This document shows, piece by piece, positions 1-52,233 of a DNA stretch of 52,233 nt. The stretch is from the NCBI GenBank assembly GCA_947624415.1, contig CANQKH010000010.1, positions 1 through 52,233 on the forward strand, read 5' to 3'. Numbering within the stretch: position 1 is the first letter of the stretch; every line of letters starts with the position of its first letter. The position numbers were made by a program, and so were the translations under genes. A model generated the notes under the pieces. It made no database searches. It had not been told where the DNA came from and was given only the letters and a program-made list of their open reading frames with translations. This DNA is from an uncultured Clostridia bacterium (GTDB lineage: Bacteria > Bacillota > Clostridia > Christensenellales > UBA1242).

Positions 1-73
1 CACAGAAGTTAAGCTTTTCATCGTCGAAAATACTTGGCTGGCGACGGTCCGGGAAGATAGAACACTGCTGGAA
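1..73 (+). rRNA. rrf: 5S ribosomal RNA, 3' part (truncated by window edge)
   Basis: The window opens inside a 5S rRNA. Positions 1-17 carry the conserved AGAAGTTAAGC block of helix III, followed by GAAAATACTTGGCTGG and GGGAAGATAG, which match the 3' half of Firmicutes 5S rRNA. The 5' part lies upstream of the window. The 3' end is placed near 73 by analogy with other 5S genes and could be off by a few bases. An intrinsic terminator follows at 83, so this is probably the end of an rRNA operon. Confidence 0.9.
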
Positions 74-82
74 TATAGAGAA

Positions 83-108
83 GACATTCGCATGAGAATG
101 TCTTTTTT
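83..108 (+). terminator. Intrinsic terminator after 5S rRNA
   Basis: GACATTC (83-89) pairs with GAATGTC (96-102), followed by six Ts. It lies 10 bases after the predicted 5S 3' end and fits an rRNA operon terminator. Confidence 0.85.
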
Positions 109-126
109 GTTGTATATAACTCTTTC

Positions 127-185
127 CCAGCAGTGTTCTAGGCAAGCATTCTGCTTGCCGTTGCCCTTTGGCAACATCTTCCCGG
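127..185 (-). repeat. Inverted, split copy of the 5S rRNA 3' end carrying two hairpins
   Basis: Bases 127-140 and 176-185 together are the reverse complement of the 5S stretch at 49-71. A 35-bp insert between them forms two back-to-back hairpins (GCAAGCA/TGCTTGC and GTTGCC/GGCAAC). It looks like an inverted duplication of the 5S end that later received a palindromic insertion. No coding sequence is present. Confidence 0.65.
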
Positions 186-204
186 GTGCATTATGCACCT
201 TTTT
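185..204 (+). terminator. Hairpin plus T-tract (GGTGCA-TTA-TGCACC)
   Basis: Stem GGTGCA/TGCACC with a TTA loop, followed by TTTTT. The same design (variable stem, TTA loop, T-tract, then a TTTAAT-containing tail) recurs at 309 and 3676, suggesting a mobile or duplicated terminator module. Confidence 0.6.
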
Positions 205-433
205 ATCACTACGTTTAATGGTATTTAAGCGACAGTGAAATTTGATTTTTTAAATATAATTTAATTCGATAGTGATGAAAACTAAGTTTTCCGTCAAACA
301 TTTGGTTTGGGGTATTATACCCCTTTTTTATTCACAGTCGTTTAATGGTGTTGGAAAGAGAGCGAAAATAAATTTTTAAATAATCTTATTCGCAAATGGG
401 TGGAGACTAAGTCTTGTCGCCAAGCCCCTGGGC
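205..433. repeat. Non-coding hairpin-repeat region upstream of the first operon
   Basis: No gene is seen here. The stretch holds single copies of the window's repeat skeleton (TTTTTAAATAT..ATTCG) carrying a GAAAACTAAGTTTTC palindrome near 275-292, a second terminator module at 309-329, and a composite at about 376-435. The composite joins a GACTAAGTC palindrome to the AAGCCCCTGGGCTT palindrome that is otherwise typical of the array at 39450. The last palindrome abuts the -35 box at 434. Confidence 0.65.
309..329 (+). terminator. Hairpin plus T-tract (GGGGTA-TTA-TACCCC)
   Basis: A perfect 6-bp stem with a TTA loop is followed by six Ts. It is the second copy of the terminator-like module seen at 185. 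Confidence 0.6.
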
Positions 434-462
434 TTGACAAATGGGAAAGGATGGGGTATAAT
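434..462 (+). promoter_or_regulatory. Sigma-A promoter for the first small-protein operon
   Basis: TTGACA (434-439), a 17-bp spacer and TATAAT (457-462) match the consensus exactly. Transcription should start near 469. The TTG that opens the longest reading frame here is the -35 box itself, so it cannot be a translation start on this transcript. Confidence 0.85.
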
Positions 463-730
463 AAAGATAGGTAGAAGACAGTTTAAACGTGAAATAGTTC
501 AAACGCATAGGGAACTAGTAAAACGCTACAAGACAAATCCTAGCTCACAAAACGCATTTGCACTAGGGAAAAATATGGTTTTCTTTGGCAAAAAGGATAA
601 GAGCAAACAGATGGGAATTGAAATCTTGACAAAACTTGCCGAACGACCACTATCCAAGACATTAAATAACTATATGGGTAACAAGATAGATTATCAAGAG
701 GAAAATAAACCATATATAGATTTGGAATAA
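434..730 (+). CDS. Small protein with C-terminal YIDLE tag; start unresolved
   Basis: The frame is open from 434 to the stop at 730 and ends in KPYIDLE, the C-terminal tag shared by eight other proteins in the window. The start is a problem: the TTG at 434 lies in the -35 box. The only in-frame ATG is at 575, preceded by AGGG at a suitable distance, and gives about 51 residues. Codons between 470 and 574 still read like protein (basic, helical). The gene may therefore be a 5'-truncated relic brought under a new promoter, or it may use a non-standard start. It is followed after 11 bases by the next tagged gene with a good AGGAGAGG site. Function unknown. Confidence 0.5.
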   Translation: MTNGKGWGIIKIGRRQFKREIVQTHRELVKRYKTNPSSQNAFALGKNMVFFGKKDKSKQMGIEILTKLAERPLSKTLNNYMGNKIDYQEENKPYIDLE

Positions 731-741
731 AGGAGAGGAAA

Positions 742-1299
742 ATGCTTATTAAAGATGAAGTTTATAAATTTGAGATTTGGTATATTAATGACAAAAAAGA
801 GAAAGATATAAAGACTCTATTCTCGAATAGTGATGATTTAAATGTGCTGGAAGATGTGCCACAGTCGTCTTATTGCATTTTCTCTTATCGTAAGGCTCTT
901 AACCAAAAGCAACAATCTTGGGAACGGGTTGATAATTATTGGATAGGAGATGAAATCACTCTCGAAGAAGCGGAAAAGGAAATAGAGACACTAGAAAAAT
1001 TAGATGTCGATGAAGGCGGCGATGAATATAATCGCGTGATAAGAACACTATATGAACTTAAAGCATTTTGCAAAAAGACAAACACTGACAAAATATTAAT
1101 AAACAATAACATTGATTATGACTGCAGTGCTGCCATTAGTGCGAGAATTAAAATTCTTCCAGCAGGATTCTATGACTTTAAAATTATATCTCCATCGCAA
1201 ATTGTAAACGGCAAGATTTATAGTGGCGGGAATAATATTGTTGAACCAAAATATAAACAGGAAGTAGAAATAGATAAACCATATATTGACCTAGAATAG
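742..1299 (+). CDS. YIxLE-tagged small protein, paralog group A, member 1
   Basis: A 185-residue soluble protein with a strong AAAGGAGAGG ribosome-binding site. It is the first of three tandem paralogs that share an N-terminal MLIKDE.Y.F.IWY block, a DVP..SY segment, GDEITLEEAEKEI near residue 75, a C-terminal block ending KIISPSQIV.G.IY, and the terminal tag KPYIDLE. No signal peptide or membrane segment is visible. I recognise no known family. Spacing of 11 bases to each neighbour indicates one operon driven from 434. The group probably arose by tandem duplication. Confidence 0.8.
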   Translation: MLIKDEVYKFEIWYINDKKEKDIKTLFSNSDDLNVLEDVPQSSYCIFSYRKALNQKQQSWERVDNYWIGDEITLEEAEKEIETLEKLDVDEGGDEYNRVIRTLYELKAFCKKTNTDKILINNNIDYDCSAAISARIKILPAGFYDFKIISPSQIVNGKIYSGGNNIVEPKYKQEVEIDKPYIDLE

Positions 1300-1310
1300 A
1301 GGAGAATAAT

Positions 1311-1856
1311 ATGCTAATTAAAGATGATGTTTATAAATTTACGATTTGGTATATTGGCCAGAAAAAAAATAAGGAAAAAAAGATTATGTATTCGGACAAA
1401 GCAGATATATCTGCATTGGAAGATGTGCCAAAGACAACCTATGTTATTGGGTGCGACTATCTTAATCTTAAAGAACACCAAGTTTGGTGGCAGTCTGTTT
1501 GTGTTTATATTGTAGGAGATGAAATCACTCTTGAAGAAGCGGAAAAGGAGATAGAGGCATTAGAAAAAATTAAAGTTGATAAAAAAGATTCAGCCTCCTG
1601 CGTTACAAGAGAGGCAACCCTAGATTGCCTTAAAACATTTTGTAAAAATGAGAAAAATAATATAAGAGATGAGAATGCAGATAAAATTTTAATAAACAAA
1701 AACATTGATTATGATTGCGATGAGATTAGTGCAAGAATAACAGTAATCCCGTCAAACAATTGTAAAATTATATCTCCATCACAAATTATAAAGGGCAGAA
1801 TTTATCCAAGAGTGTTGGAAAATGATAGTGAAAATTCATATATTGGCTTGGAATAA
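1311..1856 (+). CDS. YIxLE-tagged small protein, paralog group A, member 2
   Basis: 181 residues, clearly homologous to its neighbours at 742 and 1868 along the whole length: MLIKDDVYKF at the start, GDEITLEEAEKEIEALE in the middle, DADKILINKNIDYD-like and KIISPSQI motifs near the end, and the terminal NSYIGLE. It contains a WW pair before the GDEI motif, as do the group B proteins at 10198-12177. Cytosolic by sequence (no hydrophobic segment). Function unknown. Ribosome-binding site AGGAG. Confidence 0.8.
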   Translation: MLIKDDVYKFTIWYIGQKKNKEKKIMYSDKADISALEDVPKTTYVIGCDYLNLKEHQVWWQSVCVYIVGDEITLEEAEKEIEALEKIKVDKKDSASCVTREATLDCLKTFCKNEKNNIRDENADKILINKNIDYDCDEISARITVIPSNNCKIISPSQIIKGRIYPRVLENDSENSYIGLE

Positions 1857-1867
1857 AGGAGAAGGAA

Positions 1868-2410
1868 ATGCTAATTAAAGACGAAGGATATATGTTTGAT
1901 ATCTGGTATTATGACGAGAAAGGAAGAAGTGATTGCTGGCATATGTTTTCTGACAATGCTGACATATACTCGCTTCAAGATGTGCCAAAGACAGCCTTTA
2001 CTATTTATACTAGACATAGCAACCTTAACACCGTTGCAGAATGGTGGGCTGTTGTGGATGAATATCATATAGGAGATAGGATAACTGTCGATGATGCAAA
2101 AAGGGAAATAATAGCATTAAATAATCTTCAAATAGAGGACTTTTCTGACAAAAAACTCAAGGGAAAAACCATAACTGCACTGAAAGCATTTCTCCAAAAC
2201 GCCGAAAATAACACGGAAGATGAGAATGCAGATAAAATTTATATAAATAAAAACATCAAATTGACCCCTAATTCAATTAAAAACAGAATAAAGATTATTC
2301 TGCCATCAAACAATTGTAAAATTATATCTCCATCACAAATTGTAAAGGGCAGAATTTGCCCAAGCGAGAGGGAAAATGATGGTTATAATTCATATATTGG
2401 CTTAGAGTAG
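1868..2410 (+). CDS. YIxLE-tagged small protein, paralog group A, member 3
   Basis: 180 residues, third tandem copy of group A. It retains the MLIKDEGYMFDIWY start, a WW pair, GDRITVDDAKREI, ADKIYINKNI, SNNCKIISPSQIVKG and the terminal NSYIGLE. The middle is the most divergent part (charged, lysine/asparagine-rich), while both ends are conserved. This suggests that the N-terminal fold and the C-terminal tag are under selection. Ribosome-binding site AAGGAGAAGG. Last tagged gene before the two membrane proteins of the operon. Confidence 0.8.
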   Translation: MLIKDEGYMFDIWYYDEKGRSDCWHMFSDNADIYSLQDVPKTAFTIYTRHSNLNTVAEWWAVVDEYHIGDRITVDDAKREIIALNNLQIEDFSDKKLKGKTITALKAFLQNAENNTEDENADKIYINKNIKLTPNSIKNRIKIILPSNNCKIISPSQIVKGRICPSERENDGYNSYIGLE

Positions 2411-2434
2411 AAAGAGATTAATAAGGAGAAAAAA

Positions 2435-3052
2435 ATGAAAGCATTTTTGAAAAATGTTTCAGGAAGATTGATGATTGGCTCAACATATTTGGCGATGGCA
2501 CTCTTTATGGGTGGAGTTTTTTCTGGGGTTGGCACTGGAATCGGCCTAGGTTTTAGCAATATGGAACTTGAAGAATATAACAGAAAAGAGGAAGTTAAAG
2601 TAGCGGTGAAAGACAGGCTTGATGATGAAAGAGAGCAGTTAAATGAAAAACTCCAAAAAGGTGAAATTGACAACAGTGAGTATGCACAAATAAGTGAGGA
2701 GTTGGAGAGCCGCTCATATAAAGATGACATTCGCAAACAAACAATAAATGAACTTTATGGCGATGATGAGCAATATTTGAAAATTTTAAAAAACAATGAA
2801 ATGTTAACCAAAGCCCATATAACGACTGCAATAATTGGCACAACGACATTTTTAGGATTTATACTTGGTAGTTCAACTCACGTTTTTGATAAGTTGGCAG
2901 CGAAGGGGAATTGCTTGATTGACAGCGCCGAAAGTCTAGCAAACAAGAAAAAATGGGAAAATGAAATAGAAAAAGAGAAAAAACAAAAGCAAAAGCAAGA
3001 AAAAGAATTTCAAAAGAAAATTGATGTATATTCTGAGGAAATAGATAAGTAA
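2435..3052 (+). CDS. Two-TM membrane protein with long coiled coil, copy 1
   Basis: 205 residues. A first membrane segment lies at about residues 11-36 (glycine-rich, GGVFSGVGTGIGLGF) and a second at about 128-147 (TTAIIGTTTFLGFILG). Between them is a highly charged helical region of roughly 90 residues, and the C-terminus is a lysine/glutamate coiled coil. The next gene is a paralog with the same plan. The pair closes the tagged-protein operon, so they may anchor or export the tagged proteins; that is inference from position only. No family recognised. Ribosome-binding site AAGGAG. Confidence 0.8.
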   Translation: MKAFLKNVSGRLMIGSTYLAMALFMGGVFSGVGTGIGLGFSNMELEEYNRKEEVKVAVKDRLDDEREQLNEKLQKGEIDNSEYAQISEELESRSYKDDIRKQTINELYGDDEQYLKILKNNEMLTKAHITTAIIGTTTFLGFILGSSTHVFDKLAAKGNCLIDSAESLANKKKWENEIEKEKKQKQKQEKEFQKKIDVYSEEIDK

Positions 3053-3068
3053 AATTTAAGGAGTTAAA

Positions 3069-3686
3069 ATGAAAAGTCTTTTAAAAAATGTAGGTGCGAA
3101 AGTTTTAGTTGGGTCAATAATAGGCGTTCATGTATTAGTCCCAGCAGGTATTATGGCAGGAGTTGGGACATTGGTTGCACAAAGAGCAAGCCAAGGCAAA
3201 CTCGACACTTACTATGACAGCCCAGTTGTTCAAGAGTTGGTTTCGGATGAACTTTTAGGTGAACAATCCGCTCTAACTGAAAGGCTTAAAAGTGGTGAAA
3301 TAGGCGAAGTTGAGTTTGATGTGATTAACATGCATATAACAAGTGAAGCACATAAACAAGAAGTTACCCAAAACATTGCAAACGAGGTTTATGTGGGTGA
3401 TGAGAAGTTTAATGAAGCAAAAACTCAGGCTGACCAATTGACAACTGCCTATTTGGCTTCTTTTTCTACTGCTTTGGGTGCGACTTTTTGTTGTGTGGCC
3501 GGATATGCAGGGCTTTTTGAAAAAATGCTTGAAGTTGCCGAAAAATCAAGTGATGACGCATATGATTTGAAGGATGAAGAAAAACACAGAAAGAAAGAAA
3601 AACAGTTGGAAAAAGAACAAATGCGTCGTGAAAAAGAAATGCTTAAAGAAATAGCAGCGTATGATGAAGAATTGGAGGTGTCTTAG
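3069..3686 (+). CDS. Two-TM membrane protein with long coiled coil, copy 2
   Basis: 205 residues, paralog of the preceding gene, starting 16 bases after its stop. Same layout: MKSLLKNVG start, membrane segment at about residues 11-36, charged helical loop, second membrane segment at about 124-150 (SFSTALGATFCCVAGYAGLF), and an acidic/basic coiled-coil tail. Both copies share short blocks such as LTERLKSGEI versus LNEKLQKGEI. The stop codon lies inside the terminator hairpin. Function unknown. Confidence 0.8.
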   Translation: MKSLLKNVGAKVLVGSIIGVHVLVPAGIMAGVGTLVAQRASQGKLDTYYDSPVVQELVSDELLGEQSALTERLKSGEIGEVEFDVINMHITSEAHKQEVTQNIANEVYVGDEKFNEAKTQADQLTTAYLASFSTALGATFCCVAGYAGLFEKMLEVAEKSSDDAYDLKDEEKHRKKEKQLEKEQMRREKEMLKEIAAYDEELEVS

Positions 3687-3699
3687 ACACCTTTTTTTT
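3676..3699 (+). terminator. Terminator overlapping the stop codon of the operon
   Basis: AGGTGTC (3676-3682), loop TTA, GACACCT (3686-3692), then eight Ts. The TAG stop of the preceding gene lies in the hairpin. Same TTA-loop module as at 185 and 309. Confidence 0.85.
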
Positions 3700-3764
3700 A
3701 CTTCGTTTAATAATATTCATTTACTATGATTAGTTGTATTGAAAAGAGAAGTGAAAATTCAAAT

Positions 3765-4016
3765 TTTTAAATATAATTTTATTCGTTAATGATGAAAACT
3801 AAGTTTTCTAAGAGAGTGGGGAATATATGTTATTAATTATCGTCTAATTCGATACTGATGAAAACTAAGTTTTCTAAGAGAGTGAGGAATATATGTTATT
3901 AATTATCGTCTAATTCGATACTGATGAAAACTAAGTTTTCTAAGAGAGTGAGGAATATATGTTATTAATTATCGTCTAATTCGATACTGATGAAAACTAA
4001 GTTTTCTAAGAGAGTG
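3765..4016. repeat. Tandem hairpin array, four units, 66-bp period
   Basis: The palindrome GAAAACTAAGTTTTC occurs at 3794, 3860, 3926 and 3992, exactly 66 bp apart. Flanking sequence (TAAGAGAGTG.GGAATATATG and TTATCGTCTAATTCGATACTGAT) is nearly identical between units. The intervening sequence is conserved rather than unique, so this is not a CRISPR. No gene is seen between 3700 and 4021. The last unit ends six bases before a -35 box. Confidence 0.85.
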
Positions 4017-4021
4017 GGCTA

Positions 4022-4050
4022 TTGACAAATAGGATTTATGATGATATAAT
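4022..4050 (+). promoter_or_regulatory. Sigma-A promoter directly after the hairpin array
   Basis: TTGACA (4022-4027), 17-bp spacer, TATAAT (4045-4050). It is followed by an AGGAGG ribosome-binding site and the ATG at 4074, giving a leader of only about 17 bases. Confidence 0.85.
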
Positions 4051-4073
4051 AAAAATAGAATAGGAGGAAGAAA

Positions 4074-4676
4074 ATGAAGTGTGTGTTTTTGATTACAGGT
4101 AAACCTTTTGCATTTTCAACATTAAAGGTGGCGCAAAAGTTTAGGGAAGAATATGCACCGCTAAATGAAAGTAAATTGGGTGCAAAGATGCATTTGAGCA
4201 TTCCAGAAAGCATATACAAAATAGTGCCAACATTTGATAAGGTTGATAGGGTTTATGATAAAATCGAAGATTGTTTGCAAGACTTTCCTCAAGAAGTTGT
4301 TGCCAAGTATGACAACGAATGCAAAAAGATAAAGTCATCGATTTCTTTAAAAACACCTCTCGTTTTTGATAATCATCTCAAAGCACATGAACGCATGGTG
4401 CTAAAAACAAGCAAGGTAAGTTATGATATATTAAAAACTATAGCGACAAAAGGGCGGGAGAACTTAAAAAATATCAATATTGACAATCCAAACGCAATTG
4501 TAACAAGTATTCAATTAAATGGAAGAGGAAAATTCACTCCTATTGCAGCAGTTACAGTCAAGCAATTTAGGGAAATAGAAAAGGCACTGGCACAAACTGA
4601 GGAAAAACTTGAAGCATTAAAACAAGAATACAATATGACTGATGTCAGACAAGACGATGAAAATCAAATGGAATAA
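4074..4676 (+). CDS. Small protein, paralog group C, without the terminal tag
   Basis: 200 residues. It aligns with the genes at 4882, 8799 and 9487: an N-terminal block with an aromatic/FSTLKVAQKFREEYAPL-type segment, a VYDKIEDCLQDFP segment matching VYSSLEEYEKSNPQ, and a C-terminal helix reading VKQFREIEKALAQTEEKLEALKQEY. Unlike the two later members it ends in ENQME and lacks the YIxLE tag. No membrane segment. It may form a unit with the 4882 gene, since a single promoter lies ahead and no terminator separates them. Function unknown. Confidence 0.75.
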   Translation: MKCVFLITGKPFAFSTLKVAQKFREEYAPLNESKLGAKMHLSIPESIYKIVPTFDKVDRVYDKIEDCLQDFPQEVVAKYDNECKKIKSSISLKTPLVFDNHLKAHERMVLKTSKVSYDILKTIATKGRENLKNINIDNPNAIVTSIQLNGRGKFTPIAAVTVKQFREIEKALAQTEEKLEALKQEYNMTDVRQDDENQME

Positions 4677-4881
4677 AAACATATTAAATTTGCTTAAAAT
4701 ACATATACATTAAAGTGTTTAAACAAGCATAAAATAACTTCAAAATGTTTTATAAAAATATGAAAATTTATTGCCAAAAATCAATAATATATGTTGAAAT
4801 GTGGAAAAAATGAGTAATTTAAGCCAAAAAACACAAATTTTTAACAAATTATTAAAAATTTTTGCAAATTAGGAGGATAAA

Positions 4882-5601
4882 ATGGAAATTGTTTACAGAG
4901 CCCAGGGTGTAGCATTTTCAAGCAGAGAAGTGGCAAGCGATTACATAGACATTTATGCCCCAATAGAACTTACCAAACAAGTGTTATTTCCAGAATCGGG
5001 GATAAGAAAGGAAGGAGAGAGAGTTTACTCTTCCCTCGAGGAGTATGAAAAATCAAATCCACAAGCCTGCATTCAAAGAATGAGAACAGAACGCTGTATA
5101 TTCAAGAATGAGGAGAGCGATTCAGTTGCATTACCTTTTTACATGGGTTATAGTGTGGATGACACACCTTTTATGACTGATAGATTAACAATGCAAGAGG
5201 CATATGACCTTACCCGTTGTGCAGAAAAACAAATTGAAGAGGGCAATGTAGACACGACCAACAAAAACTTAAAACTAACGGTCGTTGTGCCAAACGGAGA
5301 TGTATACACTTCATCTTACAATTTAAAAGTTGGCGAGTATGAGCAATTACGTGCGATAGTTGACAACAATCTTACAAAGGTTGCAAAAATAAATGAAAAA
5401 ATACAACAGGCAATGGAAAAATATGGTGTAAAGGATGCAGAACTTGACAATGAAAATGCAAAATATCAAGAATTTCAAGAAAAATATGTTAAAAAAATAG
5501 AAAAATGGCATGATTTACATTTACACGGAACATTGAAAGACCAAGAAAATGAAACTCTTGCCGAAATGTTGGAAAACTATTCAAATCATGAAAAAGAATA
5601 A
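4882..5601 (+). CDS. Small protein, paralog group C, extended C-terminus, no tag
   Basis: 239 residues, longest group C member. Shared features: VYRAQGVAFSSREVASDYIDIYAP at the N-terminus (compare FNTRKEAEIYNERFCKG at 8799), a SLEEYEKSNPQACIQRMRTERC block near residues 50-75 (compare CDEYEKENPQKNLARLCRDKA), a helix around residue 110, then a conserved predicted coil VGEYEQLRAIVDNNLTKVAK. An extra charged tail of about 40 residues replaces the YIxLE tag. The 205-bp gap before it is very AT-rich with no clear promoter. Ribosome-binding site AGGAGG. Function unknown. Confidence 0.75.
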   Translation: MEIVYRAQGVAFSSREVASDYIDIYAPIELTKQVLFPESGIRKEGERVYSSLEEYEKSNPQACIQRMRTERCIFKNEESDSVALPFYMGYSVDDTPFMTDRLTMQEAYDLTRCAEKQIEEGNVDTTNKNLKLTVVVPNGDVYTSSYNLKVGEYEQLRAIVDNNLTKVAKINEKIQQAMEKYGVKDAELDNENAKYQEFQEKYVKKIEKWHDLHLHGTLKDQENETLAEMLENYSNHEKE

Positions 5602-5606
5602 ACTAA

Positions 5607-5649
5607 AAACCCCTATTGCGAGAAGTTTGTCTCAGCTAAGGGGTTTTTT
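5607..5649 (+). terminator. Intrinsic terminator
   Basis: AAACCCCT (5607-5614) pairs with AGGGGTTT (5639-5646), followed by Ts. It lies just after the stop at 5601. Confidence 0.75.
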
Positions 5650-5832
5650 AATTGTCAAACAAGCCATTTCCCCGAGCCTTAATATTTAAAAAGTGTGTAT
5701 AAATACAAAAGAATACCTCTACGTGGGAAAATAAATTTTATGTAAAAATTTTTGATTTTAAAGGTGATTTTTAAATTTTTAAAGATTAGGGGAAAAAGAT
5801 AATTTATAAAACTTCTAGTAAAAAAACAAAAA

Positions 5833-5857
5833 AATAGCGATTTTTCGCTATTTTTTC
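5833..5857 (-). terminator. Bidirectional hairpin ending the minus-strand operon
   Basis: AATAGCGA/TCGCTATT with a TTT loop, flanked by A-runs on the left and T-runs on the right, so it can act on both strands. It sits about 40 bases downstream of the zinc-ribbon gene. Confidence 0.7.
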
Positions 5858-5896
5858 ATAAAATTTTGCAAATTTTCTTTAAATTTTTGATTTTTA

Positions 5897-6136
5897 TTAT
5901 AAATTTTGAATTTTATCTTGTATTAATCTCAATGTTGCTGGGTCTTTAACGGAAAGGGTTAACTCACTTAGCAATTTTAATTTTTCAGAAACAATTTGCT
6001 CGTGGCGTAAGTTTTCGCCCTCTTCGGTTAGAGGATTTCCGCAAACAGGACAAAAATTTTGATTTTCAACATCTACTTTTTTGTCGCAGTAAGCACAATA
6101 ATCTCCGTCAATCTTTGTTTTTATGCCACCTATCAT
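5897..6136 (-). CDS. Small zinc-ribbon protein
   Basis: 79 residues. Two CxxC knuckles (CAYC at about residue 14 and CPVC at about residue 29) form a rubredoxin-type zinc ribbon. A helical tail of about 45 residues follows. Its ATG overlaps the TGA of the upstream gene (ATGA), so translation is probably coupled to the degenerate phosphoesterase. It may act as a protein- or nucleic-acid-binding adaptor; specific function unknown. Confidence 0.75.
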   Translation of the reverse strand: MIGGIKTKIDGDYCAYCDKKVDVENQNFCPVCGNPLTEEGENLRHEQIVSEKLKLLSELTLSVKDPATLRLIQDKIQNL

Positions 6137-7383
6137 AATTCATCCTCCTCTTCAATTACTACCGTTTGTTTGTCGTTCTTTACAGGTTTCTTTTGGTCGG
6201 CAGGGATTTTGCTCTCACGTTCTGCGTGTTTTTTATATCTTTTTGTTAATATTTTCTCAACGTTTTCCTTTTGAAGGTCATCAAATTGTTTGTTGATTGA
6301 GTCGAGAAGCATGATTTTTGCATAAGTGTTTTCTGCATTGATTTTTGCAACTTCTTTTATAATATCAAAGTTAAGGTCTGTTCCTGGTGTTCTTCCAAAG
6401 TTTTTAAATTCCTGGCAAATTTTGTATGCAGGTTCTCCCACATAGTCATGTCCACGAACATTTCCGCGGTCTGGGTTTGGAACAACAAAAACACGAATCA
6501 TTCCATTATCGGTGTTTGCCGCACTTACATTTCTGTTTGAGGTTAAACGGTTTGGATAATCTCTATATCCGCCAACTGAAACAAAGTAGTAAGGTTTTTT
6601 AAGCATATGGTTGCCGTGGTCGGCGACAAGGGCGGCTCTTCTTTCAATGAAGAGTTTGTTGTAGTGGCTTGTGAAGTAGAAGTCTTTGCCATTTATTTTT
6701 TCTTGCAAACCTTCTGTTTTTCTTGCTATTGTTGCAGTTGTGTTTGCGACTAGGAAACCATGGTCAAAAAGCATATACACAGGTTGGGATGTATTGTTTG
6801 TCATACTATTATTGAAAATAAAGTCAACCTCTGCCATTTGTCCGCAATATCTTTCCCCAATTCCCAGTGCATTCATAAGATTGGCGGTTAAGTTGACGCC
6901 ATCTTTTTCAAAAATTTTAATTTCTTCTGTTCCGTCATATGCACCGACAATTTTGTCTTTTACAGGAGCAAGCAGTTGTGCCAGAAGATTTACCTGGTCT
7001 TCATATGAAGGGGAATATGCATCGCGATATTTTACACTTCCGCCTGGGAAATAGAACAAATCTCCGCCAAGCATAATTTGTGCTTCTGGATTTCTTGCAA
7101 GTTCCTCAATATGTGCTTTAAATTTTTGTATTCTAAAAGGTTTGTCTTCCTTTGCTGTTTTATTGTGAGCGCCAGTTAATCCAACCATAATGTTTGAAAG
7201 AACGCACATATCGATTTGTTTAATGTCGGGTGAAAGTTTAACTATAATATGTTTTGACCTTGGAAGTTTGTTTGCGTTGTTTTTATAGCCAGAAATCGCA
7301 TTTTCAAGATTTTCAAGAGTGTAAGGTTCTTGTTCGATTTCTTCGCTGTTTTCATCTATTGTAAATTCATTTTTATTTGCCAT
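6133..7383 (-). CDS. Degenerate calcineurin-like phosphoesterase homolog
   Basis: 416 residues. It aligns by motif order with the intact phosphoesterase encoded just upstream. The metal-binding motifs are altered: the D-x-H block reads SNIM, the GD motif remains as GGD, GNHE is replaced by AYDG, the single H remains in DHG, and GHTH is replaced by SHYN. The shared NTDN signature late in both proteins supports homology. It is therefore probably a catalytically dead partner or scaffold. Its start overlaps the upstream stop (TAATG), behind an AGAGGAG site. The C-terminal 40 residues are charged and likely disordered. Confidence 0.65.
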   Translation of the reverse strand: MANKNEFTIDENSEEIEQEPYTLENLENAISGYKNNANKLPRSKHIIVKLSPDIKQIDMCVLSNIMVGLTGAHNKTAKEDKPFRIQKFKAHIEELARNPEAQIMLGGDLFYFPGGSVKYRDAYSPSYEDQVNLLAQLLAPVKDKIVGAYDGTEEIKIFEKDGVNLTANLMNALGIGERYCGQMAEVDFIFNNSMTNNTSQPVYMLFDHGFLVANTTATIARKTEGLQEKINGKDFYFTSHYNKLFIERRAALVADHGNHMLKKPYYFVSVGGYRDYPNRLTSNRNVSAANTDNGMIRVFVVPNPDRGNVRGHDYVGEPAYKICQEFKNFGRTPGTDLNFDIIKEVAKINAENTYAKIMLLDSINKQFDDLQKENVEKILTKRYKKHAERESKIPADQKKPVKNDKQTVVIEEEDEL

Positions 7384-8537
7384 TAGATATCTCCTCTTTC
7401 ATCTTCGTAACCATCTTCAGGCTCTTCTTTCTTTTGTATAGGTGGTTTTACCTTGCCTGACGACATATATCCCACTTTTTTAACTGCCTTTTTTGCAACG
7501 GTGTCAATAGCATCGCCTGTAAGATTTTCAGGCAATTTTACGTCGTATGAGGCAAGGTCCATAAGTTCCAATCTATCAAGGCTTATTGTGTCGATTATAT
7601 ATTTATATGGTAAAACAGTTTCGTCATTAAGGGTTTTATCAAGAGTGTCAAGGTTGCGTTCTGCCCTAACTGAAAGGATAAAGTTATCAGTGTTTGGAGG
7701 TGGATAACCATAATCTGTTGAATAAGAATTCATCTCCTCTGCGGCAGGAACGTTTACAGTTGTTACATTATGTTTAACTGCTTGATTTTTGTCTTGAACA
7801 ACGGTGTCGTCAAGGGAGTAAAGATTTTTGTGGGTATGGCCTTGTATAACCATATCATATTGACCAAAGTTTTTGAGTTTGTTAAACATTGCGTCAATAA
7901 CTTTTCCAGGGTTTCCTCCAGTTTCATTTCCATGTCGAACAAGCACTCTAAAATTTGAGTATCCACGCTTGCTGTATGGGTTTTGAACTTTGAAGACCAC
8001 TTGTGCCATATATCTTGAATATTGATCTAATATTCCAAGTGTAGCCATTGGTGTAACAAGTGAGTCAAGTCCACTATCTCTTGCTCTTGCACCACTTTCA
8101 TGGTTACCGCTTGTTGAACAAACAATTTTGTTTTTGATAAGAGGGTCGCTCAAAAGAGTGTGTATAACTTTTTGTTCATTCATTGGCGACAGGTCATTTT
8201 CAAGAGGGCTTGACTTACCCAAATTGTTTGCATTGTTCATAAGGTCGCCATTAAGAATAATATAAAGGTTAGGAATATGTTTAACTTCCTGCAAATATCT
8301 TATAACCTTATCAATATTGCACCCCGGTGAACCAATATGCAAGTCGTTTAGGACAAGCAGTAAAATTTCCCTGTTGTGAAGTGAGTCCACAACGGTGGTT
8401 TTGATAGGAGCGAATCCGTCAGAACTAATTTGCTTAATATAACTCTCGATTCGTCCGTCTTCTTTTGCGACCTTGGAAATGTTTGGCACCTTTTTAAGTC
8501 TAGCATCAAGGTCATTTGATTTTTCTTCGATTCCCAT
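7383..8537 (-). CDS. Calcineurin-like metallophosphoesterase
   Basis: 384 residues with all five motifs of the family: NDLHIGS (about residue 64), NGDL (about 95), SGNHES (about 145), RHGNE (about 200) and GHTHK (about 235). These bind a di-metal centre that hydrolyses phosphoesters. The substrate cannot be read from sequence. It is the first gene of a three-gene operon with translationally coupled neighbours. The promoter lies 22 bases upstream and the ribosome-binding site is AAAGGA. No signal peptide, so cytosolic. Confidence 0.85.
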   Translation of the reverse strand: MGIEEKSNDLDARLKKVPNISKVAKEDGRIESYIKQISSDGFAPIKTTVVDSLHNREILLLVLNDLHIGSPGCNIDKVIRYLQEVKHIPNLYIILNGDLMNNANNLGKSSPLENDLSPMNEQKVIHTLLSDPLIKNKIVCSTSGNHESGARARDSGLDSLVTPMATLGILDQYSRYMAQVVFKVQNPYSKRGYSNFRVLVRHGNETGGNPGKVIDAMFNKLKNFGQYDMVIQGHTHKNLYSLDDTVVQDKNQAVKHNVTTVNVPAAEEMNSYSTDYGYPPPNTDNFILSVRAERNLDTLDKTLNDETVLPYKYIIDTISLDRLELMDLASYDVKLPENLTGDAIDTVAKKAVKKVGYMSSGKVKPPIQKKEEPEDGYEDERGDI

Positions 8538-8558
8538 AGCACATCCTTTTACAGCATT

Positions 8559-8587
8559 ATTGTAACATCTAAAATTGGATTTGTCAA
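8559..8587 (-). promoter_or_regulatory. Sigma-A promoter of the phosphoesterase operon
   Basis: On the minus strand TTGACA (8587-8582), 17-bp spacer, TACAAT (8564-8559). Correctly placed for the gene starting at 8537. Confidence 0.85.
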
Positions 8588-8655
8588 CATTTATTTCTTG
8601 AAAACTACTACTTACTTTTTTAAAAATATAACTTGTCCTCTTGTTTAATGCACCC

Positions 8656-8684
8656 TTGACATTTTTATAATTATATGTTATAGT
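8656..8684 (+). promoter_or_regulatory. Promoter for the second tagged-protein cluster
   Basis: TTGACA (8656-8661), 17-bp spacer, TATAGT (8679-8684). A further TATAAT at 8705-8710 with a poor -35 could be a second start. The leader to the ATG at 8799 is about 105 bases and carries no obvious strong hairpin. Confidence 0.7.
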
Positions 8685-8798
8685 TTAATATATAAAAATT
8701 ATGCTATAATAAATGTAATTCTTTGATAGATGCATTCTTGACAACAAAAATTCTTACAAGAGAGATGTCAAACAAAAAGACCTATAAAGGAGATGAAG

Positions 8799-9473
8799 AT
8801 GGAGAAAGAGGAGCAGGCGAAAAATAAAAAAATTTATGGTTTTCAAGATGACGAGGCAAAAGTTATCTTCAATACAAGAAAGGAAGCGGAAATATACAAC
8901 GAACGCTTCTGCAAGGGCATGAAAATAATACAGGAATATAATTTTTATGAAAATTGCGATGAATATGAAAAAGAAAATCCACAAAAAAATCTTGCAAGAT
9001 TATGCAGAGATAAGGCAATTTTGGTCAATTCAATAGAATATCCATTTGTTTTAACACGAGTGCACGTTGACAGAGGCTGGGAAAAATTAAGCCATGGAAG
9101 TTCATTTTCCACTCTAAAAGAATTATTGACGCTTGCAAATAAGCAACTAAAAGAATTATTTCAATATCCACAAAATGTAAATGATAGTGAAATGTTAAAA
9201 ATACAAATAAAAGAATATATAGTAAAAATAACGGCGGAGCAGTGCAATCAATTATACAACATTTTCCAAGACATAAGCCAAAAAGTAAATGTAATAAACA
9301 AGGAGATTGCAGATGTCATAATTGGTGGAAAAATTCAAGACGAGGAATATCAAACTATATGCAAGATGGCAATGTTAAACGAAGAAAGTCGAAGCACAGA
9401 GGAAAAGACATATGAGTTTGAAATGCTCAATAAAGAGGCATATATTGACAATAATTACTTGATGCTTGACTAA
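8799..9473 (+). CDS. YIxLE-type tagged small protein, paralog group C
   Basis: 224 residues from the ATG at 8799. An in-frame ATG at 8793 is less likely because the AAAGGAG site touches it, while 8799 has a spacing of about 7. Group C features: KKIYGFQDDEAKV at the start, FNTRKEAEIYNERF, CDEYEKENPQKNLARLCRDKAIL, a helix around residue 105, a helical ITAEQCNQLYNIFQDISQKV segment, then TYEFEMLNKEAY and the terminal NNYLMLD, a variant of the tag. Cytosolic. Function unknown. Confidence 0.75.
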   Translation: MEKEEQAKNKKIYGFQDDEAKVIFNTRKEAEIYNERFCKGMKIIQEYNFYENCDEYEKENPQKNLARLCRDKAILVNSIEYPFVLTRVHVDRGWEKLSHGSSFSTLKELLTLANKQLKELFQYPQNVNDSEMLKIQIKEYIVKITAEQCNQLYNIFQDISQKVNVINKEIADVIIGGKIQDEEYQTICKMAMLNEESRSTEEKTYEFEMLNKEAYIDNNYLMLD

Positions 9474-9486
9474 AAAGGAGAGTAAA

Positions 9487-10128
9487 ATGAGCAACGGCAG
9501 AAAGATTTACGGTTTTGAAGATGTAAAAGATATGGCATTTTCAAAAAGAGAGGAGGCAGAAAAATACAGCAAAATTTACTACAATGGCGTGCTGAACATA
9601 AAGGAAATTAGCGTGTTTGACAGTGTTGACGATTTTGAAAAGGATATGCCAAACGCACATCTTAAAAGATTATGCAAAGAAAAGGGCAAACTGCTAACAT
9701 CTGCACTACCTTATCCACTAACAATAATTGATAAAAATGGCACAACAACTCGAAGAAATTTATCATTTACATTTGCAAAAGAAGTCTTGGAGAAAGTAGA
9801 TGCAAAATTGAGAGAAGACTGGACAACTTCACAAGAGGTTGACACCGAGATTATTGAAAAAGTAAAGATTGATGACCTTATAGTCTTGGCATCGATTGAG
9901 GAATTTAGGTTTGTATATGATTACTTTACCACCATTTGCCGAAAAGTCAACGATATAAATAATCAAATTAAAGGTATACTTAAAGACGGAAAAGTTGAAA
10001 AAGGAAAATATTGGACATATCAACAAGTTGGGGCGATACCAGATGAGTATCAAAATGAAAATCCATTAACTTATGAATTTGAAATGCTTGACAAAAATGC
10101 AGTTAAAGATTATATTTTGCTTGAATAA
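9487..10128 (+). CDS. YIxLE-tagged small protein, paralog group C
   Basis: 213 residues from the ATG at 9487, which follows AAAAGGAGAG. The longer frame would open on a TTG inside the previous gene. It matches the 8799 protein throughout: RKIYGFED, FSKREEAEKYSK, VDDFEKDMPNAHLKRLCKEKGKL, SIEEFRFVYDYFTTI, TYEFEMLDKNA, ending KDYILLE. The EFEMLxKxA block shared by both genes sits about a dozen residues before the tag. Function unknown. Confidence 0.75.
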   Translation: MSNGRKIYGFEDVKDMAFSKREEAEKYSKIYYNGVLNIKEISVFDSVDDFEKDMPNAHLKRLCKEKGKLLTSALPYPLTIIDKNGTTTRRNLSFTFAKEVLEKVDAKLREDWTTSQEVDTEIIEKVKIDDLIVLASIEEFRFVYDYFTTICRKVNDINNQIKGILKDGKVEKGKYWTYQQVGAIPDEYQNENPLTYEFEMLDKNAVKDYILLE

Positions 10129-10197
10129 GAGGTTGGGCAAGGGAAAATTAAATTAAAATAAATTTGAATTTTGTTTGTAAAATTAGAGGAGGAAAAT

Positions 10198-10800
10198 ATG
10201 AAGGAATTTTATAAAATAACATTAATCACTGATGAAAGGGATGATCAAACTTTAAACTCAACTTTTATGATATCAGCCGACCACATTAAAAAAGTTGAGT
10301 ATGTGCTGAGAGATTATGATGTCAAATATGAAAAAAGTGAACCTATAGAAGATGATAAACGCCCAAGAGATGAAGGTTTAAAGCAGATGGTTACATATTT
10401 AGATGAGCAAAGCAAACATTTCATAAAAAGGCAATGGTGGAAAGGAACACAGATTGAACGACTTTACAATGAAAAACGGAACGCAAAAGCAGCCCTATTT
10501 GGCAAGAGGCAAGCCAGTCAGGCTTTTCATATATTGGACGCTTGTCATCCTCAAACACAAAGGCAAGCAAATAAGAAATATAACAGAATAACTATTGAAG
10601 ATGAGAAGGGTTACAAAACAAGATTGAAAGTTCCAAAATCTGCAAGCCGCGAATTATTGTGTTTAAGGCTGGGGAATGAAGAAAAATTTACTCAAGTAAG
10701 TTTAGCAGAAATAGATCTGGAAGAATATCTTGACACACAAAATGGCAGTGAAATTGTTTCAAATAATTATGATGACAAATCATATATAGACCTCGAATAA
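10198..10800 (+). CDS. YIxLE-tagged small protein, paralog group B, member 1
   Basis: 200 residues from the ATG at 10198, directly after GAGGAGG; a longer frame from 10171 lacks a site. Group B signature: FYKITL at the start, a VEYVLRDYDVKYEKSE segment, and RQWWKGTQIERLYNEK (WW-x-G-T-x-I-x-x-x-Y) near residue 85. Ends KSYIDLE. The central lysine/arginine-rich region is not conserved in the two siblings. No membrane segment. Function unknown. Confidence 0.75.
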   Translation: MKEFYKITLITDERDDQTLNSTFMISADHIKKVEYVLRDYDVKYEKSEPIEDDKRPRDEGLKQMVTYLDEQSKHFIKRQWWKGTQIERLYNEKRNAKAALFGKRQASQAFHILDACHPQTQRQANKKYNRITIEDEKGYKTRLKVPKSASRELLCLRLGNEEKFTQVSLAEIDLEEYLDTQNGSEIVSNNYDDKSYIDLE

Positions 10801-10818
10801 AAAGCATAAGGAGAAGAC

Positions 10819-11475
10819 ATGGCAATTGTTAAGGGTTATAACTCAATTAGGTTTAAAAAGAGGCCAGACGAAAAAGAATATGCGTTTGAAGTTTGTGTGC
10901 CACATCTAATATATGATGATATAGTTAAAATTTTAAAACATGAGAATTTTACAACTCGCTGGATGAATGAGGAAAAAGATTTTGATGATAATTTTGAATT
11001 ATCAAATCTTCAGGAACATCTTACTCGTCAAGAAGGTTATTATCAATATTTTTCTCAATGGTGGGAGGGAACTGCTGTCGAGAAAAAGTTTGTCAAAGCA
11101 TCTGGCTCAAAAATGAACTTGTCTGATGCGTTAAGCATTTACTATGGCATTCAATCTGGTGGCGGTTTTCATATAGAAATTGAAAAATCTTACGCCGAAG
11201 AATTTGACGCAGTTTACAATATAACCATTGATAATTATGATAAAAAAATAAAGTTAATATTAGCAGATATTGAAGTTGCCCAATTTATGCAAAAATATGA
11301 TTATGTTAAAACGCGAGCCAAAGAAATTGAAGAGGAAATCAAAAGTTTGGAAGAGTTTATGAATAATCGTAATGAAAAATCGAAGGAAACGACTGCAAAG
11401 AATAGTCAAACAAACTCAAATGCTGGACTTGAAAAAGACCCAACTGCCGACAATTCATATATAACTCTTGAATAA
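10819..11475 (+). CDS. YIxLE-tagged small protein, paralog group B, member 2
   Basis: 218 residues with an AAGGAGAAG site. Group B motifs: IVKILKHENFTTRWMNE matching the VEEILKDRDHSTIYIKE of the next gene, SQWWEGTAVEKKF near residue 90, and a helical C-terminal third. The last 35 residues are asparagine/lysine/threonine-rich and probably disordered, which would display the terminal NSYITLE. Function unknown. Confidence 0.75.
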   Translation: MAIVKGYNSIRFKKRPDEKEYAFEVCVPHLIYDDIVKILKHENFTTRWMNEEKDFDDNFELSNLQEHLTRQEGYYQYFSQWWEGTAVEKKFVKASGSKMNLSDALSIYYGIQSGGGFHIEIEKSYAEEFDAVYNITIDNYDKKIKLILADIEVAQFMQKYDYVKTRAKEIEEEIKSLEEFMNNRNEKSKETTAKNSQTNSNAGLEKDPTADNSYITLE

Positions 11476-11535
11476 ATTAGAGTTTGACAGTCAAAATACA
11501 ACAATTTAAACTTAGAGTTTTATATAAGGAGAAAA

Positions 11536-12177
11536 ATGGAAGGATTTTATTTGATTAAATTAAAATCGAGGAGCGATTTGTTAAATTATGATATAGGAAT
11601 AAGGTTGACCCATTCTCTTATAAATGAAGTGGAAGAAATATTAAAAGATAGGGACCACTCAACAATATATATAAAAGAGAATCATGACTTTGAGGAAAGT
11701 GATGAAATTTCATATTTATACAATCGTTTGTCGCAAGAGAGGGGTTATTTTAGTTCATCCTGGTGGACGTCAACAGCAATTGCCCGTAAATATTGTGCTA
11801 AAATTGGTGCATCCTATATGCCAAAAGAAGAGGCGGAGAGGACTATGAAATTTATTGACAGCGAAAGATTTAATAATTCCCAAAGTGATTCCTTTTTGTT
11901 TATGCTTAAAGATTTAAGGGTAAGGGCAAGTGAAAGTTCATTTCCTTTACTTATAACGCGGAGCGAAGCCAATAATTTTAAAATTGCACAGGCAAGAGCG
12001 ACAGAAACAATAAAATCAATTGATGACATCCTTGCAAACCTTAGAGACCTTGCCAAAAGAAATAAAATAAACATAAAAAAAGACAATCACCTACTTATAA
12101 AATCAAAGGAGAATGAAATTGAGCAAGAAGAAAACGAAGCCCTTCAAAATCCTAATTCATATATAGATTTGGATTAA
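11536..12177 (+). CDS. YIxLE-tagged small protein, paralog group B, member 3
   Basis: 213 residues with an AAGGAG site. Contains FYLIKLKSR, VEEILKDRDHSTIYIKENH, SSWWTSTAIARKY near residue 80, ASYMPKEEAER, a helical segment, and a charged tail ending NSYIDLD. WW followed by a short EEAE helix also occurs in group A (WW..V..YIVGDEITLEEAEKEI), so groups A and B may be distant relatives. Last tagged protein of the cluster, 74 bases before the M60 peptidase. Function unknown. Confidence 0.75.
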   Translation: MEGFYLIKLKSRSDLLNYDIGIRLTHSLINEVEEILKDRDHSTIYIKENHDFEESDEISYLYNRLSQERGYFSSSWWTSTAIARKYCAKIGASYMPKEEAERTMKFIDSERFNNSQSDSFLFMLKDLRVRASESSFPLLITRSEANNFKIAQARATETIKSIDDILANLRDLAKRNKINIKKDNHLLIKSKENEIEQEENEALQNPNSYIDLD

Positions 12178-12251
12178 ATTTACTAGGAAAAAGATATTTT
12201 AGCCCTTTATTTAGGGTTATTTTAGTTGTCCAAGGACTTAAAGGAGATTTT

Positions 12252-14810
12252 ATGAAAAAAAGAAGTTTTTTATTTTTAATTTTACTTGCACTTTGCTTAA
12301 ATATATTTTTTGCAGGCAATTTGTTTGCAGATGCACAAGGGCCTCAAGCATTTACGCTAAGCGAAAATGACAACAGGCTCACTCAAAGTTATAGGGAAAT
12401 GTATGCAATTCCAAATCAATATTTTGATGCATCTACTGATAGAGGAGGCGAAGACACATTGCCAAATGCTTTTGACGGGAAATGGAACACATTTTATAAA
12501 GCGTCTCAGGACACCAACAACGGCAGTTTGACAATAAATTTTCATCAAAGCGTCAATTTGTCGGCAATTATATTTGCAATTGCACAAAACACAAACAATT
12601 CAAAACCTAATGGCTATCCGGCGACACTTACCATTTATGCCGATGGCCAACTTAAAGCGACAATTGACAGCACTCCATCAATAAACAAAATGTTGTTTTC
12701 ATTTGACGAGTTTTCTTGCACAAGTTTACAACTTAAATTCACAATGAATGGCAATTACAACTGGTGTCAAACGGCAAGCGAGATTATATTTTTACAACCT
12801 GAAGTGGAGGGGATAAATTCTCTTTTTGCAAATTACTCACAGACAGAATTAACTGAAGATTTTAACAGTGAAAGTGCAATAAACGACCTTGAAAACACGC
12901 TTAGGGGCAACATTAATTTCGATACAGGATTTAAGCCTATGCTTGAAAGGGCAAAAAAGATTTTGACAGGAGAGGTAACCTTTCAAGAAACAAGAGAGTT
13001 TTCCACCCAGCAAAACGCAAAAAACAAAATTCACCAAAGAGGTGATATTGCATCATATTGCCGAACAACTTTGAAAATGAGATATATGGGCACAAACAGA
13101 CAGATTACAGGAATTTTTGGAAGAAGTGGGCAGGAAATAAATGTCTATGTTGAGGCAGAAAACAGTGATGCTCCTTTGCCAAAAATACAATTCTCTCAAT
13201 TTAACAATTATCTTATGGATGATTATGGAAACAACACTTGGCTTGGTGGCGAGCAAACTCTAAGTTTGGGGAAAAACACATTTGTTTATCCAACATTTAA
13301 TTTGCAGGGGGCAAATGTTATTCCCGGCGGCTCAATATATATAGTAAACCCAAACACAACCCAGCAAGGGATAGTTAAAATTTATATAGAAGGCGGTGAA
13401 GAATTTCCAGTTTTCAGGATAAATGAAAGCGAAAGCGATTATCTTGCAAAGTTAAATCAGTTTACAAGCCAAAGTTCATTTGTGGACATAACTGAAATGC
13501 AGGGAGACAATGTTATTATAACAGTTGAGGCATCTCGTGCAAAAAATAATTACGCGACAAACCCCGAAGTCTCTCCACAAAAGAACCTTGAAAAGTGGGA
13601 TGAGTATATAAAGAAATTACTTGCCTTTGATGGAATAGCACTTTCTCAAAATCAACAATATTATGATGAAAAGAATGAGTATATTAATGTCAATATAAGA
13701 CTTATGAAACCCGAGCCAGGTGCAGCGGCATATGCGGGATATGAACACATCGGCATATTTGTTGTAAATGGAGATTCAAGTTGGCTTGATAATGCAACTC
13801 AAATGACCCAAGCCGGTTGGGGCTTTGCACATGAAATTGGACATATGTTAGACCTTCCAGAACGAACGGTTGCAGAATGCTCAAACAATATGTTTTCAAT
13901 GTATGCACTGACATATATAACTCATCAACTTAGAGAGCCATCTTTCTATGAAAACACTTTGCAAGAAATGCTAAACCCAACCCAGCCTTCACTTTTTAAT
14001 TATGGTGAGAGAAGCAACTATTTGATATGGTGGTATATAGAAAATTATTTTCCAGGATATTGGGGCAAACTTGACAATCTTTATCGCTTTGGCGAACAGG
14101 TTGAGGGCTTGACACCAACAGAAAAACAAGTTTATCTTTCATCGCTTGCCACAGGTGTTGACCTTTCCTATTATTTTGAAAAGTGGGGTTATAGTTTGAC
14201 GGGGACTGAGCAAGACGGGATTTTTAGTTATAATCAATCAAGCAGTGCTTTTAAGGAGTTAATGACCCAAAAGATAGAGGAGGACTTGATTGACAATTCA
14301 GTCAAGCCAAAAATTTGGTATGCACAAAAGGGGGATGTTCCAAGCGAAAACTCACAAATTTATAACTCAAATCAAAAGGTGAATGCACAAATTGAAAAGA
14401 TTGACAATGGCTACAAACTCACATTGCCTCAGCCAACAAGCCAAGCCCATCTTGGATATGAAATTTATATAAAAACTCAGCAGGGTTATAAACTTCTTGC
14501 CTTTACTTATGAAAATGTCTATGAGGATTTAAATGAATATGAGCAAGAGCCTCAATATGAAATTGTTGCAATAGACACTTCATTTAACAGCACCGCACAA
14601 CCGGGGCAAAATCCTCAACAAACAACGCCAGGCGGAGAAGTTGAACCAGACGACAATGACAATGAAAATGAGGACAAAAATGAAAACGACAAAAATGAAA
14701 ATCCAAAAAGCAATAAGACAGGCTTAATAGTTGGCATCTCGGTGGCGGCAGTGGCAGTTTTAGCAATTGCAATAACAATAATATTTGTAATAAAGAAAAG
14801 AAAAAGATAA
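12252..14810 (+). CDS. Secreted, membrane-anchored M60-family (enhancin/mucin-type) metallopeptidase
   Basis: 852 residues. A signal peptide (KKRSFLFLILLALCLNIFF, cut after about residue 26) leads into a galactose-binding/F5-8C-like domain (about 45-180, with NAFDGKWNTFYKA). The peptidase M60 region spans about 270-650. The zinc motif HEIGH is near residue 526, with downstream acidic residues in ERTVAE for the third ligand. An acidic linker (about 790-820) and a C-terminal membrane helix with a KKRKR stop-transfer tail fix it to the cell surface. M60 peptidases cleave mucin glycoproteins, so a gut lifestyle is implied. Ribosome-binding site AAAGGAG. Confidence 0.85.
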   Translation: MKKRSFLFLILLALCLNIFFAGNLFADAQGPQAFTLSENDNRLTQSYREMYAIPNQYFDASTDRGGEDTLPNAFDGKWNTFYKASQDTNNGSLTINFHQSVNLSAIIFAIAQNTNNSKPNGYPATLTIYADGQLKATIDSTPSINKMLFSFDEFSCTSLQLKFTMNGNYNWCQTASEIIFLQPEVEGINSLFANYSQTELTEDFNSESAINDLENTLRGNINFDTGFKPMLERAKKILTGEVTFQETREFSTQQNAKNKIHQRGDIASYCRTTLKMRYMGTNRQITGIFGRSGQEINVYVEAENSDAPLPKIQFSQFNNYLMDDYGNNTWLGGEQTLSLGKNTFVYPTFNLQGANVIPGGSIYIVNPNTTQQGIVKIYIEGGEEFPVFRINESESDYLAKLNQFTSQSSFVDITEMQGDNVIITVEASRAKNNYATNPEVSPQKNLEKWDEYIKKLLAFDGIALSQNQQYYDEKNEYINVNIRLMKPEPGAAAYAGYEHIGIFVVNGDSSWLDNATQMTQAGWGFAHEIGHMLDLPERTVAECSNNMFSMYALTYITHQLREPSFYENTLQEMLNPTQPSLFNYGERSNYLIWWYIENYFPGYWGKLDNLYRFGEQVEGLTPTEKQVYLSSLATGVDLSYYFEKWGYSLTGTEQDGIFSYNQSSSAFKELMTQKIEEDLIDNSVKPKIWYAQKGDVPSENSQIYNSNQKVNAQIEKIDNGYKLTLPQPTSQAHLGYEIYIKTQQGYKLLAFTYENVYEDLNEYEQEPQYEIVAIDTSFNSTAQPGQNPQQTTPGGEVEPDDNDNENEDKNENDKNENPKSNKTGLIVGISVAAVAVLAIAITIIFVIKKRKR

Positions 14811-15000
14811 TTGAAAATTTTGGCAAAAGACATTCTAGCACCCTTTCTCTTGCGTTAAAAAACTCGCAGAACAGAGGTGCGAGTTATTCAAACTTTTGCC
14901 AATTTTTTTTTGCAAAAATAATTGTTGAAGACTATTTTCTTTTAAACAAATTTTAATTTCATATAGACAAATTTAATATTTGTCATAATTATTTAGAATT

Positions 15001-16752
15001 TTACTCGACTGATTTAAGAGATTTATTCATGTCGGTGCTAGTCAATTTTTTATATAGCAAGAAGGATGAAAGAATGGCAAAAATAATTGTTATAAATGGT
15101 GCTAAAAGCCATGTCCACCAGTTCACAAGCCCTATTGACCCAAAGTCAACAAGTGATAAGGCAAAATGAAGGAATGCCACTCCAAGCGGAAGCCCCAAAA
15201 TTGCTCCAAGTGTGCTTGTAATATAAATTTCTCGAAACATATATGTGGCAACCTCATGCTTGGTGTAACCCAAAACCATAAGCGAGGCTATTTCACGTTT
15301 CCGTTCGCTTATATTTATATTTACTATGTTGTAAATTACAAGTGCACAAAGTAGTCCGGCAAATATAATTAGGGCTAATGCTATAATAACTATTGCCATG
15401 CCAGCCTCCTTTTTTATTGCACAATCAAGAAGTCCCATTCCCGACAGAACAAGGACGGTTGAGCCTGCAATTGAAATAAGTGTCATAAAAAATCTGCTTT
15501 TAAAAAGGAAAATATTGCGAATGCAAGATTTATATTTAAAACTTAGTTTGTTCCAAATAAAATGTATTTTTTCAAGCAAAACTTTTTTGCCGGGTAGGGG
15601 TGCTTTTGGCACAAGCAGGGAGGCAGGAGATGATTTTGTAAGTTTAAACCCTGCCATAAGAGTTACAAGTTGGGATGAAACAAAAATTGAAGCAAGAGAA
15701 ATAACAAAGAAGAGATATGGCGACGTTTCAGATATTGCCGGCATAATATATTGAATTGAAAAAGCATTGTAAATTATTTGTATCAAGCCTCGTCCAACAA
15801 ACCATGACGCAAGACCGCCAAACAGCGTTGCTATAGAAATGAATATTACATATTTAAAGAGAATTTGAAAACTTGAAAAGCCCAAAGTTTTCATGCAGGC
15901 AATTTGCGGACGTTCTTCATCAATAAGCCTTGTCATGTTTGAAAAAACTACAAGTGCCGTTACTAGCAGAAAGAATAATATAAATATTATGGCAATGTCG
16001 CCCACTTTGTCGGCGTAGTAGTAAAGGGAGGTTATTCCAAAATTTTCATTTAAAGTCAAAATGATTGAGGCGCTTTTGTCGAGCGAATTTTTAATCTCCG
16101 CAATTTTGTTTTTATATTCACTGCTAAAACCGTTAAACAAATCTCTGTCCTCTATTGTTATGTAAATATCGCTTATTTGAGGAGGAGGAAAGGCAAAGTA
16201 AATGCAATTATTAAGATTTTTGCCTTCAATATAACTAGGTCCTGCATTTTTATTTATAAGCAGGGGACTTGCTACAATTGCACTAACCGTAAACTCCATG
16301 CCATTATAGGAAATTTTGCTTCCAAGTTCAAAACTCTCCATCGCATCAGTTTTCCGCTCAACTGCCACTTCAAACATATTTTGAGGAAATTGACCCTCAA
16401 TAAGGGTGAGTTTGTTTATGTTGCTGTTAAAATCTTGGAAGAAATATCTTGTAACCAATCCCTGTTGCACTTCGTCATAAGATAGAGCGGTCATGACGTT
16501 TTCTTCGCCAAAAATAGTTTTTATTTTGTCTACATCTTCATTTGAGAAGCCACTTTGCGATGTGCTTTTGAGGACAAAATCACTTATGTTTTGGCTTTTG
16601 TAATAGTCTGTAAAGGAAAACTTAATTTTATTGTCAACCTCGCCCAGCCCAGACATAAAGCCAACACTTACAATTATTATTGCCACAATATTCAAAATTC
16701 TTGCAAAGTGCTGTTTGAACATTCTTAAAATCATCTTCAAATAACTTTTCAT
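15001..16752 (-). CDS. ABC transporter permease, FtsX/MacB type
   Basis: 583 residues from the ATG at 16752, which follows the stop of the ATPase gene by one base. The longer frame from 16797 would overlap it by 44 bases. One N-terminal membrane helix precedes a large extracytoplasmic domain (about residues 30-235). Two FtsX-type three-helix bundles lie at about 250-385 and 440-580. This is the layout of antimicrobial-peptide or lipoprotein exporters. It works with the ATPase encoded by the preceding gene. Confidence 0.85.
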   Translation of the reverse strand: MKSYLKMILRMFKQHFARILNIVAIIIVSVGFMSGLGEVDNKIKFSFTDYYKSQNISDFVLKSTSQSGFSNEDVDKIKTIFGEENVMTALSYDEVQQGLVTRYFFQDFNSNINKLTLIEGQFPQNMFEVAVERKTDAMESFELGSKISYNGMEFTVSAIVASPLLINKNAGPSYIEGKNLNNCIYFAFPPPQISDIYITIEDRDLFNGFSSEYKNKIAEIKNSLDKSASIILTLNENFGITSLYYYADKVGDIAIIFILFFLLVTALVVFSNMTRLIDEERPQIACMKTLGFSSFQILFKYVIFISIATLFGGLASWFVGRGLIQIIYNAFSIQYIMPAISETSPYLFFVISLASIFVSSQLVTLMAGFKLTKSSPASLLVPKAPLPGKKVLLEKIHFIWNKLSFKYKSCIRNIFLFKSRFFMTLISIAGSTVLVLSGMGLLDCAIKKEAGMAIVIIALALIIFAGLLCALVIYNIVNINISERKREIASLMVLGYTKHEVATYMFREIYITSTLGAILGLPLGVAFLHFALSLVDFGSIGLVNWWTWLLAPFITIIFAILSSFLLYKKLTSTDMNKSLKSVE

Positions 16753-16753
16753 T

Positions 16754-17461
16754 TCACCACTCAATCTCCATAATTGGCTTTGGGCTTTTGTTTTCAACTA
16801 TACTTTCAATTTTTCCGTTTTTTATATTTATAACCTTGTCTGCCATATCTTTGAGGGCTTGATTATGGGTTACAACTATTACGAGAGTGTTGTTTTCCTT
16901 GCAAACAGAATAGAGAAGGTTAAGTATATTTTTCCCTGTCATATAGTCGAGTGCGCCAGTTGGCTCATCGCAAAGCAAAAGTTTTGGATTTTTTGCCACC
17001 GCTCTTGCAATTGAAACACGTTGCTGCTCGCCACCACTAAGTTGGGCGGGGAAATTTTTAAGTTTGTCGCCAAGCCCCACCTTTTCCATAATTGCGACAG
17101 GGGAAAGAGCGTTTTTGCAAAGTTCGGTTGCAAGTTCGACATTTTCTAGGGCGGTAAGATTTGGCATAAGGTTGTAAAATTGAAAAACAAATCCAATATC
17201 ATTTCTGCGAAACAATGTGAGTTGCTTGTCGTTAAAGGCGTTCACCTCTTCACCGTCGAGAAAATATTTGCCACCCGTTGCTTTGTCCATTCCGCCAAGA
17301 ATATTTAAAAGAGTTGTTTTGCCTGCACCACTTGGGCCAAGCACAACTACAAACTCTCCCTTTTCAAGTGAAAAGGAAACATCGCTTAGTGCAAGAAAAT
17401 TGCCTGCCTTACTAACATATTCCTTTGAAATGTTATCAAGTTTAAAAAAGCACATTTTCAA
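16754..17461 (-). CDS. ABC transporter ATP-binding protein, LolD/MacB type
   Basis: 235 residues. Walker [10 protein letters not shown] near residue 43, Q-loop FQFYNLMP, signature [14 protein letters not shown] near 143, Walker [13 protein letters not shown] near 165, and the H-loop VVTHNQ near 200. It powers the FtsX-type permease encoded immediately downstream. The divergent TetR-type gene and an inverted repeat over its -35 suggest repression released by an exported compound. Confidence 0.9.
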
Positions 17462-17500
17462 CCTCTCTTTTGTTTGATTTTTAATTCTCTTTATGTTAGA

Positions 17501-17529
17501 ATTATAATCTACGGGGGGTTGTTAAGCAA
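17501..17529 (-). promoter_or_regulatory. Promoter of the ABC exporter
   Basis: On the minus strand TTGCTT (17529-17524), 17-bp spacer containing six Cs, TATAAT (17506-17501). Confidence 0.7.
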
Positions 17530-17533
17530 CAAC
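17518..17533. promoter_or_regulatory. Putative TetR operator
   Basis: GTTGTT-AAGC-AACAAC, a 6-bp inverted repeat covering the -35 of the exporter promoter, between the exporter and the divergent regulator. Its position fits repression by the neighbouring TetR-type protein; this is inferred, not shown. Confidence 0.5.
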
Positions 17534-17593
17534 TTTAATTAAAATTTGTCGAAAAAACGACTTTGAACGCGAAAAGTTTAAAAAGGAGGAAAT

Positions 17594-18109
17594 ATGGAAG
17601 ATTTAAGAGTTCGAAGAACAAGGGCGGCACTTGAAAATGCGTTTTACAAAATGAGGGCAGAAAAGCCCCTAGAAAAAATCAAAATAATAGACTTGTGCAA
17701 GGAGGCATTAGTTAACAAGGCTACTTTTTACAATTACTATGGCGACATTTATGAGTTTAGCGATGCTCTTGAAAACGAGGTGCTAAAAACAGGCTTTGAC
17801 CAATTCCCATCACTGGAACTTCTTTTTGTTGCTCCTGAAAAGTTTGTTGATGAGGTTTTCAAAGTGTTTACTCAAAATGACAAACTGGCAATTTTGTTTG
17901 ATGGAAGATATGACATTTTGATTGAAAAAGCGGAGAAGTTTTTAATAGAACGATTTGATATTTCAAAGGATGTAAAGAAAAAATTATATGCTCACTTTTT
18001 TATCCGCGGAGCATTTGGAATATTATTAAATTATCAATGTGATGAAAAATTAAAATTAAAGTATTTAATTGATATTGCGCAGTGCCTTATTAAAAATATT
18101 GAAAACTAA
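17594..18109 (+). CDS. TetR/AcrR-family transcriptional regulator
   Basis: 171 residues. The N-terminal helix-turn-helix (about residues 8-55) contains RRTRAALENAFYKM, then KIKIIDLCKEA and the recognition helix VNKATFYNYY, typical of TetR proteins. The C-terminal ligand domain is short and helical. It is divergent from the ABC exporter, with 132 bp between the two starts. It probably represses that exporter and itself. Ribosome-binding site AAAGGAGG. Confidence 0.85.
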   Translation: MEDLRVRRTRAALENAFYKMRAEKPLEKIKIIDLCKEALVNKATFYNYYGDIYEFSDALENEVLKTGFDQFPSLELLFVAPEKFVDEVFKVFTQNDKLAILFDGRYDILIEKAEKFLIERFDISKDVKKKLYAHFFIRGAFGILLNYQCDEKLKLKYLIDIAQCLIKNIEN

Positions 18110-18346
18110 TTATTCTCCCCTTGTTATGGGCGAATAAAATGCTTTTAAAAATCAAAAAAATTAATTTTAAAAATGATTTTTTTATTGAAAAATCTAATTG
18201 TATTTTATTTAATTTTTATAAAGAAAAAAATCTTAAAATTAAATTTTTTTGTTAATTTTTTATTGTAAGACTTGGCAAAAAAATTAAGTTATTTTTGGTC
18301 AAGTTTTTTGCCAATAACTAAAATAATTAAAAATTCAAATTGATTA
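18110..18346. other. AT-rich intergenic stretch
   Basis: No gene. Very AT-rich. It begins with a short hairpin (CCCC..GGGC near 18116-18132) followed by GAATAAAATG, which resembles the stretch near 44245-44272 (CCC..GGGG then GAATAAATGG). Otherwise nothing is recognised before the promoter at 18347. Confidence 0.5.
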
Positions 18347-18375
18347 TTGACTAAGCACCTTATTTATGATATACT
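18347..18375 (+). promoter_or_regulatory. Promoter of the first MoxR-like gene
   Basis: TTGACT (18347-18352), 17-bp spacer, TATACT (18370-18375), followed by AAAGGAAAG and the ATG at 18398. Confidence 0.8.
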
Positions 18376-18397
18376 AAAAGAGTAAAGGAAAGAAGAT

Positions 18398-20326
18398 ATG
18401 AGTGATTTAACAAATTTACAAAAACATATATTTACGGCAACTTTGCCAGGAGATGATGTGTCATCGCCAACTTCACAAATGAGGGATAAGATTTTTATTG
18501 ACACAGATGTTTCTCTTAAAAGAAAAAATATGTCTTCAAAAATTAAGGCGACTGATTTTGCCATTGCCTGTGGTGCTACTGTTGATGAAAACCAAAACGC
18601 ATCTTTTGTTTTTAGACATTTGAGCGATGATCAAGAAAATGGTAACGGTGGGCAAAACTCTGATGTAAAAGTTATCAATCCACATATTTGCTTAAAGAAT
18701 AGTGCACTATCAAATGAATATCCTTTTGGAGTTTATAGGATTACTCAAAAAGCAAAAGATGACAGAACAATTACTTTTGCAGATTGGGTTTGGCCTCAAA
18801 GAATTTACAGCGATACATTCAAACTTGACAGCCTAATGCAAAATGGCGACCTTGAAAAAACGGGCAGAAGTTTTCCTTATTCATTCTCAGACTCAGGAGA
18901 ACCAATTTGTTGTGATGAGTATGCAGGTTTGGTTGACGGGAAAATGAAAAAGTTTGTTCGATTTACTCCAAAAGCCAATCCACAATCAACTTTCTCAGAT
19001 GGACAGAAGGTTGAGGCAAAACCATACTGGTTTGAGGTTACACCTATTGTTTGGAGAATTGAAAACGGAAAGGATTTAATTGAAAACATCTCTACAAGAA
19101 ATTATTCAAACATTCCAAATAAAACACCTATTGAAATTATCCCTGTTTCGGGAATGCTTGTAGGCTTGCCTTTTAAAGAAAACGAATATGTAAATTCAAA
19201 TGTAAGGAAATTTATAAATAGTTATGATGGATATGCCGACAATGGCTTTCTTGATTATTCTTATGACCCAACAAAAATAAGAAGAAATTCAAAATTCACA
19301 GTTAAGGTTGACGACCAACCTATGACAATTGATGAACAACTTAAATTTTACATCGACAATAATTTCAGCATTATGCTTCATGGTTTAAGCGGTATTGGTA
19401 AGAGCAGGCGTGTAAAAGATATTGACCCTCAATGCGTTCAAATCCAACTCCGTGATGGAATGTTGCCTGAAGAGGTTATTGGAAAAACTGCATTTAATGA
19501 CGAAACAAAAGAAAGTTCTTGGATTGAACCAACTTGGTATAAAAGAATTAAAGAGGTTTGCGAAAACGATCCAAAACACAACCACGTTTTGTTTATAGAT
19601 GAAATAACAAACGTTCGCCCATACGAGCAAAGTTTAGTTTATCACATAGTTCTTGAGCGTTCAATAGACGGAAACCAAGGAAAATTACCAGACAACTGCG
19701 TTGTTATTGCTGCCGGAAACAGCCCAAAAGAATCGGAAGTTGCATCACCTATGCCAGAACCTCTTTACAGAAGATTTAACGCACATATTGAACTTCCTCT
19801 TGACCTTAAATCTTGGCTGGAATGGGGAAGCGTAGTAGTTGACGATAAACCAAGAATTCATCCTCTTGTCTCTTCATTCGTTGCTGCTTACTGCGACAAG
19901 GTGTTCTACACAAAATATGATAAAGAAAAATCTGAATTTGCTATTGACCCTCGTGGCTGGGAACAAATTTCAAACATTATTTACAATAATAACGGGGTTA
20001 TACGTGAAGCATTGATTGCAAATAAGATTGGGGCTCAAAACGCAAAATCCTTCTTGGCATTTGCAAAAATCCCACTTATTACAATTGATGATATTATGAA
20101 CGACAATGTTTCTCCTTCAGATGTTCCAACAGATATAAATTCAAGATATGCACTCATGCTTTCTTTTAGAGTTGCTACTATGGAAGAAGTGGGAAAAGTT
20201 CGTGAGTTCGTTGGCAAGTGTCTGGGCAAAGAACAACTCGCGACATTTGACAGCCTCTGGGCAGACACCGATGAAAAGGCTATTTTCTTGGATAGACTTG
20301 ACAATCAACAGGAAAATGATTATTAA
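18398..20326 (+). CDS. MoxR-like AAA+ ATPase with novel N-terminal domain, copy 1
   Basis: 642 residues. The AAA+ module spans about 300-520: Walker A GLSGIGKS near residue 329, Walker B LFIDEIT near 398, sensor-1 AAGN, and arginine finger RRF. The 300-residue N-terminus contains FGVYRIT..TITFADWVWPQ and YWFEVTPIVWRIEN, blocks also present in the paralog at 39880 and reminiscent of a domain in gut Firmicutes surface proteins. MoxR ATPases usually remodel a partner with a VWA domain, but no VWA gene is nearby. It is a single-gene unit with its own promoter and terminator. Target unknown. Confidence 0.8.
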   Translation: MSDLTNLQKHIFTATLPGDDVSSPTSQMRDKIFIDTDVSLKRKNMSSKIKATDFAIACGATVDENQNASFVFRHLSDDQENGNGGQNSDVKVINPHICLKNSALSNEYPFGVYRITQKAKDDRTITFADWVWPQRIYSDTFKLDSLMQNGDLEKTGRSFPYSFSDSGEPICCDEYAGLVDGKMKKFVRFTPKANPQSTFSDGQKVEAKPYWFEVTPIVWRIENGKDLIENISTRNYSNIPNKTPIEIIPVSGMLVGLPFKENEYVNSNVRKFINSYDGYADNGFLDYSYDPTKIRRNSKFTVKVDDQPMTIDEQLKFYIDNNFSIMLHGLSGIGKSRRVKDIDPQCVQIQLRDGMLPEEVIGKTAFNDETKESSWIEPTWYKRIKEVCENDPKHNHVLFIDEITNVRPYEQSLVYHIVLERSIDGNQGKLPDNCVVIAAGNSPKESEVASPMPEPLYRRFNAHIELPLDLKSWLEWGSVVVDDKPRIHPLVSSFVAAYCDKVFYTKYDKEKSEFAIDPRGWEQISNIIYNNNGVIREALIANKIGAQNAKSFLAFAKIPLITIDDIMNDNVSPSDVPTDINSRYALMLSFRVATMEEVGKVREFVGKCLGKEQLATFDSLWADTDEKAIFLDRLDNQQENDY

Positions 20327-20330
20327 AAAA

Positions 20331-20376
20331 ACAGGTTAAAACTAGCCTAAAAAGGTTGGCTTAAACCTGCTTTTTT
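20331..20376 (+). terminator. Intrinsic terminator after MoxR-like gene
   Basis: CAGGTT...AGCC pairs with GGCT...AACCTG, followed by six Ts (20371-20376). Confidence 0.75.
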
Positions 20377-20414
20377 AATGAACAATATTTTTTTGCTCAA
20401 CTTTTTGGACACTC

Positions 20415-20741
20415 TTAATCATTATCACTAGAATTTTTAAACTTGCTATTTTTTTGTGATTTACTTTTTGGAAGAAGGGCATCGCCAATTCTTGCAAACA
20501 CCGAACCAATGACAATCATTGGTATAAAGGGAATGGCGATAAGCCATGCAGTGAAGGCATCATCAGTGTTAAATTTAAAAAACAAAACCATAAACATTAT
20601 AAACATTGCTATAAATCCAGCCAATCCAAGCCCCAAAATAACACCGCCTATAATTTGATATTTCATTTTAATTTTTTTTGCCTTTTTCATATCGTTTAAG
20701 GATATGATTTTATCATTAATTTTTTTTATATACTTTTCCAT
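20415..20741 (-). CDS. Small two-TM membrane protein
   Basis: 108 residues. A basic N-terminus of about 28 residues precedes a first membrane helix (about 29-55, GGVILGLGLAGFIAMFIMFMV) and a second (about 65-88, WLIAIPFIPMIVIGSVF). The tail is polar, rich in serine/lysine. Convergent to the MoxR-like gene. No family recognised. The start ATG at 20741 has only a weak GGTG site, so the exact start is less certain. Confidence 0.6.
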   Translation of the reverse strand: MEKYIKKINDKIISLNDMKKAKKIKMKYQIIGGVILGLGLAGFIAMFIMFMVLFFKFNTDDAFTAWLIAIPFIPMIVIGSVFARIGDALLPKSKSQKNSKFKNSSDND

Positions 20742-20840
20742 AATACACCAAAATTTAGATTTTTTTGTAATAAAATTATAACAACCTCGCGATTTGCAAT
20801 ACTAATATAACATAAAGTTTTGAAAAAACAAAGAAAATAC

Positions 20841-20869
20841 TTGCAAAAAAACAAAAAATGTTATACAAT
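20841..20869 (+). promoter_or_regulatory. Promoter of tRNA-Leu
   Basis: TTGCAA (20841-20846), 17-bp spacer, TACAAT (20864-20869), about 100 bases upstream of the tRNA. Confidence 0.55.
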
Positions 20870-20973
20870 TACAATGCTTTTGGATGGAAAAAGCAAAGAT
20901 TGCCAAAGTATAGACAATAGGATACTAGTATATAAAAACACCTTTCACCAAAAGAGGACAAGACAAAAATTAT

Positions 20974-21055
20974 GCGGATATGGCGGAATGGCAGACGCGC
21001 TGGATTTAGGTTCCAGTCCGAAAGGGTGCAGGTTCAACTCCTGTTATCCGCACCA
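20974..21055 (+). tRNA. tRNA-Leu (anticodon TAG)
   Basis: Acceptor stem GCGGATA/TATCCGC, D-arm GGCGGAATGGCAGACGC, anticodon stem CTGGA/TCCAG with loop TTTAGGT (anticodon TAG, reads CTA), a class II variable arm, T-arm GCAGGTTCAACTCCTGT, discriminator A and an encoded CCA at 21053-21055. Confidence 0.95.
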
Positions 21056-21061
21056 GAACGA

Positions 21062-21092
21062 AACTAAATTGAACCCTCAATTTAGTTTTTTT
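21062..21092 (+). terminator. Terminator of tRNA-Leu
   Basis: AACTAAATTGA (21062-21072), loop ACCC, TCAATTTAGTT (21077-21087), then Ts. A perfect 11-bp stem. Confidence 0.9.
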
Positions 21093-21145
21093 AATTCATT
21101 GTTGATTCTACTTATATCAAAGGCTTTACAGCACCATAATTAAGT

Positions 21146-21853
21146 TTAATCTTGCTCAAAAAATTTACAATATCCTTGTGCCCGTGGATAGTTCTCTGTT
21201 ATTATATCATTTTTTAATTTTTCAACATCAAAAAAGATTTTCTTTCGTTCAACATTAATTCCCTTTTCATCTATATTTATTACTACATAGTTCCCTGGAT
21301 GTTTCATTCCAAGACTGCCAACGCATATAAACTTTTTTCCATCGCACTCAAATTCTGATGGTTTATGATTGTGTCCAAAAATAATATAATCAGCTTTGAT
21401 GTTTTTAAATAATTCTGCTGTTTTGACGGTTGGCGCATTTGGATCATCGGGATCGTCCATAACAAGTCTATCCGTCTCCCAAGCATAATGTGTAAAATAA
21501 AATCTTTTGCCTAAAAAATCCATATAACAATCTTTTGGCATGGTTGCTAATTTTTCTTTGTATTCAAGTAAAGTCTTTTCTCTCATATAATTTTGATGTG
21601 CTTTTTTATCAGCTTTGAAATATGCAAATTCTTCTTCTGGCAAACCAAAAGCACAATAGCTATCATGATTTCCAAGAAGAAAAATATCGCCACTTTTCCA
21701 TATCTTGCGTAAACATTCGTTTGGAAAAGGACACATCATTACAGCATCTCCTAAAAACACCCTCGCATCAGCAGTTTTATAGTCTCGACTATCCTGCAAT
21801 TTCTCCAACGCGTATTTATTTCCATGCACATCTGTATAAACCAGTATTTTCAT
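21146..21853 (-). CDS. Calcineurin-like metallophosphoesterase (YfcE/MJ0936-like)
   Basis: 235 residues. Motifs in order: TDVHGN (about residue 7), LGDAV (about 34), LGNHDS (about 60), THYA (about 120), GHNHKP (about 160). This is the short phosphoesterase class that includes YfcE and diadenosine-tetraphosphatase-like enzymes; the substrate is not evident. The gene is a single unit, flanked by the tRNA-Leu terminator on one side and palindromic sequence on the other. Confidence 0.85.
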   Translation of the reverse strand: MKILVYTDVHGNKYALEKLQDSRDYKTADARVFLGDAVMMCPFPNECLRKIWKSGDIFLLGNHDSYCAFGLPEEEFAYFKADKKAHQNYMREKTLLEYKEKLATMPKDCYMDFLGKRFYFTHYAWETDRLVMDDPDDPNAPTVKTAELFKNIKADYIIFGHNHKPSEFECDGKKFICVGSLGMKHPGNYVVINIDEKGINVERKKIFFDVEKLKNDIITENYPRAQGYCKFFEQD

Positions 21854-21945
21854 GTTTTAATTATAACATACTTTCAGTTGTTTTGTATCATGTTTTTGCA
21901 AAATACACAAATATTTTAAAGCAAAATAATCTTTGTGAGCATTAG

Positions 21946-22000
21946 ACGACACCTTGTCTTATTAACGAGAGCGTGCTGACGCACGCTGACAAGGTGTCGT
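21946..22000. repeat. Nested inverted repeat (13-bp outer, 7-bp inner stem)
   Basis: ACGACACCTTGTC (21946-21958) pairs with GACAAGGTGTCGT (21988-22000). Inside, AGCGTGC-TGAC-GCACGCT (21970-21987) forms a second stem. It ends in TTTT, so it could terminate transcription on the plus strand, but the nested design resembles a small palindromic mobile element. Confidence 0.7.
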
Positions 22001-22042
22001 TTTGCAAACAACCGAACAACTAAACAACTGCAAAAGAATGGG

Positions 22043-22086
22043 CTAAAAAGTGGGACTTGGGTAAACCCCGTTGTCCCACTTTTTAG
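22043..22086. repeat. 14-bp perfect inverted repeat
   Basis: CTAAAAAGTGGGAC (22043-22056) and GTCCCACTTTTTAG (22073-22086) around a 16-base loop. Adjacent to the nested hairpin at 21946 and to the inverted tRNA-Leu fragment at 22091. Confidence 0.75.
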
Positions 22087-22090
22087 AACA

Positions 22091-22115
22091 GGTTCAATTT
22101 AGTTTTGTTTTGGTG
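22091..22115 (-). repeat. Inverted copy of the tRNA-Leu 3' end and terminator arm
   Basis: Matches the reverse complement of 21051-21075 at 23 of 25 positions, covering the CCA end and the first terminator arm. It makes the phosphoesterase gene and palindromes lie between inverted copies of the tRNA end. Confidence 0.65.
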
Positions 22116-22120
22116 CACCA

Positions 22121-22333
22121 TTGACAAATGAAGGCTTTAATTATTTAGATAGCATACGAAATACGGATGATTTAGAAAGCCATAAAAATTTTAATGTGTA
22201 TATTGATAATTCAACGAATTATAATGGTAAAGTTGTTGCGAAAAAAGGAATAATTGGCGACAATAATCGACAAGACATAGACGAGAATGCAAATCTTGGG
22301 TTACATGTAAATTTACCAAATCCAAAAACTTAA
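22121..22333 (+). pseudogene. Short orphan reading frame, probable gene remnant
   Basis: 70 codons open from a TTG that is part of a TTGACA hexamer. No good ribosome-binding site and no recognisable motif (reads ...NFNVYIDNSTNYNGKV...). Likely a remnant of a larger gene left beside the palindromic insertions. Following bases to 22551 hold no other gene. Confidence 0.25.
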
Positions 22334-22551
22334 AATGTAATGGCGATTGCGAAATATCCAAATCCAATAATTATTTGGTTCGGATTTGATATCGTTTGTC
22401 GCACCAAACACACTGAAAAAATCAAAAATCAAAACCATCGCAAAATCAAAATTAAAAAATCAAAAAAAAAGACTTTGTGTAATTGAATTTTTTTTAAATT
22501 ACAAAACTTAAATCAATAAATAAAAAATTAAACTTTCCGGCATTTGGCAAA

Positions 22552-23298
22552 TTATATTTCTATCACACATAAAAAGTGGTCTGAAGGTGTGATTTTTGTT
22601 TCAATATGTTTGTTTTTAACTTTTGAACCCTTTGGCAACAAAATGTTATCTGTTCGTTTCCCATCTGTAGTGGTTATATCATCGAAGCAGAATGTGTGAG
22701 TGGCTTTTAATTTGTCCAACACTTTTTCGAGTTCGCTTGCCCCCAAAACCGCATTGAAATCTCCACAAACAATAGCGTTATTTTTTATAGCATCATTTTG
22801 AAATTCATTAAAATAATTTTTAAAATCAACAATGTTTTCATTAAAGCGGTGAAATGGTAAAAATTGAGTGGAAATAAAAGTAATGCCATTGATGGTGGCA
22901 GAAATATATCCCTTATCATGGGTAGAATAACAGCCTTTTTCAGTTACTTTTATCAAATTTGGATTTTTGAAAAGTTTATTTTGGATATTTTTTATAGGAT
23001 TCTTTGACAAGATTGCAACTCCAAAATTTGTGTTTTCAATTAAAAACCCAGGACTAATTTCAAATTCGCAAAAATATTTCATTCCGGTTAGTTTTGATAA
23101 ATTTTCTAAAAAATGAAAAGAGGGGGTTGTTATAACCTCTTGCAAAGCGACAACATCTAAATTGTTTTCTTTTATTAACTTGGAAATTTGAATTAAACAT
23201 TCATCATTAACATTGACGCTTGGGGTTATATCGAAAAGTTCATCTTTATAATTATTGACATTTATTCCCGAACTGATGTTCCAACTGCCTATTTTCAT
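22552..23298 (-). CDS. Endonuclease/exonuclease/phosphatase (EEP) family protein
   Basis: 248 residues. EEP signature blocks: GSWNIS near residue 4, VVALQEV near 50 (catalytic Glu), GVAILSK near 92, STQFLPFHR near 140, CGDFNA near 178, TDNILL near 218, and the terminal SDHFLCV. These Mg-dependent enzymes cut DNA, RNA or phosphate esters; the substrate is not apparent. No signal peptide. Single-gene unit. Confidence 0.85.
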   Translation of the reverse strand: MKIGSWNISSGINVNNYKDELFDITPSVNVNDECLIQISKLIKENNLDVVALQEVITTPSFHFLENLSKLTGMKYFCEFEISPGFLIENTNFGVAILSKNPIKNIQNKLFKNPNLIKVTEKGCYSTHDKGYISATINGITFISTQFLPFHRFNENIVDFKNYFNEFQNDAIKNNAIVCGDFNAVLGASELEKVLDKLKATHTFCFDDITTTDGKRTDNILLPKGSKVKNKHIETKITPSDHFLCVIEI

Positions 23299-23404
23299 AT
23301 TAAACTCCTATGGATTTATTATAATATACAATTTGTCAACGAGTCAACAAATTTCTGGATACAATGTTACAGGTGTTCCACCGAATAATTACAAGTTTAA
23401 GTGG

Positions 23405-23433
23405 TTGACACCATTTCTATATTTTGTTATAAT
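23405..23433 (+). promoter_or_regulatory. Sigma-A promoter
   Basis: TTGACA (23405-23410), 17-bp spacer, TATAAT (23428-23433), consensus in both boxes. It sets the start of the next gene at the ATG at 23458. Confidence 0.85.
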
Positions 23434-23457
23434 AAATTTTGTTTAGGAGGTTTTGTC

Positions 23458-23769
23458 ATGACTAGATATAAAGATTTGGAAAAAATTGTAACTGACGTTA
23501 AGAATCAATTACAAAGTATTTCAGACAATATGGGTCGATATAAAAAGATTGACACAGATTTAAGGGCGCGTGCATTAATGAAAGAGATTAAAGAAAAAAT
23601 AACCCAGATTAACAGATGTATGGAAGTTTTCACAAGGCCTGACTATAGGCAAGTTTATGAAAATTATAATTTTGACGAATTTGTAAATAATATAAAGTCT
23701 TATGTAACTGAGGCTCAAGCAACTTATGAAAGAATAAAGAAGTTTGAGGATATAACTGAATTTTATTAA
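23458..23769 (+). CDS. Small helical protein of unknown function
   Basis: 103 residues from the ATG at 23458, behind AGGAGG; the longer frame from 23401 would begin inside the promoter. It is almost entirely helical and charged (TRYKDLEKIVTDVKNQL..., ITQINRCMEVF, YVTEAQATYERIKKF). In size and helix pattern it resembles the WXG100-partner proteins at 47410-48264, but it lacks a WXG/WxD turn, so I do not assign it to that family. Confidence 0.65.
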   Translation: MTRYKDLEKIVTDVKNQLQSISDNMGRYKKIDTDLRARALMKEIKEKITQINRCMEVFTRPDYRQVYENYNFDEFVNNIKSYVTEAQATYERIKKFEDITEFY

Positions 23770-23833
23770 AATATAAGGGCAGTCATTTTGAGAGCCAAAG
23801 ACAAGATAAATTTAAACTATTGAAGAAGGGGAT

Positions 23834-23858
23834 AATGGGGCTTTCAAATCCCATTTTT
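23834..23858 (+). terminator. Intrinsic terminator
   Basis: ATGGG (23835-23839) pairs with CCCAT (23850-23854), followed by Ts. Confidence 0.55.
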
Positions 23859-23899
23859 CTTTTGGTCAATAATAGTGGCGAATATTAAATATAAAAAAT

Positions 23900-24397
23900 A
23901 TGGGTGAGGGAATGAAGGATTACGCAAATAATGAAATAAAAGTTGATGGATGCCGGGGCTGTGCATATGCAAAGCATGAATTTTCCATTCCATGCGGTAT
24001 GGTTTATGAAAATGAATATTTGACCATATCCCAAGATTGGGAATTGCCAATAAATGGGTGGATTGTTCTTTGCCCAAAGCGTCATGTGGAAAAACTTGAA
24101 GAATTATCAGTTAATGAACGCAATATCCTATTTGAATATGTCAGTTTAACTACAAAATATTTGAAAGAAATTGGTGTAAGCGAATATTTTTCTGTCGAGA
24201 TGGAAGAAAGAAAAGATATACATTTCCATATTTCTGTAATACCCAAACATAGTTGGATGAAAGAGATCTCTGGGAGTTGGATGGACAACATTGGTGCGTT
24301 TACAGAATACGCGAAGGAAAACTTGCGAACAGAACAAAACTTAAAAAACATTGAAAACACTGTTAAAGAACTATCAAAATTATTTAATAAAATGTAG
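23900..24397 (+). CDS. HIT-family (histidine triad) nucleotide hydrolase/transferase
   Basis: 165 residues. The HIT active-site motif appears as IHFHISVIPKH near residue 115; the usual third histidine of H-x-H-x-H-x-x is replaced by valine, as in some HIT branches. Upstream WIVLCPKRHVEKLEELS (about 54-70) is the second conserved HIT strand-helix unit. CRGCAYAKHEFSIPC at residues 18-32 could bind zinc. HIT proteins act on nucleotide phosphoesters. Start uncertain: 23900 lacks a ribosome-binding site and the ATG at 23912 has GAGGG too close. Confidence 0.7.
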   Translation: MGEGMKDYANNEIKVDGCRGCAYAKHEFSIPCGMVYENEYLTISQDWELPINGWIVLCPKRHVEKLEELSVNERNILFEYVSLTTKYLKEIGVSEYFSVEMEERKDIHFHISVIPKHSWMKEISGSWMDNIGAFTEYAKENLRTEQNLKNIENTVKELSKLFNKM

Positions 24398-24476
24398 TGA
24401 TGAGGGAAAACTAATTTGAATAAAGTTGAGGCAACTTATTAATATATTAAATTTTGAAAATTTTTTAATTTCGATA

Positions 24477-24505
24477 TTGTAATATTGAAAAATATGTGTT
24501 ATAAT
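24477..24505 (+). promoter_or_regulatory. Promoter
   Basis: TTGTAA (24477-24482), 17-bp spacer, TATAAT (24500-24505), 40 bases before the next start codon, which has AGGAGGGG. Confidence 0.7.
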
Positions 24506-24544
24506 GATATTGAAGAAAATTCTCAAAATTATTAGGAGGGGAAT

Positions 24545-25474
24545 ATGGAAACAACTTCAACAAGCACAAAGACTGATTCAAAGGAATTATTAAGTTCAGC
24601 CGCACAACAATATGCAACATATTTGGTTGATAGTATGCCTCAAACAGAGGACGGGCAAGTTCGATATTATATTAGTGGCTCACTTGCTATGCTGCTTTTA
24701 AGCAATGCCACATCAATACAACGTATGCAACTTAGAGAGGACAAAACAAGCCCAAGCGGATTTGCAGCAAGAGATATTGGCAAGCAGGTAGAGGTTGGTC
24801 AGGCACAACGCGATGCCTTAACTGAGGCTTCAAGAACTCTTCATGATGTTGATGTTATTACTGTTGGTGGATTTACTCAATCAAAAGATGATGTTAAGAA
24901 AACAACGGTGCGTTCTGTTGTTGAAAATTGCGACAAGGCAACTGCACTATTTCCAGCGTTTAAAACTATAAAAGGAAATTATTATTTTGACACATTGTCT
25001 GAAGAGAGAAGTTTTAAACAACATGACATGGCACTTATTACATTAAATAATGGTGCTCAGGTTTATATTGCCGACCCATTAAGCCTTATTATTCACAAGT
25101 TTGCAGACACCTGCAATTATGCCGGACAATTGGGAAATGCCTTTGCAGACAAACAATATGCAAAAGATTTAGTTGACCTTCAAGCATTAATGAATGGACT
25201 TATGCCACTTTACACAAGCGGCAACAGCCAAGAAGATAACGTTGAATTATTTACAAGACTTATAAAGCAAAATGCCGACAATGCCGAAGACTCATATTTG
25301 ACAACAATGATTAAAGGTGGCACAAATGCAAAATTGCAAGAGGCTTTGGATTTAATACACGAAGAATGCGGATGCCTTCTTGTTAACAAGCCTGCTCAAA
25401 ATGCAATGGACGGATTACTTAGTGCATTAAACGAACAAATTTTACAAAATAGCGATGAAGAGGTGCTTGAATAA
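24545..25474 (+). CDS. Nucleotidyltransferase-fold protein (AbiEii/DUF1814-like)
   Basis: 309 residues. The pattern ISGSLAMLLL near residue 45 followed by LHDVDVITV near 100 resembles the G-S and D-x-D motifs of minimal nucleotidyltransferases. The later ADPLSLIIHKFADT...KDLVDLQALM (about 175-215) matches the helical part of AbiEii-type proteins, where a K-x-x-R/D and KDxxDL pattern is typical. AbiEii-like proteins are often toxins of toxin-antitoxin pairs, but no obvious antitoxin is adjacent. Assignment is by motif order only. Confidence 0.5.
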   Translation: METTSTSTKTDSKELLSSAAQQYATYLVDSMPQTEDGQVRYYISGSLAMLLLSNATSIQRMQLREDKTSPSGFAARDIGKQVEVGQAQRDALTEASRTLHDVDVITVGGFTQSKDDVKKTTVRSVVENCDKATALFPAFKTIKGNYYFDTLSEERSFKQHDMALITLNNGAQVYIADPLSLIIHKFADTCNYAGQLGNAFADKQYAKDLVDLQALMNGLMPLYTSGNSQEDNVELFTRLIKQNADNAEDSYLTTMIKGGTNAKLQEALDLIHEECGCLLVNKPAQNAMDGLLSALNEQILQNSDEEVLE

Positions 25475-25489
25475 CTTTACGTGCTGTAA

Positions 25490-25804
25490 GTGCAGATTAT
25501 TCCGTCTGCGTATTTGTGCCTTTTCGGGTGGATAGTCAATATAATATTGGGCGTTGCATATATTGCGACATATATAACAACAAACATATTGCTTTTAATA
25601 AGCGTAGTTAAAGAAGATTTTCCAGATGGTGCTGTAAAACAAAGAGGCACAAACACTTCAATTCCTACTCAAAATCAAGACAAAGATGTTTCCTTTGAGA
25701 AGAAAATTGAAAAACTCACAGAGATGAAGAATAACGGTCTATTGACAGAAGAGGAATTTAGTGCGATGAAAAAGAAATGCGTTGACGATTATTTAAACAG
25801 TTAA
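25490..25804 (+). CDS. SHOCT-domain membrane protein, possibly 5'-truncated
   Basis: 104 residues from a GTG with no convincing ribosome-binding site. A hydrophobic helix (about 8-40, LFGWIVNIILGVAYIATYI...) precedes a linker and a C-terminal SHOCT motif (KLTEMKNNGLLTEEEFSAMKKKCV). SHOCT domains usually close small membrane or lipoprotein-like proteins. The beginning (MQIIPSAYLC) looks abnormal, so the true N-terminus may have been lost; upstream the same frame is closed by TAA codons. Confidence 0.55.
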   Translation: MQIIPSAYLCLFGWIVNIILGVAYIATYITTNILLLISVVKEDFPDGAVKQRGTNTSIPTQNQDKDVSFEKKIEKLTEMKNNGLLTEEEFSAMKKKCVDDYLNS

Positions 25805-25807
25805 ATT

Positions 25808-25832
25808 GGGTGCGAATAAGCACCCTTTTTTT
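25808..25832 (+). terminator. Intrinsic terminator
   Basis: GGGTGC (25808-25813), loop GAATAA, GCACCC (25820-25825), then seven Ts. Confidence 0.85.
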
Positions 25833-25854
25833 AAGAACGCAGGAACAACGGCGA

Positions 25855-26020
25855 GTTCGATAGTGATGAAAACTAAGTTTTCTAAGAGAGTGCGAGATTA
25901 TGTATTATTAAATATCGCCTTATTCGATACTGATGAAAACTAAGTTTTCTAAGAGAATGCGAAATTGTGTTTTGTTAAATATCGCTTTATTCGATACTGA
26001 TAAAAACTAAGTTTTCTAAG
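25855..26020. repeat. Tandem hairpin array, three units, 67-bp period
   Basis: GAAAACTAAGTTTTC at 25868 and 25935 and a one-base variant at 26002. Units share TTAAATATCGC..TATTCGATA.TGAT and TAAGAGA.TGCGA with the array at 3765. The last unit ends next to the -35 box at 26028. Confidence 0.85.
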
Positions 26021-26027
26021 TTTTTTG

Positions 26028-26056
26028 TTGACATTTGAAGGGGGCTTTGTTAAAAT
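26028..26056 (+). promoter_or_regulatory. Promoter with five-G run in spacer
   Basis: TTGACA (26028-26033), 17-bp spacer containing GGGGG, TAAAAT (26051-26056). Leader only about 11 bases, with GGGGTGA as ribosome-binding site. Confidence 0.75.
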
Positions 26057-26073
26057 AAAGGACGGGGTGAAAT

Positions 26074-27186
26074 ATGGAACTTATTAGACCTGATTTTAAC
26101 AATTCAATTTTAAATATATCTGCATCATTGGAAAAATTATTGGGCAAAGAGAGCGAATATGCAACTCTGGACTACTTGGATAAAAAACTGCTACAAAACA
26201 GAAAGAACGTTGTGTTTTTAATTCTTGACGGATGCGGAATAAATCCTATAAATATCAATTTAAGGGAGGATGCTTTTTTACGCAGACATATTTTGGGAAT
26301 TGTAACATCGGTTTTTCCTTCAACGACAACTAATGCAACGACTACTTACAGAACGGCAATGCCACCTATTAAACATGGATGGTTTGGGTGGAGCGTGTAT
26401 TTTGAGGGGCTTGGCAGAGCGGTTGATATTTACATGAATAAGGATTCATACACAGGAGAGGAGATTGATAAAAATTTTGTCAATTCCACACTGCCAACAA
26501 AATCTTTTTATGCTGATACGAGAAGCGAATATGAGATAAACAAGGTTGTTCCAACATACTTCAAAGACGAGGTTGAGAAAAATCATTATACCTTTAATGG
26601 TCTTGAAGAGATGTTTTCGCAAATAAAAAGTGTGTGCGACAAAGAGGGTAAACAGTTTGTTTATGCTTACTGCCCAGAGCCGGACAGCACAATGCATGAA
26701 TATGGCGTTTCGTCAAACAAGGCAAAGGCGATGATTGAATATTTGGACTCAAAGGTGGAGTGGCTTGCAAAGGAATGCAAAGATACTCTCTTTATCATTT
26801 CTGCCGACCACGGACAAGTCGACATTGACGGCTACGTTGAAATGTATAAAGACCAACATTTGCTCTCGCTAATGGAGTGGCCATTTTTCTTAGAACCTCG
26901 TGCAATAGGGTTTAAGATAAAGAAGGGCAAAGAAGAGGAATTTGAAAAATATTTTGCCTCAACTTATGGCGATGATTTTATTCTTTTCAAAACCCAGAAA
27001 TTGCTTGAAGAAAATTATTTTGGCGGACGGGGCGAATATGAAAAAATGCTTGGCGACTATATTGGAGTTTGCTACACTAATAAACAAGCAATTTTTAAAG
27101 AGGACAGCCATAGATTTAAGGGACACCACACGTCATTAACTGATGAAATGGAAGTGCCTGTAATCGTAATAGAAAGTTTGGAATAA
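26074..27186 (+). CDS. Type I phosphodiesterase / nucleotide pyrophosphatase (alkaline phosphatase superfamily)
   Basis: 370 residues. Metal and nucleophile motifs of the family: FLILDGCG near residue 50 (Asp), VFPSTTTNATTT near 88 (nucleophile Thr), EPDSTMHEYG near 205 (Asp/His), SADHGQ near 243 and GHHTS near 355. These enzymes hydrolyse phosphodiester or pyrophosphate bonds of nucleotides or lipids. No signal peptide, so probably cytosolic, which is less common in this family. It stands alone between a hairpin array and the rpsF operon. Confidence 0.8.
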   Translation: MELIRPDFNNSILNISASLEKLLGKESEYATLDYLDKKLLQNRKNVVFLILDGCGINPININLREDAFLRRHILGIVTSVFPSTTTNATTTYRTAMPPIKHGWFGWSVYFEGLGRAVDIYMNKDSYTGEEIDKNFVNSTLPTKSFYADTRSEYEINKVVPTYFKDEVEKNHYTFNGLEEMFSQIKSVCDKEGKQFVYAYCPEPDSTMHEYGVSSNKAKAMIEYLDSKVEWLAKECKDTLFIISADHGQVDIDGYVEMYKDQHLLSLMEWPFFLEPRAIGFKIKKGKEEEFEKYFASTYGDDFILFKTQKLLEENYFGGRGEYEKMLGDYIGVCYTNKQAIFKEDSHRFKGHHTSLTDEMEVPVIVIESLE

Positions 27187-27236
27187 GGACGCTAAAAATG
27201 GCGGGACAGCGATAAAATAATCAAAAAATATATAAA

Positions 27237-27282
27237 GGGCAAAAATATGGCAATAAATTTACCATTGAATTTGCTCTTTTTT
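27237..27282 (+). terminator. Probable intrinsic terminator
   Basis: GGGCAAA (27237-27243) pairs with TTTGCTC (27270-27276, one G-T pair), with an inner ATGG/CCAT stem and six Ts. Confidence 0.55.
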
Positions 27283-27283
27283 C

Positions 27284-27311
27284 TTGACAAATAATTTAAA
27301 TTTGATATAAT
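27284..27311 (+). promoter_or_regulatory. Promoter and leader of the rpsF operon
   Basis: TTGACA (27284-27289), 16-bp spacer, TATAAT (27306-27311). The leader of about 70 bases has CAGTA/TACTG and GTCTTTT/AAAAGAC hairpins. Ribosomal protein S6:S18 leaders are known at this site in other bacteria, but I cannot confirm the S6:S18 consensus here. Confidence 0.75.
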
Positions 27312-27385
27312 TAAAAAAGCAGTAGAATTACTGTCCTTGTCTTTTATTTAAAAAAGACCAATTTAGTCCAAAAGGAGGTAAAAGT

Positions 27386-27667
27386 ATGAACAATTATGAA
27401 CTTCTTTACATCATTGCAGCAGACGTTGCCGAAGACAAGAGAGAAGAACTTATTAAAAAGTTTTCTTCTTATGTAGAGACAAAAGGCGGCACTGTAAATG
27501 GCATTGATAAGTGGGGAATGAGAAAATTCGCTTATCCAATCGACTTTAAGCGTGAAGGCTTTTATGTTTTGATGAACATAACATTAAGCCCAACTGAGGT
27601 TGATGCGATGGGAAAACTCATGAACATCACAGAAGGCATTGTTAGACAAATGTTTGTTCGCAAATAA
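27386..27667 (+). CDS. rpsF: 30S ribosomal protein S6
   Basis: 93 residues, typical length. Contains NYELLYIIAADV at the start, KWGMRKFAYPI in the middle (family W/G-x-R-x-LAYPI), and VRQMFVRK at the end. S6 binds S18 on the platform of the small subunit; the partner S18 gene lies two genes on. Ribosome-binding site AAAGGAGG. Order rpsF-ssb-rpsR is the classical one. Confidence 0.97.
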   Translation: MNNYELLYIIAADVAEDKREELIKKFSSYVETKGGTVNGIDKWGMRKFAYPIDFKREGFYVLMNITLSPTEVDAMGKLMNITEGIVRQMFVRK

Positions 27668-27697
27668 GCCTTGATGCATTAAAAAAAGGAGATATAT

Positions 27698-28111
27698 ATG
27701 AATAAAATTATTTTAATAGGAAACTTGACAAGAGACCCTGAAATAACCACAACAAACAGCGGTGTTTCAGTATGCAGATTCTCTTTGGCGGTTCCAAGAG
27801 GTTTCGCAAACAATGATAGCAATGGTCCACAAGCAGACTTTTTCAATATTGTTGTTTGGCGTGGACTTGCCGACAATTGCCACAAATTTTTAAAGAAGGG
27901 TTCAAAATGTTGTGTTATGGGACGCATTCAAAATGTAACCTATGAAGCACAAGACGGAACAAAACGTTACACGACAGAAATAACAGCATCAGACGTTGAA
28001 TTTCTTTCTACAAGAAACGGTGATGTTGCTGGAGATGGTGTTCCAACTGGTGGAAATGGCACCAGCGACCTTGAACCTGTTGACGATGGCGATGAAGGCT
28101 TACCATTTTAA
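27698..28111 (+). CDS. ssb: Single-stranded DNA-binding protein
   Basis: 137 residues. OB-fold at residues 1-105 with MNKIILIGNLTRDPE, FSLAVPRGF, FFNIVVWRGLADNCHKFLKKG and MGRIQ. A glycine/acidic linker leads to the terminal DEGLPF, the conserved acidic tip that recruits repair and replication proteins. Located between rpsF and rpsR as in most Firmicutes. Confidence 0.96.
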   Translation: MNKIILIGNLTRDPEITTTNSGVSVCRFSLAVPRGFANNDSNGPQADFFNIVVWRGLADNCHKFLKKGSKCCVMGRIQNVTYEAQDGTKRYTTEITASDVEFLSTRNGDVAGDGVPTGGNGTSDLEPVDDGDEGLPF

Positions 28112-28130
28112 TTAAAAGGAGATTAATATA

Positions 28131-28391
28131 ATGGCAGAATTAGTAAGAGAGGAAAGGGTTGCAGTAAAAAAATTCCGCAAACCTTCAAAGAAAAAAGTTT
28201 GTGCTTTTTGTGTTGCTGGAGAAAAAACAGTTGATTACAAAGACGTTGCCAAGATTAGAAAATATATAACTGAAAAAGGAAAAATTCTTCCAAGACGTCA
28301 AACTGGTGTTTGCTCATATCATCAAAGAGAACTTTGCACAGCAATTAAAAGAGCAAGAAATATGGCACTTCTACCTTATGTAGGCGACTAA
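28131..28391 (+). CDS. rpsR: 30S ribosomal protein S18
   Basis: 86 residues. Family features: KKKVCAFC near residue 22, [22 protein letters not shown] (about 40-62), and [14 protein letters not shown] at the end. Partner of S6. Ribosome-binding site AAAGGAGA. Confidence 0.97.
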
Positions 28392-28412
28392 TAAATCTTT
28401 TAGGAGGCACAT

Positions 28413-28434
28413 TATCAGTTGGGAGACTGATTAA
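28413..28434 (+). promoter_or_regulatory. Hairpin in the rpmE leader
   Basis: ATCAGT-TGGGAG-ACTGAT lies between a decoy AGGAGG (28402-28407 region) and the real AGGAGG before rpmE. It could be an L31 autoregulatory leader element, known in other Firmicutes; not verified here. Confidence 0.35.
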
Positions 28435-28458
28435 ATTAAATTTTATAGGAGGTTATTT

Positions 28459-28665
28459 ATGCAAAAGGATATTCACCCTGATTACCATGAAGTAACAGTT
28501 ACTTGTGCTTGCGGAAACACCTTTAAAACAAAATCTTGTGTTAAAGGCGACACTCTCAGCATTGATATTTGCAACAAATGTCATCCATTCTTCACAGGGA
28601 AGAAGAAGGTTGTTGATGCTAGTGGTAATGTAGAAAAATTCAACAAGAAATATGGTTTAAATTAA
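28459..28665 (+). CDS. rpmE: 50S ribosomal protein L31, zinc-binding form
   Basis: 68 residues. [22 protein letters not shown] at the start, and the zinc ligands CAC near residue 16 with CNKC near 37 place it in the C+ class. [10 protein letters not shown] is the family signature. Ribosome-binding site AGGAGG. Confidence 0.96.
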
Positions 28666-28686
28666 CATTAAAAAGGATATTTTTAG

Positions 28687-28712
28687 GATATTTTTAAAAA
28701 TATCTTTTTTTT
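28687..28712 (+). terminator. Terminator of the ribosomal-protein operon
   Basis: GATATTTTT/AAAAATATC (28687-28704) followed by eight Ts. The very short loop means the functional stem is probably slightly shorter. Confidence 0.7.
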
Positions 28713-28859
28713 ACTCAAAAATTGCAAAATTACAGTGCCTTGCAAAAAAGTTTTATCAGTTAAAGTTAAATAATAAAATATATAGGCATACAAAAACAAA
28801 ATGCTAAAATTTAATACAAAATTAAAAAATGTATGTTATAATAGAATGCGGAGTTAAAT

Positions 28860-29933
28860 ATGAAAATTATTCATTGTTCGGATATACATTTAGATAGTAA
28901 GATGGAGACCAACTTGTCGCCCATTAAAGCCAAAGAACGAAAACAAGAAATTTTAAATACTTTTGAAAGAATGGTGGGGTATGCGGCAGAAAATGATGTT
29001 CAAGCAATTATAATTGCGGGAGACCTTTTTGACAGCACAAGAATAACAAATTCCACAAAATCTAGGGTGCTTAATACAATTAGCAAAAATAAAAATATTG
29101 AATTTTTATATTTGTGCGGAAATCATGATGAAAACAATTTTATTTCACTTTTGGAAGACAGGCCTTCAAACCTATGCGTTTTTGATAAAAAATGGACAAC
29201 TTTTGAAGTTGGGAATGTTAAAATATCTGGAATTGCAATGGATGAAAGCAACTGTAATAGTATTTACGACTCATTAAATTTAAATGCAGATGACAAAAAT
29301 ATTGTTGTTTTGCATGGACAGATAAGCAATTATAACAATAACGAAAATGCTGAAAATATAAACTTATCAAAACTTAAAAACAAAAATATTGATTATCTTG
29401 CTCTTGGCCATATACATGAATATGTGCAAGATAATTTAGATAAAAGAGGAATTTATTGTTATTGCGGATGCCTTGAAGGGCGGGGATTTGATGAGTGTGG
29501 AGAAAAGGGCTTTGTTTTGCTTGAAATTGATGACAAGTCAATAAAGCCTGAGTTTGTAAGTTTTGCAAAAAGGAAACTTGTTGAACTTGATTTTGATATA
29601 ACTGGTTTTGACAACTGGTTTGATATTGAAGAGGCGATAGTAGCCCAAAGCAAGACTATTTCAAAGGACAACCTTTTAAAAGTTGTTTTAAAAGGAAGAT
29701 ATGAAATTAATCTTGACAAGCATATTGAGATGTTGGAACAAAAACTAGAGAATTTCTATTTTGCAAAGGTGAAAGACGAATCCCTTTTAACAGTTAAGCC
29801 TCAAGATGTAGAAAATGATATATCATTGCGTGGTGAATTTATTCGCAAAGTTTTACAATCAAATTTAACGGAGCAAGAGAAGGAAAAAACTATTTTGGTT
29901 GGCTTAAAATCTTTATTGGGGGAGGATTTATAA
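28860..29933 (+). CDS. SbcD/YhaO-type DNA repair exonuclease
   Basis: 357 residues. Mre11/SbcD motifs: CSDIHLDS near residue 6, IAGDLFDS near 51, CGNHDENN near 85, VLHGQI near 150, GHIHEY near 180. A C-terminal capping region of about 150 residues follows. With the next gene it forms a nuclease-ATPase pair analogous to Mre11-Rad50 or YhaO-YhaN that processes DNA ends. The stop is two bases before the next start, so the two are translated together. Confidence 0.85.
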   Translation: MKIIHCSDIHLDSKMETNLSPIKAKERKQEILNTFERMVGYAAENDVQAIIIAGDLFDSTRITNSTKSRVLNTISKNKNIEFLYLCGNHDENNFISLLEDRPSNLCVFDKKWTTFEVGNVKISGIAMDESNCNSIYDSLNLNADDKNIVVLHGQISNYNNNENAENINLSKLKNKNIDYLALGHIHEYVQDNLDKRGIYCYCGCLEGRGFDECGEKGFVLLEIDDKSIKPEFVSFAKRKLVELDFDITGFDNWFDIEEAIVAQSKTISKDNLLKVVLKGRYEINLDKHIEMLEQKLENFYFAKVKDESLLTVKPQDVENDISLRGEFIRKVLQSNLTEQEKEKTILVGLKSLLGEDL

Positions 29934-29935
29934 TT

Positions 29936-32224
29936 GTGAAATTAATAAAATGTCATATAGAAAATTTTGGCAAGTTGCATGATTTTGATTATACATTCCT
30001 TCCAGGGCTTAACTCAATAAAAGAGGAAAACGGATGGGGGAAAAGCACTTTTGCAACCTTTATAAAATCAATGTTCTATGGCTTGCCTTCAAACAATAAA
30101 CATAGTTTAGATGAAAATGAAAGAAAAAAATTTACACCTTGGCAGGGTGGAAATTATGGTGGAAATATAACTTTTGAAATTAATGACAAACAATATAGGA
30201 TTGAAAGATTTTTTGGAAAGAATAATTCTGAGGACACCTTTGAAATTATAGATGTGATGACTGGCAAGAAAAGTAAAGATTTTAAAGATAACGTTGGCGA
30301 AGAAATATTTGGGCTTGACGAGGCGGCATTTGAGAGAAGTTTGTTTATACCTCAAAAAATTTTAAATTCAAACATAAATGAAAGCATATCAAACAAACTT
30401 ACAAAGTTAATTCAAGGCACAACTGAGGAATTTAACTTTGAGCAGGCGGTCAAGGCGTTAGAAAAAAAGAGGTCGGCACTTTACAACATAAAGGGAAGTG
30501 GCGAAATACAAAAACTTGAAAGCAAGAGAGATGAAATTATTGCGCAAATTAATGAACTCAATGTTGAGGGAGGCACAATTGCCGACATTCAAAAAAGGGT
30601 TGACAATGAAGATGAGCAAATTCAAGAACTTATCGCCCAGCAGGATGAAGTAAAGGCAAAGATAAAGCAATACAGCAAGTTGCAAGAAAAAATTGCCAAC
30701 AGGGAATTGTTTGAAAAATTGAATAGCCAGTTATCGTCAACTGAGGCTGAGATTAAGCAAAAGCAAAAAATTTTAAATGGACAAATCACGTCAGTTGTTG
30801 AAATTGACTCATTTATTGAAAAGAGCAAAGAGATTGACAAAAATGAAAACAAGTTGAAGGCATTTGAAAACAATTATGTCAAAGAAAGATATGAGAAATT
30901 GCAGAAATATTTTGAAAAGTCAATCCCAAGTGTCGAAGAAACCAAGGAAATAAGCGAAAACATAGCACGCCTAAATGTTTTGAGTGCTCCAAAAGTTAAC
31001 GAGCCGGCAGAAAAAACTGGTGGTGGCAAAAAGAAAATTTGTTTTCTTCTTGTAATTTGGGCAGTTTTGAGTTTGGTCGCAGGCGTGTTTACAATAAAAC
31101 CAAACTTAACTTTGGGAGTTGTAATGTTTGTGCTTGGCGTCGTGTTGCTTATTGGTGCAGGCTTTATTCATCTTGTAAACATGATAAATCAAAAGACGGC
31201 GAACAATCATCGTGCAGACTTTGAGAAGTTGATAAAAAATGAGGAAGAGGCACTAAGATTAAGGGGTAAAGTTGAAGAATTTTTAAGCAGTTATGAAAAT
31301 GTTGACGGTGATTACGCATCGGCACTTAATAATATCGTCGCCAACAGAAATGAGTATAACAATATAAAAAAGCAACTTGAAAAAGAAGAAAGTGAAAGCA
31401 AAGAACTTTTAAATATTATAAATGAATATAAAGGTGAGATTGAAAACTTTTTGTCAAAATTTGTTGTTGAAGGCGGAAGCGATTATGACAAACTTTTACT
31501 CATTAGGCAAACGTTTATCGATGAATCAAAGTTGAGCGAATTGTTAAAAGGACAGGAAAGAGAACTTGAAAAATTCAAGAAAGACAAGAACTTTGACATT
31601 GACGAGGATGTCGAAGAGGAAAACATAAACGAATTGCAAAGGTTAGAAAGGGACTTCCAAAACAAAATTGATGAAAGAAGGGAGGAAAAAGCAAAATACA
31701 TATCAACAATAGGCAAAATTCAAGATGATATTTCAATCTTGGACGACCTTGAAAATGAAAAGGACAATATTAGCGATTGTATTTCAAAGTTGACTGAGGA
31801 ATTAAATGCTTTAAAGAATGCAAAAAACTTTTTGGAAAGTGCAAACGATAGTTTATCATCAAAATTTCTCGAGCCAATGAAAAATGGCTTAAACAAATAT
31901 TTAAAACTCATAACTAGTAAAAACTTTGATAATTTAAAACTTGACACCGACTTTAACATTTCCTTTGAGGAATATGGAAAATTGAGGGATGTTGATTATT
32001 ACAGCAAGGGCTACAAAAACACAATAGATTTGTGTATGCGATTGGCACTAATAGATGCGTTGTTTGACAAGGAGACACCTTTTATCATACTAGATGACCC
32101 TTTTGTAAATTTGGATGAATCAAAAATTGAAAATGCCAAAGAGTTTTTAAAGGAGTTGTCAAAAACCTACCAGTTAATTTATTTCTCATGCCACCAAACC
32201 AGAAGTTTAAGCCCAGAGGCTTAA
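29936..32224 (+). CDS. YhaN-like Rad50/SbcC-type ATPase with internal membrane hairpin
   Basis: 762 residues from a GTG at 29936 behind GGGGAGG. Walker A ENGWGKST near residue 35; long coiled coils at about 175-350 and 430-640; two adjacent hydrophobic segments near 365-412 (CFLLVIWAVLSLVAGVF and VVMFVLGVVLLIGAGF); an ABC signature-like YSKGYKNTIDLCMRLALID near 690; Walker B FIILDDPFVNLDE near 720. The membrane hairpin in the coiled coil is typical of YhaN proteins and distinguishes them from SbcC. Partner of the upstream nuclease. Confidence 0.85.
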   Translation: MKLIKCHIENFGKLHDFDYTFLPGLNSIKEENGWGKSTFATFIKSMFYGLPSNNKHSLDENERKKFTPWQGGNYGGNITFEINDKQYRIERFFGKNNSEDTFEIIDVMTGKKSKDFKDNVGEEIFGLDEAAFERSLFIPQKILNSNINESISNKLTKLIQGTTEEFNFEQAVKALEKKRSALYNIKGSGEIQKLESKRDEIIAQINELNVEGGTIADIQKRVDNEDEQIQELIAQQDEVKAKIKQYSKLQEKIANRELFEKLNSQLSSTEAEIKQKQKILNGQITSVVEIDSFIEKSKEIDKNENKLKAFENNYVKERYEKLQKYFEKSIPSVEETKEISENIARLNVLSAPKVNEPAEKTGGGKKKICFLLVIWAVLSLVAGVFTIKPNLTLGVVMFVLGVVLLIGAGFIHLVNMINQKTANNHRADFEKLIKNEEEALRLRGKVEEFLSSYENVDGDYASALNNIVANRNEYNNIKKQLEKEESESKELLNIINEYKGEIENFLSKFVVEGGSDYDKLLLIRQTFIDESKLSELLKGQERELEKFKKDKNFDIDEDVEEENINELQRLERDFQNKIDERREEKAKYISTIGKIQDDISILDDLENEKDNISDCISKLTEELNALKNAKNFLESANDSLSSKFLEPMKNGLNKYLKLITSKNFDNLKLDTDFNISFEEYGKLRDVDYYSKGYKNTIDLCMRLALIDALFDKETPFIILDDPFVNLDESKIENAKEFLKELSKTYQLIYFSCHQTRSLSPEA

Positions 32225-32311
32225 AATATTGAAAAATTTTGCGTTTTTTAGCCAAATTTTATCAAAAAATACAAAATTATTCGCAAAAATTCAATTTACA
32301 ATGAAATTAAC

Positions 32312-32340
32312 TTGACTTTTTTAGCAATATAAACTATAAT
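32312..32340 (+). promoter_or_regulatory. Promoter of the riboswitch-like leader
   Basis: TTGACT (32312-32317), 17-bp spacer, TATAAT (32335-32340). Transcription should start near 32347. Confidence 0.8.
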
Positions 32341-32346
32341 AAAATC

Positions 32347-32505
32347 AACAATTAAATAACACATATCGACTGAACCGAGAGATCCTCTCTATGACGTTCG
32401 ACCAACCTGCTTAGAAGTAAGGTGGTAATGAGGAATTTGGCAATATGCCAAGACTATGTGAAAAAGATTAAAATTAACTCCACATGGTCTATGTGGAGTT
32501 TTTTT
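32347..32505 (+). ncRNA. Riboswitch-like structured leader with terminator/antiterminator
   Basis: About 160 bases between promoter and start codon. A closing stem pairs CACATA (32360-32365) with TATGTG (32455-32460). It encloses GAGAG/CTCTC (32377-32389), an ACC-A-ACCT/AGGTGGT stem (32401-32426) and TTGGC/GCCAA (32437-32451). A strong terminator follows: AACTCCACAT/ATGTGGAGTT (32476-32500) and seven Ts. GACTATGTG (32452-32460) can instead pair over nine positions with CACATGGTC (32481-32489), opening both the closing stem and the terminator. This is riboswitch logic; the class is not recognised. Confidence 0.6.
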
Positions 32506-32523
32506 GTTTTAAAAGGAAGAATT

Positions 32524-32970
32524 ATGAGTGAAAAAGTAAATTTATATGAAAAATCAAGGAGATTTTTTGCATTAATGGAGATTGAAGGTTTTGAGGGGAA
32601 GGAGTTTTTTGATAAGTATGGACTGGAGTTTCAAAAAACTCATGGTCTTTTTGTAAATGAGGCAGTTTTAATATGGTGCAGTGCCTATACATGGGAGCAG
32701 TTTAAAATTATTGTTAAAAGCCTGGTCAAACAGTTTAATCAAAAATCGATTTACGTCGGGAAAAAAGTTGATGATGGATATGAGGTTGAGTTTTTTGAAG
32801 GAGATGGGCTTAAAAATTACTCATTAACTAAAAAATTTATGATAAATAAAGATGAAATAAATTCCAGGTCCGACAAACCTCAAAAAAAGATTTGTTTGGA
32901 AAGGGCGGAGTGCCTAATGGGGGCTTACAAGAGAGAACTACTTATAAAAGATTTAATGGAGGAGTTATGA
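32524..32970 (+). CDS. Unknown protein, first gene under the structured leader
   Basis: 148 residues from the ATG at 32524, which follows AAAAGGAAG. A longer frame starting at 32422 would run through the leader hairpins and terminator and is rejected. The protein is acidic/basic mixed, with no membrane segment, and reads ...SRRFFALMEIEGFEGKEFFDKYGLEFQ... Its stop overlaps the next start (ATGA), so both are co-translated. No family recognised. Confidence 0.7.
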   Translation: MSEKVNLYEKSRRFFALMEIEGFEGKEFFDKYGLEFQKTHGLFVNEAVLIWCSAYTWEQFKIIVKSLVKQFNQKSIYVGKKVDDGYEVEFFEGDGLKNYSLTKKFMINKDEINSRSDKPQKKICLERAECLMGAYKRELLIKDLMEEL

Positions 32971-33875
32971 AAAACATTAAAATTGATAATAGGTGGTATA
33001 TGGGTATTGATTATTATGATTATATTGCAAACAATCTTGCCCAGTTTGGTTGCGTGATTTTTGATTCTTCTCAACACCCCCAATTTGACTTTGGCATATT
33101 AAAGAATTATTTAATTTCAATGGATAATGCACTTAAAAATATATATGTTTTTCCATTAAATATTTACGACAAAAAAGAAAAAAAGTTGATGACCTACTTT
33201 ACATTTGTAAATGATGGAAGTGTTTCGCCCTTTACTTTTTTTGATATAATAAGGCTGTCGTGCGGTTCTTTCAATTTGAAAAAATTTTATGCTTGTGATT
33301 TCCAGTCTGAAAAGATATATGAAATAAGCCCATGGTCTGTTTGCGAATATGGAAACTTGTATGACCTTAAGAAACTTTTTCGTTTGGGGGAGGAGAGACA
33401 AATTGTTGGCAAGGTGATGAAGTGGTGTGGGCCTCCTGGATATTTAAGATATTACAGCCAAGCAAAGGTGTTTAGAAATGATGTGGAACGCGAATTTTTT
33501 GCTCAATATGGCAAATATTTTTCTCAGTTTAGCCCGCAAAAACTTCAAACTGACATCTTTTACTCAATGGATGAATGTCTTGACAAATTAAACAAAAATA
33601 CAAATTGTTTGGAGTTTGTTAATAGAACATTTTTGGAATTTGATATTGATGATTCCCGCTTAAATATTAGGGCTGAAAGCCTCAAGGCTAAAAACTTGAA
33701 TGTAAATATTATATCAATTGGGCAAGAACTTTTTTGCGAAAATCTTAAATGTGGCGTCATTGAGGGGGAGAAGATTTATGCAGAGAGTATTGAGTGCGAA
33801 AGTATGAAGGCAAAAATTGTAAAAACCAATTTCAACTATGGAATTAAATTTTCTAAGCAAACAAAATTCGATTAA
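32967..33875 (+). CDS. Unknown protein with C-terminal beta-repeat region
   Basis: 302 residues from the ATG at 32967, behind GGAGGAG. The N-terminal two-thirds are not recognisable (aromatic-rich, DYYDYIANNLAQFG...). The last 80 residues show alternating short hydrophobic stretches (LNIRAESLKAKNLNVNIISI..., KIYAESIECESMKAKIV) with a period of about 5-6. This suggests a small right-handed beta-solenoid as in bactofilin or pentapeptide-like domains. Coupled to the upstream gene; likely functions with it. Confidence 0.7.
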   Translation: MKNIKIDNRWYMGIDYYDYIANNLAQFGCVIFDSSQHPQFDFGILKNYLISMDNALKNIYVFPLNIYDKKEKKLMTYFTFVNDGSVSPFTFFDIIRLSCGSFNLKKFYACDFQSEKIYEISPWSVCEYGNLYDLKKLFRLGEERQIVGKVMKWCGPPGYLRYYSQAKVFRNDVEREFFAQYGKYFSQFSPQKLQTDIFYSMDECLDKLNKNTNCLEFVNRTFLEFDIDDSRLNIRAESLKAKNLNVNIISIGQELFCENLKCGVIEGEKIYAESIECESMKAKIVKTNFNYGIKFSKQTKFD

Positions 33876-33903
33876 ATTATGTAAAAATTCCTATTAATAC
33901 AAA

Positions 33904-33976
33904 AAAGCACCTCCTAAATTGTCTAACTTTTGGGGTGCAGTTCATAAGGTTTGTCTTATTAGGTGCTTTCTTTTTA
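33904..33976. terminator. Convergent terminator region
   Basis: AAAGCACCT (33904-33912) pairs with AGGTGCTTT (33961-33969), with A-runs before and T-runs after, between two convergent genes. An alternative shorter hairpin uses GGGGTGC at 33932-33938. Confidence 0.5.
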
Positions 33977-35140
33977 ATAATCGGTCAATTCTTTATCTTC
34001 ATTGCTTTCATTTTCTAATTCACTTAGTATTTGATTTGTTTTTTGGGCGACAGATGAATATAAATATTTCGCAACCATATCTCTATGCAAATTGTATTTG
34101 CCGGCCTCTTCCGTTCTGGTTTCAAGTTCATTTTGGTCAACAGTTACAAGTTTTATGGCGACATCGTCTAAAAACTTTTGAAGGGTGGTGGATTCTTCTG
34201 GTGTTAATGTTTCAAGTGCAGAATCTACGAAAGTAGAATCATATTTTTCCAAATCGCTTTTGCGAGCACCATATCCTTGTTTAGTTAACACTTCATTTCT
34301 TTTTTGATAAACATCATTATGCAAGTTTAACATTGCATTCTTGCAAGTAAAGTATTCTGCAAGTTTTGTTTCTTGTTCTTTTGTTAAAGAATCATAAAAT
34401 TCCACGTTTTTTTCTAATTTTTGTTTTTGCTCAACTATTTTTTGAAGATTTTCAACTTTATCTTTAAGTTCTTCAAGCGTTTTGCTCCTTTTTTTGCTTA
34501 ATGATAGGAGAAGTTTGTTTGAAGAAAGTCTTTCACATTCTTTTTTTGCATCTTCCAATTCTTGCTCGCAATTAGGATGTCTTTTTGTAAAATCTTCTAA
34601 ATTTGCCTTGTATGGATTTTTTTTGCCCACAAACATATCCATTGTAAGGGGGACACCATTAATTTTTACATTAGATGGCATTGTGTGATATTCATAGTTG
34701 TTTGTTGTGCCGGATGCAACATACCAATAGTCTTGTCCATCAGAACCAACCTCAACGTCAAAACCAGCCTCTTCAAGGACATCTAAAGAAGATGTATATC
34801 TTTTTACAGTTTTTTCGGCTACAGGGATAAGGTCGGCAATGGCTTGTTCTGATTTTTCTATATCCTCATTAAGATATTGACGAGAATTTTGCTCAATCTT
34901 GTCAACAATTTTTGCCATTTCAGGATTTTCCTTAACATAACTAGCAATAAAAGCATTTAAATATCCTGTTCCCGAATAACCACGCTCTGCTTCTTGTAGT
35001 ATTTTATCCACAGAAATAGAGAAAGAGGACGAACTATCATTTTCTTTGCGAGATTGGGACTGTAAGCGTGAAGAAGGTTGATTAGATTTTCTATAATTAT
35101 TTTCAATTGCCTTCAACAAGGCCAAATATACAGTTGACAT
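33974..35140 (-). CDS. Coiled-coil protein of unknown function
   Basis: 388 residues. A polar, serine-rich N-terminus (about 20-45) is followed by helical segments, a compact central region around residues 125-185 (FDVEVGSDGQDYWYVASGTTNNYEYH), and a long coiled coil (about 190-280). No membrane segment or known motif. Its upstream region (35245-35297) resembles that of the toxin gene at 36836, hinting at shared regulation or common origin. Ribosome-binding site AAAGGAGAG. Confidence 0.7.
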   Translation of the reverse strand: MSTVYLALLKAIENNYRKSNQPSSRLQSQSRKENDSSSSFSISVDKILQEAERGYSGTGYLNAFIASYVKENPEMAKIVDKIEQNSRQYLNEDIEKSEQAIADLIPVAEKTVKRYTSSLDVLEEAGFDVEVGSDGQDYWYVASGTTNNYEYHTMPSNVKINGVPLTMDMFVGKKNPYKANLEDFTKRHPNCEQELEDAKKECERLSSNKLLLSLSKKRSKTLEELKDKVENLQKIVEQKQKLEKNVEFYDSLTKEQETKLAEYFTCKNAMLNLHNDVYQKRNEVLTKQGYGARKSDLEKYDSTFVDSALETLTPEESTTLQKFLDDVAIKLVTVDQNELETRTEEAGKYNLHRDMVAKYLYSSVAQKTNQILSELENESNEDKELTDY

Positions 35141-35652
35141 AATTTTCTCTCCTTTATTTCTTAATTATATTTCTAATTAACACAAATGTCAATAGGTAAA
35201 ATCAAAATCGGGGGCTTTTTTGTGTGAGAAAAACACCCAAAAATATTATGTGATAACATACAAACAAATACAATTTTGAGAAACATTTTTAATAAGAAAG
35301 AGAAAAATTCTATATGATGTGATTAAATATAACAGGGGAGTGAAATTTTAAATATGTTGTGTTTACTGTAAGAACCTTGCCTCACTTGTTTATGCAGTCT
35401 GTTAATTTGTCTGCGTTCTAAAACAAATTTTATGTGTGTCCATACACAAAACTCCTCTCACTATTCATTGTGAATACGCACAACATACATTATGGCATGA
35501 AATTATGTCTTTGCGTATTCATTTTGTGGTTTTTGACAAAAATTTATGTGGCTCTGTTATTTAGAGTGCCCTTAAAATCATTTATACTTTAACTGAATTA
35601 AACATATAGTTGTTAGAGCCAAATAATACACTTTTGTCGTATCAAATTATTA
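35141..35652. other. Intergenic stretch, no gene seen
   Basis: About 500 bases without a credible gene. It holds a long inverted repeat (GAATACGCA near 35470 with TGCGTATTC near 35512) and, at 35245-35297, a GATAACATACAAA segment similar to the region upstream of the toxin gene. Confidence 0.5.
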
Positions 35653-35763
35653 AAAAACCCGAATCAAACAGGGTTCGAATCGGGTTGAAATTGGCTCCAG
35701 TAAGCATTGCTCACATTTGCGAGCCTAAAAAATCACCAAGACGGTGATTTTTGACTGGCTCCC
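35653..35763 (-). repeat. tRNA-Asn 3'-end/terminator repeat, left copy
   Basis: On the minus strand it reads GGGGAGCCAGTC (the end of tRNA-Asn), an AAATCACC/GGTGATTT hairpin, a degenerate second copy, then the AACCCGATTCGAACC...GGGTT terminator. A similar block lies at 36974-37085. Together they bracket the two-gene toxin cassette as imperfect direct repeats. Confidence 0.75.
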
Positions 35764-35844
35764 CAAGGAGTTCTCTGCACGCCTTAAATAAGTAATTGTT
35801 AAATATTTAGTTTATCAAAGATTTAAAAGTTTACGTAGCTAGTA

Positions 35845-36186
35845 TCAAGAATTATAATCATATGGGATTTTATTTTTCTTCTCACCAAGCAAGTTTAGAA
35901 TGTAACCATCTTCAACTTTGCACCACCATTTTGGATTTTGCTTTGGTAGAGCTTCCAAAATTTCTTCATCCGAAGCATTCCCATCTTCCACGGTCTCTAA
36001 GTCTCCCACAAAAATAGGTATGTAAATATCTTCCTTTTCTGGAGAGTATTTATATGAAAAGACAACCATATATTCGTTATCCCTTATTTCTGCATCCGTT
36101 AACATGCCTATCATGCCCTTATGGACATAATTTTTTGCATACTTCTCTTTCTCGACTAAAACCTTTACCATGTCTCCATATTTCAT
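35845..36186 (-). CDS. Probable immunity protein of the toxin cassette
   Basis: 113 residues, acidic. The N-terminal half (KYGDMVKVLVEKEKYAKNYVHKG-type segment, then VVFSYKYSPEKEDIYIPIFV) resembles small SH3-like barrels often found in immunity proteins (DUF4926-like), but no exact family is claimed. Its ATG overlaps the stop of the preceding gene (TAATG), the arrangement typical of toxin-immunity pairs. No signal or membrane segment. Confidence 0.55.
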   Translation of the reverse strand: MKYGDMVKVLVEKEKYAKNYVHKGMIGMLTDAEIRDNEYMVVFSYKYSPEKEDIYIPIFVGDLETVEDGNASDEEILEALPKQNPKWWCKVEDGYILNLLGEKKNKIPYDYNS

Positions 36187-36836
36187 TATACAAGCCCTCC
36201 AATTAATGTGTTATTTTTTAATTTCCCATTTGGAAAAATTGTCCAACCAGTTTTTAGTTTGTAAACTTTCCCTGCATCTTCATTTTTTCCTGGAAAATCT
36301 ATGACAAATCCTATTCTATAACCTTTTTCATCACGAACTCTAAAATTATAACTTCCACTAGCATAGGCTTGTTTAACAAGTTTTTGAAGAATTTCCATTG
36401 CTTCATTAAATTCTTTTTCTCGATATCCCATTTCATTTAAGAGATGTCCTTTATCTTTAAAGGTCCATTCAAATTTTTTTGGCGGTATAATAAGTTTAAC
36501 ATTATCTACCATTGGAGTTGAAATTGAAAATTCTTTGCAATGACAATTGGGGTGATATAATCCTGGAAGAGGATTTGCTGTTCCAACGTTTCCTAATAAT
36601 TTACGAATTGCACCTAGAGTGTAATTCATTGCTAATGGTTTTTTGTCGGTTTCGTTGACAAACCAACAATGATTAACACTAACACATTTCCAACAATGAG
36701 GTTTGGTTTTTATTTCATCAACTCCGGTGTCATAAGGGAAATCTTCAATAGTCCATTTGCATTTGGGATCAACAATTTGAATCCATTCATTAAAAGTTAT
36801 CTTAACTTTCTCATAGATGTTATCGAATACGTTCAT
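36186..36836 (-). CDS. Probable MuF-type polymorphic toxin
   Basis: 216 residues from the ATG at 36836 (AAAAGGAGAT site); the longer frame from 36887 has none. A cysteine-rich middle (CWKC..C, then LYHPNCHC near residue 110) matches the H-P-N-C-x-C signature of phage MuF/minor-head proteins. The C-terminal 90 residues (HLLNEMGY.., FVIDFPGKN, KLKTGWTIFPNG) resemble small nuclease-type toxin tips such as DUF6883. The cassette is flanked by tRNA-derived direct repeats, and the next gene is translationally coupled. Together this suggests a phage- or integrase-derived toxin with its immunity gene. Domain calls are by motif only. Confidence 0.5.
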   Translation of the reverse strand: MNVFDNIYEKVKITFNEWIQIVDPKCKWTIEDFPYDTGVDEIKTKPHCWKCVSVNHCWFVNETDKKPLAMNYTLGAIRKLLGNVGTANPLPGLYHPNCHCKEFSISTPMVDNVKLIIPPKKFEWTFKDKGHLLNEMGYREKEFNEAMEILQKLVKQAYASGSYNFRVRDEKGYRIGFVIDFPGKNEDAGKVYKLKTGWTIFPNGKLKNNTLIGGLV

Positions 36837-36973
36837 TGTATCATATCTCCTTTTATTTATCAAGTTTATACAAATGATAACATACAAATTTTCACAAATG
36901 CAATGTTGAGTGACATTTTTTTAGAATTTGGTTCTTTTAGTAAGAAAACGGTAATTACTTTTCTTGTATCCTT

Positions 36974-37085
36974 ACAAAAACCCGACTCAAACAGGATTTG
37001 AATCGGGTTTTGACTGGCCTGCAGCTTTACTCACCAGTGCGAGTCTAAAAAAAATCACCATGACGGTGATTTTTGACTGGCTCCC
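36974..37085 (-). repeat. tRNA-Asn 3'-end/terminator repeat, right copy
   Basis: Same organisation as 35653-35763: GGCTCCCC, TCACC/GGTGA hairpin, GAATCGGGTTTT terminator arm. A further partial copy (GGCTCCCCAGTGAATTCTCAC) continues to about 37110. Hairpins AGAAAC/GTTTCT and CTACG/CGTAG follow to 37145. No gene in 36888-37193. Confidence 0.75.
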
Positions 37086-37156
37086 CAGTGAATTCTCACT
37101 TGTGCGAGCCTAGAAGAAACTTGCGTTTCTTACTACGGTCGTAGGTAAAATTTTAT

Positions 37157-37188
37157 TAAAAAACCCAATTCACGGTTCGAATCGGGTT
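37157..37188 (-). terminator. Terminator of tRNA-Asn
   Basis: On the minus strand AACCCGATTC pairs with GAATTGGGTT (one G-T pair), followed by a T-run, six bases after the tRNA CCA end. Confidence 0.85.
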
Positions 37189-37193
37189 TAGAC

Positions 37194-37268
37194 TGGCTCC
37201 CCAGGTAGGATTCGAACCTACGGCCTATCGGTTAACAGCCGAGCGCTCCACCACTGAGCTACTGGGGA
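37194..37268 (-). tRNA. tRNA-Asn (anticodon GTT)
   Basis: Minus strand: acceptor TCCCCAG/CTGGGGA, D-arm GCTCAGTGGTGGAGC, anticodon stem TCGG/CCGA with loop CTGTTAA (anticodon GTT), T-arm GTAGGTTCGAATCCTAC, discriminator G and encoded CCA (37196-37194). Confidence 0.95.
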
Positions 37269-37655
37269 ATATAAAGTTGTTTTGTGGTGTGTTTCACGCT
37301 CGGCTACTAACCGGTTATCGGTTTAATTCGCTTTGCTCATACGCAGAACACTGTGTGTTCTTGTCGACCAGCCCCGCGCTCCACCACTGAGCTACTGGGG
37401 AATATAAAGTTGTTTTGTGGTGTGTTTCACGCTCGGCTACTAACCGATTATCGGTTTAATTCGCTTCGCTCATACGCAGAACGCTGTGTGTTCTTGTCGA
37501 CCAGCCCCGCGCTCCACCACTGAGCTACTGGGGAATATAAAATTGTTTTGTGGTGTGTTTCACGCTCGGCTACTAACCGATTATCGGTTTAATTCGCTTC
37601 GCTCATACGCAGAACACTGTGTGTTCTTGGCGACCAGCCCCGCGCTCCACCACTC
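37245..37655 (-). repeat. 133-bp tandem array made of tRNA-Asn 5' halves
   Basis: Upstream of tRNA-Asn on its strand, the first 25-27 bases of the tRNA (TCCCCAGTAGCTCAGTGGTG and the following GAGCGC) recur with an exact 133-bp period. Landmark GCTCCACCACT sits at 37245 (true tRNA), 37378, 37511 and 37644. Each unit also holds a GAACAC/GTGTTC hairpin and an inverted, altered copy of the anticodon arm (GCTCGGCTACTAACCG on the plus strand). The leftmost unit is truncated. No protein is encoded; a promoter lies upstream at 37778. Confidence 0.85.
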
Positions 37656-37749
37656 AAAGAGAGAGTATTTTAGTTTTGCTATGAGTTATGGTTATTTCTA
37701 TCCAAATTTTCACATTCAAGCAAAAGTGTTTTTTATAGAACACTCCTAT

Positions 37750-37778
37750 ATAATATCAAAAAAGCAACTCTTTGTCAA
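37750..37778 (-). promoter_or_regulatory. Promoter reading into the tRNA-half array and tRNA-Asn
   Basis: Minus strand TTGACA (37778-37773), 17-bp spacer, TATTAT (37755-37750). It overlaps the 3' end of the DivIC-like gene and would transcribe the array and the tRNA as one RNA. Confidence 0.75.
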
Positions 37779-37989
37779 TAAAAATCTCAAAATTTTTCAA
37801 AATAATTTTTTGGTTGAAGGGTGATGATTTTATAACTGAAGAAATTTGTTCGTTTTGTTTTTTTAATTCTTCAAGTCGTTTTTGTTTTGCATTCAAAATT
37901 ATTGATGTTGTTATTGCAAAAATAACAACAAGTGCAAGGCCTATTGAAATCCAAAAGGTTGTCCAGTTTATTTTAAAAGGTTTTTTCAA
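37756..37989 (-). CDS. DivIC/FtsB-like cell-division or sporulation protein
   Basis: 77 residues. A short basic N-terminus, one membrane helix (about 10-32, FWISIGLALVVIFAITTSIIL) and a coiled coil (KQKRLEELKKQNEQI) is the layout of DivIC/FtsL-type bitopic proteins. It follows yabP and yabQ, where divIC sits in Bacillus and Clostridia. The start overlaps the yabQ stop (ATGA). Sequence alone is weak; context carries the call. Confidence 0.65.
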   Translation of the reverse strand: MKKPFKINWTTFWISIGLALVVIFAITTSIILNAKQKRLEELKKQNEQISSVIKSSPFNQKIILKNFEIFIDKELLF

Positions 37990-38300
37990 TTTTTTCTCCT
38001 TAGTTTAATATAGCACTTTTGTATGACTTTTGTCCAGAGAAATTTTGAAATAATCTTCAGTGAGACAAATGATAGCAAAAAAATTGCAACAACGTAAATT
38101 CTAAATTGACCATAGTTGAATTTCAAATTTAAAAGAAAAAGCAGGGCAAAGGAGAAAATAACGGCAAAGAAGTCTAAAATATGTTTCAAAATTTTTCGTT
38201 TTGAGAAAACTTGAAGTATGTCAAAAATAACAGCACAAAATATGCCGCAACAAAACACTATAAAAAGCATAAGGGGTTGGTTAAGAGTGGGGTAAAGCAC
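37986..38300 (-). CDS. yabQ: YabQ-like spore cortex membrane protein
   Basis: 104 residues with three membrane helices (about 5-30, 40-58, 65-85) and a basic tail. YabQ is needed for spore cortex formation in Bacillus and sits between yabP and divIC, as here. The start is eight bases after the yabP stop. Assigned by length, topology and neighbours. Confidence 0.7.
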   Translation of the reverse strand: MLYPTLNQPLMLFIVFCCGIFCAVIFDILQVFSKRKILKHILDFFAVIFSFALLFLLNLKFNYGQFRIYVVAIFLLSFVSLKIISKFLWTKVIQKCYIKLRRKN

Positions 38301-38308
38301 AATATCTC

Positions 38309-38557
38309 CTATTTAAATATTTTTTTCATTAAAGATTTTTTGCCACCTGCTTCGCCAAATTTAATACATGAAAATTTGCCAAAAAAGGTTACTTCGCCTT
38401 CATCCAAACTTAATTTTTTCACTTCAATTGCCGAGCCGCTTATAATCAAAGCCTCATTACCTCTTTCGACAACTGCTTGTGTTGAGGTTGAAGAAGCGAC
38501 TTTTGTTGCCCCTTTAATTGTCAGCAAATCGCCTTCGAGATGTAAAATATTATTCAT
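38309..38557 (-). CDS. yabP: YabP-family sporulation protein
   Basis: 82 residues. The family pattern is visible: LTIKGATKVASS, a variable turn, EALIISGSAIEVKKLSLDEGEVTFFGKFSCIKF. YabP-type proteins are small beta-rich factors used in spore coat or cortex assembly. First gene of yabP-yabQ-divIC. Ribosome-binding site AAGGAG. Confidence 0.75.
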   Translation of the reverse strand: MNNILHLEGDLLTIKGATKVASSTSTQAVVERGNEALIISGSAIEVKKLSLDEGEVTFFGKFSCIKFGEAGGKKSLMKKIFK

Positions 38558-38636
38558 AAAAACTCCTTAAAATAAAATATTCTACAAACTTTTTAAAAAT
38601 GATAGATTTTATAAGAAAAATGATATAAAATAGGGT

Positions 38637-39446
38637 ATGGAAAAAATGATTTTTAAAAGTCAAACTGATGGACAAATTGAGGATATTTTGACTGAAAAGG
38701 GCTTTAAGAGAGGGCGAGTTCTAAAATTTTTAAAGAATAAGGATGTAAGGATTAATGGCGAAAAAATCAGCAGTAATGTTATGGTGGGATGCAGAGATGA
38801 GGTTTGTGTGTTTTATATGCCAGAAGACTTGCTGAGCATTGAAAAAATTTTTGAAGATGAAAACATTTTAATAGTCAACAAGCCAGCAGGAATTGAAGTT
38901 GAAGGTGATGGAGGGGTGTGTCAAAAAACTAAAACTTATGCCGTGCATAGACTTGATCGCAACACTACCGGGCTTTTAATTCTTGCCAAAAACAGGAAGG
39001 CAAAAGAAACGCTAGAAAAAGCGTTTAAGGAAAAGGGGATAACAAAAAAATATCTTGCGGAAGTTGTGGGGAAAACTCAATTTAAGGATTTCACATTCAA
39101 CGCATTTTTGCTTAAAGATTCGGCATCAAGCATTGTGAAAATTTACAAAAGCAAGGTGAGTGGAAGTGTTGCCATATCAACAACTTTTTCTACATTAAAG
39201 AGTAGTGGAAATTCATCGCTTGTTGAATGTCAACTTCACAGCGGAAAAACTCATCAAATTAGAGCCTCTCTTGCTTATCTTGGTCATGCAATAATAGGGG
39301 ATGGAAAGTATGGCAAAAATGCAGACAATAAAAATTTTAATGCCAAAACGCAAAGACTTCACGCATATTATTTAAAGTTTGAAAAACTGGAACAACCACT
39401 TGAATCTCTAAACGGGAAAGAGTTTGTTTCCAATCCGCAGTGGTAA
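38637..39446 (+). CDS. RluA-family 23S rRNA pseudouridine synthase with S4 domain
   Basis: 269 residues. An S4-like RNA-binding domain (about 12-60, RGRVLKFLKNKDVRING) precedes the catalytic domain. The active site HRLDRNTTG near residue 104-112 carries the conserved Asp; KKYLAEVVG and QLHSGKTHQIRASLA are further RluA blocks. It isomerises uridine in rRNA (RluC/RluD-like). The start ATG at 38637 has a weak site; an in-frame ATG three codons later is also possible. Confidence 0.85.
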   Translation: MEKMIFKSQTDGQIEDILTEKGFKRGRVLKFLKNKDVRINGEKISSNVMVGCRDEVCVFYMPEDLLSIEKIFEDENILIVNKPAGIEVEGDGGVCQKTKTYAVHRLDRNTTGLLILAKNRKAKETLEKAFKEKGITKKYLAEVVGKTQFKDFTFNAFLLKDSASSIVKIYKSKVSGSVAISTTFSTLKSSGNSSLVECQLHSGKTHQIRASLAYLGHAIIGDGKYGKNADNKNFNAKTQRLHAYYLKFEKLEQPLESLNGKEFVSNPQW

Positions 39447-39449
39447 AAT

Positions 39450-39816
39450 TAGAGAGCCGCTAAGCCCCTGGGCTTAAAAGAGAATGAGACTGATATTCTT
39501 AAATACAACTTTATTCGCTGGTCGCTAAGCCCCTGGGCTTAAAAGAGAACGAGACTGATATTCTTAAATACATTTAATTCGCTGGTCGCTAAGCCCCTGG
39601 GCTTAAATTTTTTGAGAGAGTGTAATTTGTATTTTTAAATATCATTGCATTCGATAGTCGCTAAGCCCCTGGGCTTAAAAGAGAATGAGACTGATATTCT
39701 TAAATACAACTTCATTCGCTGGTCGCTAAGCCCCTGGGCTTAAATTTTTTGAGAGAGTGTAATTTGTATTTTTAAATATCCGTTGCATTCGATAGTCGCT
39801 AAGCCCCTGGGCTTAA
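39450..39816. repeat. Tandem hairpin array, six units, AAGCCCCTGGGCTT palindrome
   Basis: TAAGCCCCTGGGCTTA starts at 39461, 39526, 39590, 39662, 39727 and 39800 (spacing 64-73). Two spacer types alternate: one with GAGAATGAGACTGATATTC, one with TTTTTTGAGAGAGTGTAATTTG. Both keep the TTAAATA..ATTCG skeleton of the arrays at 3765 and 25855. Spacers repeat, so this is not a CRISPR. No gene lies between 39447 and 39879. Confidence 0.85.
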
Positions 39817-39832
39817 AAAACTAAGATTTCTA

Positions 39833-39861
39833 TTGAAATATTTATTTTTTTATGTTATACT
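39833..39861 (+). promoter_or_regulatory. Promoter of the second MoxR-like gene
   Basis: TTGAAA (39833-39838), 17-bp spacer, TATACT (39856-39861), following the hairpin array by 17 bases. Confidence 0.7.
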
Positions 39862-39879
39862 ATAAACAAGGAGTAGTTC

Positions 39880-41961
39880 ATGGACAAAAAAATCAAAGAC
39901 GAGTTCTTTAGAACGATAAAAATAACAAGCGGGAAAAATGACATTGTTCGAGATAAAGTTTGTATAGATAGTTATAGAGCATATCATGGTCTAAAACAAC
40001 CATCACTTGACGCGTGCGTTGCTGGTGCAACCGATTTTGCACAAATTCTTGGTGCCGACGTTCAACCAAAGAGACAACAGCCATCAACGGGTCAACCTTG
40101 TGGTGATATAGTTCTTCGTTCAACAATAGGCCACCTTGACAACTATGTTGACTCAGTTATAGCAGGGACAGCCAATCAAGGGAGTAAGATGGTAAACGAT
40201 TCGACGGGACTTATTTGCCCTGTTATATTTGCCAATGATTCAGTGCTTGAGCCAAATTCTCCTTTTGGCGAGTATAAGGTCAAGAAGGCAGGTTCATATT
40301 ACACAATAGCATTTAACAGACTGGTATGGCCTCAAAAACTTGCCGGAAACCAAAGTGAACTTAACACGGCAAGGGTTATTGGTGCACTAACTCCAACAGG
40401 CAAAAGTTTCAGTGGAAGAATGGTTTTTGACCACACCCTTGACCCTCTTCCAGAATATGAATACAGGGGAAGAAAATATGTCCATGTAGAGGCGACAAAA
40501 GATGAAGTTTTGGAATCGGGTGCTTACATTCAAAGGGGACAGAAATATTGGGTTGAAGTTTTGCCTATTGTTTGGCAGGTTCGCAACCATACAAACTTGC
40601 CACAAATAAATCCTTTTGCAACAGGAAAAGAAGAACACCTAGAATTAAGAAGCGAAAGTGGAATAATAAGCGGAATACCTTTTTATCCAGAATATATCGG
40701 CACTTATTCCAACGAGTGGCAGAACAGTTTGATAAGAGCATATTTAAATGGTATTGACATTTATGATGAAATCAAGAGAAAGAATGGTCTATCAAAGAAA
40801 AAGATGCCAGATAACTTTAACTTTACAAAATCAGGCTTCCTAGATCAAATATATGAAGAGGAACAGGTTGCACAAGTAACCAAACCTAGAACTCAAACTA
40901 CAGCCAAGCCACGCACATATGGGTATGGCGTAAAGATTTCCAGTGATAAGGCAAAGATTGATGACCAAATTAAATTTTATGTTAAAAATGGCCAGTCATT
41001 TATGCTTCATGGGCCAAGCGGTGTTGGAAAGAGCAGACGTGTTCAAGAAATAGACCCTAACTACGTTATGATTCAACTCCGTGAGGGGATATTGCCAGAG
41101 GAAATCATGGGAAAAACTGCTTACGAAAATGATAAAAGCGTTTGGCTTCCTCCAACATGGTATACAGCGATTTGCGATGTTTGTGCGAAAGACCCAAACA
41201 AAAATCACATTTTATTCATTGATGAAATAACAAACGTTCGACCTCATGAACAAGGACTGGTTTACCATATAGTTTTGGAACGCTCTGTTGACGGTAGCGA
41301 CGATAAACTTCTTCCTGACAACTGCGTCGTTGTTGCGGCAGGAAACTCAATTTTTGAATCTGATGCCGCTCACAATATGCCAGAGCCTTTGTTTAGAAGA
41401 TTTAACGGACATATAAACATTCCATTAAGTGTTGACGAATTTTTGAACTGGGGCTGCCAATTAAATGAAGAGGGAAGACCAAAAGTTCATCCAATCGTGC
41501 TTGCATATGTGGCATCTCATCATGAACTCTTATATTCAAAGTATGACAGCGAAAAGCCACCCGAATATGCAATAGACCCTCGTGGTTGGGAGCAAATTTC
41601 AGACATAATTTATGATAATGACGAGGTTGTTCGACTTTCTCTTATTGAAAACAAGATAGGACATGAAAATGCAGTTGATTTTTGTAACTTTGCAAAAACA
41701 CCACTTATAACTATTGATGAGATAATGAATGACGACATCGACACAAGACGAGTTCCTAGCGATTTTAATGCTCAACACGTTCTTTGCTTGACGCTGAGAT
41801 GTGCGACAGAGGAACAAGTTCCAAAAGTTAGGAAATTTATAAGAAAATATTTGGGTGGTGAACATCTTGCCTACTTTGATTCAGTTTGGACAGAGGATAA
41901 TGATGAAAGAGCATTGCTTATAGGCAGACTATCAGACACAGGCGCTATATACACTGAATGA
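39880..41961 (+). CDS. MoxR-like AAA+ ATPase with novel N-terminal domain, copy 2
   Basis: 693 residues, paralog of the protein at 18398. AAA+ module at about 350-570: Walker A GPSGVGKS near residue 380, Walker B LFIDEIT near 446, sensor AAGN, arginine finger RRF. N-terminal domain blocks FGEYKVKKAGSYYTIAF, LVWPQ and YWVEVLPIVWQV match the paralog. A threonine/proline-rich linker (about 325-350) joins the halves. No VWA partner nearby. Ribosome-binding site AAGGAG. Function unknown; probably remodels a specific partner bound by the N-terminal domain. Confidence 0.8.
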   Translation: MDKKIKDEFFRTIKITSGKNDIVRDKVCIDSYRAYHGLKQPSLDACVAGATDFAQILGADVQPKRQQPSTGQPCGDIVLRSTIGHLDNYVDSVIAGTANQGSKMVNDSTGLICPVIFANDSVLEPNSPFGEYKVKKAGSYYTIAFNRLVWPQKLAGNQSELNTARVIGALTPTGKSFSGRMVFDHTLDPLPEYEYRGRKYVHVEATKDEVLESGAYIQRGQKYWVEVLPIVWQVRNHTNLPQINPFATGKEEHLELRSESGIISGIPFYPEYIGTYSNEWQNSLIRAYLNGIDIYDEIKRKNGLSKKKMPDNFNFTKSGFLDQIYEEEQVAQVTKPRTQTTAKPRTYGYGVKISSDKAKIDDQIKFYVKNGQSFMLHGPSGVGKSRRVQEIDPNYVMIQLREGILPEEIMGKTAYENDKSVWLPPTWYTAICDVCAKDPNKNHILFIDEITNVRPHEQGLVYHIVLERSVDGSDDKLLPDNCVVVAAGNSIFESDAAHNMPEPLFRRFNGHINIPLSVDEFLNWGCQLNEEGRPKVHPIVLAYVASHHELLYSKYDSEKPPEYAIDPRGWEQISDIIYDNDEVVRLSLIENKIGHENAVDFCNFAKTPLITIDEIMNDDIDTRRVPSDFNAQHVLCLTLRCATEEQVPKVRKFIRKYLGGEHLAYFDSVWTEDNDERALLIGRLSDTGAIYTE

Positions 41962-42020
41962 CAGGAAAGAAATAGGATTTAATAATTAATATTTAGATTG
42001 CGATTTATCTAAATAAAAAC

Positions 42021-42046
42021 AAAAGCCCCATTTAAGGGGCTTTTTT
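42021..42046. terminator. Bidirectional terminator between MoxR-like gene and recO
   Basis: AAAAGCCCC (42021-42029) pairs with GGGGCTTTT (42036-42044), with an A-run on the left and T-run on the right. Confidence 0.85.
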
Positions 42047-42091
42047 GTAATAGAAAACCAGGGACAGCCGGGATTCAATTGTTGTTACTTA

Positions 42092-42811
42092 CTAGTCAAA
42101 ACCAAGTTTAGAGGGGATAGAATAGTTGTATTTGTTGCGGAAATTAAGTTTTAGCAAATTGTATGCTTGAATTTCTCCATGACCTTCAATTTTAATTGAG
42201 GTCAAGTCATCGTAATCAATTTTATTTAAAATATCTAGGGCATATGCACAGGTGTCTGGCACTAAAATACATTGAGGGGTGCTGCAATCTTTACAAATGA
42301 AATCTCCAATATCAATATTAAAATATTTTTCTTCTAGTTTTTTGCCACAATTCCCACATTGCTCACTTAAAAAGCCATAGCCGGCATCTTTAAAAATAGA
42401 AATCAAGAATTTGTCAACGCAAAAATATTTAGGTGCGTTTTGATAACAAATTGTTTTTAAAGCCTTTATAAGTTCTAAAAACATTGAAGGACTTGGCTCA
42501 GTTAATGAATGTGCGACAATGTCAAGAAGACAGCAAGCCTCATAATATTTGTCAAGATTTAAGACGAGATTGTAAAAATTGTCAATCATGTCAAAGCCTG
42601 TTATAATGTTTGAATTTTGCCCTTCTTCAATAATAAAATCTCCAAAACTAAAGGGGTCTTTTGCCATTTTTAGTTTTGCCTTATCGCCGCGAACACCTTT
42701 TAACGTTGCAGTAAAGACGCCTTTTTCAAGTGAGAAAAGTGTAACTAGTTTGTCCTTTTCTTTTATATCCTTTCCGCCAATAACGATTGCCTTTACCTTT
42801 GTGCTTGCCAT
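42092..42811 (-). CDS. recO: DNA repair protein RecO
   Basis: 239 residues. N-terminal OB-fold with VKAIVIGGKDIKEKDKLVTLFSLEKG and LKGVRG (about 6-45), a helical middle, and a zinc-binding pair CGNC..K / CKDC near residues 153 and 174. RecO loads RecA on SSB-coated DNA in recombinational repair. The start lies one base after the stop of the small upstream gene, so the two are coupled, as yqzL-recO are in Bacillus. Confidence 0.9.
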   Translation of the reverse strand: MASTKVKAIVIGGKDIKEKDKLVTLFSLEKGVFTATLKGVRGDKAKLKMAKDPFSFGDFIIEEGQNSNIITGFDMIDNFYNLVLNLDKYYEACCLLDIVAHSLTEPSPSMFLELIKALKTICYQNAPKYFCVDKFLISIFKDAGYGFLSEQCGNCGKKLEEKYFNIDIGDFICKDCSTPQCILVPDTCAYALDILNKIDYDDLTSIKIEGHGEIQAYNLLKLNFRNKYNYSIPSKLGFD

Positions 42812-42812
42812 T

Positions 42813-42965
42813 CTACATCTCCAAATTATCTTCCTGCGTTAAAAGAAGGCTGTCATACTTGGCTAAACTTTCAATAAGCATTCTTGCATCATTAATATCG
42901 CCGGTTTTAGAAAAAATATCCCACCATTCCAGCATTTCTTCTTTTGCCTTGTTTAACTCATCCAT
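42813..42965 (-). CDS. yqzL: YqzL-like small protein upstream of recO
   Basis: 50 residues, starting MDELNKAKEEMLEWWDIF and ending QEDNLEM. The W..FSKTG.I.D pattern (WWDIFSKTGDIND) matches the short YqzL family (W-x-x-F-x-x-T-G-x-[IV]), whose gene lies directly before recO in Bacillus. The ribosome-binding site AAAGGAGGG lies upstream of the ATG at 42965. Function unknown in any organism I can name. Confidence 0.75.
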   Translation of the reverse strand: MDELNKAKEEMLEWWDIFSKTGDINDARMLIESLAKYDSLLLTQEDNLEM

Positions 42966-43427
42966 AACATTCCCTCCTTTGTTAATTATAGTATACCAAA
43001 AAAAATTTTTTCCACAAGTCTTTTTGCTATATTTTTTTAAAAGATTTTAAAATCTTTTGTAAAATAGGCTAATATAGACAAACAGAAAATTTTATAATAT
43101 TATTGTGTGAGGATGGGTGAGATTATAACATTTGGTGAGGAATTGTTAAACAATCTCCTGTAAATCAAATTGCAGGTGAACAGTGGCACAGGGTAGGCAC
43201 AACCTATTCTGCATTCATTAAAATTCAAATTACATGGCATATAATTCTCCCTTTACACAAGCCCAATACATTATATTAATTCCAAGGCAAGATTGTCCCA
43301 AAAGGGGGATATTTTTAAAAATAACTTTAAGAGGGGGAAATTAATTCCCTAAAAATGGGGAATATTGCATTAAGCTTTTCAAAGGGGATATAAAGTTTGA
43401 TGATTTAAGAATAATTTGTCTAATTTT
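42966..43427. other. Intergenic region with several hairpins, no gene
   Basis: About 460 bases. Small inverted repeats are visible (ATTGTT/AACAAT near 43142-43156, CCTG/CAGG near 43157-43175), as are purine-rich runs (AAAAGGGGG near 43302 and AGAGGGGG near 43330). No open frame of note. It may hold the recO-operon promoter and an unrecognised leader or small RNA. Confidence 0.4.
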
Positions 43428-43456
43428 ATTGCTTTTTTGTCTGAAATGTTTTACAA
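43428..43456 (+). promoter_or_regulatory. Promoter of mscL
   Basis: TTGCTT (43428-43433), 17-bp spacer, TACAAT (43451-43456), 31 bases before the start codon. Confidence 0.65.
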
Positions 43457-43487
43457 TAAAAAGGTAGTTGATTAAAAGGAGAAAAAT

Positions 43488-44123
43488 ATGAGAAAGTTCT
43501 TTAAAGAATTCAAAGCCTTTATCAGCAGAGGGAATATTGTTGACCTTGCCGTTGCCGTTATAATTGGTGGTGCATTTTCAGCAATTGTAACTGCCTTCAC
43601 AAACAAAATCATTATGCCTTGCATAAATTGGATTTTGTCTTTAGGAGGAGATGGTCTTACTTCTGCATACACTTTCTTAAAACCTGTCTATGCAACTGAC
43701 GCCGAAGGTCAATTCTTACTAGATGCTGCAGGAAAGCAAATTTACGACCTTGACAAAAGTATTTACATAGACTGGGGTGCTTTCATAACCGCTGTAATCA
43801 ACTTCCTCATTATTGCTTTTACAATATTTATTATGCTTAAAATAATAATGAAGAGTTCAGCCCTCCTTAAAGATGCAAGAGCAAAAGCAGGCGAAGGCAA
43901 ACTCACATATGAGCAGAAACAAGAGTTGAAAGAGCAAGGCGTAAACAGAAAAGACAAAGAGGCTGTTAAGGCATACTTTGCAAAAAAGGAAGAGGAAGAA
44001 GCACGCGTGAAAGCCGAGGAAGAGGCCAAGGCAAAACTTGAAGAAGAGGAAAAGATGAAAAATTCTACAGAATATCTTCTTAAGGAAATTAGAGATTTAC
44101 TTCAAAATCAAAACAAAAAGTAG
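43488..44123 (+). CDS. mscL: Large-conductance mechanosensitive channel, extended form
   Basis: 211 residues; typical MscL is about 130-150. The pore helix KAFISRGNIVDLAVAVIIGGAF (two parts, about 10-32) continues to about 44. The second membrane helix is near 98-125 (WGAFITAVINFLIIAFTIFIML). A long outer loop and an extra C-terminal coiled coil of about 70 residues (KKEEEEARVKAEEEAKA) account for the added length. It releases solutes on hypo-osmotic shock. Ribosome-binding site AAAGGAG. Confidence 0.92.
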   Translation: MRKFFKEFKAFISRGNIVDLAVAVIIGGAFSAIVTAFTNKIIMPCINWILSLGGDGLTSAYTFLKPVYATDAEGQFLLDAAGKQIYDLDKSIYIDWGAFITAVINFLIIAFTIFIMLKIIMKSSALLKDARAKAGEGKLTYEQKQELKEQGVNRKDKEAVKAYFAKKEEEEARVKAEEEAKAKLEEEEKMKNSTEYLLKEIRDLLQNQNKK

Positions 44124-44147
44124 GATAAAATATTATCCTATTTTTTT
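44121..44147 (+). terminator. Terminator overlapping mscL stop codon
   Basis: TAGGATAA (44121-44128) pairs with TTATCCTA (44133-44140), followed by seven Ts. The TAG stop is the first triplet of the stem. Confidence 0.85.
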
Positions 44148-44469
44148 AAAATATAATTAATTTTTTTGCAAATATTAAAAAAATATAATTAAAAAAATAT
44201 TAAAGTTTTAACTTATTTTTTTTGTTTTTTAAAACTATTTTTTCTTCCCTTATTTAGGGGAGAATAAATGGTTTTTATAAATTAAATAAAAATAATTTTA
44301 ATTTTTCACAAAATGCCGTTTATTTTTGTTTAAAAATATTTTTTTTCTAATCACTGTAAATAAATTTTATTGAATTAATTTTTGCTTGACTTTATTAAAT
44401 TACAGTCAAGTTTAAAGAAGACAGAAAATTTTATCTTTATTTAAAAATTCTTTTATCTCTTTAAATTAA
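44148..44469. other. AT-rich intergenic stretch
   Basis: About 320 bases, extremely AT-rich, no gene. Contains a CCCTTATTTAGGGG hairpin near 44247-44260 followed by GAATAAATGG, similar to the stretch after the TetR-type gene (18116 onward). Confidence 0.5.
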
Positions 44470-44497
44470 TTGACTTTACTCTTATAAATATTATAAA
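44470..44497 (+). promoter_or_regulatory. Promoter of the T7SS-like operon
   Basis: TTGACT (44470-44475), 16-bp spacer, TATAAA (44492-44497). Confidence 0.6.
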
Positions 44498-44545
44498 ATA
44501 AATTTATAGATTAAATAGACAAAGTTTGTTTGTGCGGAGTGGCGA

Positions 44546-47413
44546 ATGGAAAATGAAATTGTTTTAGAAATTAAAGAATTTATCAAAAAGATAAGTCCTG
44601 CCATGCGGGATCTTATAAAATTAAGCAATGGGTTGCTTATTTTTAAAGATGGAAAAGTTGTTTTCAAAGACCCTATCCAGCCTTTTAGTTTTGACGAGAC
44701 CAACTATAAAGATGTTTGCCATGAACAATTTAAAAGAATTGACTATTGCTTGAAATATATGATAAAAGAAGGCATCTCTTCAAGATATTTGGCAGAAATT
44801 GGTAAATCGCTAAACACTATATATAAATTGCTTGACATGGCTGACGATTTTTCGCAAAAGTATGAAGAGAAATTGAATGAAAGATTAAAGACCTTTTCAA
44901 ATCTTAAAATGCCAGATAGTTATTCCAGCACCACATCACTACAACTGGGTTTTTCAAGGAAGAATGGCGACATTTTAAGTTGGAATTTAAACAAAGGAAT
45001 TCTATATATCAAAGCCAAGGACGCGACAGAGAAAGGACTTGACGACTTTTTAAATTCTCTTATTTTAAAATTCCTTTATTCCTTTCCAAAAGCATCAGCC
45101 AGTGTTATGTATTGCTCACTTAGAATAGATGATGAAACAAATCTTTTCTTGACGCGAATGAAAAACATGACGGGTGATGATTTCTTCTTTGAAAAGACAA
45201 AGTATTTTGGAGGCAACAATGAAAAGTATTCGTCAGAGATTGCAGATGCTTTGACAAGATTGTATGCTCTTTGCAGTGAACAGCGAACATTTACTTTAAG
45301 CAGTTCTGCTGCATCCTCAGCAATGGAATATAACAATGAGAACCCCGATAATGTTATAAGCCCAATACTTGTAATTTTGAGAAATTATCCAGAGGGCTTT
45401 GATAATTGCAACAATTTTGAGTATTTGTTTTCCTATGCCCAAAAGTATGGGATATACTTTGTTGTTGTAAATTCATCGGGCAGTTTGATGGTCTCTTCAA
45501 CGACATCAATGCTTGACCCAGAAAAATATTGTAATTTAAGTTTAAAGTTTGCCGGAGACAAATTACTTGCAGATGAAGGGGAATATATAAGCCTTACAAT
45601 AGATACAGAAACAATGCTCAAATTGTTTGAACCTCTCAAAAAAATAAAATCAAAAAGCAGGGGAATTGTAACTTATGAGGATGTAAATTTCAACAAAGAA
45701 AAATTAAGTGGAGAAGATGTCGGGAATGAAATATCTGTGCCAATAGGCAAAGTGGATGACAAGATATTCACAATGGATTTTGCCGTTGCCGGCAGTGATG
45801 GAAAGCCTGTTGCATATATGATTATAGGAAAGCCGGGATGTGGAAAGTCATCAATAATCGACAGCCTTATCATAAATGGAAGCATGAAATATTCGCCTGA
45901 TGATTTAACTTTTTATTTGATTGACTTTAAGGATGGTGTATCATCTGCGCCATATATTGGAAGTGCAAGTATGCCTCATATAAAACTTGTTGCCCAAAGG
46001 AGTAAGCAGGAAGAGGCAGAGATAATATTAAAAACAGTTTTAAAGGAAAAGACAAGAAGAAATAATTTGTTTATAAAAAACGGCTGTCAAAATCTTGTGG
46101 AATATAATAAAATGCAAGATAAGAAGGGTGAGAGACACTTGCCAAGAATAATTGTTTCCATTGATGAATTTCATGCTATTTTCAATGATGACGGCGATAG
46201 TGAAAGAACGCAAAGACTTTCCGATTATTGCAGGCAAATAGTCAAGGAGGCAAGGTCGGCGGGGATACATCTTGTTATTGCCTCTCAAAGTGCGGACAGA
46301 AAAATAATGAATTGCGTTGGTGATTTTATTTCGGGACGATTTTGCTTTGACGTTGCAAATATTGAGCATGCAGAGGCAGTTTTCAACAGGCAAAATGCCT
46401 TAAAGGTAAAGGCGGAATGCTCTGGCAAAATTGGTGTTGCAATGGTGAGTTATGATGCCGGCGAAAACGTTCAAAAACTCCGTTGCTCCTATCATGCGTC
46501 AAAAATGAATGAATATGCCGAGAGCGTTAGACAAAGATATAGCCAATACAATATTGACACAGTTATAGTTGGAGATGACAGCCTTTTAAAATTTGAAGAT
46601 GCCGACAACTCAATTTATCAAGATTTGACGGAGGGTGCTCCAATTGGAATAAGTTATTATGACCACAAGATTGTGTCAATACCTTTCAATAAAAACAATG
46701 CCACCCTTATGGTTGCGGGAGACGACAACGATATTCAAACAGACCACTTGATGTCAATTCTCATCTATGCCATGAAGATTAATGCAAAAATAATGCTTGT
46801 TGACGAATCAGATTCGCTAATTTTGAATGATACCTTTTCATGTTATGAGAATGTCGAGTCTTACACTGGCAAAGAATACTTAAATATGCTTGCAAAGGCA
46901 AACAAGGAATTGAAGAGAAGGATTGAAAACAGACGAGAAAACTTTGAGCCATACTTTGTTGTAATTGCAAGTTTACATATGATAAGAGATTTTATGGAAG
47001 ACAGAAAAGGGGGTGGGGCGAACGTGTCAAGCGATGGTTATGTAAGCCTAAGGGCGATGCGAGAGCAACAGTCCGCAAGCGAGGAAGTTGAGGGGCAAAC
47101 AACACTTATGCAAATGCTTAAAGACTCAAGCCTTGTAAATAATTTCTTTATATGTTTTTCAATAAATCCAGATATGTTTCCACGACGAGCAAATGGTGCA
47201 AGTTATGTTAAAAATAAAGTTTTTCACTATGGTTTCAACCCATTCATGGAAAATTTGGCGGAGGGAATTTATCACCATAAAAAATTGGGGATGAATTGCC
47301 CAAGCAGTATATCACTTTTTTCGGAAGTGAATCAGCCTTTTGAGAAGGTTCGATATTTCCATTATGACAATAACGATAAGACTATTACAAAAATAAAGGA
47401 GATTTTAAAATGA
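44546..47413 (+). CDS. FtsK/SpoIIIE-EssC-type ATPase without membrane segment
   Basis: 955 residues. An N-terminal helical region (about 1-120) and a degenerate domain (about 130-390) are followed by an FtsK/SpoIIIE ATPase with Walker A GKPGCGKSS near residue 430 and Walker B IIVSIDEFH near 535. A second, degenerate ATPase-like module follows (about 690-900, with VAGDDNDIQ in place of Walker A). This tandem arrangement resembles EssC/EccC of type VII secretion, but no transmembrane helices or FHA domains are seen. It heads an operon of WXG100-like proteins, with an ATGA overlap to the next gene. Likely a secretion or assembly ATPase. Confidence 0.75.
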   Translation: MENEIVLEIKEFIKKISPAMRDLIKLSNGLLIFKDGKVVFKDPIQPFSFDETNYKDVCHEQFKRIDYCLKYMIKEGISSRYLAEIGKSLNTIYKLLDMADDFSQKYEEKLNERLKTFSNLKMPDSYSSTTSLQLGFSRKNGDILSWNLNKGILYIKAKDATEKGLDDFLNSLILKFLYSFPKASASVMYCSLRIDDETNLFLTRMKNMTGDDFFFEKTKYFGGNNEKYSSEIADALTRLYALCSEQRTFTLSSSAASSAMEYNNENPDNVISPILVILRNYPEGFDNCNNFEYLFSYAQKYGIYFVVVNSSGSLMVSSTTSMLDPEKYCNLSLKFAGDKLLADEGEYISLTIDTETMLKLFEPLKKIKSKSRGIVTYEDVNFNKEKLSGEDVGNEISVPIGKVDDKIFTMDFAVAGSDGKPVAYMIIGKPGCGKSSIIDSLIINGSMKYSPDDLTFYLIDFKDGVSSAPYIGSASMPHIKLVAQRSKQEEAEIILKTVLKEKTRRNNLFIKNGCQNLVEYNKMQDKKGERHLPRIIVSIDEFHAIFNDDGDSERTQRLSDYCRQIVKEARSAGIHLVIASQSADRKIMNCVGDFISGRFCFDVANIEHAEAVFNRQNALKVKAECSGKIGVAMVSYDAGENVQKLRCSYHASKMNEYAESVRQRYSQYNIDTVIVGDDSLLKFEDADNSIYQDLTEGAPIGISYYDHKIVSIPFNKNNATLMVAGDDNDIQTDHLMSILIYAMKINAKIMLVDESDSLILNDTFSCYENVESYTGKEYLNMLAKANKELKRRIENRRENFEPYFVVIASLHMIRDFMEDRKGGGANVSSDGYVSLRAMREQQSASEEVEGQTTLMQMLKDSSLVNNFFICFSINPDMFPRRANGASYVKNKVFHYGFNPFMENLAEGIYHHKKLGMNCPSSISLFSEVNQPFEKVRYFHYDNNDKTITKIKEILK

Positions 47414-47703
47414 AAATAAATGATGATATAGAAGAATATGATGTTGGTTCATTGCAGGCTATATTTCAAACGGTGGATGAAATATTAAAGAAGTGTTCAA
47501 GCCTTGAACAGAACGCTTTAATTATGGAGAAAAATATTGGTGTTGCCGAAAGAGATTTCACTTCAGAAAACTTGCTTCGTGCAAAGGAGATAATAAAAAA
47601 ATATATTCAAACACTTGATAATGCCAATGTCGAATTAAAGGAACTTGCTTCGTCGGTAAATGATTTTGCCGAAAAATTAAGAAGAGCATGGCGTGAGTGG
47701 TAA
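47410..47703 (+). CDS. WXG100-partner-like helical protein, copy 1
   Basis: 97 residues, almost entirely two long helices: IFQTVDEILKKCSSLEQNALIME and LLRAKEIIKKYIQTLDNANVELKELASSVNDFAEKLRRA, with a loop RDFTSENL between. The paralog at 47977 has KDFNSQNF at the same place. Helical-hairpin shape, length and position beside a WXD protein suggest one half of a WXG100-type heterodimer. Overlaps the ATPase stop (ATGA). Confidence 0.7.
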   Translation: MKINDDIEEYDVGSLQAIFQTVDEILKKCSSLEQNALIMEKNIGVAERDFTSENLLRAKEIIKKYIQTLDNANVELKELASSVNDFAEKLRRAWREW

Positions 47704-47714
47704 AGGAGGAAGGT

Positions 47715-47975
47715 ATGTCAGCAAATAGCGGAAAAGCAAACAAACAGGTTGTAAAAAATCTTGTAGAAGATATAAGATATTTTGCAGATATTGTAAAGGA
47801 AGAGGCGACAAAAATGATGAACGAGACTTTGCAATTAGGTGGGAGTTGGAATGACACCCAATATCAACATTTTGAGAATTTTATGAGCGACCTTACAGAA
47901 AATCTTGTTAAAGACACAGCGGTTTTGTATGATTGTGCAGACAAGATTGAAGAACGTGAATTAAAGGAAATATAA
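47715..47975 (+). CDS. WXG100-like protein with GGSWND turn, copy 1
   Basis: 86 residues from the ATG at 47715 behind AAAGGAGGAAGG; a longer frame from 47697 has no site. Two helices are joined by LGGSWNDTQYQHFENFM, which resembles the WXG turn of ESAT-6/WXG100 proteins (W-x-D here, followed by Q..FE.F). These are typical substrates or chaperones of type VII secretion. The paralog at 48271 has GGDWDDDVGASFIAY at the same place. Confidence 0.75.
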   Translation: MSANSGKANKQVVKNLVEDIRYFADIVKEEATKMMNETLQLGGSWNDTQYQHFENFMSDLTENLVKDTAVLYDCADKIEERELKEI

Positions 47976-47976
47976 T

Positions 47977-48264
47977 ATGAAATTTAATGATATGGCATTA
48001 AAATTAGATGCCCTTTCGTCCAGTCGGCATAACCTTAGCAGGTCAATAAATGAAATTGAGATGTTTGCAAATCAACTTAAATCAAACATGCATATGGTTT
48101 CAAAGGATTTCAACTCTCAAAATTTTTTGCAGGCAGAAGAGGTTGTAAACAGGGTTGTAGAAAAACTTAGACAGGCTGAGGAAAAATTGCAGAAAGGCCG
48201 TGTATATTTAAATAATGTTGAAGAAAAAGCCGAAATTTATATGAAATGTAAGTATTATGGGTAG
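47977..48264 (+). CDS. WXG100-partner-like helical protein, copy 2
   Basis: 95 residues, paralog of the 47410 product: first helix LDALSSSRHNLSRSINEIEMFANQL, loop SKDFNSQNF, second helix LQAEEVVNRVVEKLRQAEEKL. Starts one base after the preceding stop. The duplicated order partner-WXD-partner-WXD implies that the pair was duplicated as a unit, giving two different heterodimers. Confidence 0.7.
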   Translation: MKFNDMALKLDALSSSRHNLSRSINEIEMFANQLKSNMHMVSKDFNSQNFLQAEEVVNRVVEKLRQAEEKLQKGRVYLNNVEEKAEIYMKCKYYG

Positions 48265-48270
48265 GTCAAT

Positions 48271-48546
48271 ATGATGATATCAGGATTTTTAAGCCAGTAT
48301 TCCAGTGCCCTTAATGACAGGGCAAAGGCAATGGATAATTTATTGAAAAATGAAGTTCACGGGGGTGATTGGGACGATGATGTTGGTGCCTCCTTTATTG
48401 CCTATACAGAAGAACTTTGCAGGCAATGTGAAAAATTTCTCATGATGGCTGAAAAGATTGCAAGCATTGAAAAGGCTTTGGACGATATAAATCTATATGC
48501 AGACGAGGAAAAACTTGAAAATATTAAGCAGGGAGGGCAAAAATGA
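48271..48546 (+). CDS. WXG100-like protein with GGDWDD turn, copy 2
   Basis: 91 residues; start could be the ATG at 48271 or 48274. Two helices joined by VHGGDWDDDVGASFIAYTEEL, a WXG-like turn matching GGSWND at 47715. The tail is longer and polar. Overlaps the next gene start by four bases. Confidence 0.75.
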   Translation: MMISGFLSQYSSALNDRAKAMDNLLKNEVHGGDWDDDVGASFIAYTEELCRQCEKFLMMAEKIASIEKALDDINLYADEEKLENIKQGGQK

Positions 48547-48944
48547 AAATAAATGCCTCAGTAGCAGTTGTCAAAAAATTAAAGGAGCAAAACAACGGGC
48601 TAGATTATGAACTTGAACAGTTTAGAAGCAGTGCCTTTGAGTCAATTGATAAGTTGACGCTGGATGGTGAAACAAAGTTAAAAGCCTACAAGTCTATGAT
48701 AAAAGAGATAGATGACGTTCTTGACAAGTGTAACGGGAAAAATAAACAAGCGGAGAATTTTAGAAAATATTTAGTTTCAGTTATAAACAAATTAGATGAA
48801 ATGTTAAAATCATTATATAACTATAGAGATTTTTATGAAATTGTTGACAAGACCGCCGCAAAGGGAAGAGAGGTGGACAACAGATTGCAAAACATAATAA
48901 ATATAATAGAAGATTATAAAAATCTTAATATATTTTTTAATTAG
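48543..48944 (+). CDS. Helical protein of the T7SS-like operon
   Basis: 133 residues, all-helical and charged (VVKKLKEQNNGLDYELEQF, KAYKSMIKEIDDVLDKC, EMLKSLYNYRDFYEIV). Longer than the WXG-type neighbours and without a WXD turn. Overlaps the preceding gene by four bases (ATGA), so it belongs to the same unit; possibly a chaperone or structural subunit. No family recognised. Confidence 0.65.
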   Translation: MKINASVAVVKKLKEQNNGLDYELEQFRSSAFESIDKLTLDGETKLKAYKSMIKEIDDVLDKCNGKNKQAENFRKYLVSVINKLDEMLKSLYNYRDFYEIVDKTAAKGREVDNRLQNIINIIEDYKNLNIFFN

Positions 48945-48964
48945 ATTTAATTAAAGGAGAAATA

Positions 48965-50083
48965 ATGAGTAGTTTTAAGTTTTGCCCAGAGTGTGGCTTT
49001 AAGTTTGACAAAGAATATAAATTTTGTCCCGAATGTGGCTTCAATTTAACCCAAGAAAATAAAAAGGATAAATCTCTCTTTGAGTTTGCTGAAGACACAG
49101 AGGATTATGGTGAATATGGTGGCTTTGCCGATATGGTGAAAGCAAAACAAGGGGCTTCCAAAAACGATGCCGATTCGTTAAGGCATGCAACTATTTTATG
49201 TTTGCGTGGCGAGTTTGAGGAAGCGGAAAAATTGACGAAGGAATATGTTGACAAATACTTTGACAACGTTGAGGGATATGTTGCCCTGTTGCGAGTTCAT
49301 AGCAAGGATTTTGCCGAGTTTGAAGGGGGACAGATTGAAAAAGATATAAAAATTATAACAAAACTAAGCAAAGGCGGAGTTGATGATGAAGATTATAAAG
49401 AATATATTAAAGCCCGCGAAAACTATTTTGCCGATAAAAAAATAAAGGTGGAGCAGGCAAAGAAGAAGGAAGAGGCAAAACGAAAGGCTGATGAAGAAAA
49501 GAAAAAATTAGAAGAGGAAAAGAAAAAGGAAGAGGCCATTCTCAATAAACAGCAGGATGAAAAAAATCTTGAAAAAGCACTTGACCTCTATAAAAATAAA
49601 AAATACAAAGATGCGTTTGCACTTTTTCAGGCAATTGCCGAGCATGATAACCCCGAGGCACTTTATTATTTAGGTCTTATGTATCACGGGGGCTATGCTT
49701 GTGAAGGCAATACTAAAAAAGCCATGGAATATTATGAAAAATCGGCAAAGGCAGGTTACACACCGGCGATGTGTTCGGTTGCCTATTTTCATCATCCTCC
49801 TTACAGTTTTAAGGAGGAGGACCATAAACAAACAGCCTATTGGTATCAAAAAGCGGCAGAACTAAACGATCCACGAGGACAATATGAAACTGGTAATATG
49901 ATATTACATGGTTATTATGGCGTTACAAAAGATGTTAACAAGGCAATATATTGGTTTCAAAAAGCCGCTGCTCAAGGAGAGAAGAGTGCTGAACAGGAAC
50001 TTAAAGAATTAAAAAATAAAGGAAATGAGGCTGCGGCACAAGCACTCCAAGCGATAAAAGCAAAATCAAATAAAAAAACTTAA
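48965..50083 (+). CDS. Zinc-ribbon plus Sel1-repeat protein
   Basis: 372 residues. A double zinc ribbon opens the protein (FCPECGFKFD and FCPECGFNL, residues 5-28). Then a conserved acidic linker with DYGEYGGFADMVKAKQ, a helical segment, a KKEEAKRKADEEKKK coiled coil (about 165-195), and Sel1/TPR-like repeats (about 205-350: ALYYLGLMYHGGY, AMEYYEKSAKAG, AIYWFQKAAAQG). Sel1 repeats bind partner proteins. The same ribbon and linker open the next gene, so both may dock to the same target. Ribosome-binding site AAAGGAG. Confidence 0.8.
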   Translation: MSSFKFCPECGFKFDKEYKFCPECGFNLTQENKKDKSLFEFAEDTEDYGEYGGFADMVKAKQGASKNDADSLRHATILCLRGEFEEAEKLTKEYVDKYFDNVEGYVALLRVHSKDFAEFEGGQIEKDIKIITKLSKGGVDDEDYKEYIKARENYFADKKIKVEQAKKKEEAKRKADEEKKKLEEEKKKEEAILNKQQDEKNLEKALDLYKNKKYKDAFALFQAIAEHDNPEALYYLGLMYHGGYACEGNTKKAMEYYEKSAKAGYTPAMCSVAYFHHPPYSFKEEDHKQTAYWYQKAAELNDPRGQYETGNMILHGYYGVTKDVNKAIYWFQKAAAQGEKSAEQELKELKNKGNEAAAQALQAIKAKSNKKT

Positions 50084-50141
50084 ATTGCTAAAAATTTTAG
50101 CCTTGCGAAGTTGAAAAAGTTCTAAAAATTAGGAGAAAAAA

Positions 50142-51200
50142 ATGAGTAATTTTAAATTTTGCCCAGAATGTGGCTTTAAATTTGACAGGGAATATAAATT
50201 TTGCCCTGAATGTGGATATAAACTAGATGGCGGTGGAAACAAAGAGTCGCTCTTTGATTTTTCAGACGATACTGCAGATTATGGCGAGTATGGTGGTTTT
50301 TCTGATATGGTGAAGGCAAAACAAAATGCAGGCGAAAAAGACAAACAATCAAAACTTAAAAACCTGAGCATATTTGATTATGAGGAGCATCTTGACGGAA
50401 CATATTCCATAAAGAAATTAAATGACACATCTGCTTTAACGATTGTTGTGCCAGAGGGTGTAACCTCAATTATGCCAGAGGCGTTTATGTCAAGCGGAAT
50501 TATAAGTGCGACTTTGCCAGAGGGCTTGGTTCAAATTGGCGACCGAGCCTTTAAGGGCTGTAAAAACTTAATGTCAATCAATATTCCTTCATCTTTGATT
50601 ATAATGGGGGATGAGGTTTTTGCCGATTGTGAATCTCTTAATATAAGCCTGCCAAAAACTATTAAAAAGGTGGGAAAAGATGTTTTAAAAAACACCATAC
50701 CTGACATTAAACGCAAGCAAGAGGAAGCCAGAAAGACAAGGATGGAAGAATTAAGGATGGCTGCAAAACGGGCGGACGAGGCGGCTAGAAAGATGAAAGA
50801 GGATTTCGAAAAAGCAAGCGGACTGTATTATGAAAAAAAATACGATGAGGCATTTCCTATATTTAAAAGGCTTGCCGAAGATGATAACGCATCGGCACAG
50901 AACTTTTTGGGTATATGCTACGAATATGGTCGAGGGGTGGATAAAGACATTCAAAAAGCCGTCAGTTGGTATCAAAAATCCGCTGACCAAGGCAATGTTT
51001 ATGCAATACGCAACATTGGACTTTGTTATGAATATGGCACAGGTTTTTCGAAGGACTACTCAAAAGCGTTAGCATGGTATAAAAAATCAATTGCTTGCGG
51101 CCATAAAAAAGCAGCAGAAGATGTAAAAAGAGTTGAAGAGACGATGCGTAAAGAAGAGGAAAAATTAAAAAAAAGACAGGCAGGAAAAAGCACGCATTGA
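50142..51200 (+). CDS. Zinc-ribbon, BspA-type LRR and Sel1 protein (5' part of a split gene)
   Basis: 352 residues. Zinc ribbon (FCPECGFKFD, FCPECGYKLD), linker DYGEYGGFSDMVKAKQ shared with the previous gene, BspA-type LRR_5 repeats at about 100-185 (MPEAFMSSGIISATLPEGLVQ-type, IGDRAFKGCKNL), a coiled coil, Sel1 repeats at about 245-325, and a second coiled coil that is cut off by a stop after an A8 run at 51167-51174. Reading on with one A fewer gives an uninterrupted fusion to the next frame, so this is probably the first half of one longer protein. Confidence 0.75.
   Translation: MSNFKFCPECGFKFDREYKFCPECGYKLDGGGNKESLFDFSDDTADYGEYGGFSDMVKAKQNAGEKDKQSKLKNLSIFDYEEHLDGTYSIKKLNDTSALTIVVPEGVTSIMPEAFMSSGIISATLPEGLVQIGDRAFKGCKNLMSINIPSSLIIMGDEVFADCESLNISLPKTIKKVGKDVLKNTIPDIKRKQEEARKTRMEELRMAAKRADEAARKMKEDFEKASGLYYEKKYDEAFPIFKRLAEDDNASAQNFLGICYEYGRGVDKDIQKAVSWYQKSADQGNVYAIRNIGLCYEYGTGFSKDYSKALAWYKKSIACGHKKAAEDVKRVEETMRKEEEKLKKRQAGKSTH
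51167..51174 (+). other. A8 run at the break between the two BspA/Sel1 frames
   Basis: Eight consecutive As. With seven As the upstream frame continues as LKKDRQEKARIEQFKNMGF into the downstream gene without a stop. Could be transcriptional slippage, phase variation, an assembly error or a true frameshift mutation. Confidence 0.6.
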
Positions 51201-51213
51201 ACAATTTAAAAAT

Positions 51214-51966
51214 ATGGGCTTTACCGTGAGCGGAACAACCCTAACTCTTTACAATAAAGGGGATAGCGAAGTAACAATTCCAGAAGGATTAACAGAAATC
51301 GGGCAAAGTGCATTCAAAAATAAATCAAGTTTGAGAAAGATAAATGTTCCAGGCAGTGTTACAAGTATTGGTGCTTATGCTTTTTATTGGTGCACAAACC
51401 TAGAAAGTTTCACGTTTAGTGATAAAGTTCAAAAAATTGGGGATGGAATATTCGATCGATGCAAGGCGCTTGCAAAGGTAACCTTTCCTTATTCCTGCAA
51501 AATTACACAGATTCCAGCCTACGCATTTGAAAGTTGTGATAGCCTCGAAAGTATTACCATTCCTAATTCTGTAACCGAGATTGCAAGTTGTGCCTTTCAA
51601 TTTTGCTCCAATTTGAAATCCATTGAGTTACCTTCAAATCTTGAGGTTATAGGCAATTCTACCTTTGCAAATTGTGCAAATCTTACAAAAATAAATTTCC
51701 CATCAAAACTCAAAAAGATAGGTAAAAATGCTTTTAGTAACTGCGAGAGGTTGACCAGCCTGATTTTACCAAATGGATTAACAGAGATAGGTGATTTTGC
51801 ATTTTATTTTTGCAGTAATTTAACTTCAATAACCTTGCCTGCATCTTTGACAAGGATTGGGCTTGATGCTTTTGAAGGTTGCAGGAATTTAACAATCTAT
51901 GTTCCAAAAGGATTTAATGCTGAAAGGTTTGAAAGTTTGCAATATTGCCATGTTGTAACCCGCTAG
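51214..51966 (+). CDS. BspA-type leucine-rich repeat protein (3' part of a split gene)
   Basis: 250 residues, about nine LRR_5 repeats of 23 residues (pattern L..IG..AF..C..L..I.LP..). BspA-like repeats mediate protein or surface binding. The ATG at 51214 has no ribosome-binding site. Upstream in the same frame the codons read DRQEKARIEQFKN, a natural continuation of the coiled coil of the previous gene, back to the A8 run. Hence this is more likely the C-terminal domain of the 50142 gene, reached by a frameshift, than an independent gene. Confidence 0.7.
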   Translation: MGFTVSGTTLTLYNKGDSEVTIPEGLTEIGQSAFKNKSSLRKINVPGSVTSIGAYAFYWCTNLESFTFSDKVQKIGDGIFDRCKALAKVTFPYSCKITQIPAYAFESCDSLESITIPNSVTEIASCAFQFCSNLKSIELPSNLEVIGNSTFANCANLTKINFPSKLKKIGKNAFSNCERLTSLILPNGLTEIGDFAFYFCSNLTSITLPASLTRIGLDAFEGCRNLTIYVPKGFNAERFESLQYCHVVTR

Positions 51967-52040
51967 ATTATTTTAAAGGTTCAATATTTAATATGAAATT
52001 TGCAAAATTAAAAAGTTTATAAAGTTTTTAACAAGAATAA

Positions 52041-52077
52041 AATTGCATCTCTTAAATTATGGGATGCAATTTTTTTA
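52041..52077 (+). terminator. Terminator of the T7SS-like operon
   Basis: AATTGCATC (52041-52049) pairs with GATGCAATT (52063-52071), followed by Ts. Confidence 0.8.
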
Positions 52078-52197
52078 AATTTTGACTTAAAAACAACCAA
52101 TTTTTATATTTCAACTTATCTTTTCTTGGATTTTTGAGTGTGTTTTTAATGCAAATAAGCAAAAAAATGAAAATTTGAAAAAATCATTAAAAAATGC

Positions 52198-52228
52198 TTG
52201 ACAAATGGGGGGGGGGCAATGCTAAAAT
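52198..52228 (+). promoter_or_regulatory. Promoter with ten-G run in the spacer (possibly phase-variable)
   Basis: TTGACA (52198-52203), a 19-bp spacer with ten Gs at 52207-52216, TAAAAT (52223-52228). Two bases fewer would give the optimal 17-bp spacer. The gene it drives lies beyond the window. Confidence 0.65.
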
Positions 52229-52233
52229 TAGGT

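Follow-up and report, generated by a model that had tools for sequence, protein, structure and literature searches.

The window, a 52,233-nucleotide stretch of contig CANQKH010000010.1 from an uncultured Clostridia bacterium, carries nine forward-strand ORFs at 434..12177 that a sequence-only reading had listed as ending in Y-[IL]-x-L-[ED]. All nine were present with the tails claimed: an ORF at 434..730 and the group A protein at 742..1299 (both KPYIDLE), two further group A proteins at 1311..1856 and 1868..2410 (both NSYIGLE), the group C proteins at 8793..9473 (NNYLMLD) and 9466..10128 (KDYILLE), and the group B proteins at 10171..10800 (KSYIDLE), 10819..11475 (NSYITLE) and 11536..12177 (NSYIDLD). 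The start positions 434, 9466 and 10171 are TTG codons picked by the ORF lister and are uncertain, with 9487 and 10198 being the likely starts of the latter two genes. The ORF at 434..730 lies near the contig end, which has probably cut off a longer gene and left only this 3' part, as the relative in genome G071 has 287 residues. Comparison of the nine bodies by phmmer with their tails removed revealed four families of one, three, two and three members, consistent with the claim that the tag sits on different paralog groups and at odds with a single recently duplicated family. No Pfam match above the cut-off was obtained for any of the nine tagged proteins. Two group C-like proteins encoded on the same strand, at 4074..4676 and 4882..5601, end without the tag, as do the relatives of the former in G071 and G127 and the relative of the latter in G071.

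The source genome (G000) is 1.45 Mb in size, and the 0.79 Mb of it that was read for tagged ORFs contained 31, versus about 0.3-0.5 expected. The C-terminal excess on which a shared tag would depend held against shuffled controls: mechanical ORF calls over 628 kb gave 31 of 634 ORFs ending in Y..L[ED], compared with expectations of 0.31 (internal rate) and 0.40 (shuffled tails). Many of the stretches had been picked for holding matches, but both null values come from these same ORFs. Across the whole G000 genome, the DNA pattern for Y-[ILMF]-x-[LF]-[ED]-stop, which also accepts TGG as a 'stop', matched 55 times versus 13 in the reversed control, while a stricter pattern gave 18 matches versus 0. 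All six leucine codons occur at position -2 among the 63 tags of G000 and G071, and selection has therefore acted on the peptide rather than copied DNA. Tagged counts are incomplete because the regular expressions omit near-variants, for example YDDLE, YEELE or ends that resemble YTDLE but contain other residues.

The tag is also found in two related genomes of the same genus, on 32 ORFs in G071 and 17 in G127 within the stretches read, which were chosen partly for tags or tagged families, thus favouring tagged pairs. The 80 tagged proteins from the three genomes formed 18 clusters by phmmer, of which the group A cluster holds 37 proteins, and about 16 families after the 153 cluster pairs were compared by hhalign. 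When reciprocal best matches were determined from the bodies of all ORFs read, with the last 20 residues cut, both partners were tagged in 30 pairs, one partner in 2 and neither in 226; the partner of a one-sided tagged ORF ends in YDDLE. In pairs with the tag, the last five residues were 79, 64 and 69% identical for the three genome pairs and the ten residues before them 34, 20 and 20%, versus 50, 54 and 34% (last five) and 44, 50 and 30% (ten before) in untagged pairs. Some paralogs of tagged proteins lack the tag. The three tagged genomes among 112 of the genus are a lower bound, because the strict pattern gave a single match in G127, which has 17 tags in 230 kb. In a 61-genome sample G000 had 19 matches versus 1 in the control, followed by G009 with 7 versus 1 (3 versus 1 under the stricter pattern), and in a set of 396 from the order the counts were 11 for G000 and at most 2 for every other genome; G071 and G127 lie outside both samples. 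No Y-[IL]-x-L-[ED] tag was found within the 323 kb that was read of the related genome G067, where 25 two-TM and soluble proteins have a common tail of the type ELP[SD]I..YY.

The 80 tagged proteins were picked by the pattern [YF][ILTVF].[LI][ED]$, which itself fixes the acidic last residue, and have Tyr at -5 in 77 cases and Phe in 3, Ile, Leu or Thr at -4, and Leu at -2 in 78. Structure prediction for one protein each of groups A and B, the latter being that at 10819..11475, gave beta-rich and alpha/beta bodies that are unlike each other and are not helical hairpins, and the tail had a pLDDT below 50 in both models. Of the 63 tagged proteins in G000 and G071, 0 had a TM-like window (19 residues, >1.6). 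The general proposal made earlier, that unrelated bodies carry a short signal at their ends, is supported by the enrichment, the roughly 16 families, the agreement between orthologs and the disordered tail behind two folds; it is separable, kept across species on different families, and missing from some paralogs. As the enrichment, ortholog agreement and disordered tails are joined by the untagged paralogs and the G067 tail, there is good support for a terminal tag that is separable and varies with lineage.

MoxR-like ATPases, two-TM proteins and an FtsK-type ATPase had been suggested as readers of the tag, and among these only the FtsK-type protein tracks the tag across the genomes tested. 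This forward-strand gene (44546..47413) encodes a 955-residue EssC-like FtsK/SpoIIIE ATPase without a TM window, which matched TIGR03928 (EssC) with E=3e-28 and 97.9 bits, far short of the 778.4-bit cut-off, and for which the best solved chains were 4nh0 (named FtsK/SpoIIIE), EccC5 and YukB. The ATPase scored 1488, 1715 and 1208 bits in G000, G071 and G127, respectively, and was found in 0 of 50 other genus genomes, made up of six genomes (at most 106 bits) and 47 genomes (at most 57 bits) with three common to both. G000 and G127 have ATPases with 82.5% identity, and the G071 copy is of another type: it lies near an integrase-like gene, is longer and has an identity of only 27%. Such an ATPase is present in G077 without an excess of tags, and G067 is without an EssC-like ATPase despite its comparable tag system, if both tags are one phenomenon; the co-occurrence of tag and ATPase may be one event, as the three tagged genomes may be one clade. 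Next to the ATPase gene are five small forward-strand ORFs (47410..48944), two with a W-[ND]-D motif, which are WXG100-like below the Pfam cut-off (47697-47975 versus PF06013: E=0.0071, 17 bits, cut-off 27.3) and three of which have relatives that also lie downstream of the ATPase in G127. Two zinc-ribbon/Sel1 proteins are encoded further downstream (48965..51200, forward strand), with zinc-ribbon proteins downstream of the ATPase in G127 too. None of EssA, EssB, EsaA and EsaB was noticed by eye near the ATPase of G000, G071, G127 or G077.

The tag had been described as differing from the YxxxD/E signal of type VII secretion systems (T7SS), a distinction that fails for the spacing, which is exactly YxxxE, and stands for the strict placement at the terminus, the Leu that hardly varies and the bodies, which are not hairpins. 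The T7SS export motif Y-x-x-x-[DE] lies in the unstructured C-terminus of EsxB and is tied to the EccC ATPase, and YxxxD carriers in S. suis bind the D1 ATPase of EssC (PMC9600955, PMC12558993). The same aromatic-x3-acidic spacing occurs in T7SSa (EsxB, EspB, PE) and T7SSb (FxxxD in Lap1, YxxxD in MapC2/EIC-CR), and the likeness extends to the flexible C-terminal position in EsxB and to the FtsK/EssC-type ATPase and WXG-like genes of the tagged genomes. Unlike the T7SS signal, the tag always forms the final five residues, with Leu at -2 and Ile, Leu or Thr at -4; neither modelled body is a helical hairpin of the WXG100, PE or LXG-like kind, the carriers span about 16 families, and the ATPase is without a TM window and without known membrane parts noticed around it. 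PEP-CTERM-type signals include a hydrophobic stretch and undergo processing on proteins that are exported, and encapsulins take few cargo types per genome. PEP-CTERM/exosortase, GlyGly-CTERM/rhombosortase and MYXO-CTERM/myxosortase show many-to-one pairing of signal and reader with sporadic distribution (PMC1569441, PMC3237569, PMC11980579), and a short C-terminal peptide directs encapsulin cargo (PMC7925596). The tag resembles the former in placing a single C-terminal signal on many proteins per genome, but its tail is short, acidic and soluble; it resembles the latter as a short C-terminal peptide, but with tens of cargo candidates.

We propose that roughly the ten C-terminal residues, [YF]-x-x-[KDN]-[SND]-Y-[IL]-x-L-[ED]-COOH, would serve as a trans-acting address tag, with flexible tails that would bring many small, fast-diversifying cytosolic proteins to one common receptor, most likely the EssC-like ATPase/WXG-like module at 44546-48944. 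The tag would act like a type VII YxxxD/E export signal, and the tagged proteins would be export substrates or substrate carriers. That the tag is an address of some kind read in trans appears probable to us, while its reading by the EssC-like ATPase is a weaker assignment that is tentative and open to doubt. The full explanation, a trans-acting address tag with an EssC-like receptor and export, is plausible, if not quite to the point of our favouring it over its negation, and the export outcome is likewise one of its weaker parts.

An intracellular docking tag is a possible though doubtful alternative: without export, it would assemble its bearers on a scaffold in the cytosol or at the membrane, whether a compartment, a layer of the spore or a complex of the MoxR-like AAA+ kind. 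The window encodes two forward-strand MoxR-like AAA+ ATPases, at 18398..20326 (AAA_3/AAA_5), whose relatives in G127 and G071 adjoin tagged arrays or lie close to them, and at 39880..41961; a MoxR-like gene adjoins a tagged gene in G127, lies two genes off in G071 and about 6 kb away in G000, and a tagged family (G000 C12:24699-25178), DUF6273-like below the cut-off, resembles the MoxR N-terminal region with E=9e-10. Docking would also suit the common tail of two-TM and soluble proteins in G067, and encapsulin cargo tails provide a precedent (PMC7925596). However, MoxR-like genes are also present in members of the genus in which tagged arrays were not observed, a motif scan of the 323 kb read from G067 showed none, and no shell or scaffold protein was noticed in passing.

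We consider it improbable that the tag is a C-terminal degron recognised by a protease or protease adaptor, as its acidic Y..LE ends are unlike familiar degrons, which are hydrophobic, and a constitutive degron on dozens of arrayed paralogs would be costly, even though a short peptide at the end of a tail that is exposed and disordered would be in keeping with one and HExxH genes adjoin a tagged gene at 3 of the 8 places found by motif. No tmRNA was found in the 41 stretches scanned. The similarity of Y-[IL]-[DE]-L to SH2 and LIR ligands could point to mimicry of a host peptide (a phosphotyrosine or LIR-like site) by proteins delivered into animal cells, which is very improbable given that a delivery system is not established, that such motifs need neither a fixed free C-terminus nor an acidic last residue, and that no literature was found joining SHP2, the SH2 domain and YIDL. 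Spread of the tails by 3'-end duplication or gene conversion, or descent from one homologous C-terminal domain, would leave no signal to explain and would agree with the paralog arrays and the size of the group A cluster (37 of 80); it is already largely ruled out and of negligible probability, as there are about 16 families, the residues before the tag diverge, the tail is predicted to be disordered, codons differ, and the downstream DNA has no common element by eye.

To our knowledge, bacterial C-terminal sorting tags are either hydrophobic and processed or limited to few cargo types. A soluble five-residue tail on about 16 families in three small genomes, together with another tail in a relative, would be new, and the novelty would be a protein set defined by address, not by fold. 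It would offer a handle on dozens of unannotated proteins, for which the same tail suggests the same destination, and raises the question of which protein reads the tail and whether this reader changes along with it. A rather unlikely reading is an undescribed addressing system in this small-genome genus with a free-C-terminal code particular to each lineage, YIDLE-like versus ELPSIDDEYYRD-like, in which code and reader would be replaced jointly; the marked set in this equally unlikely joint reading would be large, comprising fast-evolving cytosolic proteins and, in one lineage, also membrane proteins. If code and reader are indeed replaced jointly, the reader of one species would ignore the proteins of another.

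The two-TM proteins, encoded on the forward strand at 2435..3052 and 3069..3686, are unlikely readers of the tag because they have tails of their own (YSEEIDK and YDEELEVS, respectively) and because two-TM and soluble proteins of G067 have the same tail. The family of the former protein is expanded in G000, G071, G127 and G067, and at a syntenic two-TM array the tails vary by lineage.

All nine small window ORFs that the sequence-only reading had described as sharing a free C-terminal Y-[IL]-x-L-[ED]-type tail (the tag) are there, with their ends as it gave them. The ORF at 434 is probably a remnant, since its start lies near the contig edge and its relative in G071, a related genome, is 287 aa long; its tail is intact. 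The window is the complete contig 10 (52,233 bases) of the source genome, G000, an assembly of 1,445,820 bases and 42 contigs with 90.4% completeness and 5.2% contamination. Searched for at the DNA level across all of G000, Y-[ILMF]-x-[LF]-[ED]-stop was matched 55 times versus 13 for the reversed pattern; under a stricter pattern, requiring RRY ahead of Tyr and Glu as the final residue, the counts were 18 versus 0. C-terminal enrichment over a shuffled control, proposed earlier as a check, was also borne out: 31 of the 634 mechanical ORFs in 628 kb of G000 end in Y..L[ED], versus 0.40 expected from shuffled tails and 0.31 at the within-protein rate, where the density is biased by the many stretches picked for pattern matches and the null comes from the same ORFs. 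A larger G000 set (772 ORFs, 794 kb) searched with a slightly different expression again yielded 31 tagged ORFs, and contig 7 carries a second large array of 13 (11197-25710).

This free C-terminal tag is real, and at least three related genomes retain it on mutually unrelated proteins. When the 80 tagged proteins of G000, G071 and a third genome, G127, were clustered by phmmer (E<1e-3) with their last 15 residues cut off, 18 clusters were obtained, the biggest being group A (742-2410 in the window) with 37 of the 80. When the clusters were compared by hhalign, two mergers resulted (86.7% and 94.9%), bringing the number of families to about 16, and a repeat over all 153 cluster pairs revealed no further pair above 50%. 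The nine tagged proteins of the window, which the sequence-only reading had placed in at least three groups, fall into four clusters. AlphaFold2 models built from alignments of 20 and 9 rows gave groups A and B (10198-12177) predicted folds unlike each other, and PDB searches with both folds returned no clear relative; the body of the group A model is confident, while its residues 148-164, and residues 193-214 and 216-218 of the group B model, have pLDDT below 50.

Orthologs were paired as reciprocal best hits, using every ORF read with its final 20 residues trimmed away, as an earlier pairing among tagged proteins only was circular for tag retention. This gave 30 pairs with both members tagged, 2 with one tagged (both involving the same G127 protein, which ends AYDDLE) and 226 with neither, counts that favour tagged pairs in that tags or tagged families partly guided the choice of stretches in G071 and G127. 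Over the three genome pairs, the last five residues of pairs with the tag were 79, 64 and 69% identical and the preceding ten 34, 20 and 20%, versus 50, 54 and 34% and 44, 50 and 30%, respectively, for untagged pairs. Across 63 tags from G000 and G071, the leucine at -2 uses all six codons (31 CTT, 15 TTG, 13 TTA, 2 CTA, 1 CTC and 1 CTG), which speaks for the peptide. The tag is also separable from the body, because no tag is found on two window genes of group C-like type (4074 and 4882) or on relatives in G071 and G127, nor on a group A relative in G127 (L146:13988-14491), which ends PENMIRV.

The tag is present in at least three genomes, G000, G071 and G127. The strict pattern, run over 112 genus genomes, gave 18 versus 0 matches in G000, 11 versus 1 in G071 and at most 3 in every other; it missed G127, in which 17 of 260 ORFs (230 kb) end [YF]-[ILTVF]-x-[LI]-[ED] against 0.17 expected. 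The tightest pattern, applied to 396 genomes of the order, found 11 matches in G000 and at most 2 in any other. Tagged ORFs numbered 32 of 134 in 123 kb of G071 selected largely for matches. Group A has relatives in 2 of 81 genomes (G000 and G071) in a set without G127, and group C (8793-10128 in the window) in 5 of 112 (G000, G071, G127, G142 and, weakly, G141), those read in G142 being untagged. Another genus genome, G009, had 7 versus 1 matches with another pattern and 3 versus 1 with the strict one, and possibly carries a weaker or variant tag. Family UBA1242 of the Christensenellales, to which this genus may belong, is described in the available part of one account of small-genome gut bacteria as probably symbiotic or parasitic (PMC12306168).

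A related genome, G067, has a second, different tag. Two-TM proteins, proposed from the window as candidate readers of the tag, belong to a family expanded in G000, G071, G127 and G067 (16, 21, 22 and 18 matches), with 0 to 4 in other genus genomes; 20 stretches around two-TM genes in 18 of these showed few copies and no common tail by eye. In the three genomes with the first tag, many two-TM proteins end Y-x-E-[EKQ]-[ILV] (12, 14 and 16 ORFs with such ends in G000, G071 and G127; 0.66, 0.33 and 0.21 expected). In G067, two-TM and soluble proteins alike end ELP[SD]I-x-[DE]-x-YY-x-D or a near variant: 26 of 326 ORFs matched, one spuriously, and of the remaining 25, 12 have TM windows and 13 are soluble. 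A narrower expression matched 21 versus 0.07 expected in 323 kb, across which the first tag was found 0 times. With tails removed these proteins form 9 phmmer clusters, of which certain soluble ones may be distantly related. A syntenic two-TM array beside a NifU-like gene has mostly Y-x-E-E-type tails in G000, G071 and G127 and mostly ELP-type tails in G067, and our reading is accordingly that the tails are specific to lineages and can be replaced. The NifU-like protein is 87-89% identical among the first three genomes and 71-76% to G067, and its tree has mixed supports (1.00, 0.95, 0.20 and 0.08). We infer that both tags belong to a single phenomenon. On contigs 8 and 1 of G067 (L152, L159), arrays with the acidic ELP[SD]I..YY tail have two-TM genes and a long gene of low complexity as neighbours.

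The tag would act in the manner of a sorting or docking signal. As the two-TM proteins bear tails themselves, they are more likely clients than readers. The MoxR-like AAA+ ATPases, also put forward as readers, adjoin a tagged gene in G127 and lie two genes off in G071 and about 6 kb off in G000; such genes are also present where no tagged array was seen. The leading candidate, though in our view a possible rather than a probable one, is the window's EssC-like ATPase (44546-47413; match to TIGR03928 with E=3e-28, far below cut-off; no TM window). It leads because the tag has the motif spacing of the type VII secretion signal YxxxD/E and because of published roles of such motifs: in the available parts of PMC9600955 and PMC12558993, EsxB carries its motif in an unstructured C-terminus, where it presumably promotes multimerisation of EccC, FxxxD of Lap1 is required for effector secretion, and MapC2/EIC-CR fragments bearing YxxxD bind to EssC at its D1 ATPase. 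Five small ORFs follow the ATPase, with one weak WXG100 match. A three-row profile, which includes the G000 and G071 proteins themselves, scored 1488 bits in G000, 1715 in G071 and 1208 in G127 and did not exceed 106 in any of six other genus genomes; a single-protein search gave 2147 bits in G000, 125.5 in G071 and none above 60 in 47 others. The G127 ATPase is 82.5% identical to that of G000 over its full length, with zinc-ribbon proteins downstream in both, and the G071 copy has 27% identity and an integrase-like gene nearby (by eye). In another family of the order, G077 carries a comparable ATPase, and its tag counts show no excess (13 versus 13). Membership of the tagged proteins in a type VII system is not established, the modelled bodies lacking one of its defining features.

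Several neighbours were recorded alongside. The G071 ATPase lies in an island (L085:254-11853, contig 27) with integrase-like, JAB-like, ThiF/E1-like and WXG-like proteins, all but the ATPase named by eye, and one protein joining a WXG-like N-terminus to a different C-terminal domain; G077 contig 47 (L086:4744-10207) pairs its ATPase with several small WXG-like ORFs. For 18398-20326 in the window and L040:9625-10560, a similarity (E=9e-10) was recorded between the N-terminal region of the MoxR-like ATPase and a tagged protein of DUF6273-like type. An M60-like metallopeptidase of the enhancin family (12252-14810), with a weak F5/8 type C match and a hydrophobic C-terminal end, has a relative in G071 that is flanked by the MoxR-like gene on one side and the tagged array on the other. 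Two adjoining genes at 5897-8537 (7383-8537 phosphoesterase-like by eye) and a 79-aa zinc-ribbon-like protein are found in the same order next to group C on contig 54 of G071. Untagged collagen-like repeat proteins (GATGAT, GPTGAT; L035:9866-10921 and L042:9077-9976) share stretches with isolated tagged genes. HExxH proteins of 540-610 aa, zincin-like by motif, occur at L042:3849-7238, L040:10581-12215, L094:2126-3811, L128:3839-7455 and L178:13203-14849; three are immediate neighbours of a tagged gene that stands alone, and FLE or YLE forms the end of two.
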